Shown in pieces: positions 1 to 64,000 of a stretch of 64,000 nt of DNA. Position 1 is the stretch's first letter. Each line of letters opens with the position of its first letter. Both the position numbers and the translations under genes were made by a program. Source of the stretch: Sinorhizobium sp. RAC02 (GTDB lineage Bacteria; Pseudomonadota; Alphaproteobacteria; Rhizobiales; Rhizobiaceae); contig NZ_CP016452.1 in assembly GCF_001713395.1 (NCBI RefSeq), forward strand, positions 186,001 to 250,000. Direction: 5' to 3'. The notes below the pieces were generated by a model. That model was not told where the DNA came from and did no database searches. It saw only the letters and a list, made by a program, of their open reading frames with translations.

Positions 1-1
1 T

Positions 2-1285
2 CTCATAGAGCAGACCGTTACCCGTAATGCCGCCGCCTCCACAGCTCTTTACGTCGATAGCATAATTGCTCCCCTCCTCCCTGATATGGCGAGCAACGAT
101 ATTCTGGACGAGACGAGTAGCCGCGCCCTTGATGAAACCCTTGCGCAAGGTCCGTTGGGCGAGCGGCTAAAAGCATTTCGTCTATGGGCTCGTGACGGCC
201 GGATCCTCTATTCGAGTGACCCATCTCAAATCGGAAGACAATTTACCCCAAGTGAGGATTTGCAAAAGGCATTCGGCGGAGAGCTTGTTGCCGAGTTCGA
301 CGAACTCGATGATATCGAAAGTGCGGCCGAGCGGGAGTCTGGCCTTCCGCTCCTGGAGATCTACAGCCCGCTTCTTCAGCCGTGGTCCGGTGAGATCGTT
401 GCAGTAACTGAGTTTTACGAGGTTGCTGAGGATTTGAAGGTAGATCTAGCCGTCGCCCGTTGGCAGAGTTGGAGCGCGGTGGCGGCGGTAACGCTTGCCT
501 TCTTTTTCACGCTATCGGCCATTGTGTTCCGAGGAAGCAGAACAATCGACCTCCAGAGCAAGGAACTCGAGTCTCGCGTTGCAGAACTTACACTGCTTCT
601 CGGCCAAAATGATGCACTTAAGTCTCGAATTCAGCGCGCAGCCGCTGCCACGACTGCCCTCAACGAAAACTACCTCCGCAATATCGGAGCTGACCTTCAC
701 GACGGTCCGGCACAACTGGTGGCTTTTGCCGGCTTGCGGATCGATAGTGGTCTGTTGACTGATCCCGCCACTTCTACGGAACGTCGACAGACGGAGGTCA
801 GCGTCATCAAGACCAGTCTGGACGAGGCAATGACCGAGATACGCACCATATGCAGCGGTCTGGTGCTGCCGCATATTGAGTCGATTCGTCTTGAAGAAAT
901 GTTGGCAGAATTGCTCAACAGTTATCGCTCACGCACCGGCAAGGCTGTCGAGTTGCGCAACAGTTCTACAATTTCAGTTTTGCCAGTCGCAGCAAAAATC
1001 TGCATTTATCGCTTCATTCAGGAGGCTCTTAACAACGGTTACAAACACGCTGCCGGGGCAGGCCAGTGGGTCAACATCGCGGAGCATGGTGAAGGTATTG
1101 AGGTCCAAGTTGGCGACGCTGGACCAGGGCTCTCCCACCAACGTCCAAGCGGTAGCAGCATTGGTTTGGCGGGGATGAGAAACCGGGTTGAGAGCCTGGG
1201 TGGGACATTCAGCGTAGCGGCGGCCCCCGCCGGCACCATAGTGACAATGAGCCTGCCGCTGCACGACATGGAGATACCGACATGA
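2..1285 (+). CDS. Sensor histidine kinase, NarL/DegS (HisKA_3) type, 5' end outside window
   Basis: The reading frame is open to the left window edge, so the first ATG (base 86) is probably internal and the gene is 5'-partial. Numbered from that ATG, residues 1-125 form an extracytoplasmic sensor part, about 128-148 a hydrophobic transmembrane segment, then a coiled linker. The HisKA_3 dimerisation helix carries the phospho-acceptor in 'DLHDGPAQL' (His205). The C-terminal HATPase_c domain has an N-box ('EALNNGYKHA') and G-box ('DAGPGL', 'GLAGMRNR'). It should autophosphorylate on His and pass phosphate to the regulator whose start codon overlaps its stop (ATGA). The signal it senses cannot be read from the sequence. 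Confidence 0.9.
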   Translation, partial: LIEQTVTRNAAASTALYVDSIIAPLLPDMASNDILDETSSRALDETLAQGPLGERLKAFRLWARDGRILYSSDPSQIGRQFTPSEDLQKAFGGELVAEFDELDDIESAAERESGLPLLEIYSPLLQPWSGEIVAVTEFYEVAEDLKVDLAVARWQSWSAVAAVTLAFFFTLSAIVFRGSRTIDLQSKELESRVAELTLLLGQNDALKSRIQRAAAATTALNENYLRNIGADLHDGPAQLVAFAGLRIDSGLLTDPATSTERRQTEVSVIKTSLDEAMTEIRTICSGLVLPHIESIRLEEMLAELLNSYRSRTGKAVELRNSSTISVLPVAAKICIYRFIQEALNNGYKHAAGAGQWVNIAEHGEGIEVQVGDAGPGLSHQRPSGSSIGLAGMRNRVESLGGTFSVAAAPAGTIVTMSLPLHDMEIPT

Positions 1286-1941
1286 GTACCATCCGCGTTG
1301 CGGTCGTGGACGACCATCCAATCTTCCGGGAGGGGGTTGCAAGTTGCCTAATGGACATCGGTGGTTACGACATCGTCGGTAAAGGCGGAAGTTGTGAGGA
1401 TGCCCTAGCGATCGCCCAACAGGCAAACCCAGACGTCATGCTATTGGATATCTCACTGCCGGGAGGAGGCCTCAACGCGGTAGCCTCGATCCTGGATCGG
1501 CGGCCGGCGCAAAAAATCATCATACTAACCGTATCGGAATCTCACTCCGATATCGCAACGGCCTTGAAGCTGGGAGCTAAGGGCTACGTGCTTAAAGGTG
1601 TCGGGTCGCGGATGCTCTCCGAAATCTTACGCGCTGTGCACGGCGGGGAAATGTATCTGTCGCCAACCCTATCCGCACGGATGATCGCCGGTCTGTCTCA
1701 CGCTCCATCCTCGACCGGTTCCGCAGGTGTTGGCGAGCTGACAGAGCGCGAGCATGCCGTTCTGCGCCTTGTCGCCGCGGGCTTGAGCAATAAACGCATT
1801 GCGCGCGATCTCGACCTTCATGAAAAGACGATCAAACATCATTTGACGCGCATATTCACAAAACTGAACGTCAGCAACAGGACCGAGGCGGCGATGGTCT
1901 TTCGGGACGCAGGTCAGAGGGCCCGCCCTTACGTTGGCTAG
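1282..1941 (+). CDS. LuxR/NarL-family response regulator
   Basis: This 219-aa protein has an N-terminal receiver domain (about 5-120) with acidic pocket Asp10/Asp11, phospho-acceptor Asp56 in 'VMLLDIS', Thr83 and Lys105. A C-terminal LuxR-type HTH (about 150-210) contains 'LTEREHAVLRLVAAGLSNKRI'-type sequence and 'HEKTIKHHLTRIFTKL'. It overlaps the kinase gene by 4 bases (ATGA), so the two are translationally coupled and form a cognate two-component pair. It is likely a transcription factor; target genes are unknown. The downstream neighbour is convergent, so the operon ends here. Confidence 0.93.
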   Translation: MSTIRVAVVDDHPIFREGVASCLMDIGGYDIVGKGGSCEDALAIAQQANPDVMLLDISLPGGGLNAVASILDRRPAQKIIILTVSESHSDIATALKLGAKGYVLKGVGSRMLSEILRAVHGGEMYLSPTLSARMIAGLSHAPSSTGSAGVGELTEREHAVLRLVAAGLSNKRIARDLDLHEKTIKHHLTRIFTKLNVSNRTEAAMVFRDAGQRARPYVG

Positions 1942-2348
1942 GGCACGATCGTCTTCAACCAAAGACGCATACGGTCCTGCGCCGTTGCCTTGCGGTTCAC
2001 AATTGTTCGACCTCTCGAATCCTTCATAATGAAGCGGCCCTTGACGACTTGCTCCAGGTAGCCATTGCGATAGCGAACGGCAATGGAGTTGGGTGTGACT
2101 TCCTTCTTGGCGACTGAGGCGGCGCGCCCCTTTGCCTTGCCATTCGAGCCATTCTGTCCCTTGCTGCCTTTGCTGTCGGATCCGCCCTTATCGCCCCGGC
2201 CACCGCCATTGCCGTTCTTCGCATCGGCGCTGGCAAGGCTAACGGATGGCGCGCTTGCTCTCCAACTGACATCAACCGGCACTGCAGCGACCGCCAAGGC
2301 TACGGTGAGCGAAATTACAGTTGTCGCGGGTCTATTGGCCTTCATCAT
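1938..2348 (-). CDS. Small secreted protein, Gly/Ser/Lys-rich, unknown function
   Basis: 136 aa. Residues 1-40 resemble a signal peptide with hydrophobic core 'VISLTVALAVAAVPV'. The mature part has a low-complexity Gly/Asn/Lys/Ser segment (about 44-75), then a compact basic C-terminus ('RYRNGYLEQVVKGRFIMKD', 'RMRLWLKTIVP'). The last codons overlap the end of the convergent regulator gene by 4 bases. It is divergent from the DUF1236 gene, so the 230-bp spacer probably holds both promoters. I do not recognise a family; the C-terminal half looks like a small folded domain. Export is inferred from the leader. Confidence 0.65.
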   Translation of the reverse strand: MMKANRPATTVISLTVALAVAAVPVDVSWRASAPSVSLASADAKNGNGGGRGDKGGSDSKGSKGQNGSNGKAKGRAASVAKKEVTPNSIAVRYRNGYLEQVVKGRFIMKDSRGRTIVNRKATAQDRMRLWLKTIVP

Positions 2349-2580
2349 GCATATCCTGCACTCTTGTCGTCGAAACGCGCAAGGACACTATACGTTCATA
2401 CATGCAGTGGAAGTCGGTGCATATGTCGAGATCACCCGATCCATTGGTCCAGTCTGGACAGGCCTTTAGTCCAATCCTTACCGGCAGAAGCCCCATCTCC
2501 GGAACCCTGTCCGGGCGCCTCCGTTGACGACTCCGTGTGCATTTGGAGCGCGTAGAGCAACAACGGAAGGAATGAACCTC

Positions 2581-3321
2581 ATGAATATTGTCCCGAGAAA
2601 AACGATCGCCGCTGTGCTATTGAGCGGCACTGCCTTCATGGGTGGAACGGCCATCGCACAGGACGACCAGCCCGTCGGTGGCGCCGGCACCCCGCAGAAC
2701 GGCGCAAAGGTGATCCTCCCGCAGGGCGGAGCGTCCGGCGAGGTGGACAAAAGGGCCGGCGCGAACACTTCGGCGGGGGGAGTTGATGTCGGCGCCGATG
2801 CTTCCGCGACAAAGAAGCTCGAAAACGGTTCTGCAGCCGAAAGTTCTGCGCAGGCGGAGAGCAGCGGCAGCAATGCCGAGACCGCCGGATCGGCGGGTAC
2901 CGCCATGGACGAAGATAATGCCAAGTCCCCACAGCTTGACGCCAACGGGCAACCCTCGACGGCCGCAACTGTCGAGAAGGATGCAGAAGCTTCGGCTGAC
3001 GCGCCAGCCACCGAGCAATCCAACGAGGCCGCGACAAGCGAGCCGTCGAACGAAACCACGGCGAGCATCGATATTACGACCGAGCAGCGTACAGAGATTC
3101 GCAACGTGATCGTCGAAACCAAGGCCGAGCCCGTTGATCTCGATATCGAGGTTAATGTCGGCGTCGTCGTTCCCCAGACGGTGGAGCTTCGTCCGTTGCC
3201 GGCCCGCATCATCGAAATCGTACCGGCCTACCGCAGCTACGAGTATTTCGTGCTGGCCGATGGCCGCATCATCATCGTCGAGCCTGGGACTTTGAAGGTG
3301 GTTTACGTCATCGCCGCGTGA
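2581..3321 (+). CDS. DUF1236-containing secreted protein
   Basis: 246 aa from ATG 2581, chosen because GGAAGG ends 10 bases upstream; the in-frame ATG at 2572 is too close to that site. Residues 1-24 are a Sec signal peptide ending 'GGTAIAQ'. A long Ala/Ser/Glu/Thr-rich disordered segment (about 30-160) follows. The C-terminal ~80 residues match DUF1236: 'TEQRTEIRNVI', 'LPARIIEIVPAYRSYEYFV', 'IIIVEPGTLKVVYVI'. DUF1236 proteins are common in Rhizobiales and are periplasmic or envelope proteins of unknown function. The acidic linker is likely flexible. Confidence 0.85.
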   Translation: MNIVPRKTIAAVLLSGTAFMGGTAIAQDDQPVGGAGTPQNGAKVILPQGGASGEVDKRAGANTSAGGVDVGADASATKKLENGSAAESSAQAESSGSNAETAGSAGTAMDEDNAKSPQLDANGQPSTAATVEKDAEASADAPATEQSNEAATSEPSNETTASIDITTEQRTEIRNVIVETKAEPVDLDIEVNVGVVVPQTVELRPLPARIIEIVPAYRSYEYFVLADGRIIIVEPGTLKVVYVIAA

Positions 3322-3391
3322 TCGACGAGTTGAGGCCCTGGAGAGGGGCGAGCATCACCGCCCCTTCGAACGTCCGGAAAGGAAATGGATT

Positions 3392-3568
3392 ATGACGAAA
3401 CGCGCGTTCGATAGAGCGACCGATCAAAGATTCAGCGTGGGCCTTCCCGTGGGAATTATCGTCTTTTGCATGCTTGGAATTTCCGCCTATCTCGTTGTTC
3501 TGGGCGTAGAGATCCCGCCGCCCGCAACGAAGGTGTATTTGGCTTCGGACGTTAACGGAAATCCGTGA
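3392..3568 (+). CDS. Small single-pass membrane protein, 58 aa
   Basis: This short gene starts at ATG 3392 behind a good ribosome site (GGAAAGGAAA). The predicted product has a charged N-terminus (MTKRAFDRATDQR), one hydrophobic segment of about 22 residues ('GLPVGIIVFCMLGISAYLVV') and a short polar tail. Its stop codon overlaps the ATG of the next small gene (TGATG), which supports both as a translationally coupled pair. No family is recognised. Evidence is the RBS, membrane segment and coupling only. Confidence 0.55.
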   Translation: MTKRAFDRATDQRFSVGLPVGIIVFCMLGISAYLVVLGVEIPPPATKVYLASDVNGNP

Positions 3569-3870
3569 TGTTTGGCATCGCGCTAGAACGTCTATCCGCA
3601 ACACTCCTGGAGTTCGCACAAATGAGCAGGTCTGGCTATCGATATCTCCTGACACGGTTGGAGAACAACGAACCAACGATCGCCTCGCTCGAGCAGACGA
3701 TTGAGGACATCAAGGCCGTTTTCGCTGCCAGCAACGTCCCGATCCCGGAGGGGCTCGCCGAACTCCACCAGTCCGGCACATTCAAGATCGTCAATGAGAT
3801 TCCAACCGGCAAGATCGAGACCATTCTCATGGCGAGAGCAGAAAGCGCCGGAGCCCCTGATTCTTCTTGA
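3568..3870 (+). CDS. Hypothetical 100-aa protein
   Basis: It starts at ATG 3568, overlapping the preceding stop by one base (a GTG one codon earlier is an alternative). The product begins 'MFGIALERLSATLLEFAQ' and looks helical, with a moderately charged middle ('LENNEPTIASLEQTIEDIKAV') and no signal peptide or membrane helix. No family is recognised. Coupling to the upstream small membrane protein gene is the main support. An overlapping minus-strand frame of similar length exists but lacks a ribosome site. Confidence 0.45.
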   Translation: MFGIALERLSATLLEFAQMSRSGYRYLLTRLENNEPTIASLEQTIEDIKAVFAASNVPIPEGLAELHQSGTFKIVNEIPTGKIETILMARAESAGAPDSS

Positions 3871-3950
3871 GATAGAGACGCATTGCAGAACCTCGATTGA
3901 AAACGAGGCCAAATGAGAAGACGGTTGTTGCGCTTATGGATTGGTCCTAG

Positions 3951-4571
3951 TTGGAACTTTCACGTCGGGAACTTCTTATATCGTCAGCCGCAACGGTCGT
4001 CGTCTCGGGGACGGCGACCCGTAGCGCGGCTAACCAGCCAGCCGGAGACGATATGAAACTGACGACGCCTATAGTGCTTACGGTCAACGGCGAGCGGCGG
4101 GAACTGGAGGTCGACAACAGGACGACGCTTCTTGACGCCTTGCGGGAGCACCTGCATCTAATCGCGACGAAGAAGGGATGCGACCACGGTCAGTGCGGCG
4201 CATGCACAGTCATGGTCGAGGGTCATCGGATCAACTCTTGCCTGACGCTCGTCGTCATGCACGCAGGTGAGGAGATCACCACGATCGAAGGTCTCGGCCA
4301 GCCCGGCAACCTCCATCCGATGCAGGCGGCCTTCGTAAAGCACGACGGTTTCCAGTGCGGCTACTGCACGCCCGGCCAGATCTGCTCCTCCATCGCAGTT
4401 CTGGAAGAGATCAGGCAGAACATCCCGAGCCATGTCACCGGCGATCTGACGGAAGCTGTCAAGCTCACTGCCGCCGAGGTCCGCGAGCGCATGAGCGGCA
4501 ACATCTGTCGATGCGGGGCCTATTCCAATATCCTGGACGCCATCTCGGAAATCGGAGGCATCGACGCATGA
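3951..4571 (+). CDS. paoA: Periplasmic aldehyde oxidoreductase, 2Fe-2S subunit (PaoA/YagT-like)
   Basis: 206 aa, small subunit of a xanthine-oxidase-family molybdoenzyme that oxidises aldehydes to carboxylic acids in the periplasm. A twin-arginine leader '[11 protein letters not shown]' sits at residues 4-14. The plant-ferredoxin-type 2Fe-2S domain has Cys77, 82, 85 and 97; the second all-helical 2Fe-2S domain has Cys136, 139, 186 and 188. No ATG is available for the leader: TTG 3951 follows directly after an in-frame TAG, with an in-frame ATG at 3936 upstream of that TAG. Starting at ATG 4053 would lose the Tat signal. The stop overlaps the paoB ATG. Confidence 0.9.
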
Positions 4572-5518
4572 AAGCCTTCACCTTTGAACGCGCCGCTTCC
4601 GTCGAAGACGCCGCGAGGTCGGCGGCATCAAACCCGGACGCGAAGTTCATCGCCGGTGGCACCAATCTCCTCGACCTGATGAAGCTGGAGATCGAACGGC
4701 CGACGCATCTCATCGACGTGAACGGGCTCGACCTTGACAAGATCGAACGGACGTCGGAAGGCGGCCTGCGCATCGGCGCCCTTGTGAGAAACACGGCCCT
4801 CGCCGCGGATGAGACAGTGCGTCGCGATTACGGACTGCTGTCGCGCGCCTTGCTCTCAGGCGCGTCCGGCCAGCTCCGCAACAAGGCGACCACGGCCGGA
4901 AACCTTATGCAGCGCACCCGCTGTCCGTACTTCTACGACCCAAATCAGCCATGCAACAAGCGCCAGCCCGGCAGCGGCTGTTCGGCGATCGGCGGCTTCA
5001 CCCGCCAGCATGCCGTCGTCGGAACGAGCGACGCCTGCATTGCCACGCATCCGAGCGACATGGCGATAGCCATGCGGGTTCTCGACGCCAAGGTGGAGAC
5101 CGTCACGACCGACGGAACGAGGCGCTCCATTCCGATCGCGGACTTCCACCGGCTCCCGGGAGAGACGCCGCATATCGAGACCGTTCTCAAACAAGGCGAG
5201 TTCATCACCGCGGTCGTCCTGCCGCCATCGATCGGTGGCAAGCACGTCTACAGGAAGGTGAGGGATCGCGCGTCCTACGCCTTTGCTCTCGTGTCCATCG
5301 GGGCGGTCATCCATCCAGATGGAACCGGTCGCGTCGCCGTCGGCGGCGTCGCCCACAAGCCGTGGCGCATCGAAGAGGCGGATGCAGAACTGAAGAATGG
5401 CGCGAGGGCTGCCGCCGCCGTCCTGATGGCGAACGCGCGTCCGACCGAGCAGAACCGCTTCAAGGTCAACCTCGTCGAGCGCACGCTCGGCGCCGTGATC
5501 GCAGAGGCAAGGGGATAA
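4568..5518 (+). CDS. paoB: Aldehyde oxidoreductase FAD/4Fe-4S subunit (PaoB/YagS-like)
   Basis: 316 aa from ATG 4568, which overlaps the paoA stop (ATGA). The FAD-binding domain opens with '[13 protein letters not shown]' (about 27-39). The insertion carrying Cys119, Cys129, Cys138 and Cys157 ('[18 protein letters not shown]', '[11 protein letters not shown]') is the 4Fe-4S motif that marks the PaoB branch rather than ordinary xanthine dehydrogenase FAD subunits. It transfers electrons between the molybdenum subunit and its FAD. It has no signal peptide and would travel with PaoA by Tat as a complex. Longer upstream in-frame extension is antisense-like and not used. Confidence 0.92.
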
Positions 5519-5520
5519 TC

Positions 5521-7719
5521 ATGCAGTTCGACAAACCGGCAACGACCAACCCGATCGACCAGCTCAAGGTCGTCGGCAAGCCGATCCACCGCACCGACGG
5601 CGAGATCAAGACGACCGGACGGGCGATGTACGCCTACGAGTGGCACGACGCGAACACGCCTTATGCCTACGGCTACCCCGTCGGCTCCGCCATCGCCAAG
5701 GGCAAGGTGAAGTCCATCGATACGGCCGCCGCGAAGAGCGCGCCCGGCGTGCTCGCAGTCGTCACTACGCTCGACGTCGGCGACCGTGAGAAAGGCAAGT
5801 TCAACACTGCCAAGCTGTTCGGCGGATCCGAGATCCAGCACTATCATCAGGCGATCGCCGTTGTCGTGGCCGAAACCTTCGAACATGCTCGTGCCGCCGC
5901 TGCATTGGTGAATGTGGACTACGAAGAGCAGGACGGGATCTACAGTCTCCGAGCGGCCATGCCTTATGCGAAAAAGCCCGATGAATCGACGAAGCCGGAC
6001 ACCGCGGTCGGAGACTTCGAGAGCGCCTTCAGGTCTGCGGCCTTGACCTTGGAAGAGACTTATACCACCCCTGATCAGTCGCATTCGATGATGGAACCGC
6101 ATGCATCGATTGCGCTCTGGGATGGCGATGAAGTAACCGTCTGGACGTCCAGCCAGATGGTCGACTGGTGGCGCACCGACCTGGCGACGACGCTTGGTAT
6201 CAGGAAGGACAAGGTCCACCTGATGTCACCCTTCATCGGCGGCGGCTTCGGCGGCAAGCTCTTCCTGCGCGCCGATGCGGTCTTGGCGGCCTTCGGCTCG
6301 AAAGCAGCCGGCCGCCCGGTCAAGGTCGCCCTGCCGCGTCCGATGATGCCGAACAACACTACCCACCGACCGGCGACGGTCCAGCGTATACGCATCGGCG
6401 CTGACCAGGATGGCAAGATCACCGCAATCGCGCACAAAAGCTGGTCCGGCGACCTCGAAGGTGGCGGGCCGGAGGTCGCGGTCAACCAAACGCGCCTCCT
6501 CTACGCCGGTGCGAACCGGATGACGGCCCTGCGTCTGGCGACGCTCGACCTGCCGGAAGGCAACTCGATGCGCGCGCCCGGCGAGGCGCCGGGTCTCATG
6601 GCGCTGGAAATTGCGATCGACGAAATCGCCGAGAAGGTCGGCATGGATCCGATCGAGTTTCGCATCGTCAACGACACACAGGTCGATCCGGAAAATCCGG
6701 AGCGGCCGTTTTCGCTGCGCAATCTGATCGGCTGTCTCAACCTCGGAGCAGAGAAATTTGGCTGGAGCCAGCGGCCGAAGACGGCGTCGCGCAGGGAAGG
6801 CAACTGGCTTGTTGGCATGGGCGTCGCGGCCGCCTTCCGCGACAACCTCGTCATGCCCTCGGGAGCACTTGTTAAGCTCGACCGAGAGGGCGTCGTCACC
6901 GTCGAGACGGACATGACCGACATCGGCACTGGCAGCTACACTATTATCGCCCAGACGGCCGCCGAGATGATGGGCGTCGGCATCGACAAGGTGGCGGTGC
7001 GGCTCGGCGACTCGCGCTTTCCCGTATCTGCGGGTTCCGGCGGTCAGTTCGGCGCGAACTCATCGACGTCAGGCGTCTATGCCGCATGTGTGAAACTGCG
7101 CGAAGCCGTGGCCAGCAAGCTCGGCTTCAACTCGGACGGGGCGGTGTTCGAGAACGGGCAGGTCCGCTCCGGCAACCGTTCCGTCCCGCTTGCTGACGCG
7201 GCCGGCGACGAGGGGCTTGTCGGCGAGGACACGATGAAATGGGGTGATCTGACCAAGACGCACCAGCAATCGACATTTGGCGCGCATTTCGTCGAGGTTG
7301 GCGTCGACATGGCCACCGGGGAGACCCGCATCCGCCGGATGCTTGCCGTCTGCGCTGCAGGTCGCATCCTCAACCCGATCACCTCGCGCAGTCAAGTCAT
7401 CGGTGCGATGACCATGGGAGCCGGCGCCGCGCTGTCGGAGGAGCTTGCGGTCGATACCAGACGTGGCTTCTTTGTCAATCACGACCTGGCAAGCTATGAG
7501 GTGCCGGTGCATGCAGACATCCCGCATCAGGATGTGATTTTCATGGAAGAGACAGATCCGATGTCGTCACCCATGAAGGCCAAGGGCGTTGGCGAGCTTG
7601 GCCTCTGCGGCGTGTCGGCGGCGATCGCGAACGCAATCTACAACGCGACCGGCATCCGCGTCAGACACTATCCGATCACGCTCGACAAGCTGATAGATGA
7701 GTTGCCTGAAATACCCTGA
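5521..7719 (+). CDS. paoC: Aldehyde oxidoreductase molybdenum-binding subunit (PaoC/YagR-like)
   Basis: 732 aa from ATG 5521, two bases after the paoB stop; the length equals E. coli PaoC. It binds the molybdopterin cofactor and carries the active site: 'SPFIGGGFGGK' and the catalytic glutamate in 'KGVGELGLCG' at residue 692, the position known for PaoC. Together with PaoA and PaoB it would form a heterotrimer detoxifying aldehydes (aromatic aldehydes in the E. coli enzyme). A dedicated cofactor chaperone (PaoD) is not visible downstream, so it must be elsewhere or not needed. The gene ends just before a rearranged non-coding stretch. Confidence 0.94.
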   Translation: MQFDKPATTNPIDQLKVVGKPIHRTDGEIKTTGRAMYAYEWHDANTPYAYGYPVGSAIAKGKVKSIDTAAAKSAPGVLAVVTTLDVGDREKGKFNTAKLFGGSEIQHYHQAIAVVVAETFEHARAAAALVNVDYEEQDGIYSLRAAMPYAKKPDESTKPDTAVGDFESAFRSAALTLEETYTTPDQSHSMMEPHASIALWDGDEVTVWTSSQMVDWWRTDLATTLGIRKDKVHLMSPFIGGGFGGKLFLRADAVLAAFGSKAAGRPVKVALPRPMMPNNTTHRPATVQRIRIGADQDGKITAIAHKSWSGDLEGGGPEVAVNQTRLLYAGANRMTALRLATLDLPEGNSMRAPGEAPGLMALEIAIDEIAEKVGMDPIEFRIVNDTQVDPENPERPFSLRNLIGCLNLGAEKFGWSQRPKTASRREGNWLVGMGVAAAFRDNLVMPSGALVKLDREGVVTVETDMTDIGTGSYTIIAQTAAEMMGVGIDKVAVRLGDSRFPVSAGSGGQFGANSSTSGVYAACVKLREAVASKLGFNSDGAVFENGQVRSGNRSVPLADAAGDEGLVGEDTMKWGDLTKTHQQSTFGAHFVEVGVDMATGETRIRRMLAVCAAGRILNPITSRSQVIGAMTMGAGAALSEELAVDTRRGFFVNHDLASYEVPVHADIPHQDVIFMEETDPMSSPMKAKGVGELGLCGVSAAIANAIYNATGIRVRHYPITLDKLIDELPEIP

Positions 7720-7797
7720 GGTCGAACAGACTGGAGATGCCCCTGATATCGTCCTTGATGGATTTACGGTTCCTACCGTCCGGCAAACAATACCGGT

Positions 7798-7814
7798 CAG
7801 CCGTTTAACGGCTG
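7798..7814 (+). terminator. Possible hairpin after the pao operon
   Basis: CAGCCGTTTAACGGCTG is a 7-bp stem with a 3-base loop, 79 bases after paoC. No T-run follows, so a terminator role is weakly supported. Confidence 0.25.
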
Positions 7815-7856
7815 CCCGAGACGTTAGTGTCGATGATTGGAGTTTGATACGCCTTC

Positions 7857-7906
7857 TGCTCCCAGCATGGGACTGCCCGGCCAGCCTTGTGCTCCCAATA
7901 TGGGAC
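7857..7906. repeat. Two tandem 17-base dyads, 33 bp apart
   Basis: TGCTCCCAGCATGGGAC (7857-7873) and TGCTCCCAATATGGGAC (7890-7906) differ at two bases and each contains the inverted arms TCCCA/TGGGA around a 3-base centre. The 33-bp spacing is close to three helical turns. Either a two-site operator or the repeated transposase-binding sites at an IS end would fit. Confidence 0.6.
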
Positions 7907-8052
7907 AAAATCCGCGCAATTTGCATCCCGCTGTGGAAAGACGGAAGCGAAGCATCGTTAAATTCTCGGGCCCCTTGACGCGACGCCAGCAGACTACCTG
8001 ACAGCGGCTCGCGCAGGGTTGATGCAGAACGTCCGCTAGGAAGAATCGACAT

Positions 8053-8232
8053 TCACCGCGCCCAGATCATTGCTGCGACGAGATAGACGACGCCCTCGAA
8101 GTGAATAGTCCTGCGGTCGTAGCGTGTCGCGAACCGGCGGAAGTGCTTCATTCGGTTGAAGCACTGTGATTAAGCGTTGAAGTCTGCCCCCTTTCGGCGC
8201 GGACGAATTACCCCGATCTTCATAGATTAACA
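8053..8232 (-). pseudogene. IS5-family transposase C-terminal remnant
   Basis: Read on the minus strand, the frame ends '...QCFNRMKHFRRFATRYDRR' then a ~25-residue tail 'TIHFEGVVYLVAAMIWAR' and a stop, the typical C-terminus of IS5-group DDE transposases. The same frame upstream gives 'VIRPRRKGADFNA' followed by an in-frame TAA where intact homologues continue, so the piece is inactive. The N-terminal two thirds are missing; the break coincides with the start of the repeat at 8223. Confidence 0.6.
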
Positions 8233-8315
8233 TGCTGATTAATTTGTGGTTTGGGCGATGTGACTAGGTCAACCGTCGGCGCCGATGGTGGGGTCAAACA
8301 CCACGCCGAAACACA
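8223..8315. repeat. 93-bp repeat, copy 1 (second copy at 24571)
   Basis: It starts TAGATTAACATGCTGATTAA and ends at CCACGCCGAAACACA. It matches 24571-24664 with about seven differences and one indel, in the same orientation. It adjoins broken genes at both places, as expected of an IS end left after element loss, possibly of IS21 type. Confidence 0.75.
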
Positions 8316-8350
8316 TAGGGGTACATGGCCTCGACCGCATCGTTGGCATA
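8316..8350. repeat. 35-bp exact copy of part of the DUF1254 gene
   Basis: These 35 bases are identical to 11017-11051, which lies inside the DUF1254 gene on the minus strand, and have the same orientation. The match stops abruptly at both ends, so this is a stray fragment joined to unrelated sequence, not a conserved motif. Confidence 0.8.
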
Positions 8351-8428
8351 CGTTACCGACGATGGATCGAGACCGGCGTGCTCGAGGCGATGCTCGAGGC
8401 GATGCTCGAAACTTTGGCCGAACTCGTC
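8351..8428 (+). pseudogene. Possible transposase N-terminal fragment
   Basis: The translation 'RYRRWIETGVLEAMLEAML' and 'ETLAELVERD' resembles the N-terminal region of IS5-family transposases, where an RW-x-x-G motif precedes the catalytic domain. It includes a 12-bp tandem duplication (CTCGAGGCGATG). It is in frame with the sigma-factor remnant that follows. Assignment is by eye. Confidence 0.35.
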
Positions 8429-8890
8429 GAACGGGATCAGGAAGCCTGTGAGCGGGCGATCACGCGCACCCACCTATGGAACGGCGAAGGGCGGTTTGAG
8501 AGCTGGATATACACAATCACACGCAACCTGTGGATCGACGAAATCAGAAAGCGCAGGGTGCGCACCGGCAGTGGCACGGTCGATGCTTCCGAGCAGGATG
8601 AACTATTGATCGAGGCATCCGGCGAAAGTGCTGTTTACGCCAATCAGTTGCAGACCATGATCCTCTCCATGCCGGAAGGTCTAGCGAGCGTATTCCTGCT
8701 GGTAAACATCGAAGGGCACAGCTATCGGGAAGCTGCTGGTGTCCTGAAGATACCGATCGGCACGGTGATGAGCAGGCTTTCGATCGCGCGCATGCGTCTG
8801 GCCGCAATGATTACTGAGACCACGCCAAAGTTTGAACGTCACGGAACACGTCCATCCAGTCCTGGAGGTTCGTCTCGCTTCCAAAGTTGA
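8429..8890 (+). pseudogene. ECF sigma factor, 5'-truncated
   Basis: From 'QEACERAITRTHLW' onward the protein matches ECF sigma-70 factors: the end of region 2 ('FESWIYTITRNLWIDEIRKRR') and a full region 4 ('LASVFLLVNIEGHSYREAAG', 'IPIGTVMSRLSIARMRL'). The roughly 30 residues of region 2.1-2.2 that precede 'VQEACERA' in intact factors are missing and replaced by unrelated sequence (DUF1254 fragment and transposase-like piece). The open frame extends back to 8285, so a chimeric protein could be made, but core-binding by region 2 is probably lost. No anti-sigma gene is adjacent. Confidence 0.7.
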
Positions 8891-9430
8891 CATTGAACTG
8901 AGGGAATTCGGCAGCTCATATCGCACCAAATCGGAGAGGCCCCAATACTAGCGACCAACCTAACGAAATCGGCCTGCCGGGTGGTGTCGGTTTTGGCGAA
9001 AATCCAGTCCAGCGCGTCACCAGGTCGAAAGACAGTTCCTTAGTCTTGCCGCCGCACTGAGACCGGTGAGATGAACAGGAATGACATGGGACTCGGGGTT
9101 TCTGCCACGACGTGATGCTTTGGCTCATCAACGTTGGAGTGAGGAAGCGAGTCGATCCCATCCTTCTATGGGATTGTGCAAAAAGGCCGAAAGCGTCTGC
9201 TTCCAGCCTGAGACTTCTTGAGCGGCGTCAAAAGCGGCTCGCATTACACATTTATGGTCGCCCGAATGACGGGCAAAAACAAGTGACCGGCTGCATTTAA
9301 GATAAAATTGATCTGTCGCGCTTCAGATATTGCTTACCACGACGCCCCTCTCAATCATTGGTAAGTTGGATCAGTCCCGCGCGTGCGTATCTTGGCATCG
9401 CTCCATGAAGGAGCCGATTCGAGGATACAA
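8891..9430. other. Region without a supported gene
   Basis: About 540 bases with no convincing gene. A minus-strand frame around 8916-9161 has protein-like stretches in two frames ('RPGDALDWIFAKTD') but no start with ribosome site and no recognised family; it may be decayed coding sequence. Confidence 0.45.
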
Positions 9431-9967
9431 ATGCACATGCAATGCTCTCGCCGTCCCGCCCGAGAACTTGAGCCTGCCGAACGGCTGAAACGCGCAATCC
9501 GCACCATCGACAAGCGCCTCGAGCAAACCCGGCGGGCCGATCAGCCCATCCCAATGAACGTGCACCGCGCGCGCGGCATCCTGTTGAACGCCCTCGCGCG
9601 CTGCGAGAGACCTGATGCCGACCAGCGGTCAGCATTGTTCACTTCCGATATTGTACGACCCGATGCGGAATTCAGGCCGCGTCGGTCGTATAGGGGCCCG
9701 GTCGAGCGATACGAGGCGCTCCCGGGCCTTCGCTCGCCATTGCCCGAACCTCAAGATTTTACGGGTTGCGTCGTGCATGCCCCGGCGACAAATTCACGCG
9801 CTCGCGAATCTGTCTGCGATCTGCATGCCTATGAGAGGACACGAATGGCCTATGATTGGACCGGAGAAGCAACCCGGAGAAAAAGCCGCTTGAAACTCGC
9901 ATCGGCAGTGCTTTTGAGCCTTGCCGTTGTTGTCGGTGTGCCCGCCGTGGTCGTGGGATTTCTGTAA
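9431..9967 (+). CDS. Hypothetical protein with C-terminal membrane anchor
   Basis: The frame has GAGG 7 bases before ATG 9431. The first ~60 residues ('AERLKRAIRTIDKRLEQTRR', 'NVHRARGILLNALARCE') have strong GC bias at third codon positions and look coding. The last 40 residues contain a single transmembrane helix ('LKLASAVLLSLAVVVGVPAVVV'). A separate 40-aa membrane protein starting at ATG 9845, with GAGAGG upstream, is an equally good reading. No family is recognised. Confidence 0.4.
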   Translation: MHMQCSRRPARELEPAERLKRAIRTIDKRLEQTRRADQPIPMNVHRARGILLNALARCERPDADQRSALFTSDIVRPDAEFRPRRSYRGPVERYEALPGLRSPLPEPQDFTGCVVHAPATNSRARESVCDLHAYERTRMAYDWTGEATRRKSRLKLASAVLLSLAVVVGVPAVVVGFL

Positions 9968-10624
9968 GCATGGCGCCAGTCTTGAATCAAATTTGACGAC
10001 GTCAGTCGTAACCGTAGGTCGCTCCATCACCCGCGGCCACGGACGCCTTCGCACCGGGCAAGTCAGCTTGTCCGCTGTCTGTGCGCGACTATTGAGCGGT
10101 TTAGGGACCTAAATGAATGAGTGCGAGAACAAAAAACAGGTGGTGCGCGGAGCCGTCCAGCATGCACGCGCGCCAGCACGTGGATTATCGCCGCCTGTAG
10201 TCCGACGAACTCCACGCACCGGCCAGCGAGGGTTCCTCCGTTGTCGATGATGCGGGTTTCGACCACGGAGTTCGGAAGGTCGTGCTCAGTACGGCGATCA
10301 CGTTATGGACGAGAACCCGGAAACCGTAAGGCGATGGGAAGACGCATGGCGGAACCATGCGTCAGGTGACTATGAATCGGCTGTCGCTATTCAGGTCGAT
10401 TTGCAGATAGGCGGGCGGATTTCGCCAGAGCGGTCGAGACGAATGCCATGACCACGATCGTTACACCACGTGCTAGACATCCAAGATGCGTGCACCTACC
10501 CGTTCATTGCGCTGATACCTGCATGGCGGCGCTCGTCCGAGTAGGACCCCGCAGGTCTCCCGCTCCGACAGGCGTCAGTGTCACAGCTTCTTACGCGGAA
10601 TTAACGTCTAGCTTTCAGCGTCTT
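9968..10624. other. Region without a supported gene
   Basis: About 650 bases. Several short frames exist on both strands, but none has a ribosome site, a domain or consistent codon bias. The segment separates the hypothetical membrane protein from the DUF1254 gene end and may be decayed accessory DNA. Confidence 0.5.
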
Positions 10625-12067
10625 CTATGAGACCCGCTCCACACCGGGCGGCTGCCATGTCCCCTTCCCCGCCGGCAGGATCGATGGCGCTTCCGTCTTT
10701 GGCCAGTACAGGCGCATCACGAGATAGATTGTACCGTCCGGGGCCGGAAGCCAATTTGCTTCCTTATCCGCACCGGGGCTGTCTTTTTGAATGTACAGTG
10801 TCAGCGAGCCATCGGCGTCCTTCTTCATCTCCGACAACATCGGAGAGTTGATGAGGTAGCGATTGATCGGGTTCTTGACCAGGAACTGGCTTTTGCCATC
10901 GTACATTGTGACGGACCAGAACGAATTCACCGGCGGCAACTGATCGGGTGCGAAGGTGATGGTGTAGTTGTGCTTGCTGCCGTCGAGCGGTTCACCAGTC
11001 GAATCCGTCCGGGTGTAGGGGTACATGGCCTCGACCGCATCGTTGGCATAGAGACCTGCCTTGGCAGCCCCGGCCCGCATTAACCAGTCGCCGTTGTAGA
11101 AGGCTTCGTCACCAAAGAACGCGCCGACGTTCCAGCCGTTGATGCTTTTGTTTCCGCTGGTTAGCCAACTGTCTATTTTATCGTTACCTTGCTTCATGCC
11201 TATCAGCATTTCGGCCTTATGTTCGAGCGATAGATCCTTAAACTCGAAGATCTTGCCAGGGCCGATGCCAATCTTCGCTAGTTTTGCACGAATCTCGCTA
11301 TCCCTTGGCGTTTCAGGAACGAACTGCAGCGCTGCGTCGAGATACTGGAAGAAGTTCTCCTTGATCCCGGCGGTAGTGGCAGGAAGAAACTCGATCTCCG
11401 GCGCGGCGCGCAGAGCGGGTTGTTTAAGAAAAGCAGAAAGCGGTTGCGCCTTGTATCCGGCCTGGACCTTTTCCACGTTCGGCATATCTTCGACATTGAT
11501 GAGCTGGGTCCGAAAGTTGGCGAATACGAATGGGGTCGTCGAGGAGAAGACTTGCTTGATGCCGTCGGGCTTCTCGCCTTTCCAGTCGGGGCCGACCACA
11601 AGATAGTCGCCCGGTTCGCTCCCCGTGGCCCGCGTCCCAATGTAGCCGAAATTGTAGGTGTTGCCGTCGACCAACTGAACCGAGTAATAGCGGCCTTTTT
11701 CGACCGTCGGCACCGAGATGACCATCGGTTCAGCGCGCAGGTCCAGCCAGAGGATTGAGTAAGGCGTGTCGCTGTTCGGCGTAATGATCGCTGTATCTTC
11801 AGGGCTTGCGACCTGATGCATGTTGTTGATTTCGTTGAAAGGCGCCTTGAACTGTCCGGAATTCCTGTCTACGGCAAACTCCTGCATGACCGCATAGTTC
11901 ATCACGAGCGGCAGGCCATAGATGAAGCCTTCCTCGGCGATGCCCTTGGCCTCCAACAGGCCGGGCCATTCGGCTTTGTCCTGCGCAATCACCGGGACAG
12001 ACTTCGCCGTCGCGGCGACGAGTGTGGCCATCGCGGCAGAGCGAAGCAGAGCGCGTTTTGTGAGCAT
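10625..12067 (-). CDS. DUF1254/DUF1214 exported protein, paralogue 1
   Basis: 480 aa from ATG 12067, preceded by AAAGGACG; the longer upstream frame has no ribosome site. Residues 1-28 form a signal peptide ('TKRALLRSAAMATLVAATA'). DUF1254 (about 60-190) holds 'YGLPLVMNYAVM' and 'NSDTPYSILWLDL'; DUF1214 (about 350-465) holds 'NSFWSVTMYD' and 'PINRYLINSP'. Family members are periplasmic proteins of unknown function found widely in Rhizobiales. A second, divergent paralogue lies at 21927. Bases 11017-11051 of this gene are duplicated at 8316. Confidence 0.9.
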   Translation of the reverse strand: MLTKRALLRSAAMATLVAATAKSVPVIAQDKAEWPGLLEAKGIAEEGFIYGLPLVMNYAVMQEFAVDRNSGQFKAPFNEINNMHQVASPEDTAIITPNSDTPYSILWLDLRAEPMVISVPTVEKGRYYSVQLVDGNTYNFGYIGTRATGSEPGDYLVVGPDWKGEKPDGIKQVFSSTTPFVFANFRTQLINVEDMPNVEKVQAGYKAQPLSAFLKQPALRAAPEIEFLPATTAGIKENFFQYLDAALQFVPETPRDSEIRAKLAKIGIGPGKIFEFKDLSLEHKAEMLIGMKQGNDKIDSWLTSGNKSINGWNVGAFFGDEAFYNGDWLMRAGAAKAGLYANDAVEAMYPYTRTDSTGEPLDGSKHNYTITFAPDQLPPVNSFWSVTMYDGKSQFLVKNPINRYLINSPMLSEMKKDADGSLTLYIQKDSPGADKEANWLPAPDGTIYLVMRLYWPKTEAPSILPAGKGTWQPPGVERVS

Positions 12068-12211
12068 TTGAACGTCCTTTCGGTTCGCAGCGTGCGCCAG
12101 CATGCGCAGGTAGCAGGATAAGTTATCGATCGGCGGACAACGGTTGAACTGCGCCTGTCGAGCGCCAGCTATGAACACACGCCCTCGATGTCTCTTCGCG
12201 GTTGTTAGCGC

Positions 12212-13048
12212 CTATTTCGGAAACAGGAACGTCAGCCCGAGACGGAAGCCAAGCCCTTCGGGACCGTTGTCTGGAGCGGCTGCCCAGTATCGAAGCCCGG
12301 CGGTTACACTGATCGGCTGCTCGTTTACCCTCACCAGCTTTGAAACGGTCAGATTGATAGGTACCGACCATTCCTTCGCTTTCCAGTCGTATGTGGATTC
12401 GGTGTTCAGCGCGAATGTCCATGCAGTTGGCGTTGTGTAAGAGAGAAAGGGCTGCACGAACGTGTTACTTATGTCGTTGCGATCCTCGTTGCCCGCGAAC
12501 GACCAGATATGGTTTGCCAGTGCGCCATAGGTCCAGGGCCCGTCCTGTTTTAGCGCGACAACGGTCGGCCCAGCGCCCCATTTCTCGCCGCCAAGCAGAT
12601 CGTCGGTCGCGGTCGGTATCAGGAAGACGGGACCTGCGCCCCAGATGAGGCCGCCCTCGGTCGGCTTGGAAGGGGACAGGAAAAAACTCTGTACGACGTC
12701 GCCAAGGCCGAACTGCGACCCAGATGGCCCGGCGATGTCGTCCTGGTAGGTTACGGGCAGGATCGTGCGGGAGATCAGGTTCCAGTCGGCGTTCAGTGAG
12801 ATCGGAATCACGGGTTGGATATTCAGCGTCGTCTTGTCGCCATCGAACGGGCCATAGCCGTGATCATGGTTCAATTGGAACGGAACGCTAATCAGCGACG
12901 CGATCGGGTTCGAAAGCTTCTTGGCGAGATCAGCGCTGGAATCCTGACTGTAGGCGGTCGATCCCATGCCAAGCGCCGCTGCGACGGCGAGCGTCTGAGC
13001 TGCCTTTCGGTGCCGGATGCGGGAAGATGCGGTTGTGGCCAATTTCAC
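12212..13048 (-). CDS. Outer-membrane beta-barrel 'transporter-like' protein
   Basis: 278 aa with a Sec signal peptide ending 'GSTAYSQDS'. The mature protein has alternating aromatic/polar strands typical of small outer-membrane barrels: 'LISVPFQLNHDHGYGPFDG', 'TLNIQPVIPISL', 'ISRTILPVTY', and a C-terminal strand 'GFRLGLTFLFPK' close to the barrel-assembly signal. Homologues are usually named 'transporter' without a demonstrated substrate. It lies upstream of the DUF1254 gene on the same strand, 144 bases away, a pairing suggestive of joint expression. Confidence 0.75.
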   Translation of the reverse strand: MKLATTASSRIRHRKAAQTLAVAAALGMGSTAYSQDSSADLAKKLSNPIASLISVPFQLNHDHGYGPFDGDKTTLNIQPVIPISLNADWNLISRTILPVTYQDDIAGPSGSQFGLGDVVQSFFLSPSKPTEGGLIWGAGPVFLIPTATDDLLGGEKWGAGPTVVALKQDGPWTYGALANHIWSFAGNEDRNDISNTFVQPFLSYTTPTAWTFALNTESTYDWKAKEWSVPINLTVSKLVRVNEQPISVTAGLRYWAAAPDNGPEGLGFRLGLTFLFPK

Positions 13049-13164
13049 TGTGCTCCGTCTGATACCGAGGTTGACGGTGAACCAGTCTCGGCATCACCTC
13101 ATGCGCCGCCAGAGTTGAGGTAAATCGTTGAAAAAGAAACGTATCTAACTGTAGCATACGACGT

Positions 13165-14952
13165 TCACGGGCGGTCTAAAGCCTCGGAGACCCTGAACTC
13201 AGCTTCCACATCCGTTGCGCTTGGCACTGGCAGTCCAGCCCGTCGGAGCGCCACGATAATGCGCATGCTGTCTTGTGGGGATAGGTTTCTCTTCCGGTTC
13301 TCGGCTACGATGTTGGGAAGATAGTCGGGGCGCATTTTAATGAACACCTCGCCCTCGTGCCTAGCCTCCTCTAACAGCCCGGCCTCAGAATAGATGACCG
13401 CTGCAACGCCGTGGAAGAGCGGGAATTTCTTCAGGTCGGCTTTGCGAATCAGTCTCACCGCCTTGTCATGATCCTGGAGCATGCTGGCGATCAGGGCGCG
13501 CGTTCCGAAGTAATATCCGGCCCCGCCGGGGTTTAGCTTAATTGCGCGATCCAGCAGTTCCGCGCCGCGCTCCCATTGCCCCGAAAACGCGATGCGGGTG
13601 CCGAGTTCTCCGAGGAACTCCGTGTCGTTCGGATTGGCGGCCAGCGCCTCCTCTCCGACCTCGAACGCCTCTTTGGTCTCGTTACGGAAGAACAGAGCCA
13701 TCATGAGCGCTTGCAGGGCACGCGTGTTGCTGGGCTCGAGCGAGACCGCCCGCCGCGCCGAACCGAGAGCGCGATCCATCGCGGAACCCTTGTGCTTCTG
13801 CGGATTGAACTCGAACCGGTCCTCGTCGAGATGGAGGAAAGAGAGCATCGACCAAGCCGTCGCGTAAGCGGGGAAACGCGCCACCGCGCGCTGCAGACAG
13901 TCGCGCGCGATCAGATGCGCTTCCGGATTCAGCTCCTCGCGGTAGGCATAGAAGCGTAGCGTGCAATCATGCACGCCAAGGTCTGCCGGCGGCGGGTTGG
14001 CCGCTAATGATTTCGCGATGATGCCGTATGGCTGGGCGATGACCGTTGCCACCTTGCTGGCGACATCGGTCTGGATGGTAAAGAGTTCGTGCGTGTCCAG
14101 ATCGTCTTCGTAGTGCTGCGACCACAGGATCGATCCGTTGGACGTGTCGACGAGACGCACGGTCACACGGACCTTGTCGCCCTCGACGCGGACCCCGCCA
14201 GCGAGAAGGAAGTGCGCGCCAAGACCCTCGCGCACCTGCGATGCCTCTATGCCGGGCTGCAGTGCCTTTGATGTCTCGCGGCCAAAAACAGTGATCTCTT
14301 TGAAGCGGGGAACGGCAGTGAGAAGCTCTTCGGTTAGACCGGCGGCATAGCGTGCAGCCAGAGGGCCTTCGCCCAGGTCCGCAAAGGGTGCTATCACAAG
14401 CATCGGCTCGTCCGGGATTTGTCCGGCCGACCGACTGGCGACTGGCCCCGCCATGTAGTAGCCAAGACCCACGCAGACGAAAGCCGCCAGCAGAGCCAGA
14501 ATGGGCCACCCCAGACGCCGCCACGCGGACTCCCCTTGACTGGCGACGTCTTGGTTTACCTTTTCGTCGGCCGACCCTGCCGGCGCGTCCTTCCATGTGA
14601 AGGTCGGCGCGTAGCCGCCCTTGGGGATGTCGATGCGGATAGGATCATTTTGCCCTGCAATGAGATAGTAGCGTTCGATGACCCTGCGCAGACGTCCGGC
14701 CTCGATTCGGACGACGGGATCGTCCTGAGAGAAGTTCGGGCTTCGGTTGAAGACTTCGATGGCGACCGAATACGCCTTGAGACGGTGCGCCCGGCCCGCA
14801 AGCGCTTCCTCGGTGACATATTTTAGGAAGGCTGCGCCGCGCCCTGTGTTGGGGAACTCGCGGCTGGAGACAATCCGCTCAAGCTGCGCCCTGACCTCGT
14901 CGTGGGTCGGACAGGGGCGCTCTGCCCGATTATCCGGCAACGAAGTCTGCAT
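13165..14952 (-). CDS. Membrane-anchored TolB-like/TPR protein with N-terminal DNA-binding-like domain
   Basis: 595 aa. Residues 10-110 match the domain that usually opens such proteins ('VRAQLERIVSSREFPNTGRG', 'YSVAIEVFNRSPNFSQDDP', 'RIEAGRLRRVIERYY', 'IDIPKGGYAPTF'). One transmembrane helix lies at about 147-168. A TolB-like/FlgO-type segment (about 185-320, 'LVIAPFADLGEG', 'RLVDTSNGSILWSQHYEDDL') precedes TPR repeats (about 370-560). Such proteins often occur beside adenylate cyclases and may sense envelope or signalling states; no cyclase domain is present. The role is unassigned. Confidence 0.8.
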   Translation of the reverse strand: MQTSLPDNRAERPCPTHDEVRAQLERIVSSREFPNTGRGAAFLKYVTEEALAGRAHRLKAYSVAIEVFNRSPNFSQDDPVVRIEAGRLRRVIERYYLIAGQNDPIRIDIPKGGYAPTFTWKDAPAGSADEKVNQDVASQGESAWRRLGWPILALLAAFVCVGLGYYMAGPVASRSAGQIPDEPMLVIAPFADLGEGPLAARYAAGLTEELLTAVPRFKEITVFGRETSKALQPGIEASQVREGLGAHFLLAGGVRVEGDKVRVTVRLVDTSNGSILWSQHYEDDLDTHELFTIQTDVASKVATVIAQPYGIIAKSLAANPPPADLGVHDCTLRFYAYREELNPEAHLIARDCLQRAVARFPAYATAWSMLSFLHLDEDRFEFNPQKHKGSAMDRALGSARRAVSLEPSNTRALQALMMALFFRNETKEAFEVGEEALAANPNDTEFLGELGTRIAFSGQWERGAELLDRAIKLNPGGAGYYFGTRALIASMLQDHDKAVRLIRKADLKKFPLFHGVAAVIYSEAGLLEEARHEGEVFIKMRPDYLPNIVAENRKRNLSPQDSMRIIVALRRAGLPVPSATDVEAEFRVSEALDRP

Positions 14953-15301
14953 CGTGCGTCATCCTTGTGCGCAGTTGCCGCTAAAGCATGCCGCGCAGAA
15001 GTATGTAGCGGCTTTGCAATAGAGACGTGCGATAAATTAAAGACCCAAAGCGCGCGGAGCGAATTGAAAGGACCGCGACGCGCTTAAGTACCAGATACCC
15101 CATATTGCAACCTAGCCTCCACAGATCAACTCGTCCAGACGCGAAACACTTTCCACGGGAGTGGAAGCGGTGGATTCGTCCCGCAATAACAAGGAAGCGG
15201 CCATCCGAGGACGTACGGCTTCTTGGGCCGTTTCCGCGGCAAGCGTAGGATAGGAGTTCCGTCGATCAGGAAAGAAGCGGGCATATCGCCGACGCTAGTC
15301 A
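14953..15301. other. Intergenic, no supported gene
   Basis: About 350 bases upstream of the TolB/TPR gene and downstream of the next minus-strand gene. It should hold the TolB/TPR promoter. No gene, repeat or strong hairpin was seen. Confidence 0.5.
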
Positions 15302-15967
15302 CTAACCGACATCGGTGGTCCCGGGCGGCTCAAACGCTTTTGCTAGCCGTTCCAGATCTAGCGAATAGCAAAATAGCGCAAACAAAATTGTCATGACATA
15401 GAGCACGTGCGCAAAAGCCTGGCCAATCGGCGGGAAAACATCCAGCTCAGGGAGATGCCGAAAAAAAATTGCCGAGAACAGCGCTCCGCCAAAAAAGAAA
15501 CTGATCCGGCTGGTGAAAGAGAACAGATGCGATACGATGATGCTATGGAACGGAGCTATAACGGGCACCCAGTTGAGCCGCATCCAGTAGCAGAAATGTA
15601 GCAGTGCGGTGCTGAAAGCAATTGCGGCATGTCGCGACACGTCGAGGCTTTGGGACTCACCGAGGTGCGTGACGACATTGTAAAAAACGGGAAACACCAT
15701 CCAGAACAACAGCGCAGCTGCGGCGGTTTGGCCAGCAAGCAGCGCAGCATATACTAGCCCATTATTTATCGAGATCGAACTTTTCAACGCCGATTTCCAT
15801 TCCAGTCGGTTGCGGTGGTAGCTAACCTGGCGATACTGCGGAATGCCAAGAAGCTTGCCAAACGCCGCTACCAGCCAGCCTGCTTTATTGGTACTGTCAA
15901 TGCCGAGCAGTACCAATAAAGTAGGCTGGCGGGGGCCAAAGTCGTGAAACGTCGATTGACAGGACAA
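15302..15967 (-). CDS. Polytopic membrane protein, unknown
   Basis: 221 aa with at least four hydrophobic segments ('LVYAALLAGQTAAAALLFW', 'VIAPFHSIIVSHLFSF', 'ISFFFGGALFSAIFF', 'VLYVMTILFALFCYSL'). No family is recognised. The first ~35 codons run through a long inverted repeat (15875-15929), which would be odd for coding sequence, so the true start may lie downstream of it at a non-ATG codon. No ribosome site decides the matter. Confidence 0.5.
   Translation of the reverse strand: MSCQSTFHDFGPRQPTLLVLLGIDSTNKAGWLVAAFGKLLGIPQYRQVSYHRNRLEWKSALKSSISINNGLVYAALLAGQTAAAALLFWMVFPVFYNVVTHLGESQSLDVSRHAAIAFSTALLHFCYWMRLNWVPVIAPFHSIIVSHLFSFTSRISFFFGGALFSAIFFRHLPELDVFPPIGQAFAHVLYVMTILFALFCYSLDLERLAKAFEPPGTTDVG
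15875..15929. repeat. Long inverted repeat, 22-bp stem, 11-base loop
   Basis: Left arm 15875-15896 (CCAGCCTGCTTTATTGGTAC followed by TG) and right arm 15908-15929 pair with a single G/A-type mismatch that would be a G-U wobble in RNA. The loop is 15897-15907. It lies at the 5' end of the membrane protein frame. Confidence 0.85.
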
Positions 15968-16073
15968 CGCGAGTCGCTGTCATAACCACCAGCACAGGCC
16001 CGACGAGTACGATTTGCCCCTCTCGATGCCGCAATTGAGGGTCAAAAGCGCGAATATCAAACTCAAGCTGCCT

Positions 16074-17411
16074 CTACCTCTGCTCCCGGCATGCCGGGTC
16101 AGTTGGCATCGCCGCACAGTTCTTGACCGCAATCCTCTCCCCTCCACTGATTTGTCCTGTCAGGCCGCCGACATGATTGGCGTAGTTGCCGCGCGTATCC
16201 GCGTCGAGCACGGCAACTGGAGCCGTAAGAACCAGTCCTGCTGCGCTGCCGGCCGCCGCCGCCACATTCGTCGTCCCCGCCAGGATCGTGTCACCAAGAC
16301 CGACCCGGCTGTCCGTCAGTGTCTGCCCTTCGGATAGCCGCGCGCCGATGAGTTGGACGACTTGCGGAGATTCTGCGAACTTGCTGTGGTTGAGATCATC
16401 GCTGACCTTGATCTTCGTCAGATCGATCACCGAAATCTTGTTGTCGGCGAGTTCAGCCTTGTACGGTGCGGTTTCCGGATCGATCGAACCGAGCCGAGGG
16501 ATGTTGCCCCAAACCCGCCGTGAGAAGGCGAGCGCCTTGTCGTCACGCGAGACGAACAGGGTAAACTGCGGGTGCGGGTGGCCCATATCCTCGATCTGGG
16601 AACGGAAGACATCGACATCCACATCCGGAGCAGCGAGCATGACATTCTTGAACTTGACTGGCAGACCATCATTGCGGATCGCCATCTGCCGGAGTGCTTC
16701 CAGCGCCAGCCAATTGCCCATCGAGTGGGCCAGCACGTTGACTTCCTTCACGTCGCCATCTTTGGCCAGGTACTGGAACAGCGTCTCAAGGGCGTTACGC
16801 GTGTAGTTCGTGCTCTCGCGGTCGTAGCCGTAGGCCAGAAGGCTGCCGCGCGATGGCCAGGTCACAAGGATCGGTGTGCTGCGGACGCTGGAATCATGGA
16901 CGATCTGAGCGAAGCGGTAGACGCTGTCTTCAAATCGGTTGTTGAAGCCATGGATGAAGACCAGGACGCTGTTGTCGGGATTTTTTCTAACCGAGGCGTT
17001 CAACCAGCCTTTAGCGCCATCGAGATCGAAATCGGCAGCCTTCAGAGTGGCAAAGTCGGTTTCCGGGTTTGAGGGCAGCTTCTTCGGCCAGGCGACATCA
17101 CCTTCCTCGCGGATCTTGGGCAGTGAAACTGTCATCTCAGCGAAGGATGGTGTCCGGGCGCGCTCGCCCGTGAACATCTCACCTGGGACAGTCGATCGCG
17201 CCCGCGTGGTCGCGACCAATATGTCGACGCGGTTGGTATCCGGCACGGTGTCTGCAACGGGAGTCAGCACATGTTTCGGGTGTCCGCCGCAACTCGCGAC
17301 GACGACTAATGCGAAAAATGGAATAAATCGCCGTGCCCGGCCTGCAGTGAACGAGTTAACCAAGCTCAAATCAACCCCTGCCGCTGTTTTCAATCGTGAT
17401 GCTCGTTTCAT
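16074..17411 (-). CDS. Alpha/beta-hydrolase (DUF900) lipoprotein
   Basis: 445 aa. After a basic N-terminus, a hydrophobic helix and lipobox 'VVASC' (Cys about 41) indicate a lipid-anchored protein. The DUF900/alpha-beta-hydrolase domain (about 60-330) shows 'VLVFIHGFNNRFEDSVYRFA', the nucleophile elbow 'VLAHSMGNW' and the acid-bearing 'LAAPDVDVDVF'. A Gly/Ala-rich C-terminal extension ends 'MPTDPACREQR'. Family members are putative esterases or lipases acting in the envelope; the substrate is unknown. It is followed 7 bases upstream by the end of another secreted protein gene, suggesting one operon. Confidence 0.87.
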   Translation of the reverse strand: MKRASRLKTAAGVDLSLVNSFTAGRARRFIPFFALVVVASCGGHPKHVLTPVADTVPDTNRVDILVATTRARSTVPGEMFTGERARTPSFAEMTVSLPKIREEGDVAWPKKLPSNPETDFATLKAADFDLDGAKGWLNASVRKNPDNSVLVFIHGFNNRFEDSVYRFAQIVHDSSVRSTPILVTWPSRGSLLAYGYDRESTNYTRNALETLFQYLAKDGDVKEVNVLAHSMGNWLALEALRQMAIRNDGLPVKFKNVMLAAPDVDVDVFRSQIEDMGHPHPQFTLFVSRDDKALAFSRRVWGNIPRLGSIDPETAPYKAELADNKISVIDLTKIKVSDDLNHSKFAESPQVVQLIGARLSEGQTLTDSRVGLGDTILAGTTNVAAAAGSAAGLVLTAPVAVLDADTRGNYANHVGGLTGQISGGERIAVKNCAAMPTDPACREQR

Positions 17412-17417
17412 AGCAAT

Positions 17418-17789
17418 TTATCGCGGACAGACATCCCAGAAACCTGTCTTCTTCGTACCATCGGTATAAAACCAGCACATGCCAGACTGCGGCGGTGTGC
17501 CGGCGACCGAAGCGGCCGCCGCGCCCGCGATGAAACCGATGGCGGCACCCGCGGCAATAGCACCTCCTGCGGGCCAATAACGACGAGGGTTCACGACCAC
17601 TACGCCCCTGACTGGTGGGCGACGCACGGCAACGGCCCCGTGATTGCCGACGGCTGCGCACCCTCTGGCTCCGCAACCAGCCACCGCACGGCGGGCTTCG
17701 GCCGATGCCGGAGCGAGCACTGGCGCAGCCGCCAGGATCACGAGCGCGATGGCAGTGGTGACGTTCTGAAAGGGTTTAATGATCGTCAT
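17418..17789 (-). CDS. Small secreted glycine/alanine-rich protein
   Basis: 123 aa from ATG 17789 (an upstream in-frame ATG at 17867 would add a polar stretch before the leader). Residues 1-31 are a signal peptide ('ALVILAAAPVLAPASAEA'). The mature part contains 'RRAVAGCGARGCAAVGN', a Gly/Ala-rich hydrophobic stretch ('GGAIAAGAAIGFIAGAAAAS') and a Cys-containing tail ('CWFYTDGTKKTGFWDVCPR'). Homologous small exported proteins are common in rhizobia without assigned function. It lies immediately upstream of the DUF900 lipoprotein gene. Confidence 0.7.
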   Translation of the reverse strand: MTIIKPFQNVTTAIALVILAAAPVLAPASAEARRAVAGCGARGCAAVGNHGAVAVRRPPVRGVVVVNPRRYWPAGGAIAAGAAIGFIAGAAAASVAGTPPQSGMCWFYTDGTKKTGFWDVCPR

Positions 17790-17895
17790 GAGTTCCGTGA
17801 GGGTTGAGGCGTGAGTAAAAACTTCACCTAGCGAAATTTTTGATAGCTTACATCGTGCCTCAGTCATCTCGATTTCATCGGTATGTTACTGTGGG

Positions 17896-18912
17896 TTACG
17901 GCGTAGCGTTGGCGGCCGGGATGGGTACGCCGACTCGGATTGCCTTTGAGTAGGCGGGCGACAACCCATCTGCCTGCGCCCGCTCGCCGATTTTAGAGAT
18001 TTCTCGTAGCTGGGAGAGCGGAATCGACGTGTCAACGGCTCCACGGTCATAGGCGTAGTCAGGAAGATAACCGTTGACGATTAGCCGCCAGTCAAATGGC
18101 ACGTTGTCTCCGGCGACACGCATCAGCTTGGCGACGGTCGTCGTGCAGTTCGTCGTGATCGAGTTGTAGAATTGCGGAGCCTGTGCGAGAGCGTTGGCCT
18201 CGGCGACGTATTCGAGCAGAAGTTTTCGTGCCTGTTCGGGACTGGCTCTCAGCCGATAGATTTGGACGTCCTCGCCGCGCACGTTGGAGCGCACGCCGAC
18301 AACGTCGCGTTCGTCCGCGGCAACAATCACCAAGGGGTCGTTCTTGAAGAGATCGGCAAGAGGAGAAAACCCGCCACTTGCCTTGTGACGTACCTCGATC
18401 GACCAGGCCAGCTGCTCACCGCCTTCGAAACCGAAGCTGAAGATGACGTGCGCGATCTTCGGACCCGCCCAGTAGGACATGAACAGGTCAACGGTCTTCA
18501 CCTTGCTCACATCGAAGGTTCGTGTCGTCCAGCGCTCCGTGAAGTCGGAATTGCTCCGCCACTCGAAGTCCCGAACATCAGTCAAGGTCAGTGAATTTCC
18601 GGCGATAATACCCGTAACCTGCCGGGCGACATCTGGTGCCCATGCAGCGTTCGCTTCCGGCTTGATCGAGTTCCACCAGAAGAGCATCAGGGCGAAGACG
18701 ACAGCGAACGAAAGGATGGCTTTCAAGCGCAGCCGGCTGGCAAGCGCCGCAACTGTGAAGAGACCAAACATGAGAAAGACGCCGGCGGCGATTGCCCGTC
18801 CTGCCTCAGGCAGAGGTAGACGATACCAGAGGGCCAGGGAACACCAGGCGGTCAAAGCCGCCACCATAAGGGCGACCGCGAAGATGAGTATCTTCACCAT
18901 CAGTCGAGGCAT
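17896..18912 (-). CDS. DUF4105 membrane protein
   Basis: 338 aa from ATG 18912, with AAGGAA at proper spacing; the upstream extension lacks a ribosome site. Three hydrophobic helices occupy about 1-90 ('ILIFAVALMVAALTAW', 'AAGVFLMFGLFTVAAL', 'FAVVFALMLFW'). The DUF4105 domain follows (about 110-310), with the hallmark 'YNSITTNCTTTVAKL' and 'HVIFSFGFE'. DUF4105 is a NlpC/P60-like fold region of unknown activity, predicted periplasmic; the conserved Asn-Cys motif suggests a thiol-dependent hydrolase, which is inference. It ends in 'VPIPAANATP'. Confidence 0.85.
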   Translation of the reverse strand: MPRLMVKILIFAVALMVAALTAWCSLALWYRLPLPEAGRAIAAGVFLMFGLFTVAALASRLRLKAILSFAVVFALMLFWWNSIKPEANAAWAPDVARQVTGIIAGNSLTLTDVRDFEWRSNSDFTERWTTRTFDVSKVKTVDLFMSYWAGPKIAHVIFSFGFEGGEQLAWSIEVRHKASGGFSPLADLFKNDPLVIVAADERDVVGVRSNVRGEDVQIYRLRASPEQARKLLLEYVAEANALAQAPQFYNSITTNCTTTVAKLMRVAGDNVPFDWRLIVNGYLPDYAYDRGAVDTSIPLSQLREISKIGERAQADGLSPAYSKAIRVGVPIPAANATP

Positions 18913-18965
18913 GTTATTCCTTCTTGGTAGCCGCAACGTGCGGTGATTGCGTCGAGATAGCGCGT

Positions 18966-19232
18966 TCAACGGTTGACAGGGAATGGCACAATCTTGGCGA
19001 GGTCCAGCATGATGTGGATTTCCCTGCCGAGGTCATCCAACAGTTCAAGCGCCTCGACGTAACGTTCGTCTCGCAACGGGTCCGTAGACGACTCCCACTT
19101 CCGCACGAGATGATCGGCGATGCAAAAATCTTTGCACAGGTCGCGGAAGCTTTCGTTGCGGTCGGCAAGCGCGTCAATCTCCAGCGCCTGAGCGGGAAGC
19201 CTGCGCTTGGCGTACTCCGTGTCGTCTCCCAT
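18966..19232 (-). CDS. Hypothetical 88-aa cytoplasmic protein
   Basis: The start ATG 19232 follows a near-perfect AGGAGG. The product is charged and helical ('MGDDTEYAKRRLPAQALEID', 'DLCKDFCIADHLVRKWE', 'ALELLDDLGREIHIML'), with no leader. Similar short proteins occur in rhizobia without a known function. It ends 53 bases before the DUF4105 start, so the two may be co-transcribed. Confidence 0.7.
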   Translation of the reverse strand: MGDDTEYAKRRLPAQALEIDALADRNESFRDLCKDFCIADHLVRKWESSTDPLRDERYVEALELLDDLGREIHIMLDLAKIVPFPVNR

Positions 19233-19397
19233 TCGATCCCCCTCCTGAGGGGTGCCCTCGCATCGAAGATGACACAGAACCCGACCAACACCTCGTAGGT
19301 TGCAGTAACATACGGCGAGTTTCTTGTGGTCGGCAGCGCACGTGTGGTCCATTCGGCTATCGGTCCATTGGCGGGCCAGCCATGCGAGGACGTTGCC

Positions 19398-19736
19398 ATG
19401 AAATCCATTCTGATCTCTATCACAGCGCTATTGATGTCGACCGGACTTGCGAGCGCGGCCGAGCCGATTGTCGGAAACTGGAAGACGACGCTTGGTGACA
19501 CCGCAGCGATCGAGCCGTGCGGCAGCGGCTTTTGTATAACGCTCAAGAGCGGCAAGCATGCAGGCGAGAAGATTGGCGCGTTCGAAGGAGGCGGAGGCAG
19601 CTATTCTGGCAAGATTACGGATCCCGATGCGAAGAAGACCTACAACGGAACCATCAGTGTCTCCGGCGACACGGTCACCCTCAAGGGCTGCGTGATGAAG
19701 GTGGTCTGCGAGTCGCAGAAATGGTCACGCCAATAG
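19398..19736 (+). CDS. DUF2147-type secreted protein
   Basis: 112 aa from ATG 19398. The signal peptide (residues 1-20) ends 'STGLASAAE'. The mature protein begins 'PIVGNWKT' and contains 'TLKSGKHAGEKIGAFEG', 'DPDAKKTYNGTISVSGDTVT' and 'LKGCVMKVVCESQKW', the pattern of the DUF2147 family of small periplasmic beta proteins. Family function is unknown; some members lie next to envelope or lipid metabolism genes. It is divergent from the preceding minus-strand pair. Confidence 0.85.
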   Translation: MKSILISITALLMSTGLASAAEPIVGNWKTTLGDTAAIEPCGSGFCITLKSGKHAGEKIGAFEGGGGSYSGKITDPDAKKTYNGTISVSGDTVTLKGCVMKVVCESQKWSRQ

Positions 19737-19851
19737 TCCGCAGGCATACATGATACGGTAACATACGGGCGTTTCCGCCTAGATCGGATAGGGTGCTGGC
19801 GGGAATAACTCTGGTAATTTCTGGAGCCCGTGAGACCGGGGGACTGCTGGC

Positions 19852-20628
19852 ATGATTGAAATGAAAAGCGCCTATTGCGGATTGGCACTGGCTCTCGCTG
19901 TGGCACCTGCGGGCGCAGCCGACATATCGGCGCCGGGATCGGCCGTCGTCAACACCGGATCGAAATACCAGGTCACGCTCGATGGCTGGCTGGCGGGGTT
20001 GAATGGCGACATCGGTGTGCGTGGCCTTCCCACCGCGGCGGTCGACGTCTCGCCTCTGGACGTGCTTGAGAGCCTGGACGGTGTGTTCGCGGGATCGTTT
20101 CAAGCGGTCGGTGACAGCTGGCTTCTCTACACGGATGTCATGTGGGCCAAGATTTCAACCGAAGCCGATGTCGGCCCATTCGGTGGAACCGCTCGCTTCG
20201 AGCAGAAGCAGATCGTCGCGACAGCCCTTGTCGGCTACGAGCTGCCTATTAACGTCGAGAATATGCAACTCTACGCGACCGGCGGCCTTCGCTACCAGCA
20301 CAATGAGGTGGAACTCGACATCGACCCCGCGTTCTTCCCGTCGGTCAACCGCAGCGGTTCGCAAAGCTGGGTCGATCCGATCGTCGGTCTTACCATGCAC
20401 TATGACGTCAACGACAAATGGTTCGTGGACGTCATGGCAGATATCGGCGGCTTCGGCGTCGCCTCCGACATCACGCTGCAGGGAACCGCGACGGTCGGCT
20501 ACAATTGGACGGACACGATCGCTTCGTCTTTCGGCTACAAGGCCCTCTACACCGACTATGAGGAAGGTGGCTTCCGCTACGACGCCACCCAACATGGCAT
20601 CTTCACGCGACTGGCGGTGAGGTTCTAG
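19852..20628 (+). CDS. Outer-membrane beta-barrel protein
   Basis: 258 aa (ATG 19852; ATG 19861 is an alternative). A signal peptide ends near 'APAGAADIS'. The mature chain consists of amphipathic strands ('YQVTLDGWLAGLNGDIGV', 'MQLYATGGLRYQHNEVELD', 'WVDPIVGLTMHYDVND') and ends in 'GIFTRLAVRF', a terminal-Phe outer-membrane sorting signal. It resembles small OmpA/OprF-like barrels of rhizobia. No substrate or binding role is visible. It lies 36 bases before the DUF2092 gene on the same strand. Confidence 0.82.
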   Translation: MIEMKSAYCGLALALAVAPAGAADISAPGSAVVNTGSKYQVTLDGWLAGLNGDIGVRGLPTAAVDVSPLDVLESLDGVFAGSFQAVGDSWLLYTDVMWAKISTEADVGPFGGTARFEQKQIVATALVGYELPINVENMQLYATGGLRYQHNEVELDIDPAFFPSVNRSGSQSWVDPIVGLTMHYDVNDKWFVDVMADIGGFGVASDITLQGTATVGYNWTDTIASSFGYKALYTDYEEGGFRYDATQHGIFTRLAVRF

Positions 20629-20664
20629 CCGGAACGAAGGTATATGATCTGAGGGGGGTACGAC

Positions 20665-21465
20665 GTGAGTAGATTTACGCTGAACAGGTTTGGAGCGACT
20701 TGGCGCTCCCACGCACTTATTCTAGCCGCCGTCACCTGTGTGGCGGCATGGTCCGCATCAGCCCAGGACGCAGTTGAGCCCGAGGCTGCCAAGATTCTTA
20801 TCGCCATGAGCGAGAACCTCAAGTCTATTCCGGCGCTTAGCGTCGACTACGACGCAGATCAGGAAATCGTCGATCTCGGAGGGCAGAAGATCCAGTACAG
20901 CGCGTCGGGCACTATCGCGCTCGATCGCGCCAAAGGTTTTCGGTTGACGCGCAAGGGGCCGTTCGCCGATGCAGAGGTAATCTTCGACGGCAGCACGATA
21001 TCGCTCCACAGCAAACGCACAAACGTCTACGCGCAGTTGCAGAGTCCGGGGCAAAGCGTTGAAGTGGCGGCAGACGAACTTCGCGTCGCTACCGGACTCG
21101 ATGCCCCAGGAGCCGACTTGCTCGCAAGCGATTCCTATGCCGTCCTTACCGACGGAGTGACCAAGGGAACGCTTGTCGGATCGGCATTCGTGGGTGGGGT
21201 CGAATGCGATCACCTCGCCTTCAGAACAGATATTGTCGACTGGCAAATCTGGATCAGCAAGGGCAACAATCCGTTGCCGCTCAAATACGTCATCACGACC
21301 AAGTGGGTGACCGGAGCGCCGGAGTACTCGCTACGGCTGAGCAACTGGAAATCCGATGCCATCGACGCTGGCCAGTTTACATTCATACCGCCAGCAAACG
21401 CCAGGAAACTCGAACGCGTATATACCGACCTTACCGGTGAGATGTCGTTGGAGGCAGGAGAATGA
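20665..21465 (+). CDS. DUF2092 periplasmic protein
   Basis: 266 aa with GTG start 20665 behind GAGGGGGG. The signal peptide ends 'AAWSASAQD'. The body matches DUF2092: 'ALSVDYDADQEIVDLGGQKI', 'GTIALDRAKGFRLTRKGP', 'EVIFDGSTISLHSKRTNVYA', 'GVECDHLAFR'. The fold is LolA/LppX-like by family reputation, so a role in lipid or lipoprotein handling is possible but unproven. Its stop overlaps the ATG of the next gene, so the pair is translationally coupled. Confidence 0.87.
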   Translation: MSRFTLNRFGATWRSHALILAAVTCVAAWSASAQDAVEPEAAKILIAMSENLKSIPALSVDYDADQEIVDLGGQKIQYSASGTIALDRAKGFRLTRKGPFADAEVIFDGSTISLHSKRTNVYAQLQSPGQSVEVAADELRVATGLDAPGADLLASDSYAVLTDGVTKGTLVGSAFVGGVECDHLAFRTDIVDWQIWISKGNNPLPLKYVITTKWVTGAPEYSLRLSNWKSDAIDAGQFTFIPPANARKLERVYTDLTGEMSLEAGE

Positions 21466-21788
21466 CGATGCGCAAGTTGCACCGAAAGACCCTTTGCGCC
21501 GTGATCGCCGGCATTATCGTTCTCGCGGCCGATAGCCTTGTCCCAATGCCGTACGGCGCGTTCGTGTCCGAGGCACATGCGGTGTTAGGGCGGCCTTTGA
21601 CTCCCGGCAGTGTCGCCGGCACCGCTCGTCGCACCACGCGACGAGTGATCCGTCGCTCTTCGGTGTATGTTGCCACGCTGCCCGCTGGCTGTGTGCGGAC
21701 CAGTGTAAACGGCGCCGTGGTGTGGCGTTGCGGCGGGGCTTACTATCAGGCCCATAGTGGGCGTTACGTTGTGGTTTACATCGACTGA
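21462..21788 (+). CDS. Small exported protein coupled to DUF2092
   Basis: 108 aa starting inside the DUF2092 stop (ATGA). A signal-like hydrophobic stretch (about 12-28) is followed by an Arg/Thr-rich middle ('ARRTTRRVIRRSSVYV') and a conserved-looking C-terminus 'ATLPAGCVRTSVNGAVVWR' with 'CGGAYYQAHSGRYVVVYID'. That C-terminal pattern (Cys...Cys-Gly-Gly-x-Tyr-Tyr) recurs in small exported proteins encoded beside DUF2092 genes. Function is unknown. Confidence 0.8.
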   Translation: MTMRKLHRKTLCAVIAGIIVLAADSLVPMPYGAFVSEAHAVLGRPLTPGSVAGTARRTTRRVIRRSSVYVATLPAGCVRTSVNGAVVWRCGGAYYQAHSGRYVVVYID

Positions 21789-21926
21789 CGTCAAAGCCCA
21801 TTGCAACGCAGATAAATTTGGGCCTTCGCACCCCTCTCCTACTTCTATGCATCGCCTTGGATGTTCCCGCTACTCCAGTTGTGCAGTCATCTGCGCTGGA
21901 AGATTTACCCCCATAAAAGGAGCCAC

Positions 21927-23450
21927 ATGATGTCTTTATCGATGAAAGCGTTGCTTGGAGCGGCTTCAGCGGTCGTTTTTCTCGCCGGGATCGCGCACGG
22001 GCAGACAACGTCGAAGCTGAGGATGACAACGCCGATACCGGGTTCGATCATCACGCCCGAGAGTTTGGACACCAGGCTTGGCAAACTAAACTTCTTCGAT
22101 GGCTTCCCGGATGACGCCACGTCGGAAAAGATCTACGACAATCTAGATTTCATGCGTGGCGTCGATGTTTTTCTCAATGCGATGCCCGGTGCATCGGTAG
22201 AAGCTATGCGCGTGGGATTGGCGAGTCAGGGCGCAGATAACAATCAAACCATCCTTATCTTCGAAAGCCTCATGGACTCACATTCGCTGTTCCTCACCGG
22301 GAACACCGAAAGCATTTATAATCTCATGTGGTTGGACACCAAGGCGGGTCCATTGGTCATCGAGACACCGCCCAATATCCTCGGCATGATCGACAACCAC
22401 TGGTTCCAATATGTCGGTGATGTCGGCAATGCCGGCCCGGACAGGGGCAAGGGTGGAAAATACCTGCTTTTACCGCCGGGCTACGAGGGTGAGATACCCG
22501 AGGGCTACTTCGTGCTTCGAACCTCGACTTACGGAAACCTCTTCTTCTGGCGCGGTTTCCTCGAAAAGGGCAGCACCGCAACAGCGGTTGAAAACACCAG
22601 GAAGTTCGCCAAGGTCTATCTTCTTTCGGAAGCCAACAATCCACCGCAGATGAAGATGGTCAACGTCTCAGGCAAGGAATTCAACACCATCCATGCCAAT
22701 GATTTTCATTTCTACGAGGAAGTGAACGACATAGTCCAATACGAGCCGAACGAGGCCTATCACCCGGAGGTGCTGGGGCAACTCGCCGCCATCGGCATCG
22801 AAAAGGGCAAACCCTTCGCACCCGACGAGCGGATGAAGAAAATCCTCACTGAAGCCGTAGCCGTCGGCAACGCGACAGCACGCACTATCACCTTCAAGAC
22901 CCGCATGAAGGACGCCTACTATTATCCGGACAGCGCATGGTTCACCGGCTTCGTCGGTGGCAGCTACGAGTTTCTTCGGCAGCCCGGCGTTCGCCATCTG
23001 GATGCCCGCGTCCTGTTCCACTACTATGCGACGGGCATCACGCCGGCCATGGCAATAAAGCGCGTCGGCATCGGTTCGCAATACGCGGGTGCCACGACCG
23101 ACAAGGACGGCAAGCCGTTCGATGGCGGCAAAACCTACAAGATACACCTGCCGCCAAACATTCCGGCAAAGGAATTCTGGTCGTTCGTTGTCTATGACAA
23201 TCAGACGCGTTCGATGCTGCAGACGGACCAGCAATTTCCCAGCATCGGCAGCGACAAGAAGGACATTGTGATCAACGCCGACTCCTCGGTCGATGTCTGG
23301 TTTGGACCGACAGCGCCGGCGGGTCATGAAGCCAACTGGGTCCAGACAGTTCCCGGCAAGGGCTGGAACGTTCTTCTTCGCCTCTATGGCCCGCTGGAGT
23401 CATGGTTCGACAAGACGTGGAAGCCGGGCGAGATCGAACTGGTCCAGTGA
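21927..23450 (+). CDS. DUF1254/DUF1214 exported protein, paralogue 2
   Basis: 507 aa from ATG 21927, with AAAAGGAG upstream. The signal peptide (1-25) ends 'AGIAHGQ'. DUF1254 spans about 50-190 ('FLNAMPGASVEAMRVGL', 'NTESIYNLMWLDT') and DUF1214 about 370-490 ('AKEFWSFVVYDNQTRSML', 'DVWFGPTAP', 'NWVQTVPGKGWNVLLRLYG'). It is only distantly similar to the DUF1254 protein at 10625, so the pair is not a recent duplication. Substrate and activity are unknown for the family. Confidence 0.9.
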   Translation: MMSLSMKALLGAASAVVFLAGIAHGQTTSKLRMTTPIPGSIITPESLDTRLGKLNFFDGFPDDATSEKIYDNLDFMRGVDVFLNAMPGASVEAMRVGLASQGADNNQTILIFESLMDSHSLFLTGNTESIYNLMWLDTKAGPLVIETPPNILGMIDNHWFQYVGDVGNAGPDRGKGGKYLLLPPGYEGEIPEGYFVLRTSTYGNLFFWRGFLEKGSTATAVENTRKFAKVYLLSEANNPPQMKMVNVSGKEFNTIHANDFHFYEEVNDIVQYEPNEAYHPEVLGQLAAIGIEKGKPFAPDERMKKILTEAVAVGNATARTITFKTRMKDAYYYPDSAWFTGFVGGSYEFLRQPGVRHLDARVLFHYYATGITPAMAIKRVGIGSQYAGATTDKDGKPFDGGKTYKIHLPPNIPAKEFWSFVVYDNQTRSMLQTDQQFPSIGSDKKDIVINADSSVDVWFGPTAPAGHEANWVQTVPGKGWNVLLRLYGPLESWFDKTWKPGEIELVQ

Positions 23451-23461
23451 CGTAAAGTAAA

Positions 23462-23533
23462 CGCGATGAACTGATCATCGCGGCACAAACGTTCGCGTCT
23501 GCAGCGCCGACCCGACTGATATGTCGGGTCGGC
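23462..23533. terminator. Two hairpins after the DUF1254 gene
   Basis: An 8-bp stem (CGCGATGA/TCATCGCG, 23462-23482) and a perfect 11-bp stem (GCCGACCCGAC/GTCGGGTCGGC, 23506-23533, loop TGATAT) follow the stop. No T-run is present, so Rho-independent termination is only a possibility. Confidence 0.4.
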
Positions 23534-23581
23534 ATCCGCTTGGGGTAACCTACTGTTGGACTTGGGGGAGCGCCGAGAGGT

Positions 23582-23983
23582 TTGCCGCCTCGCAGTTACA
23601 GGTTCCACATTCGCCTTCTGCGCATCATCGAGCAAAGCAAGGAGAGCTATTACATCTCGCTTCGGCGCACGCAGGGAACGATCCGCAACGCCGAGCCCGA
23701 CTGGAATCCCTGGATCGAGTACTTTCTGAGAGCGCTGCATCGGCAGAAGACGCGCCTTGAGAAGAAAATGGAGCGCGAGCGGATTATCCTCGCCGACATG
23801 CCGGAATTATCCGGGACATTGCTCGAGTTGGCACGCGAGCACGGGCGGATTACGGTCGCGGAGGCTGCACGGATCACCGATGCAAGCCGTCACACCATTA
23901 AGGATCATCTCAGGGCGCTCGTGAATCAAGGGCACCTCGTCCTGCACGGTGCCGGCCGCGGCGCCTGGTACGGTCTTTCCTAA
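23582..23983 (+). pseudogene. Fic-family protein, C-terminal fragment
   Basis: From 'IIEQSKESYYISLRRTQGT' onward this matches the C-terminal part of Fic-domain proteins, including 'WIEYFLRALHRQKTRLEKK' and a winged-helix region ('ILADMPELSGTLLELAREHG', 'ASRHTIKDHLRALVNQGHLV'). The Fic catalytic domain (HPFxxGNGR motif) that should precede it is absent, and the preceding bases are unrelated. The fragment ends naturally. It is probably an inactive remnant rather than a functional regulator, though a winged helix alone could bind DNA. Confidence 0.72.
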
Positions 23984-24074
23984 TGAAGGGGTGTCAGGCC
24001 CATCTGAATGGATTTGCTCTCGAACGGATACGATCTCGCGACCTGCAACTACTTAAGGAGGGCATCCCACTGAC

Positions 24075-24104
24075 TATCCATGATAATGTCCTTTATCATG
24101 GATA
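24075..24104. promoter_or_regulatory. Perfect 12-bp inverted repeat (operator or terminator)
   Basis: TATCCATGATAA (24075-24086) and TTATCATGGATA (24093-24104) flank a 6-base centre. It sits between the Fic and SDR fragments, 36 bases past the SDR stop. The size and AT-rich arms resemble a TetR/MarR-type operator; a terminator is less likely without a T-run. Confidence 0.5.
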
Positions 24105-24139
24105 TAAAGTTGCCCGTCAGAGGTGGCGGACGCGAGGTG

Positions 24140-24572
24140 TCACTTTCCTTTGGCGAAGCCGAATGCTTTTCGCAGACTTCCGTCGACGGCCCTAGCGCGC
24201 ATAAACCGACGCAGACGAGCCAGAAGGGTTGCTTCGCCCCCGACCGGCTGACGCAACTTGTAGTGACCAGCGATAACGTCGGCGATCTTTTGAGCCACAA
24301 AATGAGCCGAAGGGGCCGATTTTATCTGGTTTTGTACTGCGTTGATTGCTGCCTGGAACTGCGAGGCGTAGACCCCAATCGGGGCGGCCGTCTGTGCTGC
24401 GTTCTCGTCGAGACTCGTATTGGTGAACGTTGGCTCCAGCAACACCACACTCACACCGAACTCCCGAATTTCATGGTCGAGTCTCTCGGACATCCCCTCC
24501 AGGGCGTGCTTGCTCGCCGCGTAGATCCCCATGAAAGGCGCCGGCAGGAAACCCAAAACCCCGGTCTTGGTA
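24140..24572 (-). pseudogene. Short-chain dehydrogenase/reductase, C-terminal fragment
   Basis: The frame runs from the edge of the repeat at 24571 to a natural stop. It contains the catalytic Tyr-x-x-x-Lys ('GIYAASKHALEGMSERLDHE') and the C-terminal half of an SDR ('VSVVLLEPTFTNTSLDENA'). The N-terminal nucleotide-binding half (TGxxxGIG, NAG) is missing, cut off exactly where the 24571 repeat begins. It cannot bind NAD(P) and is a remnant, truncated by insertion or deletion at the repeat. Confidence 0.78.
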
Positions 24573-24664
24573 GATTAACATGCTGATTAATTTGCGGTTT
24601 GTCCGATGTCACTGGGGTCAACCGTCGGCGCCGATGGTGGGGTCAAGCACCACGCCGAAACACA
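24571..24664. repeat. 94-bp repeat, copy 2 (first copy at 8223)
   Basis: Near-identical to 8223-8315 in the same orientation. It abuts the truncated SDR gene on its left. On the minus strand a short open stretch ('RPVVRLEYDRWPVWSYAG') enters the repeat from the right and stops within it, but I cannot name it. Confidence 0.75.
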
Positions 24665-24947
24665 GCCACGAGCTCGTAGAGCTGATTTTGCACCAGGCCC
24701 GCGTAGCTCCATACCGGCCAGCGGTCGTACTCCAGCCGCACAACAGGCCTGATACATGACCGCACCCGATCACACGTTCAAAACCGCTCGAAGAACTGCT
24801 TGCATGAACGGGGGCATCCATACATGACCCATAGTCAGTGGCAGGTGGAGGGCACCAAAAATCGGCGCGCAGGATTTACCTGAGGAGGAACCTCGTACCG
24901 CGAAACCCTTGGCTATCGATGAGACGCGATAGCGGCGGGTCGTGACC

Positions 24948-26837
24948 TCACAGCCTGGGCAAGCCCTCGGGTCGCAGGTGCTTCTTGAGCGCTGCGATGC
25001 GGAAGATGGCGTTGCTGGCGCCGTAGCCGGCATAGGTACGGCGTTCGACGATCTCGAAGAAGAAACCTTCGCCGAAGGTCGGGCTGTAGAGCTGGAAGAA
25101 GTCGCCGTGCTCGTCGCGGTCATAGAGGATGTTTTCGGCCTTCAGCCGCTCGGTCAATTCCGGCGCGAGGCCGAAGCGGGCTTCGACGTCACCGTAGTAG
25201 TTGGGCGAGATGGCGAGCGGGCGGAAGCCGTTTTTGCGTAGCGCTGCTGCGGTCGCGAAAATGTCGTCGGTGTGGAAGGCGATGTGCTGCACGCCGGCGC
25301 CAAACGTACCGGCGATGAAGTGGCCGGCGAGCGTGCGCCGGCTTTCCGCGCCGTTGAGCGTAATGCGCAAGGTGCCGGTCGCATTCTGTACCGCGCGGCT
25401 GCGAACCACGCCGCCCGGATCGATGATATCGACCGTCGGTGTCTTCTCGGCCTCGAGGATCGAGGTATAGAACAGCACCCAGGTCAGCATTTCGTCATGG
25501 CCGACGGTCTGGGCGATATGATCGACGACACGCAGTCCCGTCGGCGACGCCGTGTAGGCATCTTTGGTCGGCGCGAATTCGATCTCCCAGATGCGCGAGA
25601 GGTCGCTCGTCCTGTCGAGGAAATAGAGCAGGCCGCCGCCAACGCCGCGCACCGCCGGCACGCCGAGTTCGCCGGGGTCGAGCGGCTGCGTAAACGGCTC
25701 GGCACCGAGCGCCACGGCGCGGGCATGTGCCGCTGCTGCATCCTCGACGGTAAGGCCGATCGCATAGGCCGACGTGCCGTGCAGGGTATAGGCGTCGCTG
25801 GCGAGACCGCGCGCCTCCTTGTTGATGACGAGGTTGATATAACCCTGCCGGTAGAGCGTGACGTTCTTGCTTCGGTGCGTTGCCGTTTTCTCAAAGCCGA
25901 GCACTGCGACCAGGGCCTCGAGCGGCATCGCTTCGGTCTCCTCGACGGCGAATTCGATGAAGGCGATGCCCTCGACGATGCCGCGGGCGGGAAGCGCCTG
26001 CATGGGGAGGGCAGCCTCGGGCTGCGCGCGGCGCACCTGATCGCCGAGATAGAGAAGCGAGCGATGACCATCGGCCGCGACTGTCGTCGCCGAGCCGCCG
26101 CGGAACTGGTCGTTGAAGATTTCCAGCGAAAGGTAGCCCTTGTAGCCGGTGGCGGCGACGGCGCGCGCGAAATCGAGCACGGGCAGGTCGCCTTCGCCGG
26201 GCATGTTGCGGTAGTGCCGGCTCCATTGCATGAGGTCCATGTCGATCAGCGGCGCATCGGCGAGCTGCACGGCGAAGATCTTTTCCTTCGGGATCGCGCG
26301 GATCGAATTGACCTCGATCCGCCGCGCCAGCGTATGGAAACTGTCGAGCACCAGGCCGATGGCGGGATGGTTCGCCCGCCGCACGATCTCCCAAGCGTCG
26401 CGATGATCATGGATATGGCGGCCCCAGGCCAGCGCCTCGTAGCCGACACGCAGGCCCCGCGCGGCAGCACGCTCGCCGAGTTCGTGGAAATCGGCGACGG
26501 CGCGGTCAAGGCCGCCGAGCGAGGCGGGAGAGACGTTGGAACAGACAAGCACGAGGTTGACGCCCACCTCCTGCATCAGGTCGAATTTCCGCTCGGCGCG
26601 GTCGAAGGTGCGCGACCGCAGGGGCTCCGGCATGCCTTCGAAGTCGCGAAACGGCTGGAAGAGCGTGATCTCCAGTCCGCGGTCGCGCGCCATTGCGCCG
26701 ATCTGCCGGGGGCTCTCGTCGGAAATCAGTAGGTCGTTCTCGAAAATTTCGACGCCCTGGAAACCGGCCTTGGCGATGGCGTCGAGCTTTTCCTGCAGGC
26801 TGCCGCTGAGCGTCACCGTCGCAATCGAGGTTTTCAT
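24948..26837 (-). CDS. quiC: 3-Dehydroshikimate dehydratase, two-domain (QuiC1-type)
   Basis: 629 aa. The N-terminal sugar-isomerase/AP-endonuclease TIM barrel (1-270) carries the four metal ligands Glu134, Asp165, Gln191 and Glu239 at the positions known for QuiC1. The C-terminal half (about 290-620) is hydroxyphenylpyruvate-dioxygenase-like, with the 2-His-1-Glu set near His440, His518 and Glu595. It converts 3-dehydroshikimate to protocatechuate, the committing step of quinate/shikimate catabolism, in the cytoplasm. It lies downstream of a TetR gene on the same strand, opposite an importer and a dehydroquinase gene that supply its substrate. Confidence 0.93.
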   Translation of the reverse strand: MKTSIATVTLSGSLQEKLDAIAKAGFQGVEIFENDLLISDESPRQIGAMARDRGLEITLFQPFRDFEGMPEPLRSRTFDRAERKFDLMQEVGVNLVLVCSNVSPASLGGLDRAVADFHELGERAAARGLRVGYEALAWGRHIHDHRDAWEIVRRANHPAIGLVLDSFHTLARRIEVNSIRAIPKEKIFAVQLADAPLIDMDLMQWSRHYRNMPGEGDLPVLDFARAVAATGYKGYLSLEIFNDQFRGGSATTVAADGHRSLLYLGDQVRRAQPEAALPMQALPARGIVEGIAFIEFAVEETEAMPLEALVAVLGFEKTATHRSKNVTLYRQGYINLVINKEARGLASDAYTLHGTSAYAIGLTVEDAAAAHARAVALGAEPFTQPLDPGELGVPAVRGVGGGLLYFLDRTSDLSRIWEIEFAPTKDAYTASPTGLRVVDHIAQTVGHDEMLTWVLFYTSILEAEKTPTVDIIDPGGVVRSRAVQNATGTLRITLNGAESRRTLAGHFIAGTFGAGVQHIAFHTDDIFATAAALRKNGFRPLAISPNYYGDVEARFGLAPELTERLKAENILYDRDEHGDFFQLYSPTFGEGFFFEIVERRTYAGYGASNAIFRIAALKKHLRPEGLPRL

Positions 26838-26942
26838 CGTGGCTCCTCCGGCCTGTCTCGCAGGCGCGCGTTTTCTCCCGGCGGCGCCGCGTGCGGCGCT
26901 CCGTTGGTAATGATGGCGATGTCAGCTTGCGGCGCTGGGCAG

Positions 26943-27647
26943 CTAGCCGTATTGCGCCTGGAACCCGTCCATGACGGCATCCAGGCGTCCGAGCACGGAC
27001 AGCAGGATCTGCTGCTTGCGTTCCCGGCGTGCGGCGGGCGATTGCATGTCGACGTCGAACACCGCCGAGAAGGTCGCCCGGTTCGAGGCGTTGAAGAAAC
27101 ACAGCCCCGAGATCGTCATGTGCACCTCGATCGGCGAGATGCTCTGGCGAAACAGTTCCTGTTCGTATCCGCGCCGCAACAGCCGTTCGATGCGCTGGAT
27201 GATCGGCCGGTGAAGCTCCGGGACCAGCGAGGATGCCGCGAGGTATTTTGCGTCGTTCAGGTTCTCGCCCATGATCAGCTTGACGTGGTACGGATGGGCA
27301 AAATGGAAATCAAAGGAGAAATCGACGAGGTTCTTGAGCGATTGCCGCGGATCATCCTCGTCCAGGTTGATATCCAGCTCGGCCCGCCGCATCCGGCCAT
27401 AGGCGTGCTCAAGCACGGCGACGTAGAGCTTTGCCTTCGAGGCGAAGTAATAATAGATCATGCGCTTGCTGCGCCGCGATTTCGTCGCGATGCTGTCCAC
27501 CGTCGTGCCGGCATAACCGTGGCGCGCGAATTGCACTTCCGCCGCATGCAGAATGTCGGTCCGCGTGCGCTCCGGGTCGTTGGTCGGCTCGGCGCGCTCA
27601 TATTTGCGCCGCGGTGTGCTTGCGCTCTTGCGCATCTTTTCTTCCAT
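26943..27647 (-). CDS. TetR-family transcriptional regulator
   Basis: 234 aa. The N-terminal HTH (about 25-75) reads 'RTDILHAAEVQFARHGYAGT' with 'SRRSKRMIYYYFASKAKLYVAVL'. The C-terminal ligand domain (about 90-225) has 'NLVDFSFDFHFAHPYHVKL' and resembles the TetR_C members that control aromatic or hydroaromatic catabolism. It is 105 bases upstream of the dehydroshikimate dehydratase gene on the same strand and divergent from the ABC importer. It probably represses both until a pathway metabolite binds; the ligand is inference. Confidence 0.9.
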   Translation of the reverse strand: MEEKMRKSASTPRRKYERAEPTNDPERTRTDILHAAEVQFARHGYAGTTVDSIATKSRRSKRMIYYYFASKAKLYVAVLEHAYGRMRRAELDINLDEDDPRQSLKNLVDFSFDFHFAHPYHVKLIMGENLNDAKYLAASSLVPELHRPIIQRIERLLRRGYEQELFRQSISPIEVHMTISGLCFFNASNRATFSAVFDVDMQSPAARRERKQQILLSVLGRLDAVMDGFQAQYG

Positions 27648-28018
27648 GCCTGTCTACCGCTCGGGTCGAGGATCCTTCCGTTTCCTTAACGCGTTGCTTG
27701 GTCTCCTTTCAAGTTCGCTCGCGAAGAATGATTGATCCGGTTCATTCTCTGGCAGCTTCCAAAGGCATTCTCTGGTCGTTTTATGTACCAATACGACCAT
27801 TATCGTCAATCGCCGCGATTCCGAAGAATCTATGAAATTTTCGCAGAAATTCATAATCTTATGCTATAAAATGCTGATTTATTGGGAGAATATCGGGATT
27901 CTGAAAGCAACCTGCCGATTTGACAAAAAACGGATTGGTCATCTATGAATGTACCAACTCAAACATTATTGGGTGACCGGTGGGACAAGGAGTCCGGTCA
28001 TGGCCTGGAGGAGAGGGC
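27648..28018. promoter_or_regulatory. Divergent promoter region, TetR/importer
   Basis: This 371-base AT-richer spacer holds two candidate dyads: TGGTCGT/ACGACCA (27773-27779, 27793-27799) and TTGGTCAT/ATGTACCAA (27935-27957). The motif TGTACCAA occurs in or beside both. They are plausible TetR operators for the divergent transcripts. No gene was seen here. Confidence 0.5.
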
Positions 28019-28687
28019 GTGAGCTATCAATTCGATTTCGGCGTTGTCGTCGCTGCCTGGCCCGACCTGTTGCGCGGCTGCCTGCTGACGCTGACGATCT
28101 CTTGCCAGGCCATGGCGCTGGGGCTTGCCATCGGGCTCGTCTGCGTCTTGCTGCGCCGCACCGGCATTGCGCCGCTCGTCTGGTCCGTGAAAGGTTTCGT
28201 CGAGATCATCCGCAACACGCCGTTCCTGGTGCAGGCCTTCTTCCTCTATCTCGGCCTGCCGTCGGTTGGCATCCGCCTCAGTCCGGATGTGGCGGCGGTG
28301 CTGGCGCTCGGCCTCAATGGCGGGGCCTATGCGACGGAGATCATCCGCAGCGGCGTTGAATCCATTCACAAGGGCCAGATCGAGGCGGGCGTTGCGCTCG
28401 GCCTGCGGCCACTCCAGATTTTCCGCCACATCATCCTGATCCCGGCGCTCAGGGTGTGCTTTCCCGCACTCGCCAGCCAGTTCATCCTGCTGATGCTGAC
28501 CTCCAGCATCGTCGCGTCGATCTCCGCCGTGGAACTGACGACGGTCGGCCAGCTGCTCGAGACGACGACGTTCCGCAGCTTCGAGATCTACCTCACGCTC
28601 ACCGGCCTCTATCTCGCGATGTCCGCCATGCTGTCAGGGCTGTTCGCGATGATCGAGCGCCTGTTCTTCTCCTACCCGGTACGGTGA
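28019..28687 (+). CDS. ABC importer permease 1, polar amino acid (HisM/GlnP) type
   Basis: 222 aa with GTG start 28019 behind GGAGGAGAGG. About five transmembrane segments are present; the cytoplasmic EAA loop reads 'EAGVALGLRPLQIFRHIILIPAL'. The conserved 'EIIRNTPFLVQAFFLYLGLP' marks the His/Glu/Gln/Arg permease subfamily. It pairs with the next permease, a periplasmic binding protein and an ATPase. Given the neighbouring dehydroquinase and dehydroshikimate dehydratase, the solute may be quinate or shikimate rather than an amino acid (inference). Confidence 0.93.
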   Translation: MSYQFDFGVVVAAWPDLLRGCLLTLTISCQAMALGLAIGLVCVLLRRTGIAPLVWSVKGFVEIIRNTPFLVQAFFLYLGLPSVGIRLSPDVAAVLALGLNGGAYATEIIRSGVESIHKGQIEAGVALGLRPLQIFRHIILIPALRVCFPALASQFILLMLTSSIVASISAVELTTVGQLLETTTFRSFEIYLTLTGLYLAMSAMLSGLFAMIERLFFSYPVR

Positions 28688-28691
28688 GATC

Positions 28692-29342
28692 ATGATCCGC
28701 TCCTTCGGCCTGGACGAGTTTCTCTTTCTCCTGCAATCCTTCGGCTGGACGCTGCTGCTCTCGGCGCTTGCCTTCGCCTGCGGCGCGGTCGGAGGGCTGG
28801 CGATCGCGCTCCTGCGCACGTCGCCCTATGGGTGGCTGCGGGCGATCGCCGCCGGCTACATCGTCGTCTTCCAGGGCACGCCGCTCCTTATGCAGCTCTT
28901 CGTGATCTATTACGGGGTCGCGCTGCTGGCGATCGACGTCAATGCCTGGTTGGCGCTCGCCATCGGCCTGATGCTGCATGCCAGCGCCTATCTCGGCGAA
29001 ATCTGGCGCGGCGTCATCTTCGCCGTGCCGAAGGGGCAAGAGGAGGCCGCCAAGGCGCTCGGCCTCAAATACTGGAACCGCATGATCTATGTCGTGCTGC
29101 CACAAGCGCTGCGCATGGCGCTGCCGAGCACGGTCGGCTTCCTGGTCCAGCTCATCAAGGGCACGTCGCTTGCCGCCATCATCGGCTTCACCGAGGTGAC
29201 GCGCGCCGGCCAGATCATCTCCAACGCGACCTACCAGCCGTTGCTCGTCTTCGGCATCGTCGGCGCCTTCTATTTCGCACTCTGCTGGCCGTTGTCGCTG
29301 TTCAGCGACCGGCTGGAAAAACGCTTCGCTGCCGCCCGGTAG
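28692..29342 (+). CDS. ABC importer permease 2, polar amino acid type
   Basis: 216 aa, starting 4 bases after permease 1. It has 'GYIVVFQGTPLLMQLFVIYYG' and the EAA loop 'EEAAKALGLKYWNRMIYVVLPQALR'. With permease 1 it forms the heterodimeric channel of a single importer. Tight spacing shows one operon. The binding protein gene follows after 41 bases. Confidence 0.93.
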   Translation: MIRSFGLDEFLFLLQSFGWTLLLSALAFACGAVGGLAIALLRTSPYGWLRAIAAGYIVVFQGTPLLMQLFVIYYGVALLAIDVNAWLALAIGLMLHASAYLGEIWRGVIFAVPKGQEEAAKALGLKYWNRMIYVVLPQALRMALPSTVGFLVQLIKGTSLAAIIGFTEVTRAGQIISNATYQPLLVFGIVGAFYFALCWPLSLFSDRLEKRFAAAR

Positions 29343-29383
29343 CGCGAGGAAATGGTTTCAACTGGCAAGAGGAGGAAAGCCAA

Positions 29384-30232
29384 ATGAGCATGATGTCAAA
29401 GACACGCGCAGTCCTGAAGGGGACGCGATGGGTGCGGAGCGCTGCGATCGCCATGATGGGTCTCGGCCTGCTGGCGAACGTCGCCGAGGCGCAGAGTTTC
29501 GAGGAACTGCGCAAGAACGGCAAGATCGTCATCGGCATCCAGGGCGAAAACCCGCCATGGGGGTTTGTCGACGGTAGCAACCAGAGTGTCGGCTTCGATG
29601 CCGACGTCGCCAACCTGCTCGGCAAGAAGATCGGCGTTCCAGTCGAGTTCGAGCGCGTGGCCGTCGCCAACCGCATTCCGGCGCTGATGACCGGCAAGGT
29701 CGATGCGCTGATCGCCGTCATGGGCATGTATGCGGACCGCGCCAAGGTGGTGCAGTTCACAAAACCCTATTCGGCCATCGACATCATCCTGATCGCCAAA
29801 CCAGAAACGGCCATCAAGGCGCCGGAAGACCTGAAGGGACTGCGCATTGCCGTCGCCCGCGCCTCGGCACAGGACAAGGCCATCACCGCCGCCGCACCCG
29901 AGGCCACCATGCAGCGCTTCGACGACGACTCCACCGCGATCCAGGCCTTCCTGGCCGGCCAGGTCGACGCGCTCGGCGCCAACAACACCTACAATCTCAG
30001 CATTGCCAAGGTGGCGCCGGACTCGAAGTTCGAGACCAAGCTGCAGTTCAACCGCCAGTATAACGGCATCAGCGTGCGCCCCGGCCAGAAGCAATATGTC
30101 GAGGAGCTCAACGCCTTCATCGACGAGATCCGCGCGAATGGCGAGCTGAAGGCCATCTATGAGCGCTGGCTGGGTGAGGGCTCACCGGAGTTTCCGGCCT
30201 CGCTGCCCGACATCCCGTTCACCGTGAACTGA
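29384..30232 (+). CDS. ABC importer periplasmic binding protein (SBP_bac_3)
   Basis: 282 aa from ATG 29384 behind AGAGGAGGAAA; the longer upstream frame lies in permease sequence and is not coding. The signal peptide (about 1-36) ends '[10 protein letters not shown]'. The mature protein begins '[21 protein letters not shown]' as in family 3 binding proteins, with '[20 protein letters not shown]' and '[18 protein letters not shown]'. It captures the solute in the periplasm and delivers it to the two permeases. The ligand is not evident; hydroaromatic acids are suggested by context. Confidence 0.92.
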
Positions 30233-30254
30233 TCGACAGCCGGAGGAAGGCATC

Positions 30255-31022
30255 GTGCAACAGGTCCGCAATCACCAGGACAATTCCGTAGTGCCCATGA
30301 TCGCCATGGACAATGTGGACAAATGGTACGGCGCCTTCCACGCGCTGAAGAGCATCAATCTGGCGGTCGGGCAGGGCGAGAAGGTCGTCCTGTGCGGCCC
30401 CTCGGGGTCGGGAAAGTCGACCCTCATCCGCTGCATCAACCATCTCGAGAGCATCGCGAAGGGCAAGATTGTCGTCGACGGCATCGAGCTTGCCAGCGGC
30501 GCGTCGATCGATGCGATCCGGCGCGAGGTCGGCATGGTGTTCCAGAGCTTCAACCTCTTCCCGCACATGACAGTTCTGCGCAACTGCATGCTCGCCCCGA
30601 TCAAGGTGCGGGGGCTGAAGGCGCGGGAAGCGGAGGAGATCGCGCGCACCTATCTGGAGCGCGTGCGCATCGCCGATCAGGCGGACAAATACCCCGCCCA
30701 ACTTTCCGGCGGCCAGCAACAGCGCGTGGCGATTGCCCGTGCGCTCTGCATGAATCCGAAGGTGCTGCTCTTCGACGAGCCGACCTCGGCGCTTGATCCC
30801 GAAATGGTCAAGGAGGTGCTTGATACGATGATCTCGCTCGCCGTCGAGGGGCGCACGATGGTCTGCGTGACCCATGAGATGGGTTTTGCTCGGGCGGTGG
30901 CCGACCGGGTGATCTTCATGGCCGGCGGCGAAATCATCGAAGAGGCGACACCCAACGAGTTCTTCACCAGCCCGAGGAGCGAGCGCACCCGCGCCTTCCT
31001 CGGCCAGATCCTTGGTCACTGA
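30255..31022 (+). CDS. ABC importer ATP-binding protein, polar amino acid type
   Basis: 255 aa with GTG start 30255 (AGGAAGG upstream). It shows Walker A 'GPSGSGKST', Q-loop '[14 protein letters not shown]', signature '[15 protein letters not shown]' and Walker B '[16 protein letters not shown]' with the switch His in 'VTHEMGFA'. It energises the importer encoded by the three upstream genes. All four components of the system are therefore present and intact. Confidence 0.95.
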
Positions 31023-31078
31023 CGGGCTATCGGCCCAGCGACATTTGCCGTCTGCGACGGCCAAACGGAGGTTTCTTC

Positions 31079-32140
31079 ATGTCCGGCATATCAATCGTCG
31101 TCATCGGCGCTGGACTCATCGGCCGCAAGCACCTGAAGAAGGTGACTGAGCATGTCGATTTCGAGCTGGTCGGTATTGCCGACGTCAACCGGGATGCCGT
31201 CGCGGCACACTATCCCGCAACGCCGGTTTTTGCCGATTACCGTCGCATGCTCGACGAGACGAAGCCGATGGCAGCGATCATCGCCTCGCCCAACCAGGTG
31301 CATGCGGAAATCGGCATCGAATGCGCGCGCCGCGGTATTCACATCCTGGTCGAAAAGCCGGTGACCGACACGTTGGAGGCGGCGACCCGGCTGATCGAGG
31401 AGGTGCGCCGCGCCGGCGTCAAGACGCTAGTAGGTCATCATCGCCGACACCATGAACAGGTGCAGACGCTGCGCGGCCTAATCGCGGGCGACGACATCGG
31501 CGCGCTCGTCGGCGTCTCGGCGATCTGGGCGGCCTACAAACCGGATGCCTATTTCGCGGTCGCCCCCTGGCGCACGCAGGAGGGCGGCGGGCCGGTGCTG
31601 ATCAACCTCATTCATGAGATCGACTTCCTGCGCTTCACCGCGGGCGAGATCGTCGCTGTCAGCGCCATCGCTTCCAACCGACAGCGCCATTTCGACGTCG
31701 AGGACACGGCCGGCGCGGTGCTGGAATTCGAGAATGGCGCGCTCGGCACCTTCATCGTGAGCGACAGTGCGGTGACGCCATGGACGGTGGAGCAGGGCGT
31801 CGGCGAGGCCGTCGAGTTCCCGTTCAGCGGCGAAAGCAGCTATCGGTTTCTCGGCAGCCGCGGTTCGCTGGAGTTTCCGAACCTCGTGCGCTGGAATCAG
31901 GAGCCCGGCGAGCGTGGCTGGAACCAGCCGGTGCGTGCCCAACGCCTGTTTGCCACGACCATCGACCCCTATGTCGCGCAACTCGATCATTTCCGCGATG
32001 TCATCTGCGGTGCGGTAATGAGCCTGCAAAGCGTCGACGACGGTGCCCGCACACTTATCGCGACCCTCGCCGTCACCGAGGCGGCGCGGCGCAAGACGCG
32101 CATCGAGTTGCAGCCGCGCTACGAAAACCTCGCGGCCTGA
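31079..32140 (+). CDS. Gfo/Idh/MocA-family dehydrogenase in quinate/shikimate cluster
   Basis: 353 aa. The NAD(P)-binding Rossmann domain opens 'ISIVVIGAGLIGRKHLKKV' and includes the active-site 'VEKPVTD' (about 96-102). The C-terminal substrate domain has 'GPVLINLIHEIDFLRFTAG' with a conserved His. Family members oxidise cyclitols and sugars. Its location between the importer and dehydroquinase genes suggests it performs the quinate-to-dehydroquinate or shikimate-to-dehydroshikimate oxidation, replacing the usual QuiA or YdiB/AroE-type enzymes (inference). It lies 57 bases after the ATPase gene, likely in one operon. Confidence 0.9.
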   Translation: MSGISIVVIGAGLIGRKHLKKVTEHVDFELVGIADVNRDAVAAHYPATPVFADYRRMLDETKPMAAIIASPNQVHAEIGIECARRGIHILVEKPVTDTLEAATRLIEEVRRAGVKTLVGHHRRHHEQVQTLRGLIAGDDIGALVGVSAIWAAYKPDAYFAVAPWRTQEGGGPVLINLIHEIDFLRFTAGEIVAVSAIASNRQRHFDVEDTAGAVLEFENGALGTFIVSDSAVTPWTVEQGVGEAVEFPFSGESSYRFLGSRGSLEFPNLVRWNQEPGERGWNQPVRAQRLFATTIDPYVAQLDHFRDVICGAVMSLQSVDDGARTLIATLAVTEAARRKTRIELQPRYENLAA

Positions 32141-32164
32141 AACCCATCATCCAAGGAAACGACC

Positions 32165-32629
32165 ATGACCAAAAAGCCGATCTACGTTCTCAACGGCACC
32201 AATCTGAACCTGCTCGGCGAGCGTGAGCCGCATATCTACGGCTACACGACACTCGCCGACATCGAGGCGCGCTGCCATGAAACCGGCGCAGCCTCGGCGC
32301 ACGGCCTCGTCTTCCGCCAATCCAACCACGAGGGCGTGCTGATCGATTGGATCCACGAGGCGAGGCGCGAGGCGGCCGCCATCGTCATCAATGCCGGTGC
32401 GCTGACCCACACGTCGATCGCCATTCACGACGCGCTGAAAGCCTTTGCCGGCCCGATCATCGAACTGCACATCACGAACGTCCACCGCCGCGAACCCTTC
32501 CGCCATCACTCGTACATTTCCTTTGCCGCAACGGCGGTGATCTGCGGTCTCGGCGCCGAAGGCTACGCGGTTGCCGTCGAACAGGCGGCCCGGCTGGCGG
32601 AGGCTGCAAAGACTGATGTGTCGACGTGA
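32165..32629 (+). CDS. aroQ: Type II 3-dehydroquinate dehydratase
   Basis: 154 aa, the normal length of the small dodecameric enzyme. Motifs include 'VLNGTNLNLLGEREPHIYG' with the catalytic Tyr, 'SNHEGVLIDWIHEA', 'VINAGALTHTSIAIHDAL' with the anion-binding Asn, and 'ELHITNVHRREPFRHHSYI' with the catalytic His. It dehydrates 3-dehydroquinate to 3-dehydroshikimate. In this context it serves catabolism, feeding the dehydratase at 24948, rather than aromatic biosynthesis. It is the last gene of the plus-strand operon. Confidence 0.95.
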   Translation: MTKKPIYVLNGTNLNLLGEREPHIYGYTTLADIEARCHETGAASAHGLVFRQSNHEGVLIDWIHEARREAAAIVINAGALTHTSIAIHDALKAFAGPIIELHITNVHRREPFRHHSYISFAATAVICGLGAEGYAVAVEQAARLAEAAKTDVST

Positions 32630-32705
32630 GATGATGCACGTCGACTGATGGGAAGGGTGATGTTACGTTGTTGATGACTTGGTGGTTGCTGGCCAATCAG
32701 GCGCG

Positions 32706-33410
32706 ATGAACACATCGGCCATCAGCTACAAGAACCACCGTTTTCCACCGCAGATCATCGCCCATGCGGTGTGGCTTTACTTCCGGTCTCCCCTGAGTTT
32801 GCGGCTGGTCGAGGAAATGCTGTTGGAACGCGGCATCATCGTGTCCTATGAAGCGATCCGGCGCTGGGGCCGAAAATTCGGTGCGGCCTACTTAAAGCAG
32901 CTACGCAGAAAACGTCCGTCGCGCAGGGATATTTGGCATCTGGACGGGGTGGTGATCACCATCGGCGGCCGGAAGCACTGGCTTTGGCGAGCGGTCGACC
33001 AGGACGGATACGTTCTCGACGAAATTGTTCAGGCGCGCCGCAATGCAAAGGCGGCCAAGCGATTACTGGTCAGGCTGCTGTAGAAGCAAGGCCTCTCGCC
33101 GAAGCGGATCATCACCGACAAGCTGCGCTCATATGGAGCGGCAAAGCGGGACGTGATGCCTACCGTTGAACATCGATCGCACAAAGGCCTGAACAATCGC
33201 GCGGAAAATTCACATCTGCCTCTGCGAAAACGAGAACGGGTGATGCAAGGCTTTCGATCCACCGGCGGATTGCAACATTTCATCTCGGTCTTTTCAGCAA
33301 TCAGAAATCACTTCGTCGCGCCGCATCACAAGCACTCCGCCCTTGCAACTCACCTCCATCGTGTCCGCGCAATGGCGCAGTGGAAAGCTGCGACCGGCGC
33401 GGTAGCTTGA
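32706..33410 (+). pseudogene. IS6-family transposase interrupted by TAG
   Basis: One continuous frame encodes an IS6/IS26-type transposase: 'HRFPPQIIAHAVWLYFRSPL', 'WHLDGVVITIGGRKHWLWRA', 'KRIITDKLRSYGAAKRDV', 'HKGLNNRAENSHLPLRKRER'. The DDE residues (WHLD, TDK, RAEN) are all kept. A TAG at 33081-33083 splits it after 'KRLLVRLL', where relatives have Lys-Lys-Gln. Nothing else is broken, so it is a recent single-base loss (AAG to TAG) or is read through. I could not find clear terminal inverted repeats in the flanks. Confidence 0.85.
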
Positions 33411-33514
33411 TTTCACCCGTAAACCATTCACTCGGCTTCAGCCATAAGGGGGTGAAGACCGCGATCAATCTCACGCGAAAGTGGCCGCCCGGTCGGAGCG
33501 GCCAGTGCCAGCGA

Positions 33515-34126
33515 TCAAGCCGCACCCACGGTGCGGGCGTCATAGTCGGCGGTCCATTGCAGCGATGGCAGCTCGCCGCAACGCTCAATCCAGGCCTTGA
33601 CCACGTCGCTGTCCGGCGTCGCTGCAGGGTACCAGGCGAAGGGTGAATGCAGCAGCAGATCGACAGCTGTGTATCGCTCTCCCATCAGATAAGGGCTATC
33701 CGTGAGCGCGGTTTCGAGGCGTGTCGCCAGTTCCGCCGGGCCGCGGAAGGTGAAGTCCACGAAAGGATGCGAGATCCCGGCTGCCCGTGCAATCAGCACA
33801 GGCTCGACCACGCCGGCATACCAGGCGAGCCAGCTCAGATACCGACCGCGTTGCGGGTCGCCGGCAACCGGCGCCATCTTCTTTTCCGGGAAGAGATCCG
33901 TCAGGTAATGAATGATCGCGATGCTCTCCCAGATCACGACGCCGTCATGGACGAGCAGCGGCACCTTGCCTTCCGGATGCGGGTTCCTCGGATCCTTGTG
34001 GCCGCTGCCATCGCCGCGGGTGATGTCGACAATCTCGATCGCGACCTTGTCGATGGCGTCGAGTTCGCGAAGCAGGGTGACGATACGCGACGAGCGCGAG
34101 CGGGGGGCGTGAAAGAGCGTCAGCAT
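33515..34126 (-). CDS. Glutathione S-transferase family protein
   Basis: 203 aa from ATG 34126; the frame is open further upstream but crosses the divergent promoter. The N-terminal thioredoxin-like domain begins 'MLTLFHAPRSRSSRIVTLL' and contains 'GKVPLLVHDGVVIWESIAII' with the cis-Pro and Glu-Ser glutathione-binding pair. The C-terminal helical domain follows ('YLSWLAWYAGVVEPVLI', 'YLMGERYTAVDLLLHSP'). It is divergent from a YafY-type regulator that probably controls it. The substrate is unknown. Confidence 0.9.
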   Translation of the reverse strand: MLTLFHAPRSRSSRIVTLLRELDAIDKVAIEIVDITRGDGSGHKDPRNPHPEGKVPLLVHDGVVIWESIAIIHYLTDLFPEKKMAPVAGDPQRGRYLSWLAWYAGVVEPVLIARAAGISHPFVDFTFRGPAELATRLETALTDSPYLMGERYTAVDLLLHSPFAWYPAATPDSDVVKAWIERCGELPSLQWTADYDARTVGAA

Positions 34127-34219
34127 AGTCTGGATCCTCGGTTGCGTTTGGCAATGCGGATCTTGTACAGTCGGCCAACTGCCATTTTCCGTCAGTAGGC
34201 TTCGTTTATTCTCTTCGTC

Positions 34220-34939
34220 ATGGCCCGCAGTGATCGTCTCTTCCGCCTCCTCCAGGCGCTTCGCACTCTCCCCTCCCCGGTGACGGCAGCGAGCCTTGCC
34301 GAGGAGACCGGCGTATCGTTGCGTTCGCTCTATAGGGACATCGACAGCCTGCGCGCCGCAGGCGCCGTCATCGATGGTGAGCGCGGCTTCGGCTACCGGC
34401 TGACGGAGGACATCGCCTTGCCGCCGCAGACATTCACACGGCTTGAAATCGAAGCTTTGGTGCTCGGCCTTGCGGAGGTGCAGCATATGGGTGAGCCGGC
34501 TCTCGTGGCGGCCGCAGGTGCCGTGCTTTCGAAGGTCACGGCAACGCTGCCCGACCGACTACAACGCCAGGCTCTGCATGCCGTCTCACAGGTCTATCGG
34601 TTCGACCGCCGCGATCCGCCAACCGTCGATGTCGGCCTTCTGCGCGAGGCCTGCTGGCAAGAGCACGCTGTGGTGATAGGCTATGTGGACGCGGAGCAGC
34701 GACGGTCCGATCGGCAAGTGCTGCCGCTGGCGATCGTCTATCTTGAGCGTGTGTTGGTGCTGCTTGCCTGGTGTTGCTTGCGCCAGGATTTCCGAAAGTT
34801 CCGCGTCGACCGCATCACGGATATCCAGGTGACGGAAGTGAGTTTCCGCCCCCGCCGCGTTCCGATGCTGAGGGACTTCGTTGCCATTCTGAACGCCGGC
34901 GCACCCGAAACATCGAAGATGATCTTGAGCGGCCAATAG
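34220..34939 (+). CDS. YafY-type HTH/WYL transcriptional regulator
   Basis: 239 aa. The N-terminal HTH_11 (about 5-60) reads 'RLFRLLQALRTLPSPVTAAS' and 'LAEETGVSLRSLYRDIDSLR'. A WYL domain (about 135-230) contains 'VDAEQRRSDRQVLPLAIVYL' and 'KFRVDRITDIQVTE'. WYL regulators respond to nucleic acid or small ligands. It is divergent from the GST gene with a 93-bp spacer, the usual arrangement for a regulator and its target. Confidence 0.9.
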   Translation: MARSDRLFRLLQALRTLPSPVTAASLAEETGVSLRSLYRDIDSLRAAGAVIDGERGFGYRLTEDIALPPQTFTRLEIEALVLGLAEVQHMGEPALVAAAGAVLSKVTATLPDRLQRQALHAVSQVYRFDRRDPPTVDVGLLREACWQEHAVVIGYVDAEQRRSDRQVLPLAIVYLERVLVLLAWCCLRQDFRKFRVDRITDIQVTEVSFRPRRVPMLRDFVAILNAGAPETSKMILSGQ

Positions 34940-35091
34940 CCAAAACGACGATGCGGCCGGTGTTACCACGGACGGTTCGGACTGCGTTTCGCAGATGCAG
35001 GACATGCCCTAACGGCCGCGTTGGGGCGCAATGCCGTCACCGTGAGTGGGCGGCATGAACTCGAGCAAAAATGCCTTGCTCGCGTCTTCGC

Positions 35092-35109
35092 CTTGATGGG
35101 AATCGAACC
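35092..35109. repeat. 18-bp direct repeat, left copy
   Basis: CTTGATGGGAATCGAACC occurs here and at 47128-47145 in the same orientation, bracketing the moc-like gene cluster. The core GGAATCGAACC is the complement of a tRNA T-loop, as at integration sites, but the arms do not fold as a tRNA T-stem. Confidence 0.6.
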
Positions 35110-35168
35110 ATCGACACTTGATCTTCTCCGATAGGCTTGGGGCGCTACAAGCACTTAATTGGAACAGG

Positions 35169-36074
35169 TCAGAATTTCGGCGGTGTCACGCCAGCCTTAC
35201 GATAGGCCGCGATCACCGAATTGGCCATCAGCATGGCGATGGTCATCGGCCCGACACCACCCGGAACCGGGGTGATCGCGCCAGCAATCTCGGAAACCGC
35301 GTCATAGGCGACATCGCCCACCAGACGGCTCCTGCCCGCGCCGCCCTCCGGCGCATCGATGCGGTTGATGCCGACATCGATGACAGTGGCGCCCGGCTTC
35401 ACCCAGTCGGCTTTCACCATTTCCGCACGGCCGACGGCAGCGACGAGGATATCCGCGCTACGGCAAACACCGGCGAGGTCCTTCGTGCCCGAATGCCCGA
35501 TCGTCACCGTCGCATTGGCATGGAGCAGCAATTGCCCCATCGGCTTGCCGAACAGGTTGGAGCGGCCGATGACGACGGCCGCCAGACCCGTCAGGTCCTC
35601 GCCATGAACGGAGCGGACAAGGCGCATGGCGCCTGCCGGTGTGCAGGAAATCAGGCCGGTAGCCAGATCGCCGGTCGCAAGCTTGCCGGCATTGACGACA
35701 TGCAGGCCGTCGACGTCCTTCTCCGGCTGGATCGATTGGATGATCGCATCTGCGTCGAGGTGCTTCGGCAGGGGAAGTTGCACCAGAACTCCGTGCACGG
35801 CGGCATCCGCGTTCAGCGAAGCCACCAGGCTTGCGAGATTCTCTTGCGTGGTCTCCTCCGGCAGCGTGTACTGGGTGGAGTTGAAGCCGCATTCCTTGGC
35901 CAGGCGCCCCTTGGCGCCGACATAGGTGTGGCTTGCCGGATCATCCCCGACGATAACGACCGCAAGCCCGGTCTTCACCCCTGCCTCGTCTTCGAGCGCC
36001 GAGGTCGCGGCCTTCACAGCCTCGATCACCGACGCCGCGACTTTCTTCCCGTCAATGCGCGTCGCAATCCCCAT
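35169..36074 (-). CDS. folD: Bifunctional methylene-THF dehydrogenase/cyclohydrolase
   Basis: 301 aa, standard length. Motifs: '[16 protein letters not shown]' with the catalytic Lys, '[18 protein letters not shown]' and the NADP-site '[17 protein letters not shown]', ending '[20 protein letters not shown]'. It oxidises 5,10-methylene-THF to 10-formyl-THF. Its stop-to-start spacing with purU is 3 bases, and both follow the ferredoxin reductase gene, so here it looks like a dedicated second copy that drains C1 units made by oxidative demethylation. A housekeeping folD is expected elsewhere (inference). Confidence 0.95.
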
Positions 36075-36077
36075 GGT

Positions 36078-36962
36078 TCACCCCATGCGCTCGGAGGCGT
36101 AGCTTCCCGGGCTCGGCGGGAAGACGATGGTCTTGTTGCCGTTCATGAAGGTGCGGTGGTGAATGTGCGCATGCACGGCACGCGCCAGAACCTGGCTCTC
36201 CACGTCCCGGCCGATCGACACATAATCTTCCGCCGACTGCGCATGCGTGATGCGCGCCACGTCCTGCTCGATGATCGGACCCTCGTCGAGGTCTTCGGTG
36301 ACATAGTGCGCCGTCGCACCGATCAGTTTTACACCGCGTTCGAACGCCTGCTTGTACGGGTTCGCTCCCTTGAACGATGGCAGGAACGAGTGGTGGATGT
36401 TGATGATGCGGCCCGACATCTTCTTGCACACCGCATCCGACAGGACCTGCATGTAGCGGGCGAGCACGATGAGTTCCGCACCGGACTGTTCCACCACTTC
36501 CATCAGCCGTGCTTCGGCCTGCGGCTTGTTCTCCTTCGTCACCTTGATTTGGTAGAACGGGATGTCGTGGTTGACGATGACCTTCTGGTAATCGAAGTGG
36601 TTGGAAACGACGCCGACGATGTCGATCGGCAACGCGCCGATCTTCCAGCGGTAGAGCAGGTCGTTGAGGCAATGACCGAAGCGCGACACCATGAGCAGTA
36701 CCTTCATGCGCTCGTCGCTGTCGTTGAAGCGCCAGGTCATGGCGAACGTCTTGGCGACCGGCGCGAAGCCGGCCTTGATGTCCTCCTCCGATACGCCTTC
36801 CTGGGACAGAAAGGTGAGGCGCATGAAGAACAGGCCGGTTTCGATGTCGTCGAACTGCGACGAATCCGAGATGTAACACCCCTTTTCGGCGAGGTAGCCG
36901 GTGATCGCGGCGACGATGCCGCGGGTCGATTGGCACGATACTGTCAGGACGTGGGAGGTCAT
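36078..36962 (-). CDS. purU: Formyltetrahydrofolate deformylase
   Basis: 294 aa. The N-terminal ACT domain (1-85, 'TSHVLTVSCQSTRGIVAAIT') precedes a formyltransferase-like domain with the catalytic Asn-His-Asp set in 'NIHHSFLPSFKGANPYKQAF' and 'GATAHYVTEDLDEGPIIEQD'. It hydrolyses 10-formyl-THF to formate and free THF. In demethylation operons of Rhizobiales and pseudomonads, purU and folD recycle folate loaded with methyl-derived carbon. Formate dehydrogenase genes are not in the window. Confidence 0.95.
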   Translation of the reverse strand: MTSHVLTVSCQSTRGIVAAITGYLAEKGCYISDSSQFDDIETGLFFMRLTFLSQEGVSEEDIKAGFAPVAKTFAMTWRFNDSDERMKVLLMVSRFGHCLNDLLYRWKIGALPIDIVGVVSNHFDYQKVIVNHDIPFYQIKVTKENKPQAEARLMEVVEQSGAELIVLARYMQVLSDAVCKKMSGRIINIHHSFLPSFKGANPYKQAFERGVKLIGATAHYVTEDLDEGPIIEQDVARITHAQSAEDYVSIGRDVESQVLARAVHAHIHHRTFMNGNKTIVFPPSPGSYASERMG

Positions 36963-37001
36963 CTTTTCTCTTGTTTTCTGCTTGAAGTCTGGAATGAGCC
37001 G

Positions 37002-38228
37002 CTAGGCGGCGAGCAGCTGCTTCAGTTTGATATCTGGGTTTGCAAGCGCTGCGGGATCGGGCCGTCTGCCGGCCGCAATCAGCATTTCGGCGAGGCGAAT
37101 GTCGCGGGCGACCGCATTGCCCGGTCCGATACCGCTTGCGGCAAGCAGCCGACCTTCTCCATCGAGATGGAACAGGACAAAGGCATCAGGGGAGAGATTG
37201 CGCCGGATGATCGTCGTCGCCCCATCGGCAAGCCCTGCGACCTGGAGCGTCAGCTCGTATTGGTCCGACCAGAACCACGGCACGGATGTCCGGATATCGG
37301 CCGCGCCCGTCATGTTCGCCGCGGCGCGAATACCCTGCTCCTGCGCGCTTCGCCAGGATTCCAGGCGCAGGCGTCGGTCACCGAAGTGGACCGAGGGAAA
37401 AGAACAGCAGTCACCGGCGGCAAAGATGTCTGGATCGCTGGTGCGCAGGCTGCTGTCGACCGAGATGCCGTTCTCGATGGCGAGGCCTGCCCTCGCAGCA
37501 AGCTCCGTATTCGGAACGGAGCCGATCCCGACAACCAGAGCGTCTGCGACAACGCGGTCCGCGTGCTCAAGGTCAATCGAGACGTCAGCGTCCGTCTCCG
37601 TGACGGACCGGATTTTCACCCCGCAGCGGATATCGACACCCTCGGCCGCGTGGCGATCAGCGATCAGCGCCGCGATCTCCGCGGGTACGCCGCGCGAAAG
37701 GATACGCGGTAGCCCTTCGAGCAGGATCACCGACGCACCCAGCCTTCTTGCACTGGCTGCAAGTTCGAGGCCAATAAATCCGCCGCCGAGGATGACAATG
37801 CACCGGCCAGCTTGCAGGAATGGCTGGAGCGCCAAGGTGTCCGCATGTGTCCGCAGCGAGCGGATGCGCCCAAGCGGAGAGGCAACATTGGCGAGCTCTC
37901 GCGGTCGCGCGCCCGTCGCCAGAAGCAACCTGTCGTATCCGAGCGTGGTGCCATCCGAGAACCTAACGGTCTTTTGCTGACGGTCGATATCGGTTGCGGT
38001 CACCCCGGTCCGCACTGCAATATCGAGGTCTTCGTAGCGACCGGCATAGGCAATCCATTTGGGCTCGGCACCCTGCTGAAGGCCCTCCTTGGACAGGGGC
38101 GGCCGTTCGTAGGGCAACAGGGTCTCGCTACCAACGAGTGTCACATCACCCGCAAAACCACGCTCGCGTAAGGTCAGGGCAGCACGAGCACCGCACTCGC
38201 CTGCGCCAATGATAACGAAAGAAGTCAT
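37002..38228 (-). CDS. FAD-dependent ferredoxin reductase (MocF-like)
   Basis: 408 aa. FAD motif 'FVIIGAGECGARAALTL' at the N-terminus, 'PPLSKEGL' typical of oxygenase-coupled reductases, NAD motif 'IVILGGGFIGLELAASARRL' (about 143-162), and second FAD motif 'DIFAAGDCC'. A C-terminal reductase dimer domain follows. It should move electrons from NADH to the Rieske ferredoxin encoded at 41332, and thus to the membrane di-iron oxygenase at 44753, as proposed for MocF in rhizopine demethylation. It lies 39 bases upstream of purU. Confidence 0.9.
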   Translation of the reverse strand: MTSFVIIGAGECGARAALTLRERGFAGDVTLVGSETLLPYERPPLSKEGLQQGAEPKWIAYAGRYEDLDIAVRTGVTATDIDRQQKTVRFSDGTTLGYDRLLLATGARPRELANVASPLGRIRSLRTHADTLALQPFLQAGRCIVILGGGFIGLELAASARRLGASVILLEGLPRILSRGVPAEIAALIADRHAAEGVDIRCGVKIRSVTETDADVSIDLEHADRVVADALVVGIGSVPNTELAARAGLAIENGISVDSSLRTSDPDIFAAGDCCSFPSVHFGDRRLRLESWRSAQEQGIRAAANMTGAADIRTSVPWFWSDQYELTLQVAGLADGATTIIRRNLSPDAFVLFHLDGEGRLLAASGIGPGNAVARDIRLAEMLIAAGRRPDPAALANPDIKLKQLLAA

Positions 38229-38258
38229 TAAACGAGCCTTTGCTGTTGTCTGGGCCGG

Positions 38259-38546
38259 TTACTGGTTCGTCCGGGCGCCGGCGATCAGGTATTGGCGAAA
38301 GGCGGCTTTCATCTCTTTGAAGCTCGCATACCCGCTCCGGGACGCGAGGCGGATGATGGTGGTCCCCGAGACGCCGCAGGTTCGCGCCACCGACTGCAGG
38401 GAGCCGAACGCGATGATCTCCGGCTTGCAGAGAAGCAGCCGCATCGCTTGTTCCAGAAGGGTCGGAAATTCGATACGGCGTTCGGCAATCAACTGCTTGA
38501 GATCTCGAATGCTCGGAGGAGCCTTCACGCTTGCGGATGCCAACAT
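38259..38546 (-). CDS. Stand-alone RpiR-type HTH protein (no SIS domain)
   Basis: 95 aa. 'SIRDLKQLIAERRIEFPTLL' through 'QSVARTCGVSGTTIIRLASR' and 'SGYASFKEMKAAFRQYL' matches the N-terminal HTH_6 domain of MurR/RpiR regulators. Full-length members have ~280 residues with a C-terminal sugar-phosphate-binding SIS domain, which is entirely absent: a stop follows 'GARTNQ'. It may be a truncated gene or a minimal DNA-binding protein. Being within the operon and not at its end, it is retained in a tight gene string (30 bases before the reductase start). Confidence 0.75.
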   Translation of the reverse strand: MLASASVKAPPSIRDLKQLIAERRIEFPTLLEQAMRLLLCKPEIIAFGSLQSVARTCGVSGTTIIRLASRSGYASFKEMKAAFRQYLIAGARTNQ

Positions 38547-38699
38547 TCCAATCTCCTCGAAATGCGCAGGAAGGACTTTCGGGCGGGATAACGCGACCGT
38601 TTGGATCGGGCTTTCTGCTGCCGGAGGCTCGGCGCCTCCTTCAACAAGGCCTTGAGGACGTTCCCGACGGTGGTGCGCCGGGAAGGTCCTTCGCCAAAC

Positions 38700-39701
38700 T
38701 CAGCCAACGAGGCTTGCAAGCGAGACAGGGTCACCGGTTTGGATGGAGAGGGTCGCCGCTTCCGCCATGGCAAGTGCGGCAACGCCGTCTTCCAGCGTCA
38801 CCGGCAGCGGCGTTCCACCGTTCACCGCCTCCACGAAGGCCGCCCATTCCGCGGCATAGGCCGGCATGTAGCGCTCGAGGAAGAAGTAGGTGGGCTTTGC
38901 CCCCGTCACGCCCTGCGTCGTCGATTTCACCACGGTGTTTTCGAGCATGTTCTGCGCCTGGAGCAGACCTTCGGAACCGAGCAGTTCCACGCGCTGGTCG
39001 TAACCGTAGACGGCCCGGCGGCTGTTCTTGATGACGGCGATGCGGCCATTCGCATAGGTAAGCGTCACCACGGCCGTGTCGACATCACCCGCCGCCCCGA
39101 TTTCCGCATCGACGATGGACGAGCCGACTGCCGTCACCGTGACAGGCGGCGCGCCCATGATGAAGTTCGCCATGTCGAAGTCATGAATCATCATGTCCCG
39201 GAAAAGGCCACCCGACACCTTGATATAGGAAACCGGGGGGGGTGCTGGATCGAAGGACGTGATGGAAAGAAGTTCGGGCTTGCCGATCTCGCCGGCATCG
39301 ACCGCCTTCTTGAGGGCGGAGAAGTTCGGATCGAAACGGCGATTGAAGCCGATCATCACCGGACGTCCGTTGGAGGAGACCGCCTTCTGGCAGGCTCGCG
39401 CCCGCGCCAGGCTGAGATCGACCGGCTTTTCGCACAGCACCGCCTTGCCGGCAGCCGTTGCCCTTTCGATCAGGTCGGAATGGGTGTCCGTCGAGGTGGC
39501 GATCAGCACGGCATCGATCGTGCCGTCCTCCAGAATGGCGGATGTGTCGCGTGCCTCCGCGCCATATTGGGCTGCAATCTTTTCGGCGGCAGCCGTGTTG
39601 ATATCGGACACGGCGACGAGCGTGCTGCCGGGATGGCTGGAAATCGCCGTGGCATGCACGCCGGCAATGCGGCCGGCGCCAAGAAGGCCAACTTTAAGCA
39701 T
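38700..39701 (-). CDS. Gfo/Idh/MocA-family cyclitol dehydrogenase (IolG/MocA-like)
   Basis: 333 aa. The Rossmann domain opens 'LKVGLLGAGRIAGVHATAI'; the catalytic region has 'CEKPVDLSLARA' and 'MIGFNRRFDPNF', and the substrate lobe 'GLFRDMMIHDFDMANFIMG', as in inositol 2-dehydrogenase. It would oxidise a ring or sugar hydroxyl with NAD. In the moc pathway the MocA homologue acts on the inosamine after demethylation; here the exact substrate is unproven. It lies 17 bases after the PanB-like gene. Confidence 0.92.
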   Translation of the reverse strand: MLKVGLLGAGRIAGVHATAISSHPGSTLVAVSDINTAAAEKIAAQYGAEARDTSAILEDGTIDAVLIATSTDTHSDLIERATAAGKAVLCEKPVDLSLARARACQKAVSSNGRPVMIGFNRRFDPNFSALKKAVDAGEIGKPELLSITSFDPAPPPVSYIKVSGGLFRDMMIHDFDMANFIMGAPPVTVTAVGSSIVDAEIGAAGDVDTAVVTLTYANGRIAVIKNSRRAVYGYDQRVELLGSEGLLQAQNMLENTVVKSTTQGVTGAKPTYFFLERYMPAYAAEWAAFVEAVNGGTPLPVTLEDGVAALAMAEAATLSIQTGDPVSLASLVG

Positions 39702-39718
39702 GGGTTTTCCTCTTCTGA

Positions 39719-40543
39719 TCAGAGACCGAGTTCGGCCTTGAATGCGTTGAATTCCGTGTCGCCGATCGCGACATTGTGCTGGGGCTGCGGATAGGCGCCC
39801 GTGTTCACGTCCGCGATGAATTCGCGGAAGGCCGCGATGCGTTCTTTCTGAAGCTTGGCGAATTCGGCGGCGAAGTTACGATACGTCTTGGCGTGGCGCG
39901 GTCGATGTCCATCGGTGTGACCGAGCACATCTTCCGCGAAGAGATATTGCGCATCGGCGCCCGGGCCGGCCCCCATGCCGAGCATGATCATCGACGTGTT
40001 GCTGGAAATCAGTTTACCCACCCGGTCCGGCACGACCTCCAGCTCCGCGCCGAAGCAGCCGATCGCTTCGAGTTGTTTGACATGGCGGAAAACCTTGGTT
40101 GCCTCCTCGGCAGTCTTGCCCACCGCGCGAAACCCGGTCCAGGTGATATAGGAGGGAATGAGGCCGACATGAGCAACGACCGGGACGTGATTGTCGCAGA
40201 GTACCTTCTGGATATCGAGTGAGGCGGCGCAGTAAAAACAGTCGCCGCCCATGGCGGAGAAATGGAAGGCGGCCCGCAGATAATCCTCAGCGGTTGCCAG
40301 TGGACGGCCCTCGAACGTGCCCCATCCGCCAAACGGAAGCCCGACCTGCACGAAGCAACGGCCAGCCGCTTCGCGCATTTCGGGCGAGAAGAAGCGCCCC
40401 TCGATCGAGAGCATATGGATGCCCGCGGCGTCCGCAGCAGCGGCCTCGTCAACGGTGGTGACATAGAGCATCGAGATTTTCTCACCCCGCGCTTTCATGG
40501 CGCGGATGTCGGCAACGGTCGGGCGCGTGTTCTTGTGAACCAT
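39719..40543 (-). CDS. PanB-like (ketopantoate hydroxymethyltransferase family) protein
   Basis: 274 aa, near the family length. Aligned by eye to PanB: 'ISMLYVTTVDEAAAADAAGI' fits the first strand, 'VPVVAHVGLIPSYI' keeps the active-site His, 'AIGCFGAELEVVPDRV' the catalytic Glu, and 'GHTDGHRPRHAKTYRNF' the C-terminal motif. The two metal-binding Asp positions look changed: Gly-Asp-Ser is Ser-Ile-Glu here, and the Asp of the 'DLPF' strand is Gly ('QVGLPFGG'). It lies 4 bases from the TIM-barrel gene in an operon with folD and purU, so a methylene-THF-linked retro-aldol reaction is conceivable. The reaction is unknown. Confidence 0.82.
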   Translation of the reverse strand: MVHKNTRPTVADIRAMKARGEKISMLYVTTVDEAAAADAAGIHMLSIEGRFFSPEMREAAGRCFVQVGLPFGGWGTFEGRPLATAEDYLRAAFHFSAMGGDCFYCAASLDIQKVLCDNHVPVVAHVGLIPSYITWTGFRAVGKTAEEATKVFRHVKQLEAIGCFGAELEVVPDRVGKLISSNTSMIMLGMGAGPGADAQYLFAEDVLGHTDGHRPRHAKTYRNFAAEFAKLQKERIAAFREFIADVNTGAYPQPQHNVAIGDTEFNAFKAELGL

Positions 40544-40547
40544 GGGA

Positions 40548-41327
40548 TTACACCGCGAATGCGTTGCGGAAGGCTTCGAGGGCCGCCTCAGGATCTCCCG
40601 AAGCGAAGGCTTCCATGCCGACCGGGCCGGTATATCCCATTGCCTGGAGCCCTTTGGCGATGCCGTGCCAGTTCACCTCACCGGTGCCGGGTTCGCAGCG
40701 ACCGGGAACGTCGGCCACCTGGATTTCGCCGATCCATGGCAGGCATTTTCGGCACAGCGCAATCAGGTTCCCCTCGCCGATCTGCGCATGGTAGAGGTCA
40801 AGATTGAGCCGCAAGCGTGGATGATTGATGCTCGAAACGAGCGCCAGCGTGTCCTCAGCCCGTCCGAACGGCACGCCCGGATGGTCGACGGGCAGGTTGA
40901 GGTTTTCCAGCGTAAAGATGACGCCTTCAGCTTCGGCCATGTCGGCCACACGGCACAGCGTGTCGCGCGCCTTCAACCACATCGCGCCGGTCACGACCTC
41001 GATGGGTTGGACGGGAAGTCCCCCCTCGCCCAGCCCCGTGCCGTGCAGGTTCAGCCGCTGCACACCGAGACGCCTGCCGATCTGCGCCGTTTCGCGCGCG
41101 GTGCGCAGAAGCTCGGCAGCGCCCTCGTCGTCGGTAAGCCGGCCGGTAAGATAGCCATTCATGATGGTGAAGGTGGCGCCGGTGGCTTTTAGCTTCGCCA
41201 GATCGTGCTCCGGCCAGTTCCACAAACCAACACCAAAGCCCATATCCTTGAGACGGGAGGCCCGCCATTCGATGGGGCGGTCCCGCCAGATCATTTCGGC
41301 GCAGGCCGCCAGTGCAAACTGTGTCAT
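40548..41327 (-). CDS. TIM-barrel isomerase, hydroxypyruvate isomerase-like (MocC/IolE group)
   Basis: 259 aa, AP-endonuclease-2/xylose-isomerase-like barrel. Family motifs: 'IFTLENLNLPVDHPGVPF' (metal Glu), 'LRLNLDLYHAQIGEGNL' (metal Asp, His), 'IGEIQVADVPGRCEPGTGEV' (Gln) and 'PVGMEAFASG' (metal Glu). The last two are typical of hydroxypyruvate isomerases such as Hyi and OtnI. In moc and iol clusters, barrels of this superfamily dehydrate or isomerise keto-cyclitols (IolE, MocC). Which activity applies here is open. It lies 4 bases after the Rieske gene. Confidence 0.87.
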   Translation of the reverse strand: MTQFALAACAEMIWRDRPIEWRASRLKDMGFGVGLWNWPEHDLAKLKATGATFTIMNGYLTGRLTDDEGAAELLRTARETAQIGRRLGVQRLNLHGTGLGEGGLPVQPIEVVTGAMWLKARDTLCRVADMAEAEGVIFTLENLNLPVDHPGVPFGRAEDTLALVSSINHPRLRLNLDLYHAQIGEGNLIALCRKCLPWIGEIQVADVPGRCEPGTGEVNWHGIAKGLQAMGYTGPVGMEAFASGDPEAALEAFRNAFAV

Positions 41328-41331
41328 TGTC

Positions 41332-41643
41332 TCAAATCTCTATGAAAACGTCGCCATCCTCGACCTTGACCGGCCAGGTGCGAAGGTTGATGCAGGCAGG
41401 CGCACGCATCGCCTCACCGGTCTTGTAGTCGAAGTGCGCACTATGCTTCGGACACTCGATGATACCGTCCATCACCAGGCCATCAGCGAGGTGCACGTGT
41501 TCATGTGTGCAGATGCCGTCGATGCAGAAGAATTCGTCGTCCGGACTGCGGATCACCAGAAAGGTGCGTCCGCTGTGATCGAAACGAATCTGCTCTTCGA
41601 GTTCGACGTCCTCGGTTGCGCAAGCGCGGGTCCAGGTCCCCAT
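41332..41643 (-). CDS. Rieske 2Fe-2S ferredoxin (MocE-like)
   Basis: 103 aa from ATG 41643; upstream in-frame sequence overlaps the ABC gene frame-shifted and is not used. The Rieske ligands are Cys45-x-His47 ('ICTHEHVHLADG') and Cys64-x2-His67 ('ECPKHSAHF'). It is a small soluble ferredoxin with no oxygenase domain. With the FAD reductase at 37002 it would shuttle electrons to the membrane oxygenase at 44753, the MocDEF scheme. It could alternatively serve an oxygenase elsewhere, but no other is in the window. Confidence 0.93.
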   Translation of the reverse strand: MGTWTRACATEDVELEEQIRFDHSGRTFLVIRSPDDEFFCIDGICTHEHVHLADGLVMDGIIECPKHSAHFDYKTGEAMRAPACINLRTWPVKVEDGDVFIEI

Positions 41644-41686
41644 GTCTTTATCCTTTGGCAGTTCAGGGTCTGTTGAAGCGGTAGCG

Positions 41687-42514
41687 TCAGGCCGACGCAC
41701 CCGCATGCTGAGGCACATGACCGTCATGCGTCTCCATGTAGCCGTCGATCTGGGCTTCGAGTTCCGCCATGGTCTCGCCACCGGCCATCAGGTCGGTGAT
41801 CTCTTCGCGCGACTTCTCCCCCTTGCGGAAATCGGCGGCGACTGCACCACGGATCAACACCGCGAAGTGATCGCCGACCGCCATGGCATGCATGACCTGG
41901 TGGGTGATGAAGACCACCGCGAGACCCCGCCGCTTCGCCTCGTTGACGATCCGCAGGACATGGGTGGCCTGCTTCACACCCAGCGCCGCCGTCGGCTCGT
42001 CCAGGATCAGGACCTTCGCGCCGAAATGTACGGCGCGGGCAATGGCGAGGGATTGCCGCTCGCCGCCCGAAAGCCCGCCGACCAGGCGGTCGCCATCCTC
42101 GATCCGCGTTATGCCGAAGTCGCGAACCGCCTTGACGGCGATCTCGTTCGCCTTTTTCGGGTCGAAGATCTTGAACGGTCCCCAGCCCTTGGTCGGCTCG
42201 ACGCCAATGAAGAACGATCGGCCGATGCTCATCAGCGGGAACGTGCCACCGAACTGGTGAACCGTTGCGATGCCGCGGTTGCTGGCATCACGGGGGCCGG
42301 CGAATTCGATGGGCTTGCCGTCCATCTCGATCGTGCCGGAATTCGGGCGATACACGCCGGAAAGCGTCTTGATGAGCGTCGACTTGCCGGCACCATTGTC
42401 GCCGAGCAGGCAGAGAACTTCACCAGGACAGATATCCAGCGAGATGTCGTTGAGGACGTCGATCGGGCCAAAGGACTTGCAGATATTGGTGAGTTTCAGA
42501 ATCGGCGTAGACAT
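41687..42514 (-). CDS. CUT2 sugar/cyclitol ABC importer ATPase, single-domain
   Basis: 275 aa from ATG 42514 (GAGG 7 bases upstream). Walker A 'LGDNGAGKSTLIKTLSGVY', signature 'LSGGERQSLAIARAVHFGAK' and Walker B 'VLILDEPTAALGV' with switch His 'ITHQVMHAMAV'. Most CUT2 ATPases (RbsA) are fused tandem domains of ~500 aa; this is a single-domain form like FrcA-type proteins of rhizobia, used for fructose or inositol. It partners with the permease and binding protein genes upstream. Confidence 0.95.
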   Translation of the reverse strand: MSTPILKLTNICKSFGPIDVLNDISLDICPGEVLCLLGDNGAGKSTLIKTLSGVYRPNSGTIEMDGKPIEFAGPRDASNRGIATVHQFGGTFPLMSIGRSFFIGVEPTKGWGPFKIFDPKKANEIAVKAVRDFGITRIEDGDRLVGGLSGGERQSLAIARAVHFGAKVLILDEPTAALGVKQATHVLRIVNEAKRRGLAVVFITHQVMHAMAVGDHFAVLIRGAVAADFRKGEKSREEITDLMAGGETMAELEAQIDGYMETHDGHVPQHAGASA

Positions 42515-42522
42515 GATCGACC

Positions 42523-43578
42523 TCACTTCTTCTTCGGCGAATAGGAGAGCGCCATGCTTCGAAAAGTGTTGTTCATGAGCACCGCCAGAAGCAGCATCAC
42601 CCCGATGATCAGGCTCGACCAGTTACGGTCGAAGGTCGTGAAATAGATACCCTGGTTGACCACGGCGAAGGTGATGGTGCCGAAAAAGATGCCGACGATC
42701 GAGCCGAAGCCACCTGTGAGCAGCACGCCGCCCACGACCACCGAGATGATCGAGTTGAAGATGAAGGACATGCCGGCGGAAACCTGCGCGGAGTTGAACA
42801 GGATCGCCTGGCACATGCCGACGAAGGCCGCACTCGTTGAGGAGAGGACGAAGAGGGCGATGGTCAGGCGGGCCGTCGGAATGCCGGCATTGCGCGCGCT
42901 GACCTTGTCACCGCCCATGGCGAAGATCCAGTTGCCATAGGGCGAATAGTGGATCACGTAGATGTAGATCGCCGTCAGCGCCAACCACCAGAAGATGATG
43001 ACCTGGAACGTGTTGGCCACGAACTGGCCGAAGAGAAATTTTGCCAGTTCCGGCGCCTTGAGGGCAACGCTCGTGGTGCCTGTGAGCAATACAGACAGGC
43101 CGAGCACGAGGCCTGCGACAGCAAACAGTGTGCCGAGCGTGACGATGAGGGACGGCACGTTGGTGCGCACCACGAGGAATCCGTTCACCAGCCCGACGAC
43201 GACACCCAGCCCAAGGGTCGCAGCGATACCTAGCCAGATCGGAAGGCCGTAATAGCCAGAGATGATCGCGACCGTCATGGAGCCTGCCGGGATCATCGAG
43301 CCGATCGAGATGTCCAGTTCCCCGGCGATCATCAGCAAACCGATGGGAAAAGCGACGATTCCGAGGTTGGCGGCAACGTTCAGCCAGCTTGCGGCACCGG
43401 CGGGCTTCAGGAAGTCGATGCTTCCGAACGCTATGAAAAAGGCGAAGACACCGAAAAGGCCAAGAAAGGCGCCTGCTTCAGGCCGTCGGAAAAGGCCGCC
43501 GATGGAAAAGCTTGTTGCCGATGATGGGGCCGGTGCTTTGGCAACGACGATCGGCTGGCTTGCGGTTTTCGAGTTCAT
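42523..43578 (-). CDS. CUT2 sugar/cyclitol ABC importer permease
   Basis: 351 aa with eight to ten hydrophobic segments, for example 'AFLGLFGVFAFFIAFGSIDF', 'GLLMIAGELDISIGSMIPAG' (a hallmark of RbsC/FrcC permeases) and 'VGGVLLTGGFGSIVGIFFG'. It forms a homodimeric channel. The ATPase start lies 8 bases downstream of its stop. A stem-loop separates it from the binding-protein gene. Confidence 0.94.
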   Translation of the reverse strand: MNSKTASQPIVVAKAPAPSSATSFSIGGLFRRPEAGAFLGLFGVFAFFIAFGSIDFLKPAGAASWLNVAANLGIVAFPIGLLMIAGELDISIGSMIPAGSMTVAIISGYYGLPIWLGIAATLGLGVVVGLVNGFLVVRTNVPSLIVTLGTLFAVAGLVLGLSVLLTGTTSVALKAPELAKFLFGQFVANTFQVIIFWWLALTAIYIYVIHYSPYGNWIFAMGGDKVSARNAGIPTARLTIALFVLSSTSAAFVGMCQAILFNSAQVSAGMSFIFNSIISVVVGGVLLTGGFGSIVGIFFGTITFAVVNQGIYFTTFDRNWSSLIIGVMLLLAVLMNNTFRSMALSYSPKKK

Positions 43579-43615
43579 GATGGTTCCCTACCCGGCTTTG
43601 CCGTGTTGTGGCGGT

Positions 43616-43648
43616 GGCCGCTCCCTGGGGAGGTCACAGGGAGCGGCC
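43616..43648 (-). terminator. Stem-loop between binding protein and permease genes
   Basis: GGCCGCTCCCT and AGGGAGCGGCC form a perfect 11-bp stem around an 11-base loop, in the gap after the binding-protein stop. Such structures protect the upstream mRNA or dampen read-through, so that the binding protein is made in excess. Confidence 0.65.
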
Positions 43649-43662
43649 CTGAAGCGCGCCGG

Positions 43663-44637
43663 TCAGCGCGCGCCCTTCGACACGCCTGCAAGCGTCGATT
43701 CGATGTTCGACGCATCGACGATGCCCGGTCCGGTCAGAACCGGCCTCACCGGCAGATCCGTTCCGAAATCGATGTGGGAGGCAAGCAGCGACACTGCGAG
43801 AAGGGACTGGAGATAGGGCTGCTGATCGATCGCAAAGAGCTGCGCACCGTTTTTGATGCGATCGAGGCTGGCTTCGTTGAAGTCGAACGAGCCAAGCTTG
43901 ACGACCTCGACCTTGCCGGCCTGCTGAATCCCGCTTGCGGCGGCATCGGCGTCGCCGGCAGCGATCGTGATCACGCTGTCGATAGTGCCATCTTGGGAAA
44001 GCGTCGCCTTGACGGCTTCCGCAATCGCGGTCGGATCCCCGAAGCTTGTCGCCGGCAGCGGCAGCTGTTTGCCCGCACCGCCCGCCTTGGTGACACCATC
44101 AATCACGCCCTTGCAGCGTGCTTCTTGGTTGGCGCTGCCCGGCAGCGTGTTGACGCAGAGCACATTCTTCTGACCGTTTTTGCCAAAATAGTCTCCGCCA
44201 GCGACACCGGCGATATACTCATCGGATCCGACATAGTTGATTGCGCCGAGTTCCTTGGCCTTTTCGAGAGAACCGGCGTTCATCAGGATGACCTTGATGC
44301 CACTGTCGACCGCCGCCTTGATCGCTTCGTCTTCGGCTTCGGGAACCCAGTTGGGAATGACGATGCCGCTGACCCCCTGGCTGATGGCGGTGCGCACGAG
44401 ACCGGCCGCGTCCGGGCCGAGATTGTCATAGGTCTGAAGTTGCAGGTAGGTGACCTTGCCGCCGTTCGCCTCGACGACAAACCGGCTGTCATCGACACCC
44501 TTCTTGATCTTGGTCCAGAAGGCATCGTCGGTCTTGCCGCCGACGACCGCGATGTCGGCAGCGATGGCGACGCTTGCGGTAAGACAGATGGCAACCGTGG
44601 TTGTGAGCGCTTTCGTCATGGTGATCAGTTTGGTCAT
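43663..44637 (-). CDS. CUT2 ABC importer periplasmic binding protein (MocB-like)
   Basis: 324 aa from ATG 44637, preceded by AGGGGAGGAAA. Signal peptide (1-26) ends 'TASVAIAAD'. The mature protein begins 'IAVVGGKTDDAFWTKIKKGV' and has 'QGVSGIVIPNWVPEAEDEAI', 'NYVGSDEYIAGVAGGDYFG' and 'VLCVNTLPGSANQEARCKGV', typical of Peripla_BP_4 sugar-binding proteins. In the rhizopine system, MocB is a member of this family. The ligand should be a sugar, inositol or methylated inosamine (inference). Confidence 0.92.
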   Translation of the reverse strand: MTKLITMTKALTTTVAICLTASVAIAADIAVVGGKTDDAFWTKIKKGVDDSRFVVEANGGKVTYLQLQTYDNLGPDAAGLVRTAISQGVSGIVIPNWVPEAEDEAIKAAVDSGIKVILMNAGSLEKAKELGAINYVGSDEYIAGVAGGDYFGKNGQKNVLCVNTLPGSANQEARCKGVIDGVTKAGGAGKQLPLPATSFGDPTAIAEAVKATLSQDGTIDSVITIAAGDADAAASGIQQAGKVEVVKLGSFDFNEASLDRIKNGAQLFAIDQQPYLQSLLAVSLLASHIDFGTDLPVRPVLTGPGIVDASNIESTLAGVSKGAR

Positions 44638-44710
44638 CGGGTTTCCTCCCCTGTGTCCGCCAAGTGGCGGGTTGCAATGTTGACTGGATGGGTCGAAGCG
44701 ACCCTTTTTG

Positions 44711-44736
44711 AAAAGCACCCGCCTCCTCGCGGGTGC
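44711..44736 (-). terminator. Rho-independent terminator after the di-iron oxygenase gene
   Basis: On the minus strand, GCACCCGC/GCGGGTGC pairs 8 bp around a 6-base loop and is followed by TTTTC. It lies 17 bases after the oxygenase stop and 74 before the binding-protein start, so the oxygenase may be transcribed partly as its own unit. Confidence 0.6.
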
Positions 44737-44752
44737 TGAGCACCATCTGAGA

Positions 44753-45775
44753 TCAGGAGTTTGCGCGCGCCGTCTTGGCGTTTAGGCGCTCCTTCTTCTT
44801 CTGGAAGCGGGCCTGCATCTGCACGTCCCCGTCTTTCGTGCCGTCGTGCCAGGTGCCGAACCACTTATCGAGCGGGATCAGGCCATCGCCGCCGTAGTTC
44901 ACCTCGAAATATTTGTGGTGAAGGTAGTGGGCATAGGCATGGGTATCGATCGGCGTTTCCTCGGTGACCTCCAGCTTGTCGAAGCCGATGTGGCCATTGA
45001 CCGCGCCGAAGCCGGCAATGTGAAGCTGGAACATCGCCACGATCGGGTTCGACGGGATGACGAGGTGCCAGAAGGCGACGGCATGGTAGAGAAAACCCTC
45101 GACCGGATGCATGGAGAGCGACGACCACGGCGACGGGTTGACTGAATTGTGGTGCACCGAGTGGATCCAGCGATAGAGCGGACCCCAGTGGATCAGCCGA
45201 TGGATGAAGAAGAAGTGCACCTCGTGGATCATCGGTGCCACGGCGACAAGGAAGGCGAGATAATACGGATTGTCCGCCCAGCTCAGCCACGGCACCCAGC
45301 CATTGGCGAATACCCAGAGGAACAAGACTTCGACCAGCGTCCACAGCGGGATCGAAATGAAGAACGAGCGCAGGAAGTTGTCGATGTTCTGGCTTTTGAA
45401 CCAGAAGACATCGGACGGCTGCTCGCCCGGGAATTTGGCATTGTACTTGAAGCGGTTGCCCTGCCTGCGCTTGACGTAGAAGAGCAGTTCGACCGAGCCG
45501 TAGAAGACAAAAATCGCACCCGCATTCACGGCGTAGAGCCAGAGCGGCCAGCCCCAACTCAGCGTCTTCATCACCTCGACGTCGGGCACGACGTAGAGCC
45601 AGTAAAGCAGGGCCGTCGCCATATGGAAGGCATTCCACGGCCAGACATATTCCGGCAGCCACTTCAGCACGGCCATCAGCTTGGGCGGCCAGGCCCAGAA
45701 CGGCGCAACCTCGATATGTCCGTTCGGTGCCCAGTCACCGCGCTTGTTGCGCGTTCCAAAGTTGTGATCGTCCAT
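44753..45775 (-). CDS. Membrane di-iron oxygenase, sterol desaturase/fatty-acid-hydroxylase superfamily (MocD analogue)
   Basis: 340 aa; of three clustered ATGs (45781, 45778, 45775) the last has the best distance to GGAGG. Several membrane helices ('FHMATALLYWLYVVPDVEVM', 'WLYAVNAGAIFVFYGSVELL', 'PLWTLVEVLFLWVFANGWV') precede the eight-His pattern: 'HRLIH', 'HSVHH' and 'HYLHH', plus His in 'HPVEGFLYH'. These bind two irons in integral-membrane hydroxylases. With the Rieske ferredoxin and reductase of the same cluster it would hydroxylate, and so remove, an O-methyl group, as proposed for MocD. MocD itself is of the desaturase/AlkB branch, so this is an analogue. Confidence 0.88.
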   Translation of the reverse strand: MDDHNFGTRNKRGDWAPNGHIEVAPFWAWPPKLMAVLKWLPEYVWPWNAFHMATALLYWLYVVPDVEVMKTLSWGWPLWLYAVNAGAIFVFYGSVELLFYVKRRQGNRFKYNAKFPGEQPSDVFWFKSQNIDNFLRSFFISIPLWTLVEVLFLWVFANGWVPWLSWADNPYYLAFLVAVAPMIHEVHFFFIHRLIHWGPLYRWIHSVHHNSVNPSPWSSLSMHPVEGFLYHAVAFWHLVIPSNPIVAMFQLHIAGFGAVNGHIGFDKLEVTEETPIDTHAYAHYLHHKYFEVNYGGDGLIPLDKWFGTWHDGTKDGDVQMQARFQKKKERLNAKTARANS

Positions 45776-46074
45776 CATCATGCCTCCGGGCGCGGCGCGC
45801 CTTGTCGTCAAAAGGGGAGGAGAAACGTGCCGGCGCTCTGTCGCGGTCACAGCACGACGGTCCCCGGGCGAAAGCCCAAAGCGTGCAGTTCCAACGATGT
45901 CGAAGGCAGTTCCTCCAGGCGTGTGCGTCGCGTTTCGCGCCACCCGCCGTCCTCTGAACAGACAATGCCAACTTGACGTCTATTAAATCAAGGCGCATTT
46001 CTCTTTCAGGGTACGAACGTATCATTCGTCTCATAAAGCCGATTAAATGATATATTTCATCTCATGAGGATTCC
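45776..46074. promoter_or_regulatory. Divergent control region with LacI-type dyads
   Basis: This region separates the oxygenase gene from the LacI regulator. TGATATATTTCA (46048-46059) is palindromic at 10 of 12 positions and lies 15 bases before the lacI start. ACGAA/TTCGT arms flank a 7-base centre at 46013-46029. Either could be the regulator's operator. No gene is present. Confidence 0.5.
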
Positions 46075-47103
46075 GTGCGAAGACCGACCATCCGCGATCT
46101 CGCCGAGGCGGCCGGCGTTTCCATCGCCACGGCCAACCGGGTTTTGTCCGGTGCGGAAAATGTGAGCGGCAGCACGCGGGAGAAGGTCCAGGCGGCGGCG
46201 GCGACGATCGGCTTCTACGGACTGGGGGCAATACAGGCGCGCAATGCTGCGGCGCGCCCCAAATACCGATTCGGCATACTTCTCCTCCAGCCGCACCGCC
46301 CGTTCTACAGGCTGGTCGCGCGCGCCCTCGTGGACGCGGCCGCACAAGCCACCTCGGCCGACGTCGATCTCAAGATCGAGCATCTGGAGGACCTCTCGCC
46401 GCAGAATACAGCCGAACGGGCGCGGGCGCTGGCCGAAGAATGCGACGCCATCTGCATCACCACGGCCGTGCACCCTGTCGTCACCCAGGCGCTCGCTGAC
46501 ATCCAGGCAAAGGGCATCCCGGTCTTCGCGCTGATCTCACAGCTCGCCGCAACGGGGCAGATCCACTATATCGGGCTCGACAACTGGAAGGTCGGCAGAA
46601 CCGCGGCCTGGGCCTTCGATCACATCTGCAAGGTGCCCGGCAAGATCGGCATCCTTATGGGCAATCCGCGCTATCGTAACCAGGAAATGAACGAGACCGG
46701 CTTTCGCTCGTACTTTCGCGAACACGCGCGGGACTTCGTGCTGCTCGAACCTCTCTCGACATTCGAATCCTCAGCCGTCGCCCAGGAAATGACGGAGCGG
46801 CTACTGAACGATCATGCAGATCTCGCGGGCCTCTACGTCGCCGGCGGTGGGATCAGCGGCGCCCTCGCCGCATTGCGCGCCAGCGACCGCGCTGGCAAGT
46901 TAGTGGTCGTCGGCTACGAGCTGATGGACAACGTCAGGGCCGCCCTGCTCGATGGAACGATAACCCTCTCCATCGCCCATCCCCTCGCCAGCCTGGCAAA
47001 CGAAACGATCACCGGCATGATAAGGGCGATGACGTCAAACGGCGAAAATGCCAGCCATACGAGGATCGTCCCATTTGACGTTCATACGCGTGAGAATCTC
47101 TAG
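46075..47103 (+). CDS. LacI-family transcriptional regulator
   Basis: 342 aa with GTG start 46075. The HTH (residues 4-25) reads 'PTIRDLAEAAGVSIATANRV' and the hinge 'STREKVQAAAATIGF'. The periplasmic-binding-like effector domain (about 65-335) is of the Peripla_BP_4 type: 'RFGILLLQPHRPFYRLVARA', 'IHYIGLDNWKVGRTAAWA', 'DLAGLYVAGGGISGALA'. It is divergent from the oxygenase/importer/demethylation genes and is the likely repressor relieved by the imported cyclitol or sugar. Classic moc loci use MocR, a GntR/aminotransferase-type regulator, instead. Confidence 0.92.
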   Translation: MRRPTIRDLAEAAGVSIATANRVLSGAENVSGSTREKVQAAAATIGFYGLGAIQARNAAARPKYRFGILLLQPHRPFYRLVARALVDAAAQATSADVDLKIEHLEDLSPQNTAERARALAEECDAICITTAVHPVVTQALADIQAKGIPVFALISQLAATGQIHYIGLDNWKVGRTAAWAFDHICKVPGKIGILMGNPRYRNQEMNETGFRSYFREHARDFVLLEPLSTFESSAVAQEMTERLLNDHADLAGLYVAGGGISGALAALRASDRAGKLVVVGYELMDNVRAALLDGTITLSIAHPLASLANETITGMIRAMTSNGENASHTRIVPFDVHTRENL

Positions 47104-47127
47104 CGCCAAGCAACCATCCTTCAAGCT

Positions 47128-47145
47128 CTTGATGGGAATCGAACC
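47128..47145. repeat. 18-bp direct repeat, right copy
   Basis: CTTGATGGGAATCGAACC, identical to 35092-35109, lies 25 bases after the LacI stop. The sequences flanking the two copies differ. Confidence 0.6.
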
Positions 47146-47316
47146 GGTGACGTCGAGGAGGAGTTGAGTGAGCCGGCGTCCCAGAAGCTGATTATCATCG
47201 CTTGGGACATTTGTTGAACCAGGTTGTGAAACTGGAACCAGAGATCGAGCTGTCGCTGGGAAAAGCTCTGATTTAGTCAAAGCTCGGCAACGCAATCATT
47301 CTGATCGACAGACGAA

Positions 47317-47880
47317 TCACTTCGGTTCAAATCGCCTGAGCATTTGTCTCAGTTGATCATTTTGAAGCTGCAGCTTCCCCGCCAGCTGGGACCGCAAATC
47401 ACGGATCTCGCGGTCCAGCGCCCGAACAGGATCGGTTGTACTTGTTGCCGCTTGTTTCTCCAAGGTGATGGCCGGTTCGGCGTACCTGACGCGAACTGGC
47501 GCTTCCGCCTTTGCCTTACTTCGGGTCGTCGGCGAGGCCTTATCCCGCAAGGTTCGACGTTTCGCGCCTACACTGACCACAGTGCGATCCGAGCCCAAGG
47601 CGGTGGCTTCGTCGGCCGGCATCGGGTCAGGAGCCTCTGCCGCCTTTGACGGCAGAGGCTCCTGACGATCGCCGGCTTCGCCTTTGCCAGCTTGCAACGC
47701 GGCCGATGGTTTCGGTTCAGGTGCGGACTCGCCCCCTATCGATGCTTCAGCAGCGGTGGAGTTGGCTCCCTCGAACTCGATGGGAATCTCGGTGAAGCTG
47801 GCTTCGCCAACGTCATGCTGATCCGCAGCCTTTCTCCGAGACAACAATCCAGTGAGAAGTTTCCAGGGCGACCTTACCAT
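47317..47880 (-). CDS. Hypothetical protein with C-terminal coiled coil
   Basis: 187 aa. The N-terminus 'MVRSPWKLLTGLLSRRK' is basic and amphipathic; the middle (about 40-150) is low-complexity Ala/Glu/Pro/Lys; the C-terminal ~35 residues ('DPVRALDREIRDLRSQLAGK', 'LQNDQLRQMLRRF') form a heptad-rich coiled coil. The tail resembles that of SyrB-like rhizobial proteins, but the body does not. A perfect 17-bp hairpin lies in its coding sequence (47626-47666). Function unknown. Confidence 0.65.
   Translation of the reverse strand: MVRSPWKLLTGLLSRRKAADQHDVGEASFTEIPIEFEGANSTAAEASIGGESAPEPKPSAALQAGKGEAGDRQEPLPSKAAEAPDPMPADEATALGSDRTVVSVGAKRRTLRDKASPTTRSKAKAEAPVRVRYAEPAITLEKQAATSTTDPVRALDREIRDLRSQLAGKLQLQNDQLRQMLRRFEPK
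47626..47666. repeat. Perfect 17-bp inverted repeat inside a coding sequence
   Basis: GTCAGGAGCCTCTGCCG (47626-47642) and CGGCAGAGGCTCCTGAC (47650-47666) surround a 7-base loop. It encodes the Pro/Glu/Ala-rich linker of the preceding gene. Confidence 0.85.
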
Positions 47881-48083
47881 CGCTTTTCAACTCCCATCTT
47901 GTCGTGCGTTCCGGTAACCCTTGCACAATTGAACAAGATATTTCGGAGCGTATTCCGTTTTCAGATAGGCTGTGGATTCGATCATAGCCCTTTTCCTTTT
48001 CATTCGTGGCCCGCGAAAGAACGTTCAAGCGTGCGGCTAAAACATAACTTTAATAATCAAGTTTTTTCGCCAAGAAAAGCCGC

Positions 48084-49697
48084 TCAAGGCATGTCCCTGC
48101 CGAAGAGCGCGATCAACCCGTCCGAAACGACGCCTTGCCAGACCAGATAATCATGGCCGCCCGCGTAGTCCCGATAGATGACGGGAATATCCTTTGCTCG
48201 CAGCACATCCCGCAAATGCCGGCTTGTATCGAGAATGCCGGCCGTGCCATGCGCGCCGGCTTCAAAGAGCCCGGCGGAGAGGAAGAAGCGCAATGGCAGC
48301 TTCGGACCTAGGGCGATCAGCCCCGCCACGTGTTCCCTCTGATCCGCCGGTGTGCCGGGTGGGCTCCACCAGAAGGAGCCGGACATCGATAGGACATTGC
48401 CGAAAACATCCGGACGCCGCATGGCGATCGTTGCTGCCGCCAGCCCGCCGTAGCTGGAACCGGCAAGCGCTGTGCGTTCCGCCGGGGCTTTCAGTCCCGT
48501 TTCCTTCTCGACAAGAGGATAAAGTTCGGTGGCCATGAAGTCAGCAAAAGCCGGATTGGCCGGCAACTCCCGCGCTCGCGCTTCCCGGTCGGGATTGGCG
48601 ATGAACACGGCAATCACTGGCGGCACGGCGCCGCCAGCGATCATGTTGTCGAGGATGCGCGGCACGGGCACGCGCTCAAGATACTGGTCCGCATCGAAGA
48701 CGAAGAGCAGGATCGTGTCCTTGCGTGCCGGGTCGAAACCCGCCGGGCGGTAGAGCGTGATGTCTCGGCGATTGCCAAGCAGGCGGCTTTTGATCGACAG
48801 CCGCGCCAGCGTGCCGAACGGAGCGCCCTTATCTTCAAGCCAGGGCTGTGGCGGGGCGCCGGCAAGCTCCAGCACGGACTCCTGATTATAGACGTCGCTC
48901 GTCTTGGCTGGCCAAGGATGACGGTTCAGCGGATCGGCCTTGGCGGTCGACAGGATGGCGATACGCCGATCACGCGCAGTGCCAGGTACGTCCGGCACAT
49001 CGAAGGCGAGCTGATAGGACAGGCGTGTGTCGTTAGGCACCTCGAAGCTCTTGAACCAGATGTCCGACCCGGCAAGCCTCTGCAAGTCCTCATGGTCGCC
49101 GCTCGGCGCACCGAACAGGCGGATGTTCCGCCGCGCGCCGCGGCCGAGGAAGGTAACAATCTTGCGCCCCTCCTGCCCGTCTTCGACGAGCGGCGTACCG
49201 TGCGTTTCGACCATCGCCCAGAAGCCGCTTGTTGTCTCGCCGGCTGCAATCTTCGTGGCGATCGTCGCGATAGCGGGGCTCAGATAGACAGGCGAGGCCG
49301 GGACTTGATCCGCGACGCCAACTTTCCGGTCGATGCCGAGCGCGTAGTGCCCTTCGTGCTTCGTCGTGACGATCAATCGTTCCTCCGCGCCCTCAGCGAC
49401 GAACTGAAACTCGACGACGCCCCCTGCGCCGTCGGCAAGCTGCCGCAGATGTTTCCCCGCGCCGTCGACAAGGTCGAGATCAAACGCGCCGGTCCCGACC
49501 TGCAACTGCCCCTTGATATAGTCACCCGTCTCGGCACCCGGATCGAACACCTGCCTTGTGCCAGCGGTTCCGCCCTTCCCCGCTGTTAGCTCGCCGGCGG
49601 GAAGGGGCAAGGCCTGCAATGTTTCCGCCGCAAGCACGTTTGTTATCGACAGGATCACCGAGAGAACGCCGAGCACTATCGTTTTGCGCACTACCAT
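48084..49697 (-). CDS. Enterochelin esterase-like (Fes family) siderophore esterase, exported
   Basis: 537 aa. Signal peptide 'VLGVLSVILSITNVLAAE'. An N-terminal Fes-type beta domain (about 200-290) precedes an alpha/beta-hydrolase of the esterase-D/Fes family with 'DTILLFVFDADQYLERVPVP', nucleophile elbow 'TALAGSSYGGLAAATIAMRR' and catalytic His 'YAGGHDYLVWQ'. It would hydrolyse an ester-linked ferric siderophore to release iron; export suggests action in the periplasm. Its ATG overlaps the stop of a truncated TonB receptor, showing that the two once formed a coupled pair. Confidence 0.88.
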   Translation of the reverse strand: MVVRKTIVLGVLSVILSITNVLAAETLQALPLPAGELTAGKGGTAGTRQVFDPGAETGDYIKGQLQVGTGAFDLDLVDGAGKHLRQLADGAGGVVEFQFVAEGAEERLIVTTKHEGHYALGIDRKVGVADQVPASPVYLSPAIATIATKIAAGETTSGFWAMVETHGTPLVEDGQEGRKIVTFLGRGARRNIRLFGAPSGDHEDLQRLAGSDIWFKSFEVPNDTRLSYQLAFDVPDVPGTARDRRIAILSTAKADPLNRHPWPAKTSDVYNQESVLELAGAPPQPWLEDKGAPFGTLARLSIKSRLLGNRRDITLYRPAGFDPARKDTILLFVFDADQYLERVPVPRILDNMIAGGAVPPVIAVFIANPDREARARELPANPAFADFMATELYPLVEKETGLKAPAERTALAGSSYGGLAAATIAMRRPDVFGNVLSMSGSFWWSPPGTPADQREHVAGLIALGPKLPLRFFLSAGLFEAGAHGTAGILDTSRHLRDVLRAKDIPVIYRDYAGGHDYLVWQGVVSDGLIALFGRDMP

Positions 49698-49975
49698 TGT
49701 TTTTTCAACGTCGCGACGATGCTGCGACCTTCACCATAGAAGCAGGCATAGGCACTGGCGCACGATGCGACGTAGCGCTCGTCCCCGATATTCTTTACGT
49801 TGAGTTGGAGGGAAAGCCCCTGCAAGTCCGGGCTCTTTGCGCCGAAGTCGTAGGAGGCCATGGCGTCGAACAGGGTCACGGCGCCGACCTTGAACGTATT
49901 GGTGGGATCGCCCTGGCTGGTGCCGATATAGCGCACGCCGCCGCCCACCGTCAGGCCCTCAAGATCGACCCTCCA
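49691..49975 (-). pseudogene. TonB-dependent siderophore receptor, C-terminal remnant
   Basis: The open frame 'VDLEGLTVGGGVRYIGTSQG' through 'LNVKNIGDERYVASCASAYA' to 'SIVATLKKQW' is the last ~90 residues of an FhuA-type receptor, with the usual terminal aromatic. About 600 N-terminal residues (plug and most of the barrel) are missing. The frame begins at a junction with the ABC ATPase fragment near 49970. It overlaps the esterase start. Inactive. Confidence 0.85.
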
Positions 49976-50187
49976 TCCAAAACGATACGACCCTTAGACG
50001 GCACGAGCAGGCGCGACAGGGCGCGCAAAAGCGTGGACTTGCCGCAGGCATTCGGCCCTACGATGGCAGTAAAGGACCCGTCGGGAATCGAGACGGACAG
50101 GTCCGTCGCGATGATGCGTTCGTCATAGCCGAGCGTCACGCCATCGGCATGGAGGCGCGGATGGGACGGATGGGGAGATCGGGTCAT
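49951..50187 (-). pseudogene. Ferric-siderophore ABC ATPase (FepC/FecE type), N-terminal remnant
   Basis: ATG 50187 begins an ATPase ('RLHADGVTLGYDERIIATDL', Walker A 'GPNACGKST', 'LLRALSRLLVPSKGRIVLDG'), but after about 72 residues the frame runs into receptor sequence and stops. Signature and Walker B motifs are absent, so it cannot hydrolyse ATP. Its start overlaps the end of the permease gene by 4 bases, showing the original operon order permease-permease-ATPase-receptor-esterase. Confidence 0.88.
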
Positions 50188-51242
50188 GTGCGGCCCTCCC
50201 GGACGAGCAGCCAGAGAAAATAGAAACCGCCGATACTGACAGTCATCATGCCGACGGGCAGCTGATTGGAGAAGGCATGTTGCGCGGCCCAGTCGGCCGC
50301 CGTAAGCAGCAGCGCGCCCACCAGGGCCGACGGTAGGAGTGTTACGCCGGGCGAGCGGATGAGCCGCCGTGCAATCTGCGGGGCGGCGAGCGCGATGAAG
50401 GCGATGGGACCCGCGGCGGCGGTGACGGTCGCCGTCAGCGCGACGCCGAGCACCATGAGAGACAGCCGTACACGACCGGCGTTCACGCCGGAGGCGCGCG
50501 CCGCATCGTCGCCCATCTCCAGTTGCCGCATCGGCCGGGCAAGTACCAGCATCGGCGGCACGAGCAGGGCGAGAACGAGGAGGACGGGGAGGAGCTGATC
50601 GATGCCAAGGCCGTTTAGCGACCCTGCACCCCAGATCGCCGCACTCATCGCTACCTGCAGATCTGCTTCGCGGATCATCCAGGCGTTGAGCGCGCCGAGC
50701 ATTGCCGAAACGCCGATGCCGACGATGATGAGCCGGAACCCCTGCACGCCGCGGCGATAGGCGAAGAGGTAGACGGCGAGTGCCGTGACGATGCCACCGA
50801 CGAGCGCACCTGCCGCCGTCTCGTAGTACCCGCCTGATAGGAGGAGGATCGCGGCGAGCGCGCCCGTATAGGAGCCCGCCGAAAAGCCGATGATATCCGG
50901 TGAGCCTAACGGATTGCGCGTCAGTGACTGGAAGATCGCGCCGCTCAAGCCCAGCGCGCCGCCGAGCAAAAAGGCCAGCCCAACACGCGGGAGGCGCCAT
51001 TCCACGACGATCATGCGGATGACGTCCGTGTCAGGTTGGAGGAAGGCAGTGGCCACCTGTGCTGGTGTTACAGGATAATAGCCGGTCGCCAGCGACACTC
51101 CAGCCAGGCCGATGGCGAAAAAGAGAATGAGGCTGCCGGCCAGCAGCGCGCGTCCGTCGAGCCGCCGCGACAGGCGGTCGCCGAGGATACGGATGGGAAG
51201 CATGCGGCGCCTGAAATCCGGCCAGATAGGCGGACTGCTCAT
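50184..51242 (-). CDS. FecCD-family iron-siderophore permease 2
   Basis: 352 aa with about nine transmembrane helices. Family hallmarks: 'YYPVTPAQVATAFL', 'VVEWRLPRVGLAFLLGGALG', 'SGAIFQSLTRNPLGSPDIIG' and 'GLIGFIALAAPQ'-like 'GPIAFIALAAPQIARRLI'. It forms a heterodimer with permease 1 to import a ferric siderophore. Start overlaps the upstream permease end by 4 bases and its own end overlaps the broken ATPase start. The pair depends on an ATPase from elsewhere. Confidence 0.94.
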   Translation of the reverse strand: MSSPPIWPDFRRRMLPIRILGDRLSRRLDGRALLAGSLILFFAIGLAGVSLATGYYPVTPAQVATAFLQPDTDVIRMIVVEWRLPRVGLAFLLGGALGLSGAIFQSLTRNPLGSPDIIGFSAGSYTGALAAILLLSGGYYETAAGALVGGIVTALAVYLFAYRRGVQGFRLIIVGIGVSAMLGALNAWMIREADLQVAMSAAIWGAGSLNGLGIDQLLPVLLVLALLVPPMLVLARPMRQLEMGDDAARASGVNAGRVRLSLMVLGVALTATVTAAAGPIAFIALAAPQIARRLIRSPGVTLLPSALVGALLLTAADWAAQHAFSNQLPVGMMTVSIGGFYFLWLLVREGRT

Positions 51243-52282
51243 AGGCCATGCGCTCCCGTGCGCCGCGCTAGCAGGATGAGCACGGGGGCGCCCAGTGCGG
51301 CGGTGACGATGCCGGCCTCGAGTTCGTCCGGGAAGAGAACCAGGCGTCCGGCGATATCGGCGGCCAGTAGCAGGATTGGCGCGAAGAGCATCGTGGCGGG
51401 GATGATGCGGCGCTGGTCCGGTCCGGTGAACCAGCGCACGGCATGCGGCACCATCAGTCCCACAAAGCCGATCGGCCCCACCGCCGCTGTCGCAGCACCC
51501 GCAAGAAGCGTGACGGCGAGAATAACGAGGAGGCGCAGGCGTCCGATGCCGACGCCGAAGGCGCGGGCGAGATCGTCGCCGAGCCCGATGGCATTCAGCG
51601 GCGGCGCCACCGCGAGCCCGATCGTCAACCCTGCCAGGATGAACGGCGTGACCATCGCGACGATTCCCATATCACGGCCGGCCAGTGCGCCGATGGACCA
51701 ATGCCGCATGCCTTCGAAAACATCCGGATCGAGCAGCGCGATTGCTGAGCCGACTCCACCGAGCACGGCGGAGAGCGCAACGCCGGCGAGCACGAGGCGG
51801 AGCGGAGAGGCCCCGGACCGGCCGGACGCGCCGATGGCATAGACAGCCGCGGTGATCACGAGCGCGCCGAGAAAGGCGAAGCCGAGAGAACTCCATGCGG
51901 ATTGCAGATCGAGGAGCCAGACGGCGAGTATCATGCCGAAGGCGGCACCCGCATTGACGCCGAGGATACCCGGATCGGCGAGCGGGTTGCGTGTCATGGC
52001 CTGGATGAGCGCACCGGAAACACCGAAGGCGGCACCGGCCAGAAGGCCGAGGAGGGTCCGCGGCAAGCGATAATCGCGGATGACGACCGCGTCGAAGGAC
52101 GCTGCATCGAACGCGAGGAATGCGCGCAGGACAGTGGTAGGCGACACCGGCCGCACGCCGACGAAGAGGCTCGCGCCCGTGAGCAGGCCGAGAAGCAGGA
52201 TGCCCGCGAACATCGCTAGGCGAAAATGCGTGCGCACCGCGGCGATACCCGCGCCACTCGCCACCCCGGCCACAGCCTTCAT
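51239..52282 (-). CDS. FecCD-family iron-siderophore permease 1
   Basis: 347 aa from ATG 52282, which overlaps the upstream stop (ATGA). It has 'FVGVRPVSPTTVLRAFLAFD', 'VIRDYRLPRTLLGLLAGAAF', 'SGALIQAMTRNPLADPGILG' and 'VGPIGFVGLMVPHAVRWFTG', the conserved FecCD signatures. Translational coupling on both sides indicates a single mRNA with the siderophore-interacting protein and second permease. Confidence 0.94.
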   Translation of the reverse strand: MKAVAGVASGAGIAAVRTHFRLAMFAGILLLGLLTGASLFVGVRPVSPTTVLRAFLAFDAASFDAVVIRDYRLPRTLLGLLAGAAFGVSGALIQAMTRNPLADPGILGVNAGAAFGMILAVWLLDLQSAWSSLGFAFLGALVITAAVYAIGASGRSGASPLRLVLAGVALSAVLGGVGSAIALLDPDVFEGMRHWSIGALAGRDMGIVAMVTPFILAGLTIGLAVAPPLNAIGLGDDLARAFGVGIGRLRLLVILAVTLLAGAATAAVGPIGFVGLMVPHAVRWFTGPDQRRIIPATMLFAPILLLAADIAGRLVLFPDELEAGIVTAALGAPVLILLARRTGAHGL

Positions 52283-53082
52283 ACCCGGGCCTGCCCTTCG
52301 ATCCAGTAGCCGACAGCATCGATTGCCTGTTTGTCGAAGCCGAGCCGGTCGCGAAAGTGCTTGCGGCAAGCGGACGCGGCGCGAGCTTCCCCTGCGATGT
52401 AGATGTAACCGGGGCCGTCCGGCAGTGTGGTGAATCCTGCGGCGATTTCCGGAAGACGGGTAGGCGCTTCGCTCCCATCCCGGTGGCCATGCGTCTCATG
52501 CCAGACCAACTCGACATCGGCCCGGCTTCCGAGCCTCTGCCGGTCGGCAGCGGACGGGATTTCGACATGCACGATGGCACGCATCTCCGCCGGCAGTTCC
52601 TCCAGAATGCGGCCAACGGCCGGCAGACCGGTGATGTCTACCAACAACAGCACCCACTCGGCACCCGGCGGCGGCTCGAAGCGGCCCTCCGGATTGCAGA
52701 TGCCGACCACGTCGCCCGGTTTCGCAGACATGGCCCAGCCGGCAGCCACGCCGCCCTCATGGGCGACAAGATCGATGACCATCTCGCAGGTTTCCGGGTT
52801 CCAGGCGCGCACCGTATAGGGCCTGTTGGGGCAGGCCAGAGAGCTGTCGGGCCGGCCCCACCGGCCATTCTCCATCAATATCGGCAGTGTCACCGGCGTC
52901 TCGGGATTGGGGCAAAGCGCCAGGCGCACCCATTCGTCGGGGTGATCGGTCGCGACCAGCCGCTCGCCGTCCTGCACCTTGAGAACCACACGGATCATCG
53001 ATGGCGTCAGGTGGATGACGGCCTCGGTCGTTGCGAGGAAATAGTCCTCCACATAGGGTTCGTGCTCGTGCTGGTGGGACAT
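52279..53082 (-). CDS. Siderophore-interacting protein, FAD ferric reductase (ViuB family)
   Basis: 267 aa. An FAD-binding ferredoxin-reductase-like domain with 'CPNRPYTVRAWNPETCEMVI' and a C-terminal SIP domain ('EWVLLLVDITGLPAVGRILE', 'GYIYIAGEARAASACRKHFR'). It reduces ferric siderophore in the cytoplasm to release Fe(II) after import. The N-terminus is His/Glu-rich ('MSHQHEHEPYVEDYF'). It is placed between the binding-protein and permease genes, consistent with one import-and-release operon. Confidence 0.93.
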   Translation of the reverse strand: MSHQHEHEPYVEDYFLATTEAVIHLTPSMIRVVLKVQDGERLVATDHPDEWVRLALCPNPETPVTLPILMENGRWGRPDSSLACPNRPYTVRAWNPETCEMVIDLVAHEGGVAAGWAMSAKPGDVVGICNPEGRFEPPPGAEWVLLLVDITGLPAVGRILEELPAEMRAIVHVEIPSAADRQRLGSRADVELVWHETHGHRDGSEAPTRLPEIAAGFTTLPDGPGYIYIAGEARAASACRKHFRDRLGFDKQAIDAVGYWIEGQARV

Positions 53083-53097
53083 GCCGGCGCCTTCCGT

Positions 53098-54084
53098 TCA
53101 GGTCTTCAACGCCGCTTCCATCCGCGGGAGGAAGGCGGAGAAGGCATAGGGGATGGAAAGGACATTCGGCCACGAGGCCGCCCAGATCGATGCCGGGTCG
53201 TCGAAGGTGAAGCAGCGGCCGCGCCGTACGGGCTCGAACAGTCGAAACAGGCTCTGCGCCTCGAGTGCCGCCCGCGCGCTTTTCTCCAGCCACATGACGA
53301 GAAGATCTGCCCCGACGCTGTCGATCACTTCGAGGCTGACATCGACAGAGACACGGCCCGGATTGCGGGATGCGAGCTGACGTACACCTTCGGAGGGAAC
53401 CATGCCAAGCTGGATAAGCCAGTCCACCCGCGTTTCGCCCGGAAGATAGACGACGATATCGCCGCGGCCCGGAAAGAAGGTCGCGAAGGTGAAGCTCCGG
53501 CCGCGCAGGGCCGGCCAGCGGTCGCCGTAGCCTTTCAACAGCCCTTCCGTTTGCACGACGAGCTGTTCCGCCTCTTCCGCCCGTCCAAGTGCTGCGCCCG
53601 CGATCCGCGTCTGCTCGTGCCAACTCGCCTGCCAGGGTCCCGATCGGTAGGCGACCGTCGGCGCGATGCGTGAAAGCCGGCCGTAGGAGACGCTGTCGAG
53701 GCCGGAGAACACGCCGAGCACGAGATCGGGCGCCAGATCAGCGACCATTTCGTAGTCCGTCATGCCTCCTTCGAGCAGCAAGGGAATGTCAGCGCCGAAA
53801 CGCTGCGCGCACCAGGGTGTGATACCGCTTTCGAACATGCCGGACCGTACGATGCCGAGCGGCTTCACCCCGAGCGCGAGCAGCGCGCATTCGTCGCCAT
53901 AGCCGACGGTAACGACACGCTTGGGCGGTGACGCGATCACCGTGCGGCCGAGCGCGTGCTCGACCGTCGCAGGAAACGTCGCCGTCGCGCCAGACACCCG
54001 TTGCGGTACAAGCAACAGCGCCCCGGCTCCCGCAAGGAAGCCGCGACGTGTCGTCCCCAGACTGCGGGACGAGGATAAAAGCAT
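53098..54084 (-). CDS. Iron-siderophore ABC importer periplasmic binding protein
   Basis: 328 aa. The leader 'SLGTTRRGFLAGAGALLLV' has a twin-arginine motif, so export by Tat is likely. The body is a FecB/FepB-type Peripla_BP_2 protein: 'LGRTVIASPPKRVVTVGYGD', 'ALGVKPLGIVRSGM', 'MVADLAPDLVLGVFSGLDSV'. It carries the ferric siderophore from the receptor to the FecCD permeases. Its ATG overlaps the receptor stop, coupling the two. Confidence 0.92.
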   Translation of the reverse strand: MLLSSSRSLGTTRRGFLAGAGALLLVPQRVSGATATFPATVEHALGRTVIASPPKRVVTVGYGDECALLALGVKPLGIVRSGMFESGITPWCAQRFGADIPLLLEGGMTDYEMVADLAPDLVLGVFSGLDSVSYGRLSRIAPTVAYRSGPWQASWHEQTRIAGAALGRAEEAEQLVVQTEGLLKGYGDRWPALRGRSFTFATFFPGRGDIVVYLPGETRVDWLIQLGMVPSEGVRQLASRNPGRVSVDVSLEVIDSVGADLLVMWLEKSARAALEAQSLFRLFEPVRRGRCFTFDDPASIWAASWPNVLSIPYAFSAFLPRMEAALKT

Positions 54085-56585
54085 CAGAACTTGAACTTCG
54101 TCGAGATGCTGAAGCTGCGCGGCTCACCATAGAAGCCGGTATCGAAGTTGCCGAGGCCGGCAAAGTACTTCTCGTTGAAGAGGTTCTTGACGTTGAAGGT
54201 CACGTCGATCTTCTCGCCGAACCGGTATTTCGCCATCGCGTCGACCAGAAGCACGTTCTTCTGCGTAACATTCTGATAGACATTCGCCGGGCTCCAGACA
54301 AAGCCGTGGATCTCGTCCTGCCAGCGCAGGCCCCCACCGATCGTCAGGTTTTCCCACTCGCCAGGCAGCGTATAGCTCGTGTAGAACTTCACGACATTGT
54401 CTGGCGCGCTCGTCTGGATGAAGGAATAGACGAGATCGCCATTCGCCTTGCGCGCGCGGGCATGAGTGTAGCTCGCATAGACGTTCCAGTCCGGCAGGAT
54501 CTCGCCTGAGGCCTCAAGTTCGAAGCCCTTCGTCGTCACGCCCTGCACCGCCCGGTAGTAGTTCCCCCCGCGGATCGGATCATATCCGGCAACTTCCGCG
54601 AGATTGTCCTGCTTGGTCATGAACACCGCGGCACTGGCATTCAGCGCGCCGTCGAAGAAGCTGCCCTTGACGCCGGCCTCGTAGCTTTTGCCCTCCTCCG
54701 GCGCGAGGTAGGCGCCGTCAACGTCCTGATTGCCCTGCGGCCTGAAGATGTCCGTGTAGCTCGCATAAACGGAATAGGAATCGTTGAGATTGTAGACGAT
54801 ACCGGCATAGGGCGTGAGCTTGCCCTTGGCGGAATAGGCGCCCGGCGCGTTCCATACATCCGTGGCGATGTCATAGGTTCCGCGGTCGTTGAAATCCCAC
54901 CAGCTGATGCGACTGCCGAGAATGAAGGACAGGTCATCCGTCGGCTTCAGCCGCGTGGCCGCATAGACGCCATACTGGGTCAGCGAATCCTCATAGTGCC
55001 CTGCGAGCGCGAAATCCGGCTCCTTCGTGTTGCCGTCCCACTCGAAGAAATTCGGAACGGACGGATCGTAGTCGACGCCACCATAGCCATACCAGGGTCC
55101 GCTGTCCGTTCGCCGGGAGGCGGTCGCCCCGAACATCAGGTCGTGTTCGCGGCCGAGCAGCTCGAACGGGCCTGACGCCTTGGCATCGATGGTGTCCTGC
55201 ACGATCCGGCCCGAATATTTGCCGACAAACTGCGAGACACCGGCGCCCGTGACGGGATCGGGGAAACCGCCGCCTGCGGAGCCAAGAACACTGTCATGCC
55301 CGTTGCGGCGATGGTTGTAGGTGAGTTCCGCCTTCCAGCCATTGTCGAATTCATGGTCGAGCGAGACGAAGAAATTGTTGGTGAACGTATCGCGACGGCT
55401 CCAGGTCGTGGCCGGGTTGGAGGAAACATCCCAATCAGTACGGGTTCCATCGGAGAAGAACATCGGCAGGCCCGTCCAGCTCGAGCCGCGCGGGCGGTTC
55501 TGCTGGTAGTCGGCGCCAAGCGACAACGTCGTGCTGTCGCCGATATCGGCTTCCAGCACGCCATAGAGCGTGAAGGACTTCTTCTCGTAGTGGTCGAGAT
55601 AGGATTCCCCATCTTCGAAGGATCCGGAAAAACGTCCACGCACCGAACCGTCGTCATTGAGCGGCCCGGAGACATCCAGTTCGCTGCGATAAGTGTTCCA
55701 CGCGCCGAGCGTGCCGGTCACCGAACCTTGGAAGGTGTCTGTCGGGCGCTTGCGCACGAGATTGACCGCCGCACCGGGATTGCCGGCCCCCATCAGGAGG
55801 CCGTTGGCACCCTTCACCACCTCGATATGGTCATAGATGGTCATGTCGGCATTGCTCAGGCCGAAATCGTAGACGCCATCCGTCTCGACGGCCACGCCGT
55901 CATACTGGAACTCGGTGATTGCGAAACCACGCGCGGTATATTCGGTGCGGTCGCTGTCATATTGCTGCGTGGTCATGCCGCTTGCCGATTCAAGCGCATC
56001 GCGCAGCGACGTGCTCGCCTGGTCCTCCATTCGCTTGCGCGTGACGACCGTCACCGATTGCGGCGTCTCGGCAATCGAGAGCGGCAGGCCGGTCGCCGTC
56101 GTCATTTCGCGTGTCGTGTAGGAGTTCGTTCCCTCGGTCGTGGAACCATCCCCCTCGACATTGATCGTCTGCAGCACGGTCGAGCCATCCGCCAACGGCT
56201 GGACCTGTGAAGCGGACGACGCCGAAGGATCGACGATCGTCACCGTATTGCCGCCGGTAAGCCTGTAGCTTAGCCCGGATCCCGAAAGGATCGCCGCAAG
56301 GCCGCTCTCCACGGAATGCGAACCGGACAGGCCGCCGCTCGTCTTTCCGCGCACGAGGCCGGCGGGGTAAAGGATCTGCAGGTTGGCGCGATTGGCGAAG
56401 CGGGAGATCACCTGGCCGAGCGGGCCGGCCGGAATGGTGTAGCTGACGGCCTGAGCGCGAGCCTGCTTTGCTTCCTGGCCATAACCCGGCGTCGTTGCCG
56501 CTGCCGTCGCCAGGACAATCGCCATGCAGGCGACGCCGCTGCGCAGGCCCCTGCCGGTCTTCGAAATCATGCTCATGCGCCTCAA
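54084..56585 (-). CDS. FecA-type TonB-dependent siderophore receptor with STN signalling domain
   Basis: 833 aa. Signal peptide (about 1-36, 'MAIVLATAAATTPGYGQE'). The N-terminal STN/secretin domain (about 48-98, 'PAGPLGQVISRFANRANLQI', 'GLAAILSGSGLSYRLTG') interacts with FecR. A plug domain (about 150-260, 'LPLSIAETPQSVTVVTRKRM', 'LLMGAGNPGAAVNLVRKRP') and a 22-strand barrel follow, ending 'SISTKFKF' with terminal Phe. It imports a ferric siderophore with TonB energy and signals occupancy to FecR/FecI. This is the only intact receptor in the window. Confidence 0.95.
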   Translation of the reverse strand: MRRMSMISKTGRGLRSGVACMAIVLATAAATTPGYGQEAKQARAQAVSYTIPAGPLGQVISRFANRANLQILYPAGLVRGKTSGGLSGSHSVESGLAAILSGSGLSYRLTGGNTVTIVDPSASSASQVQPLADGSTVLQTINVEGDGSTTEGTNSYTTREMTTATGLPLSIAETPQSVTVVTRKRMEDQASTSLRDALESASGMTTQQYDSDRTEYTARGFAITEFQYDGVAVETDGVYDFGLSNADMTIYDHIEVVKGANGLLMGAGNPGAAVNLVRKRPTDTFQGSVTGTLGAWNTYRSELDVSGPLNDDGSVRGRFSGSFEDGESYLDHYEKKSFTLYGVLEADIGDSTTLSLGADYQQNRPRGSSWTGLPMFFSDGTRTDWDVSSNPATTWSRRDTFTNNFFVSLDHEFDNGWKAELTYNHRRNGHDSVLGSAGGGFPDPVTGAGVSQFVGKYSGRIVQDTIDAKASGPFELLGREHDLMFGATASRRTDSGPWYGYGGVDYDPSVPNFFEWDGNTKEPDFALAGHYEDSLTQYGVYAATRLKPTDDLSFILGSRISWWDFNDRGTYDIATDVWNAPGAYSAKGKLTPYAGIVYNLNDSYSVYASYTDIFRPQGNQDVDGAYLAPEEGKSYEAGVKGSFFDGALNASAAVFMTKQDNLAEVAGYDPIRGGNYYRAVQGVTTKGFELEASGEILPDWNVYASYTHARARKANGDLVYSFIQTSAPDNVVKFYTSYTLPGEWENLTIGGGLRWQDEIHGFVWSPANVYQNVTQKNVLLVDAMAKYRFGEKIDVTFNVKNLFNEKYFAGLGNFDTGFYGEPRSFSISTKFKF

Positions 56586-56705
56586 CCTTTACCGTCATTC
56601 TCGAGGCGTTCTGCCCCATCTATCCCGCATGACGCATGCCGGCGTGCACGTCCTCACCCCGAAAGTGGAATTTTTTTATCAAATTTTAAAAGAGCTTCGC
56701 AGCGC

Positions 56706-57641
56706 TCACGCCGGCCGCAGCACGACGAAGTAGTCGGTGAGCCTGTAGGCGGAGATGGGAAGCGTGCGGGTGATCGTGTCCAGCACACCATCCGGATTGG
56801 CCATGTCGAAGATGCCGCTCACCCGCAAGGCCTGCAGGCCCTCGCCATAGATTCGGATCGAGCCGCGTCTGTAACGGTTCACGTCCTCGATCACCTGGCC
56901 CAGCGGCTGATCCTCGAAGATCAGCTTGCCATGGCGCCACGCGGCAGCGACCTCGGTATCGATGGTGCCGACGCGCGCCACGCCATGCTGGCCGTAGGAC
57001 AGGGTTTCCGGCGCATTGAGCACGACGGTCGATGCATCCGGCGCCACCACGGAAACGGTGCTTTCCTCCACGTCGACCGTCACGGATGTCTCGCGCCGGT
57101 GGACGGAGAACCGTGTGCCGAGTGCCGTGGCGACACCTTTCGACGCCTCGACCGAGAAGGGTCGCGCCTTGTCTGCCGCAACATCGAAGAAGGCACGGCC
57201 CTGCAAGAGATGGATGCGCCGGGCACGCTCATCGAAGCCGACGTTGATCGCGCTGTCGGCATCAAGCGTCACCTGGCTGCCATCGGCGAGCCTGATGGTG
57301 CGCTGCTCGCCGGTACCGGTCGAAAAATCGCTGAAGCTGCCGAGATAGCCGCCCTGCCAGGCGGCGACGCCGGCAAGGCCCGCGGCAAGCCCGGCGCCGG
57401 TCCCCACGAGAAAGCGTCGCCGGCCCCGGTCGACAGGATCGATCACCGGGCGCGGAATGGCATCGAAATCCGCCCACAGGCCTTCGAGCTTGCGGTACTC
57501 CAGACGATGTTCGTCGGCCTCCGCCAGCCAGCGGGCATGGGCAAGGCGCTCGGCCTGCGTCGTCTCGCCGGATTGCATCCGGACGAACCATTCCAGCGCA
57601 ACCGATCGCAGATCCGTCTCTTTGTTCGCCATGGCGCTCAT
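56706..57641 (-). CDS. FecR-like anti-sigma/signal transducer
   Basis: 311 aa. The cytoplasmic N-terminal DUF4880-type segment ('ALEWFVRMQSGETTQAERL') is followed by one transmembrane helix (about 77-97, 'FLVGTGAGLAAGLAGVAAW') and a periplasmic FecR domain (about 110-205, 'RTIRLADGSQVTLDADSAIN', 'RIHLLQGRAFFDVAADKARP'). The C-terminal STN-like part ends 'YRLTDYFVVLRPA'. It relays receptor occupancy to the sigma factor. Order sigma, FecR, receptor is the classic iron-starvation signalling layout. Confidence 0.94.
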   Translation of the reverse strand: MSAMANKETDLRSVALEWFVRMQSGETTQAERLAHARWLAEADEHRLEYRKLEGLWADFDAIPRPVIDPVDRGRRRFLVGTGAGLAAGLAGVAAWQGGYLGSFSDFSTGTGEQRTIRLADGSQVTLDADSAINVGFDERARRIHLLQGRAFFDVAADKARPFSVEASKGVATALGTRFSVHRRETSVTVDVEESTVSVVAPDASTVVLNAPETLSYGQHGVARVGTIDTEVAAAWRHGKLIFEDQPLGQVIEDVNRYRRGSIRIYGEGLQALRVSGIFDMANPDGVLDTITRTLPISAYRLTDYFVVLRPA

Positions 57642-57735
57642 CCAACCCGCATGCCCGGTCGATTATCTCGACACTCATCTGGAGCAAAGACGTTTCTCAC
57701 GCAACGACACCTCAGCCCCGTCCTGATGTTTCCCC

Positions 57736-58239
57736 TCATTCGAGATGCTCTCCAAACCGGTCGCGGCAGGTCGCGAGCGCCTTCATCAGGAGTTTTTCGA
57801 CGGCACTTCTCGATATGCCGAGCTTTGCGGCGATCTCTTGATGGCCGAGACCGTCGAACTTGTGCAGGACGAAGGCCTGCTTCTGGCGCGGCGGCAGGTC
57901 GTCGACGATGCGGGTGAGAAGCACGAGGCGCTGGCGGTAGTCCACCTGTTCTTCCGGCGATGGTGTATCTGCCGGCTGCTCGATTGCCGGCTCATCCGAA
58001 GCGAGGCGCGTGCGCACCTTCTGCCGACGCAGATGGTCGATCGCCGCGTTGTCAGCCATGCGGAAGAGATAGGAACGGGGATTGTCGACGACCGTATCGC
58101 CACCCATCCGACTGATCTTGAGAAAGGTTTCCTGCGCCACGTCATTCGCATCGGACCGACTGCGCAGCTTGACCGTCAGATGCCGTACGAGCTCGTTGTA
58201 GCTATCCACAAAAGTCCGAAAAATGAACTTGTCTTTCAC
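57736..58239 (-). CDS. FecI-like ECF sigma factor
   Basis: 167 aa from GTG 58239; the frame is open to 58389 but that part runs through a long hairpin, so a start inside or before it is unlikely. Region 2 'DANDVAQETFLKISRMGG' and 'NPRSYLFRMADNAAIDHLRR'; region 4 'VDDLPPRQKQAFVLHKFDGL' and 'GHQEIAAKLGISRSAVEKLL'. It would direct transcription of the downstream receptor/importer genes when released by FecR. No strong ribosome site is visible at GTG 58239. Confidence 0.88.
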   Translation of the reverse strand: MKDKFIFRTFVDSYNELVRHLTVKLRSRSDANDVAQETFLKISRMGGDTVVDNPRSYLFRMADNAAIDHLRRQKVRTRLASDEPAIEQPADTPSPEEQVDYRQRLVLLTRIVDDLPPRQKQAFVLHKFDGLGHQEIAAKLGISRSAVEKLLMKALATCRDRFGEHLE

Positions 58240-58312
58240 GAGGCGATTCTGACGGCGACTGGAGGATTGAGACAGGGCCAAGCCCAAACTTCGCCTCCAA
58301 TAGGCGCGAAAC

Positions 58313-58367
58313 CCGGGGAGGTCAATAAATCTGGAGTTTGAAATTCCAGATTTATTGACCTCCCCGG
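58313..58367. repeat. Perfect 23-bp inverted repeat upstream of the sigma gene
   Basis: CCGGGGAGGTCAATAAATCT plus GGA (58313-58335) and its exact complement (58345-58367) surround a 9-base loop. It lies 74 bases before the sigma GTG start, in the presumed leader. Possible attenuator, operator or element scar. Confidence 0.88.
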
Positions 58368-58470
58368 ACAGCAAGATGATATCCTTCAACCGGCAGGCCG
58401 TGCGTCTGCCTATACAGATTCCCTCAGCGGACCGATGCGCCTGAAGAACGCACCGGTGATCTCTATGAAA

Positions 58471-59718
58471 TCAGCTCCAGGCATGAAGCGGCGGCTTTTC
58501 GCCGTTGAGGAAGTATTTTCCGAGGATGGCGTATTTCCAGCGCACAGGATCGTGAAGTGTATGGGTGCGGGCATTGCGCCAATGCCGGTCTAGGTGATGC
58601 TCAGCGAGCGTAGAACGCGTGCCGGCAAGCTCGAACAACTTGTTGGTCGCGGTGATCGCGATTTCGGTCGAGAGGATTTTTGCCTCGGCAGTGACGATCT
58701 GGGCCTCTGCAACCGTTTCCGCATTCGGGTTCGCGACCGCACGGTCGATGGCGTGGCCGGCCTTTTCGAGCAACGCCTGGGCGGCGTGCAGGCGAAGCAT
58801 CAGGTCGCCGACGGCCTGGATCGTGTAGGGATCGTCCCAGGCATGGTCGAGGCCACTGTCGATCCAGGCACGGCTCTTCGTCCGCACGAAGGAGACCGTT
58901 TCGTCGATGGCGGCCTGCGCAATCCCCGTATCGACGGCGACCTGGATGATCTGGAAGATCGCGCCGTCGGCCGTCGGCACCTCATACCCCTTGTAGCCAG
59001 GCACCAGATGGGTCTTCGGAACCTTCACATTGTTGAGGATCACCGTGCCTGAGAGCGTCGTGCGCTGGCCAAAGGAAGACCAGTCATCGATGACGGTCAG
59101 GCCTGGCGCATCGCGCTCGGCAATGGCGTACCAGGCACGCCCCTCCTCATCGAGTGCGACGACCGGTACGAGATGGGCGAGGAGCGCGCCGGAGGAATAG
59201 AATTTCTGGCCGTTGACGACGACATGGTCGCCGGCATCGACAAACTTCGTCTCGAAATCGGCGGCGCGTTTGGAACCGAATTCGGAGAAGGCATTGCCGA
59301 AGCGCGTGCCGCGCAACACCTCGGCAAAGAGCAACTTCTGCTGCGCCTCATCGGACACGGTACGGATCGCCGCCACGACGCCGAGATGGTTCTGGGCGAT
59401 CTGACCGATCGAGGAATCGGCCGCCGAGACGATCTCGATCACCTTGGCGAGCGTGGCGTAGGAGACTTCGGGACCGCCGAATACCTTCGGCACGTTGATA
59501 GACCAGAGGCCGCTCTGCGAGAACGAATCAAGCTCCTTCACCGGCCAGATCCGGTCACGGTCGCGGATCGCCGAACCCGGCGCGATCTCCGCCGCGAGCG
59601 TCTTCGCGACCGCGATTGCCTCGGCGTCGCTCTTGATGATGTGCGCCGGCTCGCTCGGGCGCGGCACCGCCGGAACGCCCTCGACGGCATCCTTCGTGTT
59701 GACGTTGGAAATGGTCAT
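58471..59718 (-). CDS. SfnB-type acyl-CoA-dehydrogenase-family flavoprotein monooxygenase
   Basis: 415 aa. Fold order is acyl-CoA-dehydrogenase-like: N-terminal helices (about 30-140, 'LAAEIAPGSAIRDRDRIWPV'), middle beta domain (about 140-250, 'GNAFSEFGSKRAADFETKF'), C-terminal helical domain ('GTRSTLAEHHLDRHWRNART', 'HTLHDPVRWKYAILGKYFLN'). The last motif is characteristic of SfnB/DszC-type FMN-dependent monooxygenases acting on organosulfur compounds. It is on the same strand as and after the ABC genes, 25 bases from the LivF-type gene, so it probably acts on the imported solute. Confidence 0.88.
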   Translation of the reverse strand: MTISNVNTKDAVEGVPAVPRPSEPAHIIKSDAEAIAVAKTLAAEIAPGSAIRDRDRIWPVKELDSFSQSGLWSINVPKVFGGPEVSYATLAKVIEIVSAADSSIGQIAQNHLGVVAAIRTVSDEAQQKLLFAEVLRGTRFGNAFSEFGSKRAADFETKFVDAGDHVVVNGQKFYSSGALLAHLVPVVALDEEGRAWYAIAERDAPGLTVIDDWSSFGQRTTLSGTVILNNVKVPKTHLVPGYKGYEVPTADGAIFQIIQVAVDTGIAQAAIDETVSFVRTKSRAWIDSGLDHAWDDPYTIQAVGDLMLRLHAAQALLEKAGHAIDRAVANPNAETVAEAQIVTAEAKILSTEIAITATNKLFELAGTRSTLAEHHLDRHWRNARTHTLHDPVRWKYAILGKYFLNGEKPPLHAWS

Positions 59719-59743
59719 TGTCTGGCTCCTCTTCGGGTTGAAT

Positions 59744-60517
59744 TCAATGGACGAGTGCGGCCGCGGTGGGTCTTTCGCCGAGATAGAAGGCCTTCACGTC
59801 GTCGCGCGACTTGAGATCTGCGGCATCGCCGGTGAGCACGCTGACGCCGTTTTCCAGAATGACCGCCCTGTCGGCAAAGGTGAGCGCGACGGCTGTGTTC
59901 TGTTCGGCGACAAGGATCGACAGCCCCTCCTCGCGGTTAAGGCGCTTGAGGGTGCGGAAAATATCCTGCACGACGAGGGGCGCGAGCCCCATGGAGGGCT
60001 CGTCGAGCACAAGGAGACGCGGGCGCGACATCAGTGCACGGCCGATCGCCGTCATCTGCTGTTCGCCACCGGAGGTGAGGCCGGAAAGCACCCGGCGTTT
60101 CTCGTGCAATCTTGGGAAATGCGCGTAGACCTTTTCGAGATCGATCGCGATTTCCGCGCGTGACGCACCGCGGCCGAGGCCGCCGGAGACGAGGTTCTCC
60201 TCGACCGTCAGCGTCTTGAAACAATGCCGGCCTTCCAGCACCTGCACCAGCCCCACACGCACGAGACTTGCCGGCGTCTCGCGCGACACGTCACGGGCTT
60301 CGAACAGGATGCGGCCGGCATTCACCTGACCGCGCTCGGCCGGGAGGAGGTTCGAGACGGCCTTCAGGGTCGTCGTCTTGCCCGCACCGTTCGCGCCGAG
60401 AACGGCGAGGATTTCGCCGCGCGCGATCGAAAGGTCGACACCATGCAGCGCGGTGATGGAGTGGTTGTAGGTCGCACGAAGGCCCTCCACGGTCAGTATC
60501 CGGTTTTCCTCGGTCAT
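59744..60517 (-). CDS. Branched-chain-amino-acid-type ABC importer ATPase (LivF)
   Basis: 257 aa from ATG 60517 (AGAGGAG upstream). Walker A 'LGANGAGKTTTLKAVSNLLP', signature 'TSGGEQQMTAIGRALMSRPR' and Walker B 'LLVLDEPSMGLAPLVVQDIF'. The 'EPSMGLAP' form and length mark LivF. It pairs with a LivG-type ATPase, which is not inside the window and is presumably upstream (beyond 64000). Confidence 0.93.
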   Translation of the reverse strand: MTEENRILTVEGLRATYNHSITALHGVDLSIARGEILAVLGANGAGKTTTLKAVSNLLPAERGQVNAGRILFEARDVSRETPASLVRVGLVQVLEGRHCFKTLTVEENLVSGGLGRGASRAEIAIDLEKVYAHFPRLHEKRRVLSGLTSGGEQQMTAIGRALMSRPRLLVLDEPSMGLAPLVVQDIFRTLKRLNREEGLSILVAEQNTAVALTFADRAVILENGVSVLTGDAADLKSRDDVKAFYLGERPTAAALVH

Positions 60518-60641
60518 TTCAAACTCCTCTGGCGGATATCGTCGGGCTCGCAGCGAAAATCCGCGGCCGGGCACCAAGCGAGGAAGAAGTCGCGTGGCAG
60601 CCGGCCGCAGGGCCGCGCGGTAGGGCGCGCGGCCGTCGGCA

Positions 60642-61976
60642 TCAGTTCGTCACCGCACCCGCATCATCGGCGGTACGAAGCGTGATGCCTTTCTCGGCCG
60701 CATAGGCCTCGGACGATTTTTCGATGATCGGCCGCAGCAGCGCCCAGTCCGGCGCGATCCAGTCGGAAACGACGTTCCACTTATTGCCGTCCCATTGCTG
60801 GAAGGTCACGTAGCCGTTGCCCTCGTGGTTGTCCCATGTGACGTTGATCGAGTGGAACAGGTCCTTCGCACCGAGCGCCTCGACGCGGGCCTGGTCGAGC
60901 TGCAGATGCTCGAAGCCCCAGCGCACTTCGTCGCCGGTCAGCGTGCGCTTGCCGAACTTCTCCTGTGCGATGCGGACCGCTTCGACGTTCAGGATGCCAT
61001 TGACGATGCCGAGATTGTGGTAGACGGAGCCGATGCGGCCCTTGTCCTCAAGGTTACCCTTGCCGGCGTCATACAGCGTCTTCACGATTTCCTTGACGAC
61101 AGGGTATTCGGCGCCCGAAGCCTGCGTGGTGATCGCCGTATAGCCCTTGGCCGCATCACCCGCCGGAATGACGTCCTCTTCAGAGTTCGACCAGACATTG
61201 CCGATGATGTGATCGACCGGGAAGCCGGTCTTGGCAGCCGTCTTCAAGGCGACCGGGTTCATGACGCCCCAGCCACGCAGCACGACATAATCCGGCTTGG
61301 CGCGGCGGATCGTCAGCCATTGCGACTGCTGCTCGTTGCCCGGATGCGGAACCTCGATCTGCTGCAGTTCGAAGCCGTATTTCTCGGCAAGCAGTTCATA
61401 GATCGGGATCGTTTCCTTGCCGTAGGGCGAGCCGTGGTAGAGCACGGTGATCTTTTTCCCCTTCAGGCTTTCGACGCCGCCCTCCTTCGAGGCGATGTAG
61501 TTCACGATGCCGGATGTCTCGCTGTAGGGGTTGAGCAGCAGCGGGAAGACGTAGGGAAAGACGCGGCCGTCCGTCGAGTCGGTGCGGCCGTGGTTGATCG
61601 TGATCAGCGGCACTTTGTCCTGCGCAATGCGGTCGATCATTGCATAGGCGATGCCGACCGAGAGCGGGTTCCAGGCGGCGATACCCGGATTGCTCTTCAG
61701 GCGCTCATAGGCTTCGACGCCGCGCTCGACCTCATACTGGGTTTCGGCCTCCGACCACGTCAGCTTCACGCCGTTAACGCCGCCATCGCGGGTGTTAATG
61801 AGGTTCAGATAGTCGATGAAACCGCCGAAGAAGCCAGTGCCGCCGGCCGCATAGGGTCCGACACGATAGCTCTGGAGGGGAAAGTGCTGCTCGTCAGCCT
61901 GCGCCGGGAACGCGATGGCCGCAAGGCCAATGCCGGCAGCGAAGGCGGCCGCTCTGATCTTGGTAGAAAGGGTCAT
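60642..61976 (-). CDS. ABC importer periplasmic binding protein, Leu/Ile/Val type
   Basis: 444 aa from ATG 61976 (12 bases after the first in-frame ATG). Signal peptide 'AAFAAGIGLAAIAFPAQADE'. The mature protein belongs to Peripla_BP_6: 'LTWSEAETQYEVERGVEAYE', 'KKITVLYHGSPYGKETIPIY', 'DYVVLRGWGVMNPVALKTAA'. It is longer than amino-acid-binding LivJ (~350), as in members that bind aromatic or aliphatic acids or organosulfur compounds. The ligand is unknown. Confidence 0.92.
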   Translation of the reverse strand: MTLSTKIRAAAFAAGIGLAAIAFPAQADEQHFPLQSYRVGPYAAGGTGFFGGFIDYLNLINTRDGGVNGVKLTWSEAETQYEVERGVEAYERLKSNPGIAAWNPLSVGIAYAMIDRIAQDKVPLITINHGRTDSTDGRVFPYVFPLLLNPYSETSGIVNYIASKEGGVESLKGKKITVLYHGSPYGKETIPIYELLAEKYGFELQQIEVPHPGNEQQSQWLTIRRAKPDYVVLRGWGVMNPVALKTAAKTGFPVDHIIGNVWSNSEEDVIPAGDAAKGYTAITTQASGAEYPVVKEIVKTLYDAGKGNLEDKGRIGSVYHNLGIVNGILNVEAVRIAQEKFGKRTLTGDEVRWGFEHLQLDQARVEALGAKDLFHSINVTWDNHEGNGYVTFQQWDGNKWNVVSDWIAPDWALLRPIIEKSSEAYAAEKGITLRTADDAGAVTN

Positions 61977-62076
61977 TTGTGGACACACTCCGTCTGTCGG
62001 ATGGCCTTGCGCCGTCCGGTTTCGTTTCAGGGTTCAAGGGCTTTTGTTGTTGGAAGCCGAAAAGGCTTCGTGGGTC

Positions 62077-63114
62077 TCACGTCCGCCGGAGGGCGGCCGC
62101 AAAACGTGACTTCAACCGATCCCACAGCGCGACCAGACCGTCCGGCTCGAGGATCAGGAAGAGGATGATGAAGGCGCCGATGACGATACGCTGCGTCATG
62201 TCGAGCACACCGGAATCAAAGACATCGCCGAGCAGGAACGCGCCCAGTCTTGAGAGCACCAGCGGGAAGACGACGATGAGTGCCGCACCGAAGAAGGCGC
62301 CGCGGATCGAGGCAAGGCCGCCGATGATGATAATGAAAAGAATTTGGAACGAGCGATCGAGGTTGAACCCGGCCGGCTCGACCGTGCGCAGGTAGGCGAA
62401 GGCCCAGAGCACGCCCGCAACGCCGATGATGAAGGAGGAGATGGCAAAGGCGAGCAGCTTGGTTCGCAGCACCGGAACACCGATGATGCGGGCGGCGGTC
62501 TCGTTGTCACGCACGGCGATGAAGTTCCGGCCGGTCTGCGACGACACCAGGCGATAGGCGAGGAAGGTGAAGACGGCCACCACCGTCAGCGCAAAGAGAT
62601 AACGCCCGATTGCCCCTTCGAAGGGCAGGCCAGCGAGTGAGAGCGGCGGTGCATCGATAACGCCGGAGGCCGAATTGTTGGAGAACCAGCTGAATTTCGT
62701 CAGCGCCCATTGCACGAAGAACTGCGCCGCAAGCGTCGAGACCGCGAGATAGAAGCCTCGCAGGCGAAGGCTCGGAAGGCCGAAGACGATGCCGACGGCA
62801 GCGGCAGAAAGGCCGGCGAGCACGATGGAGACGACGAGCGGCAGCCCGTCGATCCGGAGGTTGAAGTTGTAGGCCGCAAAGGCGCCGACGGCCATGAAAG
62901 CGGCAGAGCCGAGCGAGACCTGTCCCGCATATCCCGTCAGGATGTTGAGCCCGACACCGGCGAGACTCAGGGCAAGGAACGGCAGCAGGATCGCCTCGAA
63001 GAGATAGCTGGTCCCAACGAAGGGGATGACGAGATAGGCGATCGCCAGCACGGAGATCGGCCCGGCATAGCGCAGGGAAACGGAGGGCGAAAGATCTGTT
63101 GCGATGGCGGACAT
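62077..63114 (-). CDS. Branched-chain-amino-acid-type ABC permease (LivM)
   Basis: 345 aa from ATG 63114, 4 bases after the LivH stop. About ten hydrophobic segments, with LivM signatures 'LNILTGYAGQVSLGSAAFMA', 'GFYLAVSTLAAQFFVQWALT', 'NETAARIIGVPVLRTKLLAF' and 'RGAFFGAALIVVFPLVLSRL'. It forms the channel with LivH. Confidence 0.94.
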   Translation of the reverse strand: MSAIATDLSPSVSLRYAGPISVLAIAYLVIPFVGTSYLFEAILLPFLALSLAGVGLNILTGYAGQVSLGSAAFMAVGAFAAYNFNLRIDGLPLVVSIVLAGLSAAAVGIVFGLPSLRLRGFYLAVSTLAAQFFVQWALTKFSWFSNNSASGVIDAPPLSLAGLPFEGAIGRYLFALTVVAVFTFLAYRLVSSQTGRNFIAVRDNETAARIIGVPVLRTKLLAFAISSFIIGVAGVLWAFAYLRTVEPAGFNLDRSFQILFIIIIGGLASIRGAFFGAALIVVFPLVLSRLGAFLLGDVFDSGVLDMTQRIVIGAFIILFLILEPDGLVALWDRLKSRFAAALRRT

Positions 63115-63118
63115 GACG

Positions 63119-64000
63119 TCAGACCCTTTCCACGAGCTTCTGGCCGAACAGGCCGGAGGGGCGGATAAGCAGGAAGGCGAGCGCCACGACATAGGCGAAC
63201 CAGCCCTCGATGCCGCCGCCGAAATATTCGCCGATATAGACCTCCGCGAGCTTCTCCGAGGCGCCGACAAGCAGGCCACCGATGATGGCCCCAAGGATGG
63301 AATCGAAGCCGCCGAGAACAAGAACCGGCAACGCCTTCAGGACGACGAGGGAGAGCGAGAACTGTACGCCGAGGCGTGCGCCCCAGAGAAGGCCCGCGAC
63401 CAAAGCCACGAGGCCCGCGGCAGCCCAGACGCTCGCCCAGATCCAAGGGAGCTTGAGACCGATGGCAAGGGCGGCGAACTGATCGTCCGCAACGGCGCGG
63501 AAGCCGAGACCGATGCGGGTGTAGCGGAAGAAGGCGGAGAGCAGCGCCACCATGCCGGCCGCGACGACAGCGGCAAAGATATCAAATTGGCTGATGAACA
63601 CGCCGCCGACATCGAAGGGAATGTCCTCAATGCCGAGATCGAGGCCATGAACCTGTGTGCCCCAGATCAACTGGGCCGCACCTTCGATGATATAGGAGAG
63701 GCCGAGCGTCGCCATGAAAAGCGTGATCGGCGGCTTGTTGGTAAGCGGTCTCAGCACCGTGCGCTCAATCGCGATGCCGATGGCCACCATCGCCGCGAAG
63801 GTAATGGCAAAGGCGGCGGCAAAGGGCACGCCCTTTTCGACGAGGCTGACGAAGGTCAGCGCAGCGAAGAGCAGAAGCGCGCCCTGCGAAAAATTCAGGA
63901 CACCGGATGTCTTGTAGATCAGCACGAAACCGATCGCGACGAGCGAATACATGACACCGGACAGGAGCCCGCCGATCAGCACCTCGGTGAAGAAAAGCCA
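63119..64000 (-). CDS. Branched-chain-amino-acid-type ABC permease (LivH), 5' end outside window
   Basis: The frame is open to the right edge; the visible N-terminus reads 'WLFFTEVLIGGLLSGVMYSL', so only the initiation codon and perhaps a few codons lie outside (GTG 63982 is likely internal). LivH hallmarks: 'VLIYKTSGVLNFSQGALLLF', 'YIIEGAAQLIWGTQVHGLDL' and 'VLGGFDSILGAIIGGLLVGA'. It ends 'GLFGQKLVERV'. Confidence 0.93.
   Translation of the reverse strand, partial: WLFFTEVLIGGLLSGVMYSLVAIGFVLIYKTSGVLNFSQGALLLFAALTFVSLVEKGVPFAAAFAITFAAMVAIGIAIERTVLRPLTNKPPITLFMATLGLSYIIEGAAQLIWGTQVHGLDLGIEDIPFDVGGVFISQFDIFAAVVAAGMVALLSAFFRYTRIGLGFRAVADDQFAALAIGLKLPWIWASVWAAAGLVALVAGLLWGARLGVQFSLSLVVLKALPVLVLGGFDSILGAIIGGLLVGASEKLAEVYIGEYFGGGIEGWFAYVVALAFLLIRPSGLFGQKLVERV

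Follow-up and report, generated by a model that had tools for sequence, protein, structure and literature searches.

The closest described relatives of the locus reported here are the rhizopine mocDEF systems, in which a membrane oxygenase is combined with a MocE-type Rieske protein and an FAD reductase, together with an inositol-type dehydrogenase, a TIM-barrel protein and an adjoining LacI gene (PMC10107442, PMC3538637). MocD itself has been grouped with the membrane fatty-acid desaturases (PMC2593844). The LacI gene next to mocDEF has already been described, and the parts of that description drawn on here leave panB unmentioned (PMC3538637). For the disposal of a released one-carbon unit, a published precedent is the purU-mabO-folD operon of the nicotine pathway on plasmid pAO1 (PMC3891541).

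A gene set resembling mocDEF beside a divergent LacI gene

In the window, i.e. the whole stretch of 64,000 nucleotides from Sinorhizobium sp. RAC02 that was analysed, positions 35169–47103 hold a LacI-family regulator gene (46075–47103, plus strand; LacI HTH and Peripla_BP_4, Pfam PF00356 and PF13407) divergent from twelve co-directional genes on the minus strand. All genes named in the initial annotation, i.e. those for LacI, the oxygenase, the importer, the Rieske protein, the TIM barrel, the PanB-like protein, IolG, the HTH protein, the reductase, PurU and FolD, were found, and an Rfam scan of 34900–47300 gave no family at the gathering score. The locus shares with the rhizopine systems every component listed above. 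Unlike these systems, as far as the cited excerpts describe them, it encodes a PF04116 instead of a PF00487-type oxygenase, includes a CUT2 importer in the same operon as well as a PanB-like protein and FolD/PurU, and, among the scanned cluster genes, has LacI and a short RpiR-type HTH protein in place of a MocR-type regulator. The moc-like logic put forward earlier is upheld by the MocE and IolG cutoffs and the rhizopine-like best match of the binding protein. The LacI gene can no longer count as a novelty, since one is known beside mocDEF (PMC3538637).

The first gene of the operon encodes the membrane di-iron oxygenase (44753–45781; PF04116, 65.3 bits versus a Pfam cutoff of 31). The listed reading frame, extending to 45943, likely starts too early, since the homologues suggest a start at or near 45781. 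Eleven histidines are invariant in all 71 rows of the family alignment and 15 occur in 90 % or more of them, so that the former count of eight is too low. PF00487, presumably the type to which MocD belongs, has matches in this genome, none of them inside the window. The proposed difference in oxygenase family probably holds, by the Pfam assignment to PF04116 on one side and the published desaturase grouping of MocD on the other (PMC2593844). The Rieske ferredoxin (41332–41643) clears the MocE family cutoff (TIGR02377, 163.4 bits versus 136.15), and the ligands assigned to it (Cys45/His47/Cys64/His67) are correct provided that translation starts at 41643. Its reading frame was listed to 41781, and the coordinates given here are taken from the start at 41643. 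An FAD-dependent ferredoxin reductase (37002–38228; PF07992 and PF14759) lies further downstream.

The importer consists of a periplasmic binding protein (43663–44637, probably starting at 44637; PF13407), a permease (42523–43578; PF02653) and an ATPase (41687–42526; PF00005). The Peripla_BP_4 and BPD_transp_2 domains of the first two are CUT2 traits. CUT2 ATPases are typically double-domain proteins, a form not met by the 279 aa ATPase with its single ABC_tran stretch. The best NCBIfam match of the binding protein was the rhizopine-binding family NF052284, at 159.7 bits far under the cutoff of 420, and its nearest solved chain by profile was 4ru1 (7.4e-47; the next at 6.1e-24), which we take to be an inositol complex. 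The dehydrogenase (38700–39701) passes the equivalog cutoff for inositol 2-dehydrogenase, IolG (TIGR04380, 434.2 bits versus 355), and the xylose-isomerase-like TIM barrel (40548–41327; PF01261), a candidate inosose isomerase or epimerase, has hydroxypyruvate-isomerase and ketose-3-epimerase types as its nearest solved chains. The short RpiR-type gene (38259–38546; 95 aa; PF01418 at 24.9 bits, under the cutoff of 28.3) encodes an HTH only and was matched within 8 kb at 17 of 80 related loci.

Between the divergent genes lies an operator-like dyad (46048–46064; minus-strand sequence TGAGA-N7-TATCA), one mismatch away from TGATA-N7-TATCA. Of 51 non-redundant intergenic regions, 10 contain the dyad. 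A second, degenerate element (TGATACGTTCGTACC, 46010–46024, minus strand) was recognized as a sequence pattern, and a wider pattern was matched in 25 of 60 cases, a count that stands without a control set for comparison. An earlier palindrome scan was set aside because its matches fell mostly inside the oxygenase coding sequence. The LacI protein may act as the repressor of the operon.

Conservation around the PanB-like gene and a second cluster type

The gene set is not a chance assembly, as it recurs around PanB-like relatives in other genomes. Among 382 such relatives found in species genomes, the best 80 were examined for neighbours by tblastn, with a distance limit of 10.5 kb since some oxygenases lie 8–10 kb away. 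Within this best 80, 63 loci had at least 9 kb of upstream sequence and 53 had sequence on both sides. A membrane di-iron oxygenase was present near the PanB-like gene at 61 and a MocE-type Rieske gene at 60 of the 63 loci. Clusters retaining the rest without the oxygenase, which the initial annotation had named as evidence against demethylation, were sought and numbered two of the 63, i.e. L109, whose available sequence begins within the ATPase gene, and L111, where an incomplete gene set lies next to a conjugation gene. At the 53 loci, again among the best 80 of 382, IolG was nearby at only 31, PurU at 12 and FolD at six, the latter two in several orders, and 41 had neither PurU nor FolD. 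The parts list proposed earlier stands as far as its moc-like core is concerned; to this core the reductase, PurU and FolD do not belong, being accessories that vary between loci. The cluster type occurs in many related bacteria. In five sister clusters that pair a PF04116 oxygenase with a Rieske gene (L034, L035, L038, L040 and L121), no PanB-like match was obtained at 1e-8 within 20–31 kb, and the oxygenase can therefore do without the PanB-like protein.

The PanB-like gene accompanies two oxygenase families, i.e. PF04116 in the window and, in another cluster that this genome carries, PF00487. In this second cluster, a LacI gene adjoins genes for the PF00487 oxygenase, MocE, a reductase and a PanB-like protein, and the opposite side holds the TIM-barrel gene, importer genes and IolG. 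Exactly three genes of this genome exceed the IolG cutoff, two of which sit in the two PanB-like clusters; two IolE genes lie elsewhere. The PF00487-type form is also found in R. leguminosarum 248 and on S. meliloti pSymB (of the four desaturases in such clusters, that of L115 was assigned by Pfam scan). These two clusters resemble the window in their LacI regulator family, Rieske protein, reductase and PanB-like protein, and differ from it in oxygenase family and in a PanB-like protein about 52–53 % identical to that of the window; no FolD/PurU match was present in the examined stretch. They match the published LacI–mocDEF arrangement as given in the excerpts consulted (PMC3538637).

The PanB-like protein and the folate genes

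The most telling part of the cluster is the PanB-like gene (39719–40543; PF02548, 127.1 bits versus 28.7), to whose product the initial annotation gave no role. The protein fails the panB equivalog (TIGR00222, 87.1 bits versus 207.55) and is about 27 % identical to the canonical PanB of the same genome. In all 31 clade members compared, the positions of PanB Asp84 and Lys112 are occupied by Gly and Tyr, respectively, and that of Glu114 by Ala (24), Ser (6) or Thr (1). We take these three, by role and numbering, to be the metal and keto-acid residues. The equivalents of Glu181 and His136, presumably catalytic in PanB, are kept in 31 of 31 members as Glu169 and His125; the Asp45 region aligned poorly with the clade and was left out of the comparison. 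The clade shares with PanB (1m3u, 3vav) the fold family and the conserved Glu and His positions, and differs in its replaced metal and keto-acid positions and its linkage to oxygenases. Because the canonical metal and keto-acid residues are missing, the use of folate by this protein is only a guess. A canonical retro-KPHMT reaction, as a simple reading of the protein, was set aside after the residue comparison.

Both folate genes, FolD (methylene-THF dehydrogenase/cyclohydrolase; 35169–36074; NF010785, 472.3 bits versus 396) and PurU (formyltetrahydrofolate deformylase; 36078–36962; TIGR00655, 329.5 bits versus 285.95), exceed their own family cutoffs, in agreement with the folate module described earlier. 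Like the pAO1 operon, the window pairs a demethylating enzyme, here a predicted one, with PurU and FolD for one-carbon disposal on folate; the pAO1 system differs in its N-demethylation by a flavin oxidase instead of an oxygenase, and the excerpts of its description mention no PanB-like protein (PMC3891541).

Proposed pathway and alternatives

Taken together, we consider the locus, with a probability of roughly 60 %, to be a catabolic operon under LacI control whose substrate is an O-methylated inositol-type cyclitol of the pinitol/ononitol class, in which oxidative demethylation is coupled to transfer of the one-carbon unit to tetrahydrofolate by the PanB-like protein. The ABC importer would take up the methylated cyclitol, and the PF04116 oxygenase, supplied with electrons via the MocE-type Rieske protein and the FAD reductase, would convert the O-methyl group into an O-CH2OH hemiacetal. 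The PanB-like protein would then combine the hydroxymethyl group, or formaldehyde derived from it, with tetrahydrofolate to give 5,10-methylene-THF, which FolD would convert to 10-formyl-THF and PurU to formate and THF. The freed inositol would enter the inositol pathway after oxidation by IolG and rearrangement by the TIM-barrel protein. Alkylglycerol monooxygenase, likewise of the PF04116 type, uses alpha-hydroxylation to cleave ethers; it resembles the cluster oxygenase in family and in the proposed hydroxylation of the carbon beside the oxygen, and differs from it in being eukaryotic and pterin-dependent and in acting on a lipid substrate.

The demethylation model of the initial annotation survives in outline, with a substrate and a chemistry that we infer from gene families and neighbourhoods. 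In favour of the pathway proposed here may be counted the oxygenase/Rieske linkage, the two oxygenase families, the pair of IolG genes, the FolD/PurU linkage, two further PurU genes of this genome, one near a DAO and GCV_T protein and one beside FolD and a GCV_T protein, the pAO1 precedent, the 4ru1 match, the ether cleavage by alkylglycerol monooxygenase and the response to plant exudate: pinitol is the most concentrated component of Mimosa exudate, which raised mocDEF homologues of R. mesoamericanum, possible counterparts of the cluster, 1.5–2.1-fold (PMC5789663). Counted against this pathway are the lost PanB residues, the five sister clusters without a PanB-like gene, the frequent absence of FolD/PurU and IolG, and the PurU copies of this genome.

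It is unlikely, but consistent with the loss of the metal and keto-acid residues, the absence of FolD/PurU near most of the loci examined and the neighbouring TIM barrels and dehydrogenases, that oxidative O-demethylation holds while the PanB-like protein has the hydroxylated cyclitol as its substrate and works on it as a lyase, isomerase or dehydratase with a metal-free TIM barrel, formaldehyde passing to folate or glutathione routes without this protein. Against this stand the gene order PanB-FolD-PurU-IolG in Neotabrizicola, with the PanB-like gene immediately before FolD-PurU, and the fact that, besides FolD and PurU, the PanB-like protein is the sole member of a folate-dependent family in the cluster.

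The genome also holds five PurU genes over cutoff, the four others being 97 % identical to that of the window and two of these having FolD pieces alongside, and the pair may therefore simply be duplicating. A reading of PurU and FolD as housekeeping copies that hitchhike with the cluster, with no special one-carbon route in it, would also suit the low number of related loci with PurU, yet we judge it quite improbable given the gap of 3 bases between the two genes and the varied orders in which they reappear in Rhizobiaceae, Mesorhizobium, a Comamonadaceae assembly and Neotabrizicola.

Slightly more doubtful still is a substrate with a C-branched hydroxymethyl or methyl group, whose carbon would be hydroxylated by the oxygenase before a retro-ketopantoate-type cleavage by the PanB-like protein yields methylene-THF directly; PF02548 homology and the FolD/PurU genes fit this, whereas the substitutions at the presumed metal and keto-acid positions in all 31 members do not, and IolG and the binding protein point to inositols. 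Finally, a true moc system for rhizopine (3-O-methyl-scyllo-inosamine) can be rejected as very improbable despite the MocE-family Rieske protein, MocA-type dehydrogenase and rhizopine-like binding protein, since the score of the latter, the lack of a MocR-type regulator among the scanned genes and the oxygenase family all speak against it, as do the seven of 394 family genomes with a binding protein above the rhizopine cutoff, whose loci gave no Rieske or oxygenase match within 13–20 kb.

Returning to the folate-coupled demethylation pathway, it is tempting to speculate, at somewhat less than even odds, that the PanB-like clade forms a new folate-dependent class, i.e. a metal-free transferase that loads the hemiacetal hydroxymethyl group or formaldehyde from a membrane di-iron O-demethylase on THF, perhaps via an invariant Tyr-Cys pair, and that it is an overlooked fourth component of mocDEF-type systems with two oxygenase families. 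Pinitol and ononitol production has been described as widespread in legumes (PMC8730688), and no bacterial genes for their demethylation were located in the literature excerpts consulted; the cluster is a precise, testable candidate for this function. The PanB-like protein is most likely mislabelled in databases as a vitamin B5 enzyme and, if the proposal is true, a whole protein group carrying the pantothenate label would be misnamed. The suggested role, the channelling of a toxic one-carbon unit from the oxygenase to folate, would explain how O-demethylation of the oxygenase type avoids free formaldehyde.

Gene content and conservation of the neighbourhood

The window corresponds to C3:186001-250000 in the RAC02 genome (6.63 Mb, three contigs), and every gene listed for the cluster in the initial annotation was found to be present. 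A LacI gene (46075-47103, plus strand) diverges from a minus-strand series encoding, in order, a PF04116 oxygenase, a Peripla_BP_4 binding protein, a permease, an ATPase, a Rieske protein, a PF01261 TIM barrel, a PF02548 PanB-like protein (39719-40543), IolG, an RpiR-type HTH protein, an FAD ferredoxin reductase, PurU and FolD, with intergenic gaps of 3 or 4 bases for Rieske/TIM, TIM/PanB-like and PurU/FolD. The RpiR-type protein (38259-38546, minus strand; 95 aa) has no sugar-binding (SIS) domain, and similar matches occur near the PanB-like gene in 17/80 related loci. Around the cluster, open frames at 32165-33083 resemble, by eye, pieces of an IS6-type transposase, while the adjoining 48084-51242 region, encoding an enterochelin-esterase-like protein and a FecCD permease, suggests a siderophore uptake locus next door.

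Scanning the PanB-like protein against species genomes gave 382 relatives, of which the best 80, for the most part from Rhizobiales and Rhodobacterales, were used. Gene order around these 80 is strongly conserved: LacI/oxygenase, binding protein, permease, ATPase, Rieske, TIM, PanB-like and often IolG. Neighbours were counted within 10.5 kb at the 63 loci where 9 kb or more of upstream sequence was available, the stretch being too short to judge in the remaining 17. An oxygenase of either family was found at 61/63 loci, a Rieske gene at 60/63 (all but L094, L111 and L114), a binding protein at 58, LacI at 57, TIM at 53, IolG at 36, PurU at 14, the reductase at 11 and FolD at 7, the species behind these counts being related and the counts thus not independent events. 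Homologous clusters without the oxygenase, which by the initial annotation would speak against demethylation, were limited to two of the 63 loci, i.e. L109, whose available sequence begins within the ATPase gene, and L111, where an incomplete set of PurU, TIM, two LacI and PanB-like genes adjoins a conjugation gene.

The reverse association is looser. Five clusters (L034, L035, L038, L040 and L121; 20-31 kb each) carry a Rieske gene and a PF04116 oxygenase 56-60 % identical to that of the window, four of them with a reductase match, and none has a PanB-like match at 1e-8. Therefore, the PanB-like gene nearly always occurs with an oxygenase, but the oxygenase not always with a PanB-like gene. 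One of the five, L121 (G000:C3:879001-899000), is a third MocE-type cluster of the RAC02 genome, in which LacI and the oxygenase (60 % identical) are accompanied by Rieske, binding protein, reductase and TIM barrel genes, and similar clusters lie on Shinella, Rhizobium and Paracoccus plasmids.

As initially proposed, the oxygenase differs by family from MocD, whose family (PF00487, desaturase-type) was taken from the literature. Desaturase genes also occur together with Rieske and PanB-like genes, i.e. at L085, L099, L112 and L115 (PF00487 by Pfam for L115, via the same BLAST cluster for the others), and in L114, from a Trueperaceae assembly, a PF00487 gene immediately precedes the PanB-like gene, and IolG-like, TIM and importer genes lie nearby. 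The RAC02 genome itself harbours such a second PanB-like cluster (L180, C1:222001-242000). One side of it has LacI, TIM, binding protein and importer genes plus an IolG that passes the cutoff; the other side has genes for a PF00487 oxygenase, a MocE Rieske protein (174.4 bits), a reductase 65 % identical to that of the window and a further PanB-like protein (54 %, from the alignment). The canonical PanB of RAC02 (342.3 bits) is encoded by a third gene, apart from these two.

Substrate

The IolG of the window cluster passes its cutoff, as do only three RAC02 genes in all, two of which sit in the two PanB-like clusters; two IolE genes lie elsewhere in the genome. The best match of the binding protein is 4ru1 (7.4e-47, against 6.1e-24 for the runner-up), whose ligand we take to be inositol. 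The IolG and IolE genes and the 4ru1 match point to an inositol substrate. Rhizopine was rejected, given a binding protein score of 159.7 vs 420 bits, no MocR among the genes scanned and the other oxygenase family.

Legumes are described as widespread producers of pinitol or ononitol (PMC8730688, excerpt). Mimosa exudate, in which pinitol is the most concentrated component (145 uM), raised mocDEF homologues of R. mesoamericanum 1.53-2.11-fold, a rise the authors read as rhizopine catabolism (PMC5789663, excerpt). The legume cyclitols point to a methylated plant cyclitol, and so may the exudate response.

The PanB-like protein and a proposed folate C1 link

The PanB-like family matches solved PanB chains (profile E values 6.2e-31 to 5.7e-23), while the protein misses the panB equivalog cutoff (87.1 vs 207.55 bits). 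The 4551 database proteins matching it at E 1e-10 or better may include canonical PanB, and among the 120 listed all those with a source name are called 3-methyl-2-oxobutanoate hydroxymethyltransferase. We compared 31 aligned members with E. coli PanB, using E. coli residue numbering for the latter; the Asp45 region aligns poorly. In 31/31 members Asp84 is replaced by Gly68 and Lys112 by Tyr104, directly followed by Cys105, and His136 and Glu181 are retained as His125 and Glu169; Glu114 becomes Ala (24), Ser (6) or Thr (1). A third PanB-like type, from Neotabrizicola, shows identical active-site changes.

No GcvT-type protein was found in the window cluster, which, as an argument from absence, makes the PanB-like protein the natural candidate for C1 transfer. 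Of the 53 PanB-like loci with sequence on both sides, 12 have PurU and 6 have FolD in the vicinity, and the order varies: reductase-PurU-FolD (window, L042, L043, L045), reductase-FolD-PurU (L051), IolG-FolD-PurU (L052, L053) and IolG-PurU-FolD-reductase (L110). On a Neotabrizicola plasmid (NZ_CP069371.1; L037, L204), a cluster of LacI, PanB-like and oxygenase genes continues across the record start with binding protein, permease, ATPase, MocE, TIM, FAD oxidoreductase, a second PanB-like gene, FolD, PurU and IolG, so that two different PanB-like genes precede the oxygenase and FolD-PurU, respectively.

Five RAC02 PurU genes pass the cutoff. Besides that of the window, one lies near a DAO+GCV_T protein and another (L202, G000:C3:1915001-1925000) lies beside FolD, GCV_T, glutamine-synthetase-like and glutamate-synthase-like proteins; both groups resemble N-demethylation sets, that of L202 one for N-methylglutamate or sarcosine-type demethylation. 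For the remaining two, the proteins scanned include no neighbour of this kind. The four genes, on contigs C1 and C3, are all 97 % identical to the window PurU and FolD pieces adjoin two of them, which also fits plain, repeated duplication of a PurU-FolD unit. A precedent for the pairing is the purU-mabO-folD operon of pAO1 (PMC3891541, excerpt). The proposed demethylation with C1 disposal is supported in outline; the five PF04116 clusters without a PanB-like gene speak against a strict partnership of oxygenase and PanB-like protein.

Regulation and relation to mocDEF

A TGATA-N7-TATCA dyad occurs in 10/51 non-redundant LacI/oxygenase intergenic regions, any such dyad reaching at most 2 in 50 mononucleotide shuffles. 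The window carries an operator-like dyad one mismatch away (46048-46064) and a degenerate element (46010-46024); none was found in the C1 cluster. We infer that LacI is a repressor.

The mocDEF model reportedly originates with Bahar in 1998. Both R. leguminosarum bv. viciae 248 (TIM-LacI/desaturase-MocE-FAD oxidoreductase) and pSymB of S. meliloti ABS7 (LacI/desaturase, MocE, FAD oxidoreductase) continue with a '3-methyl-2-oxobutanoate hydroxymethyltransferase' gene. LacI control, put forward as a difference from moc, was already published, since LacI (FixV-like) genes divergent from mocDEF, near TIM-barrel genes, are described in rhizobia (PMC3538637, excerpt). We take the 248 cluster to be this arrangement; if so, the PanB-like gene would be its unremarked fourth member, as 'panB' does not occur in that paper. 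In P. syringae, mocDEF adjoins a second xylose-isomerase-like gene and is unaccompanied by the other moc genes (PMC5132102, excerpt), which fits a broader role of the module. A PanB-like partner of mocDEF was not found in the mostly open-access literature searched, and the informative novelty is that a protein derived from PanB is linked with two families of oxygenase.
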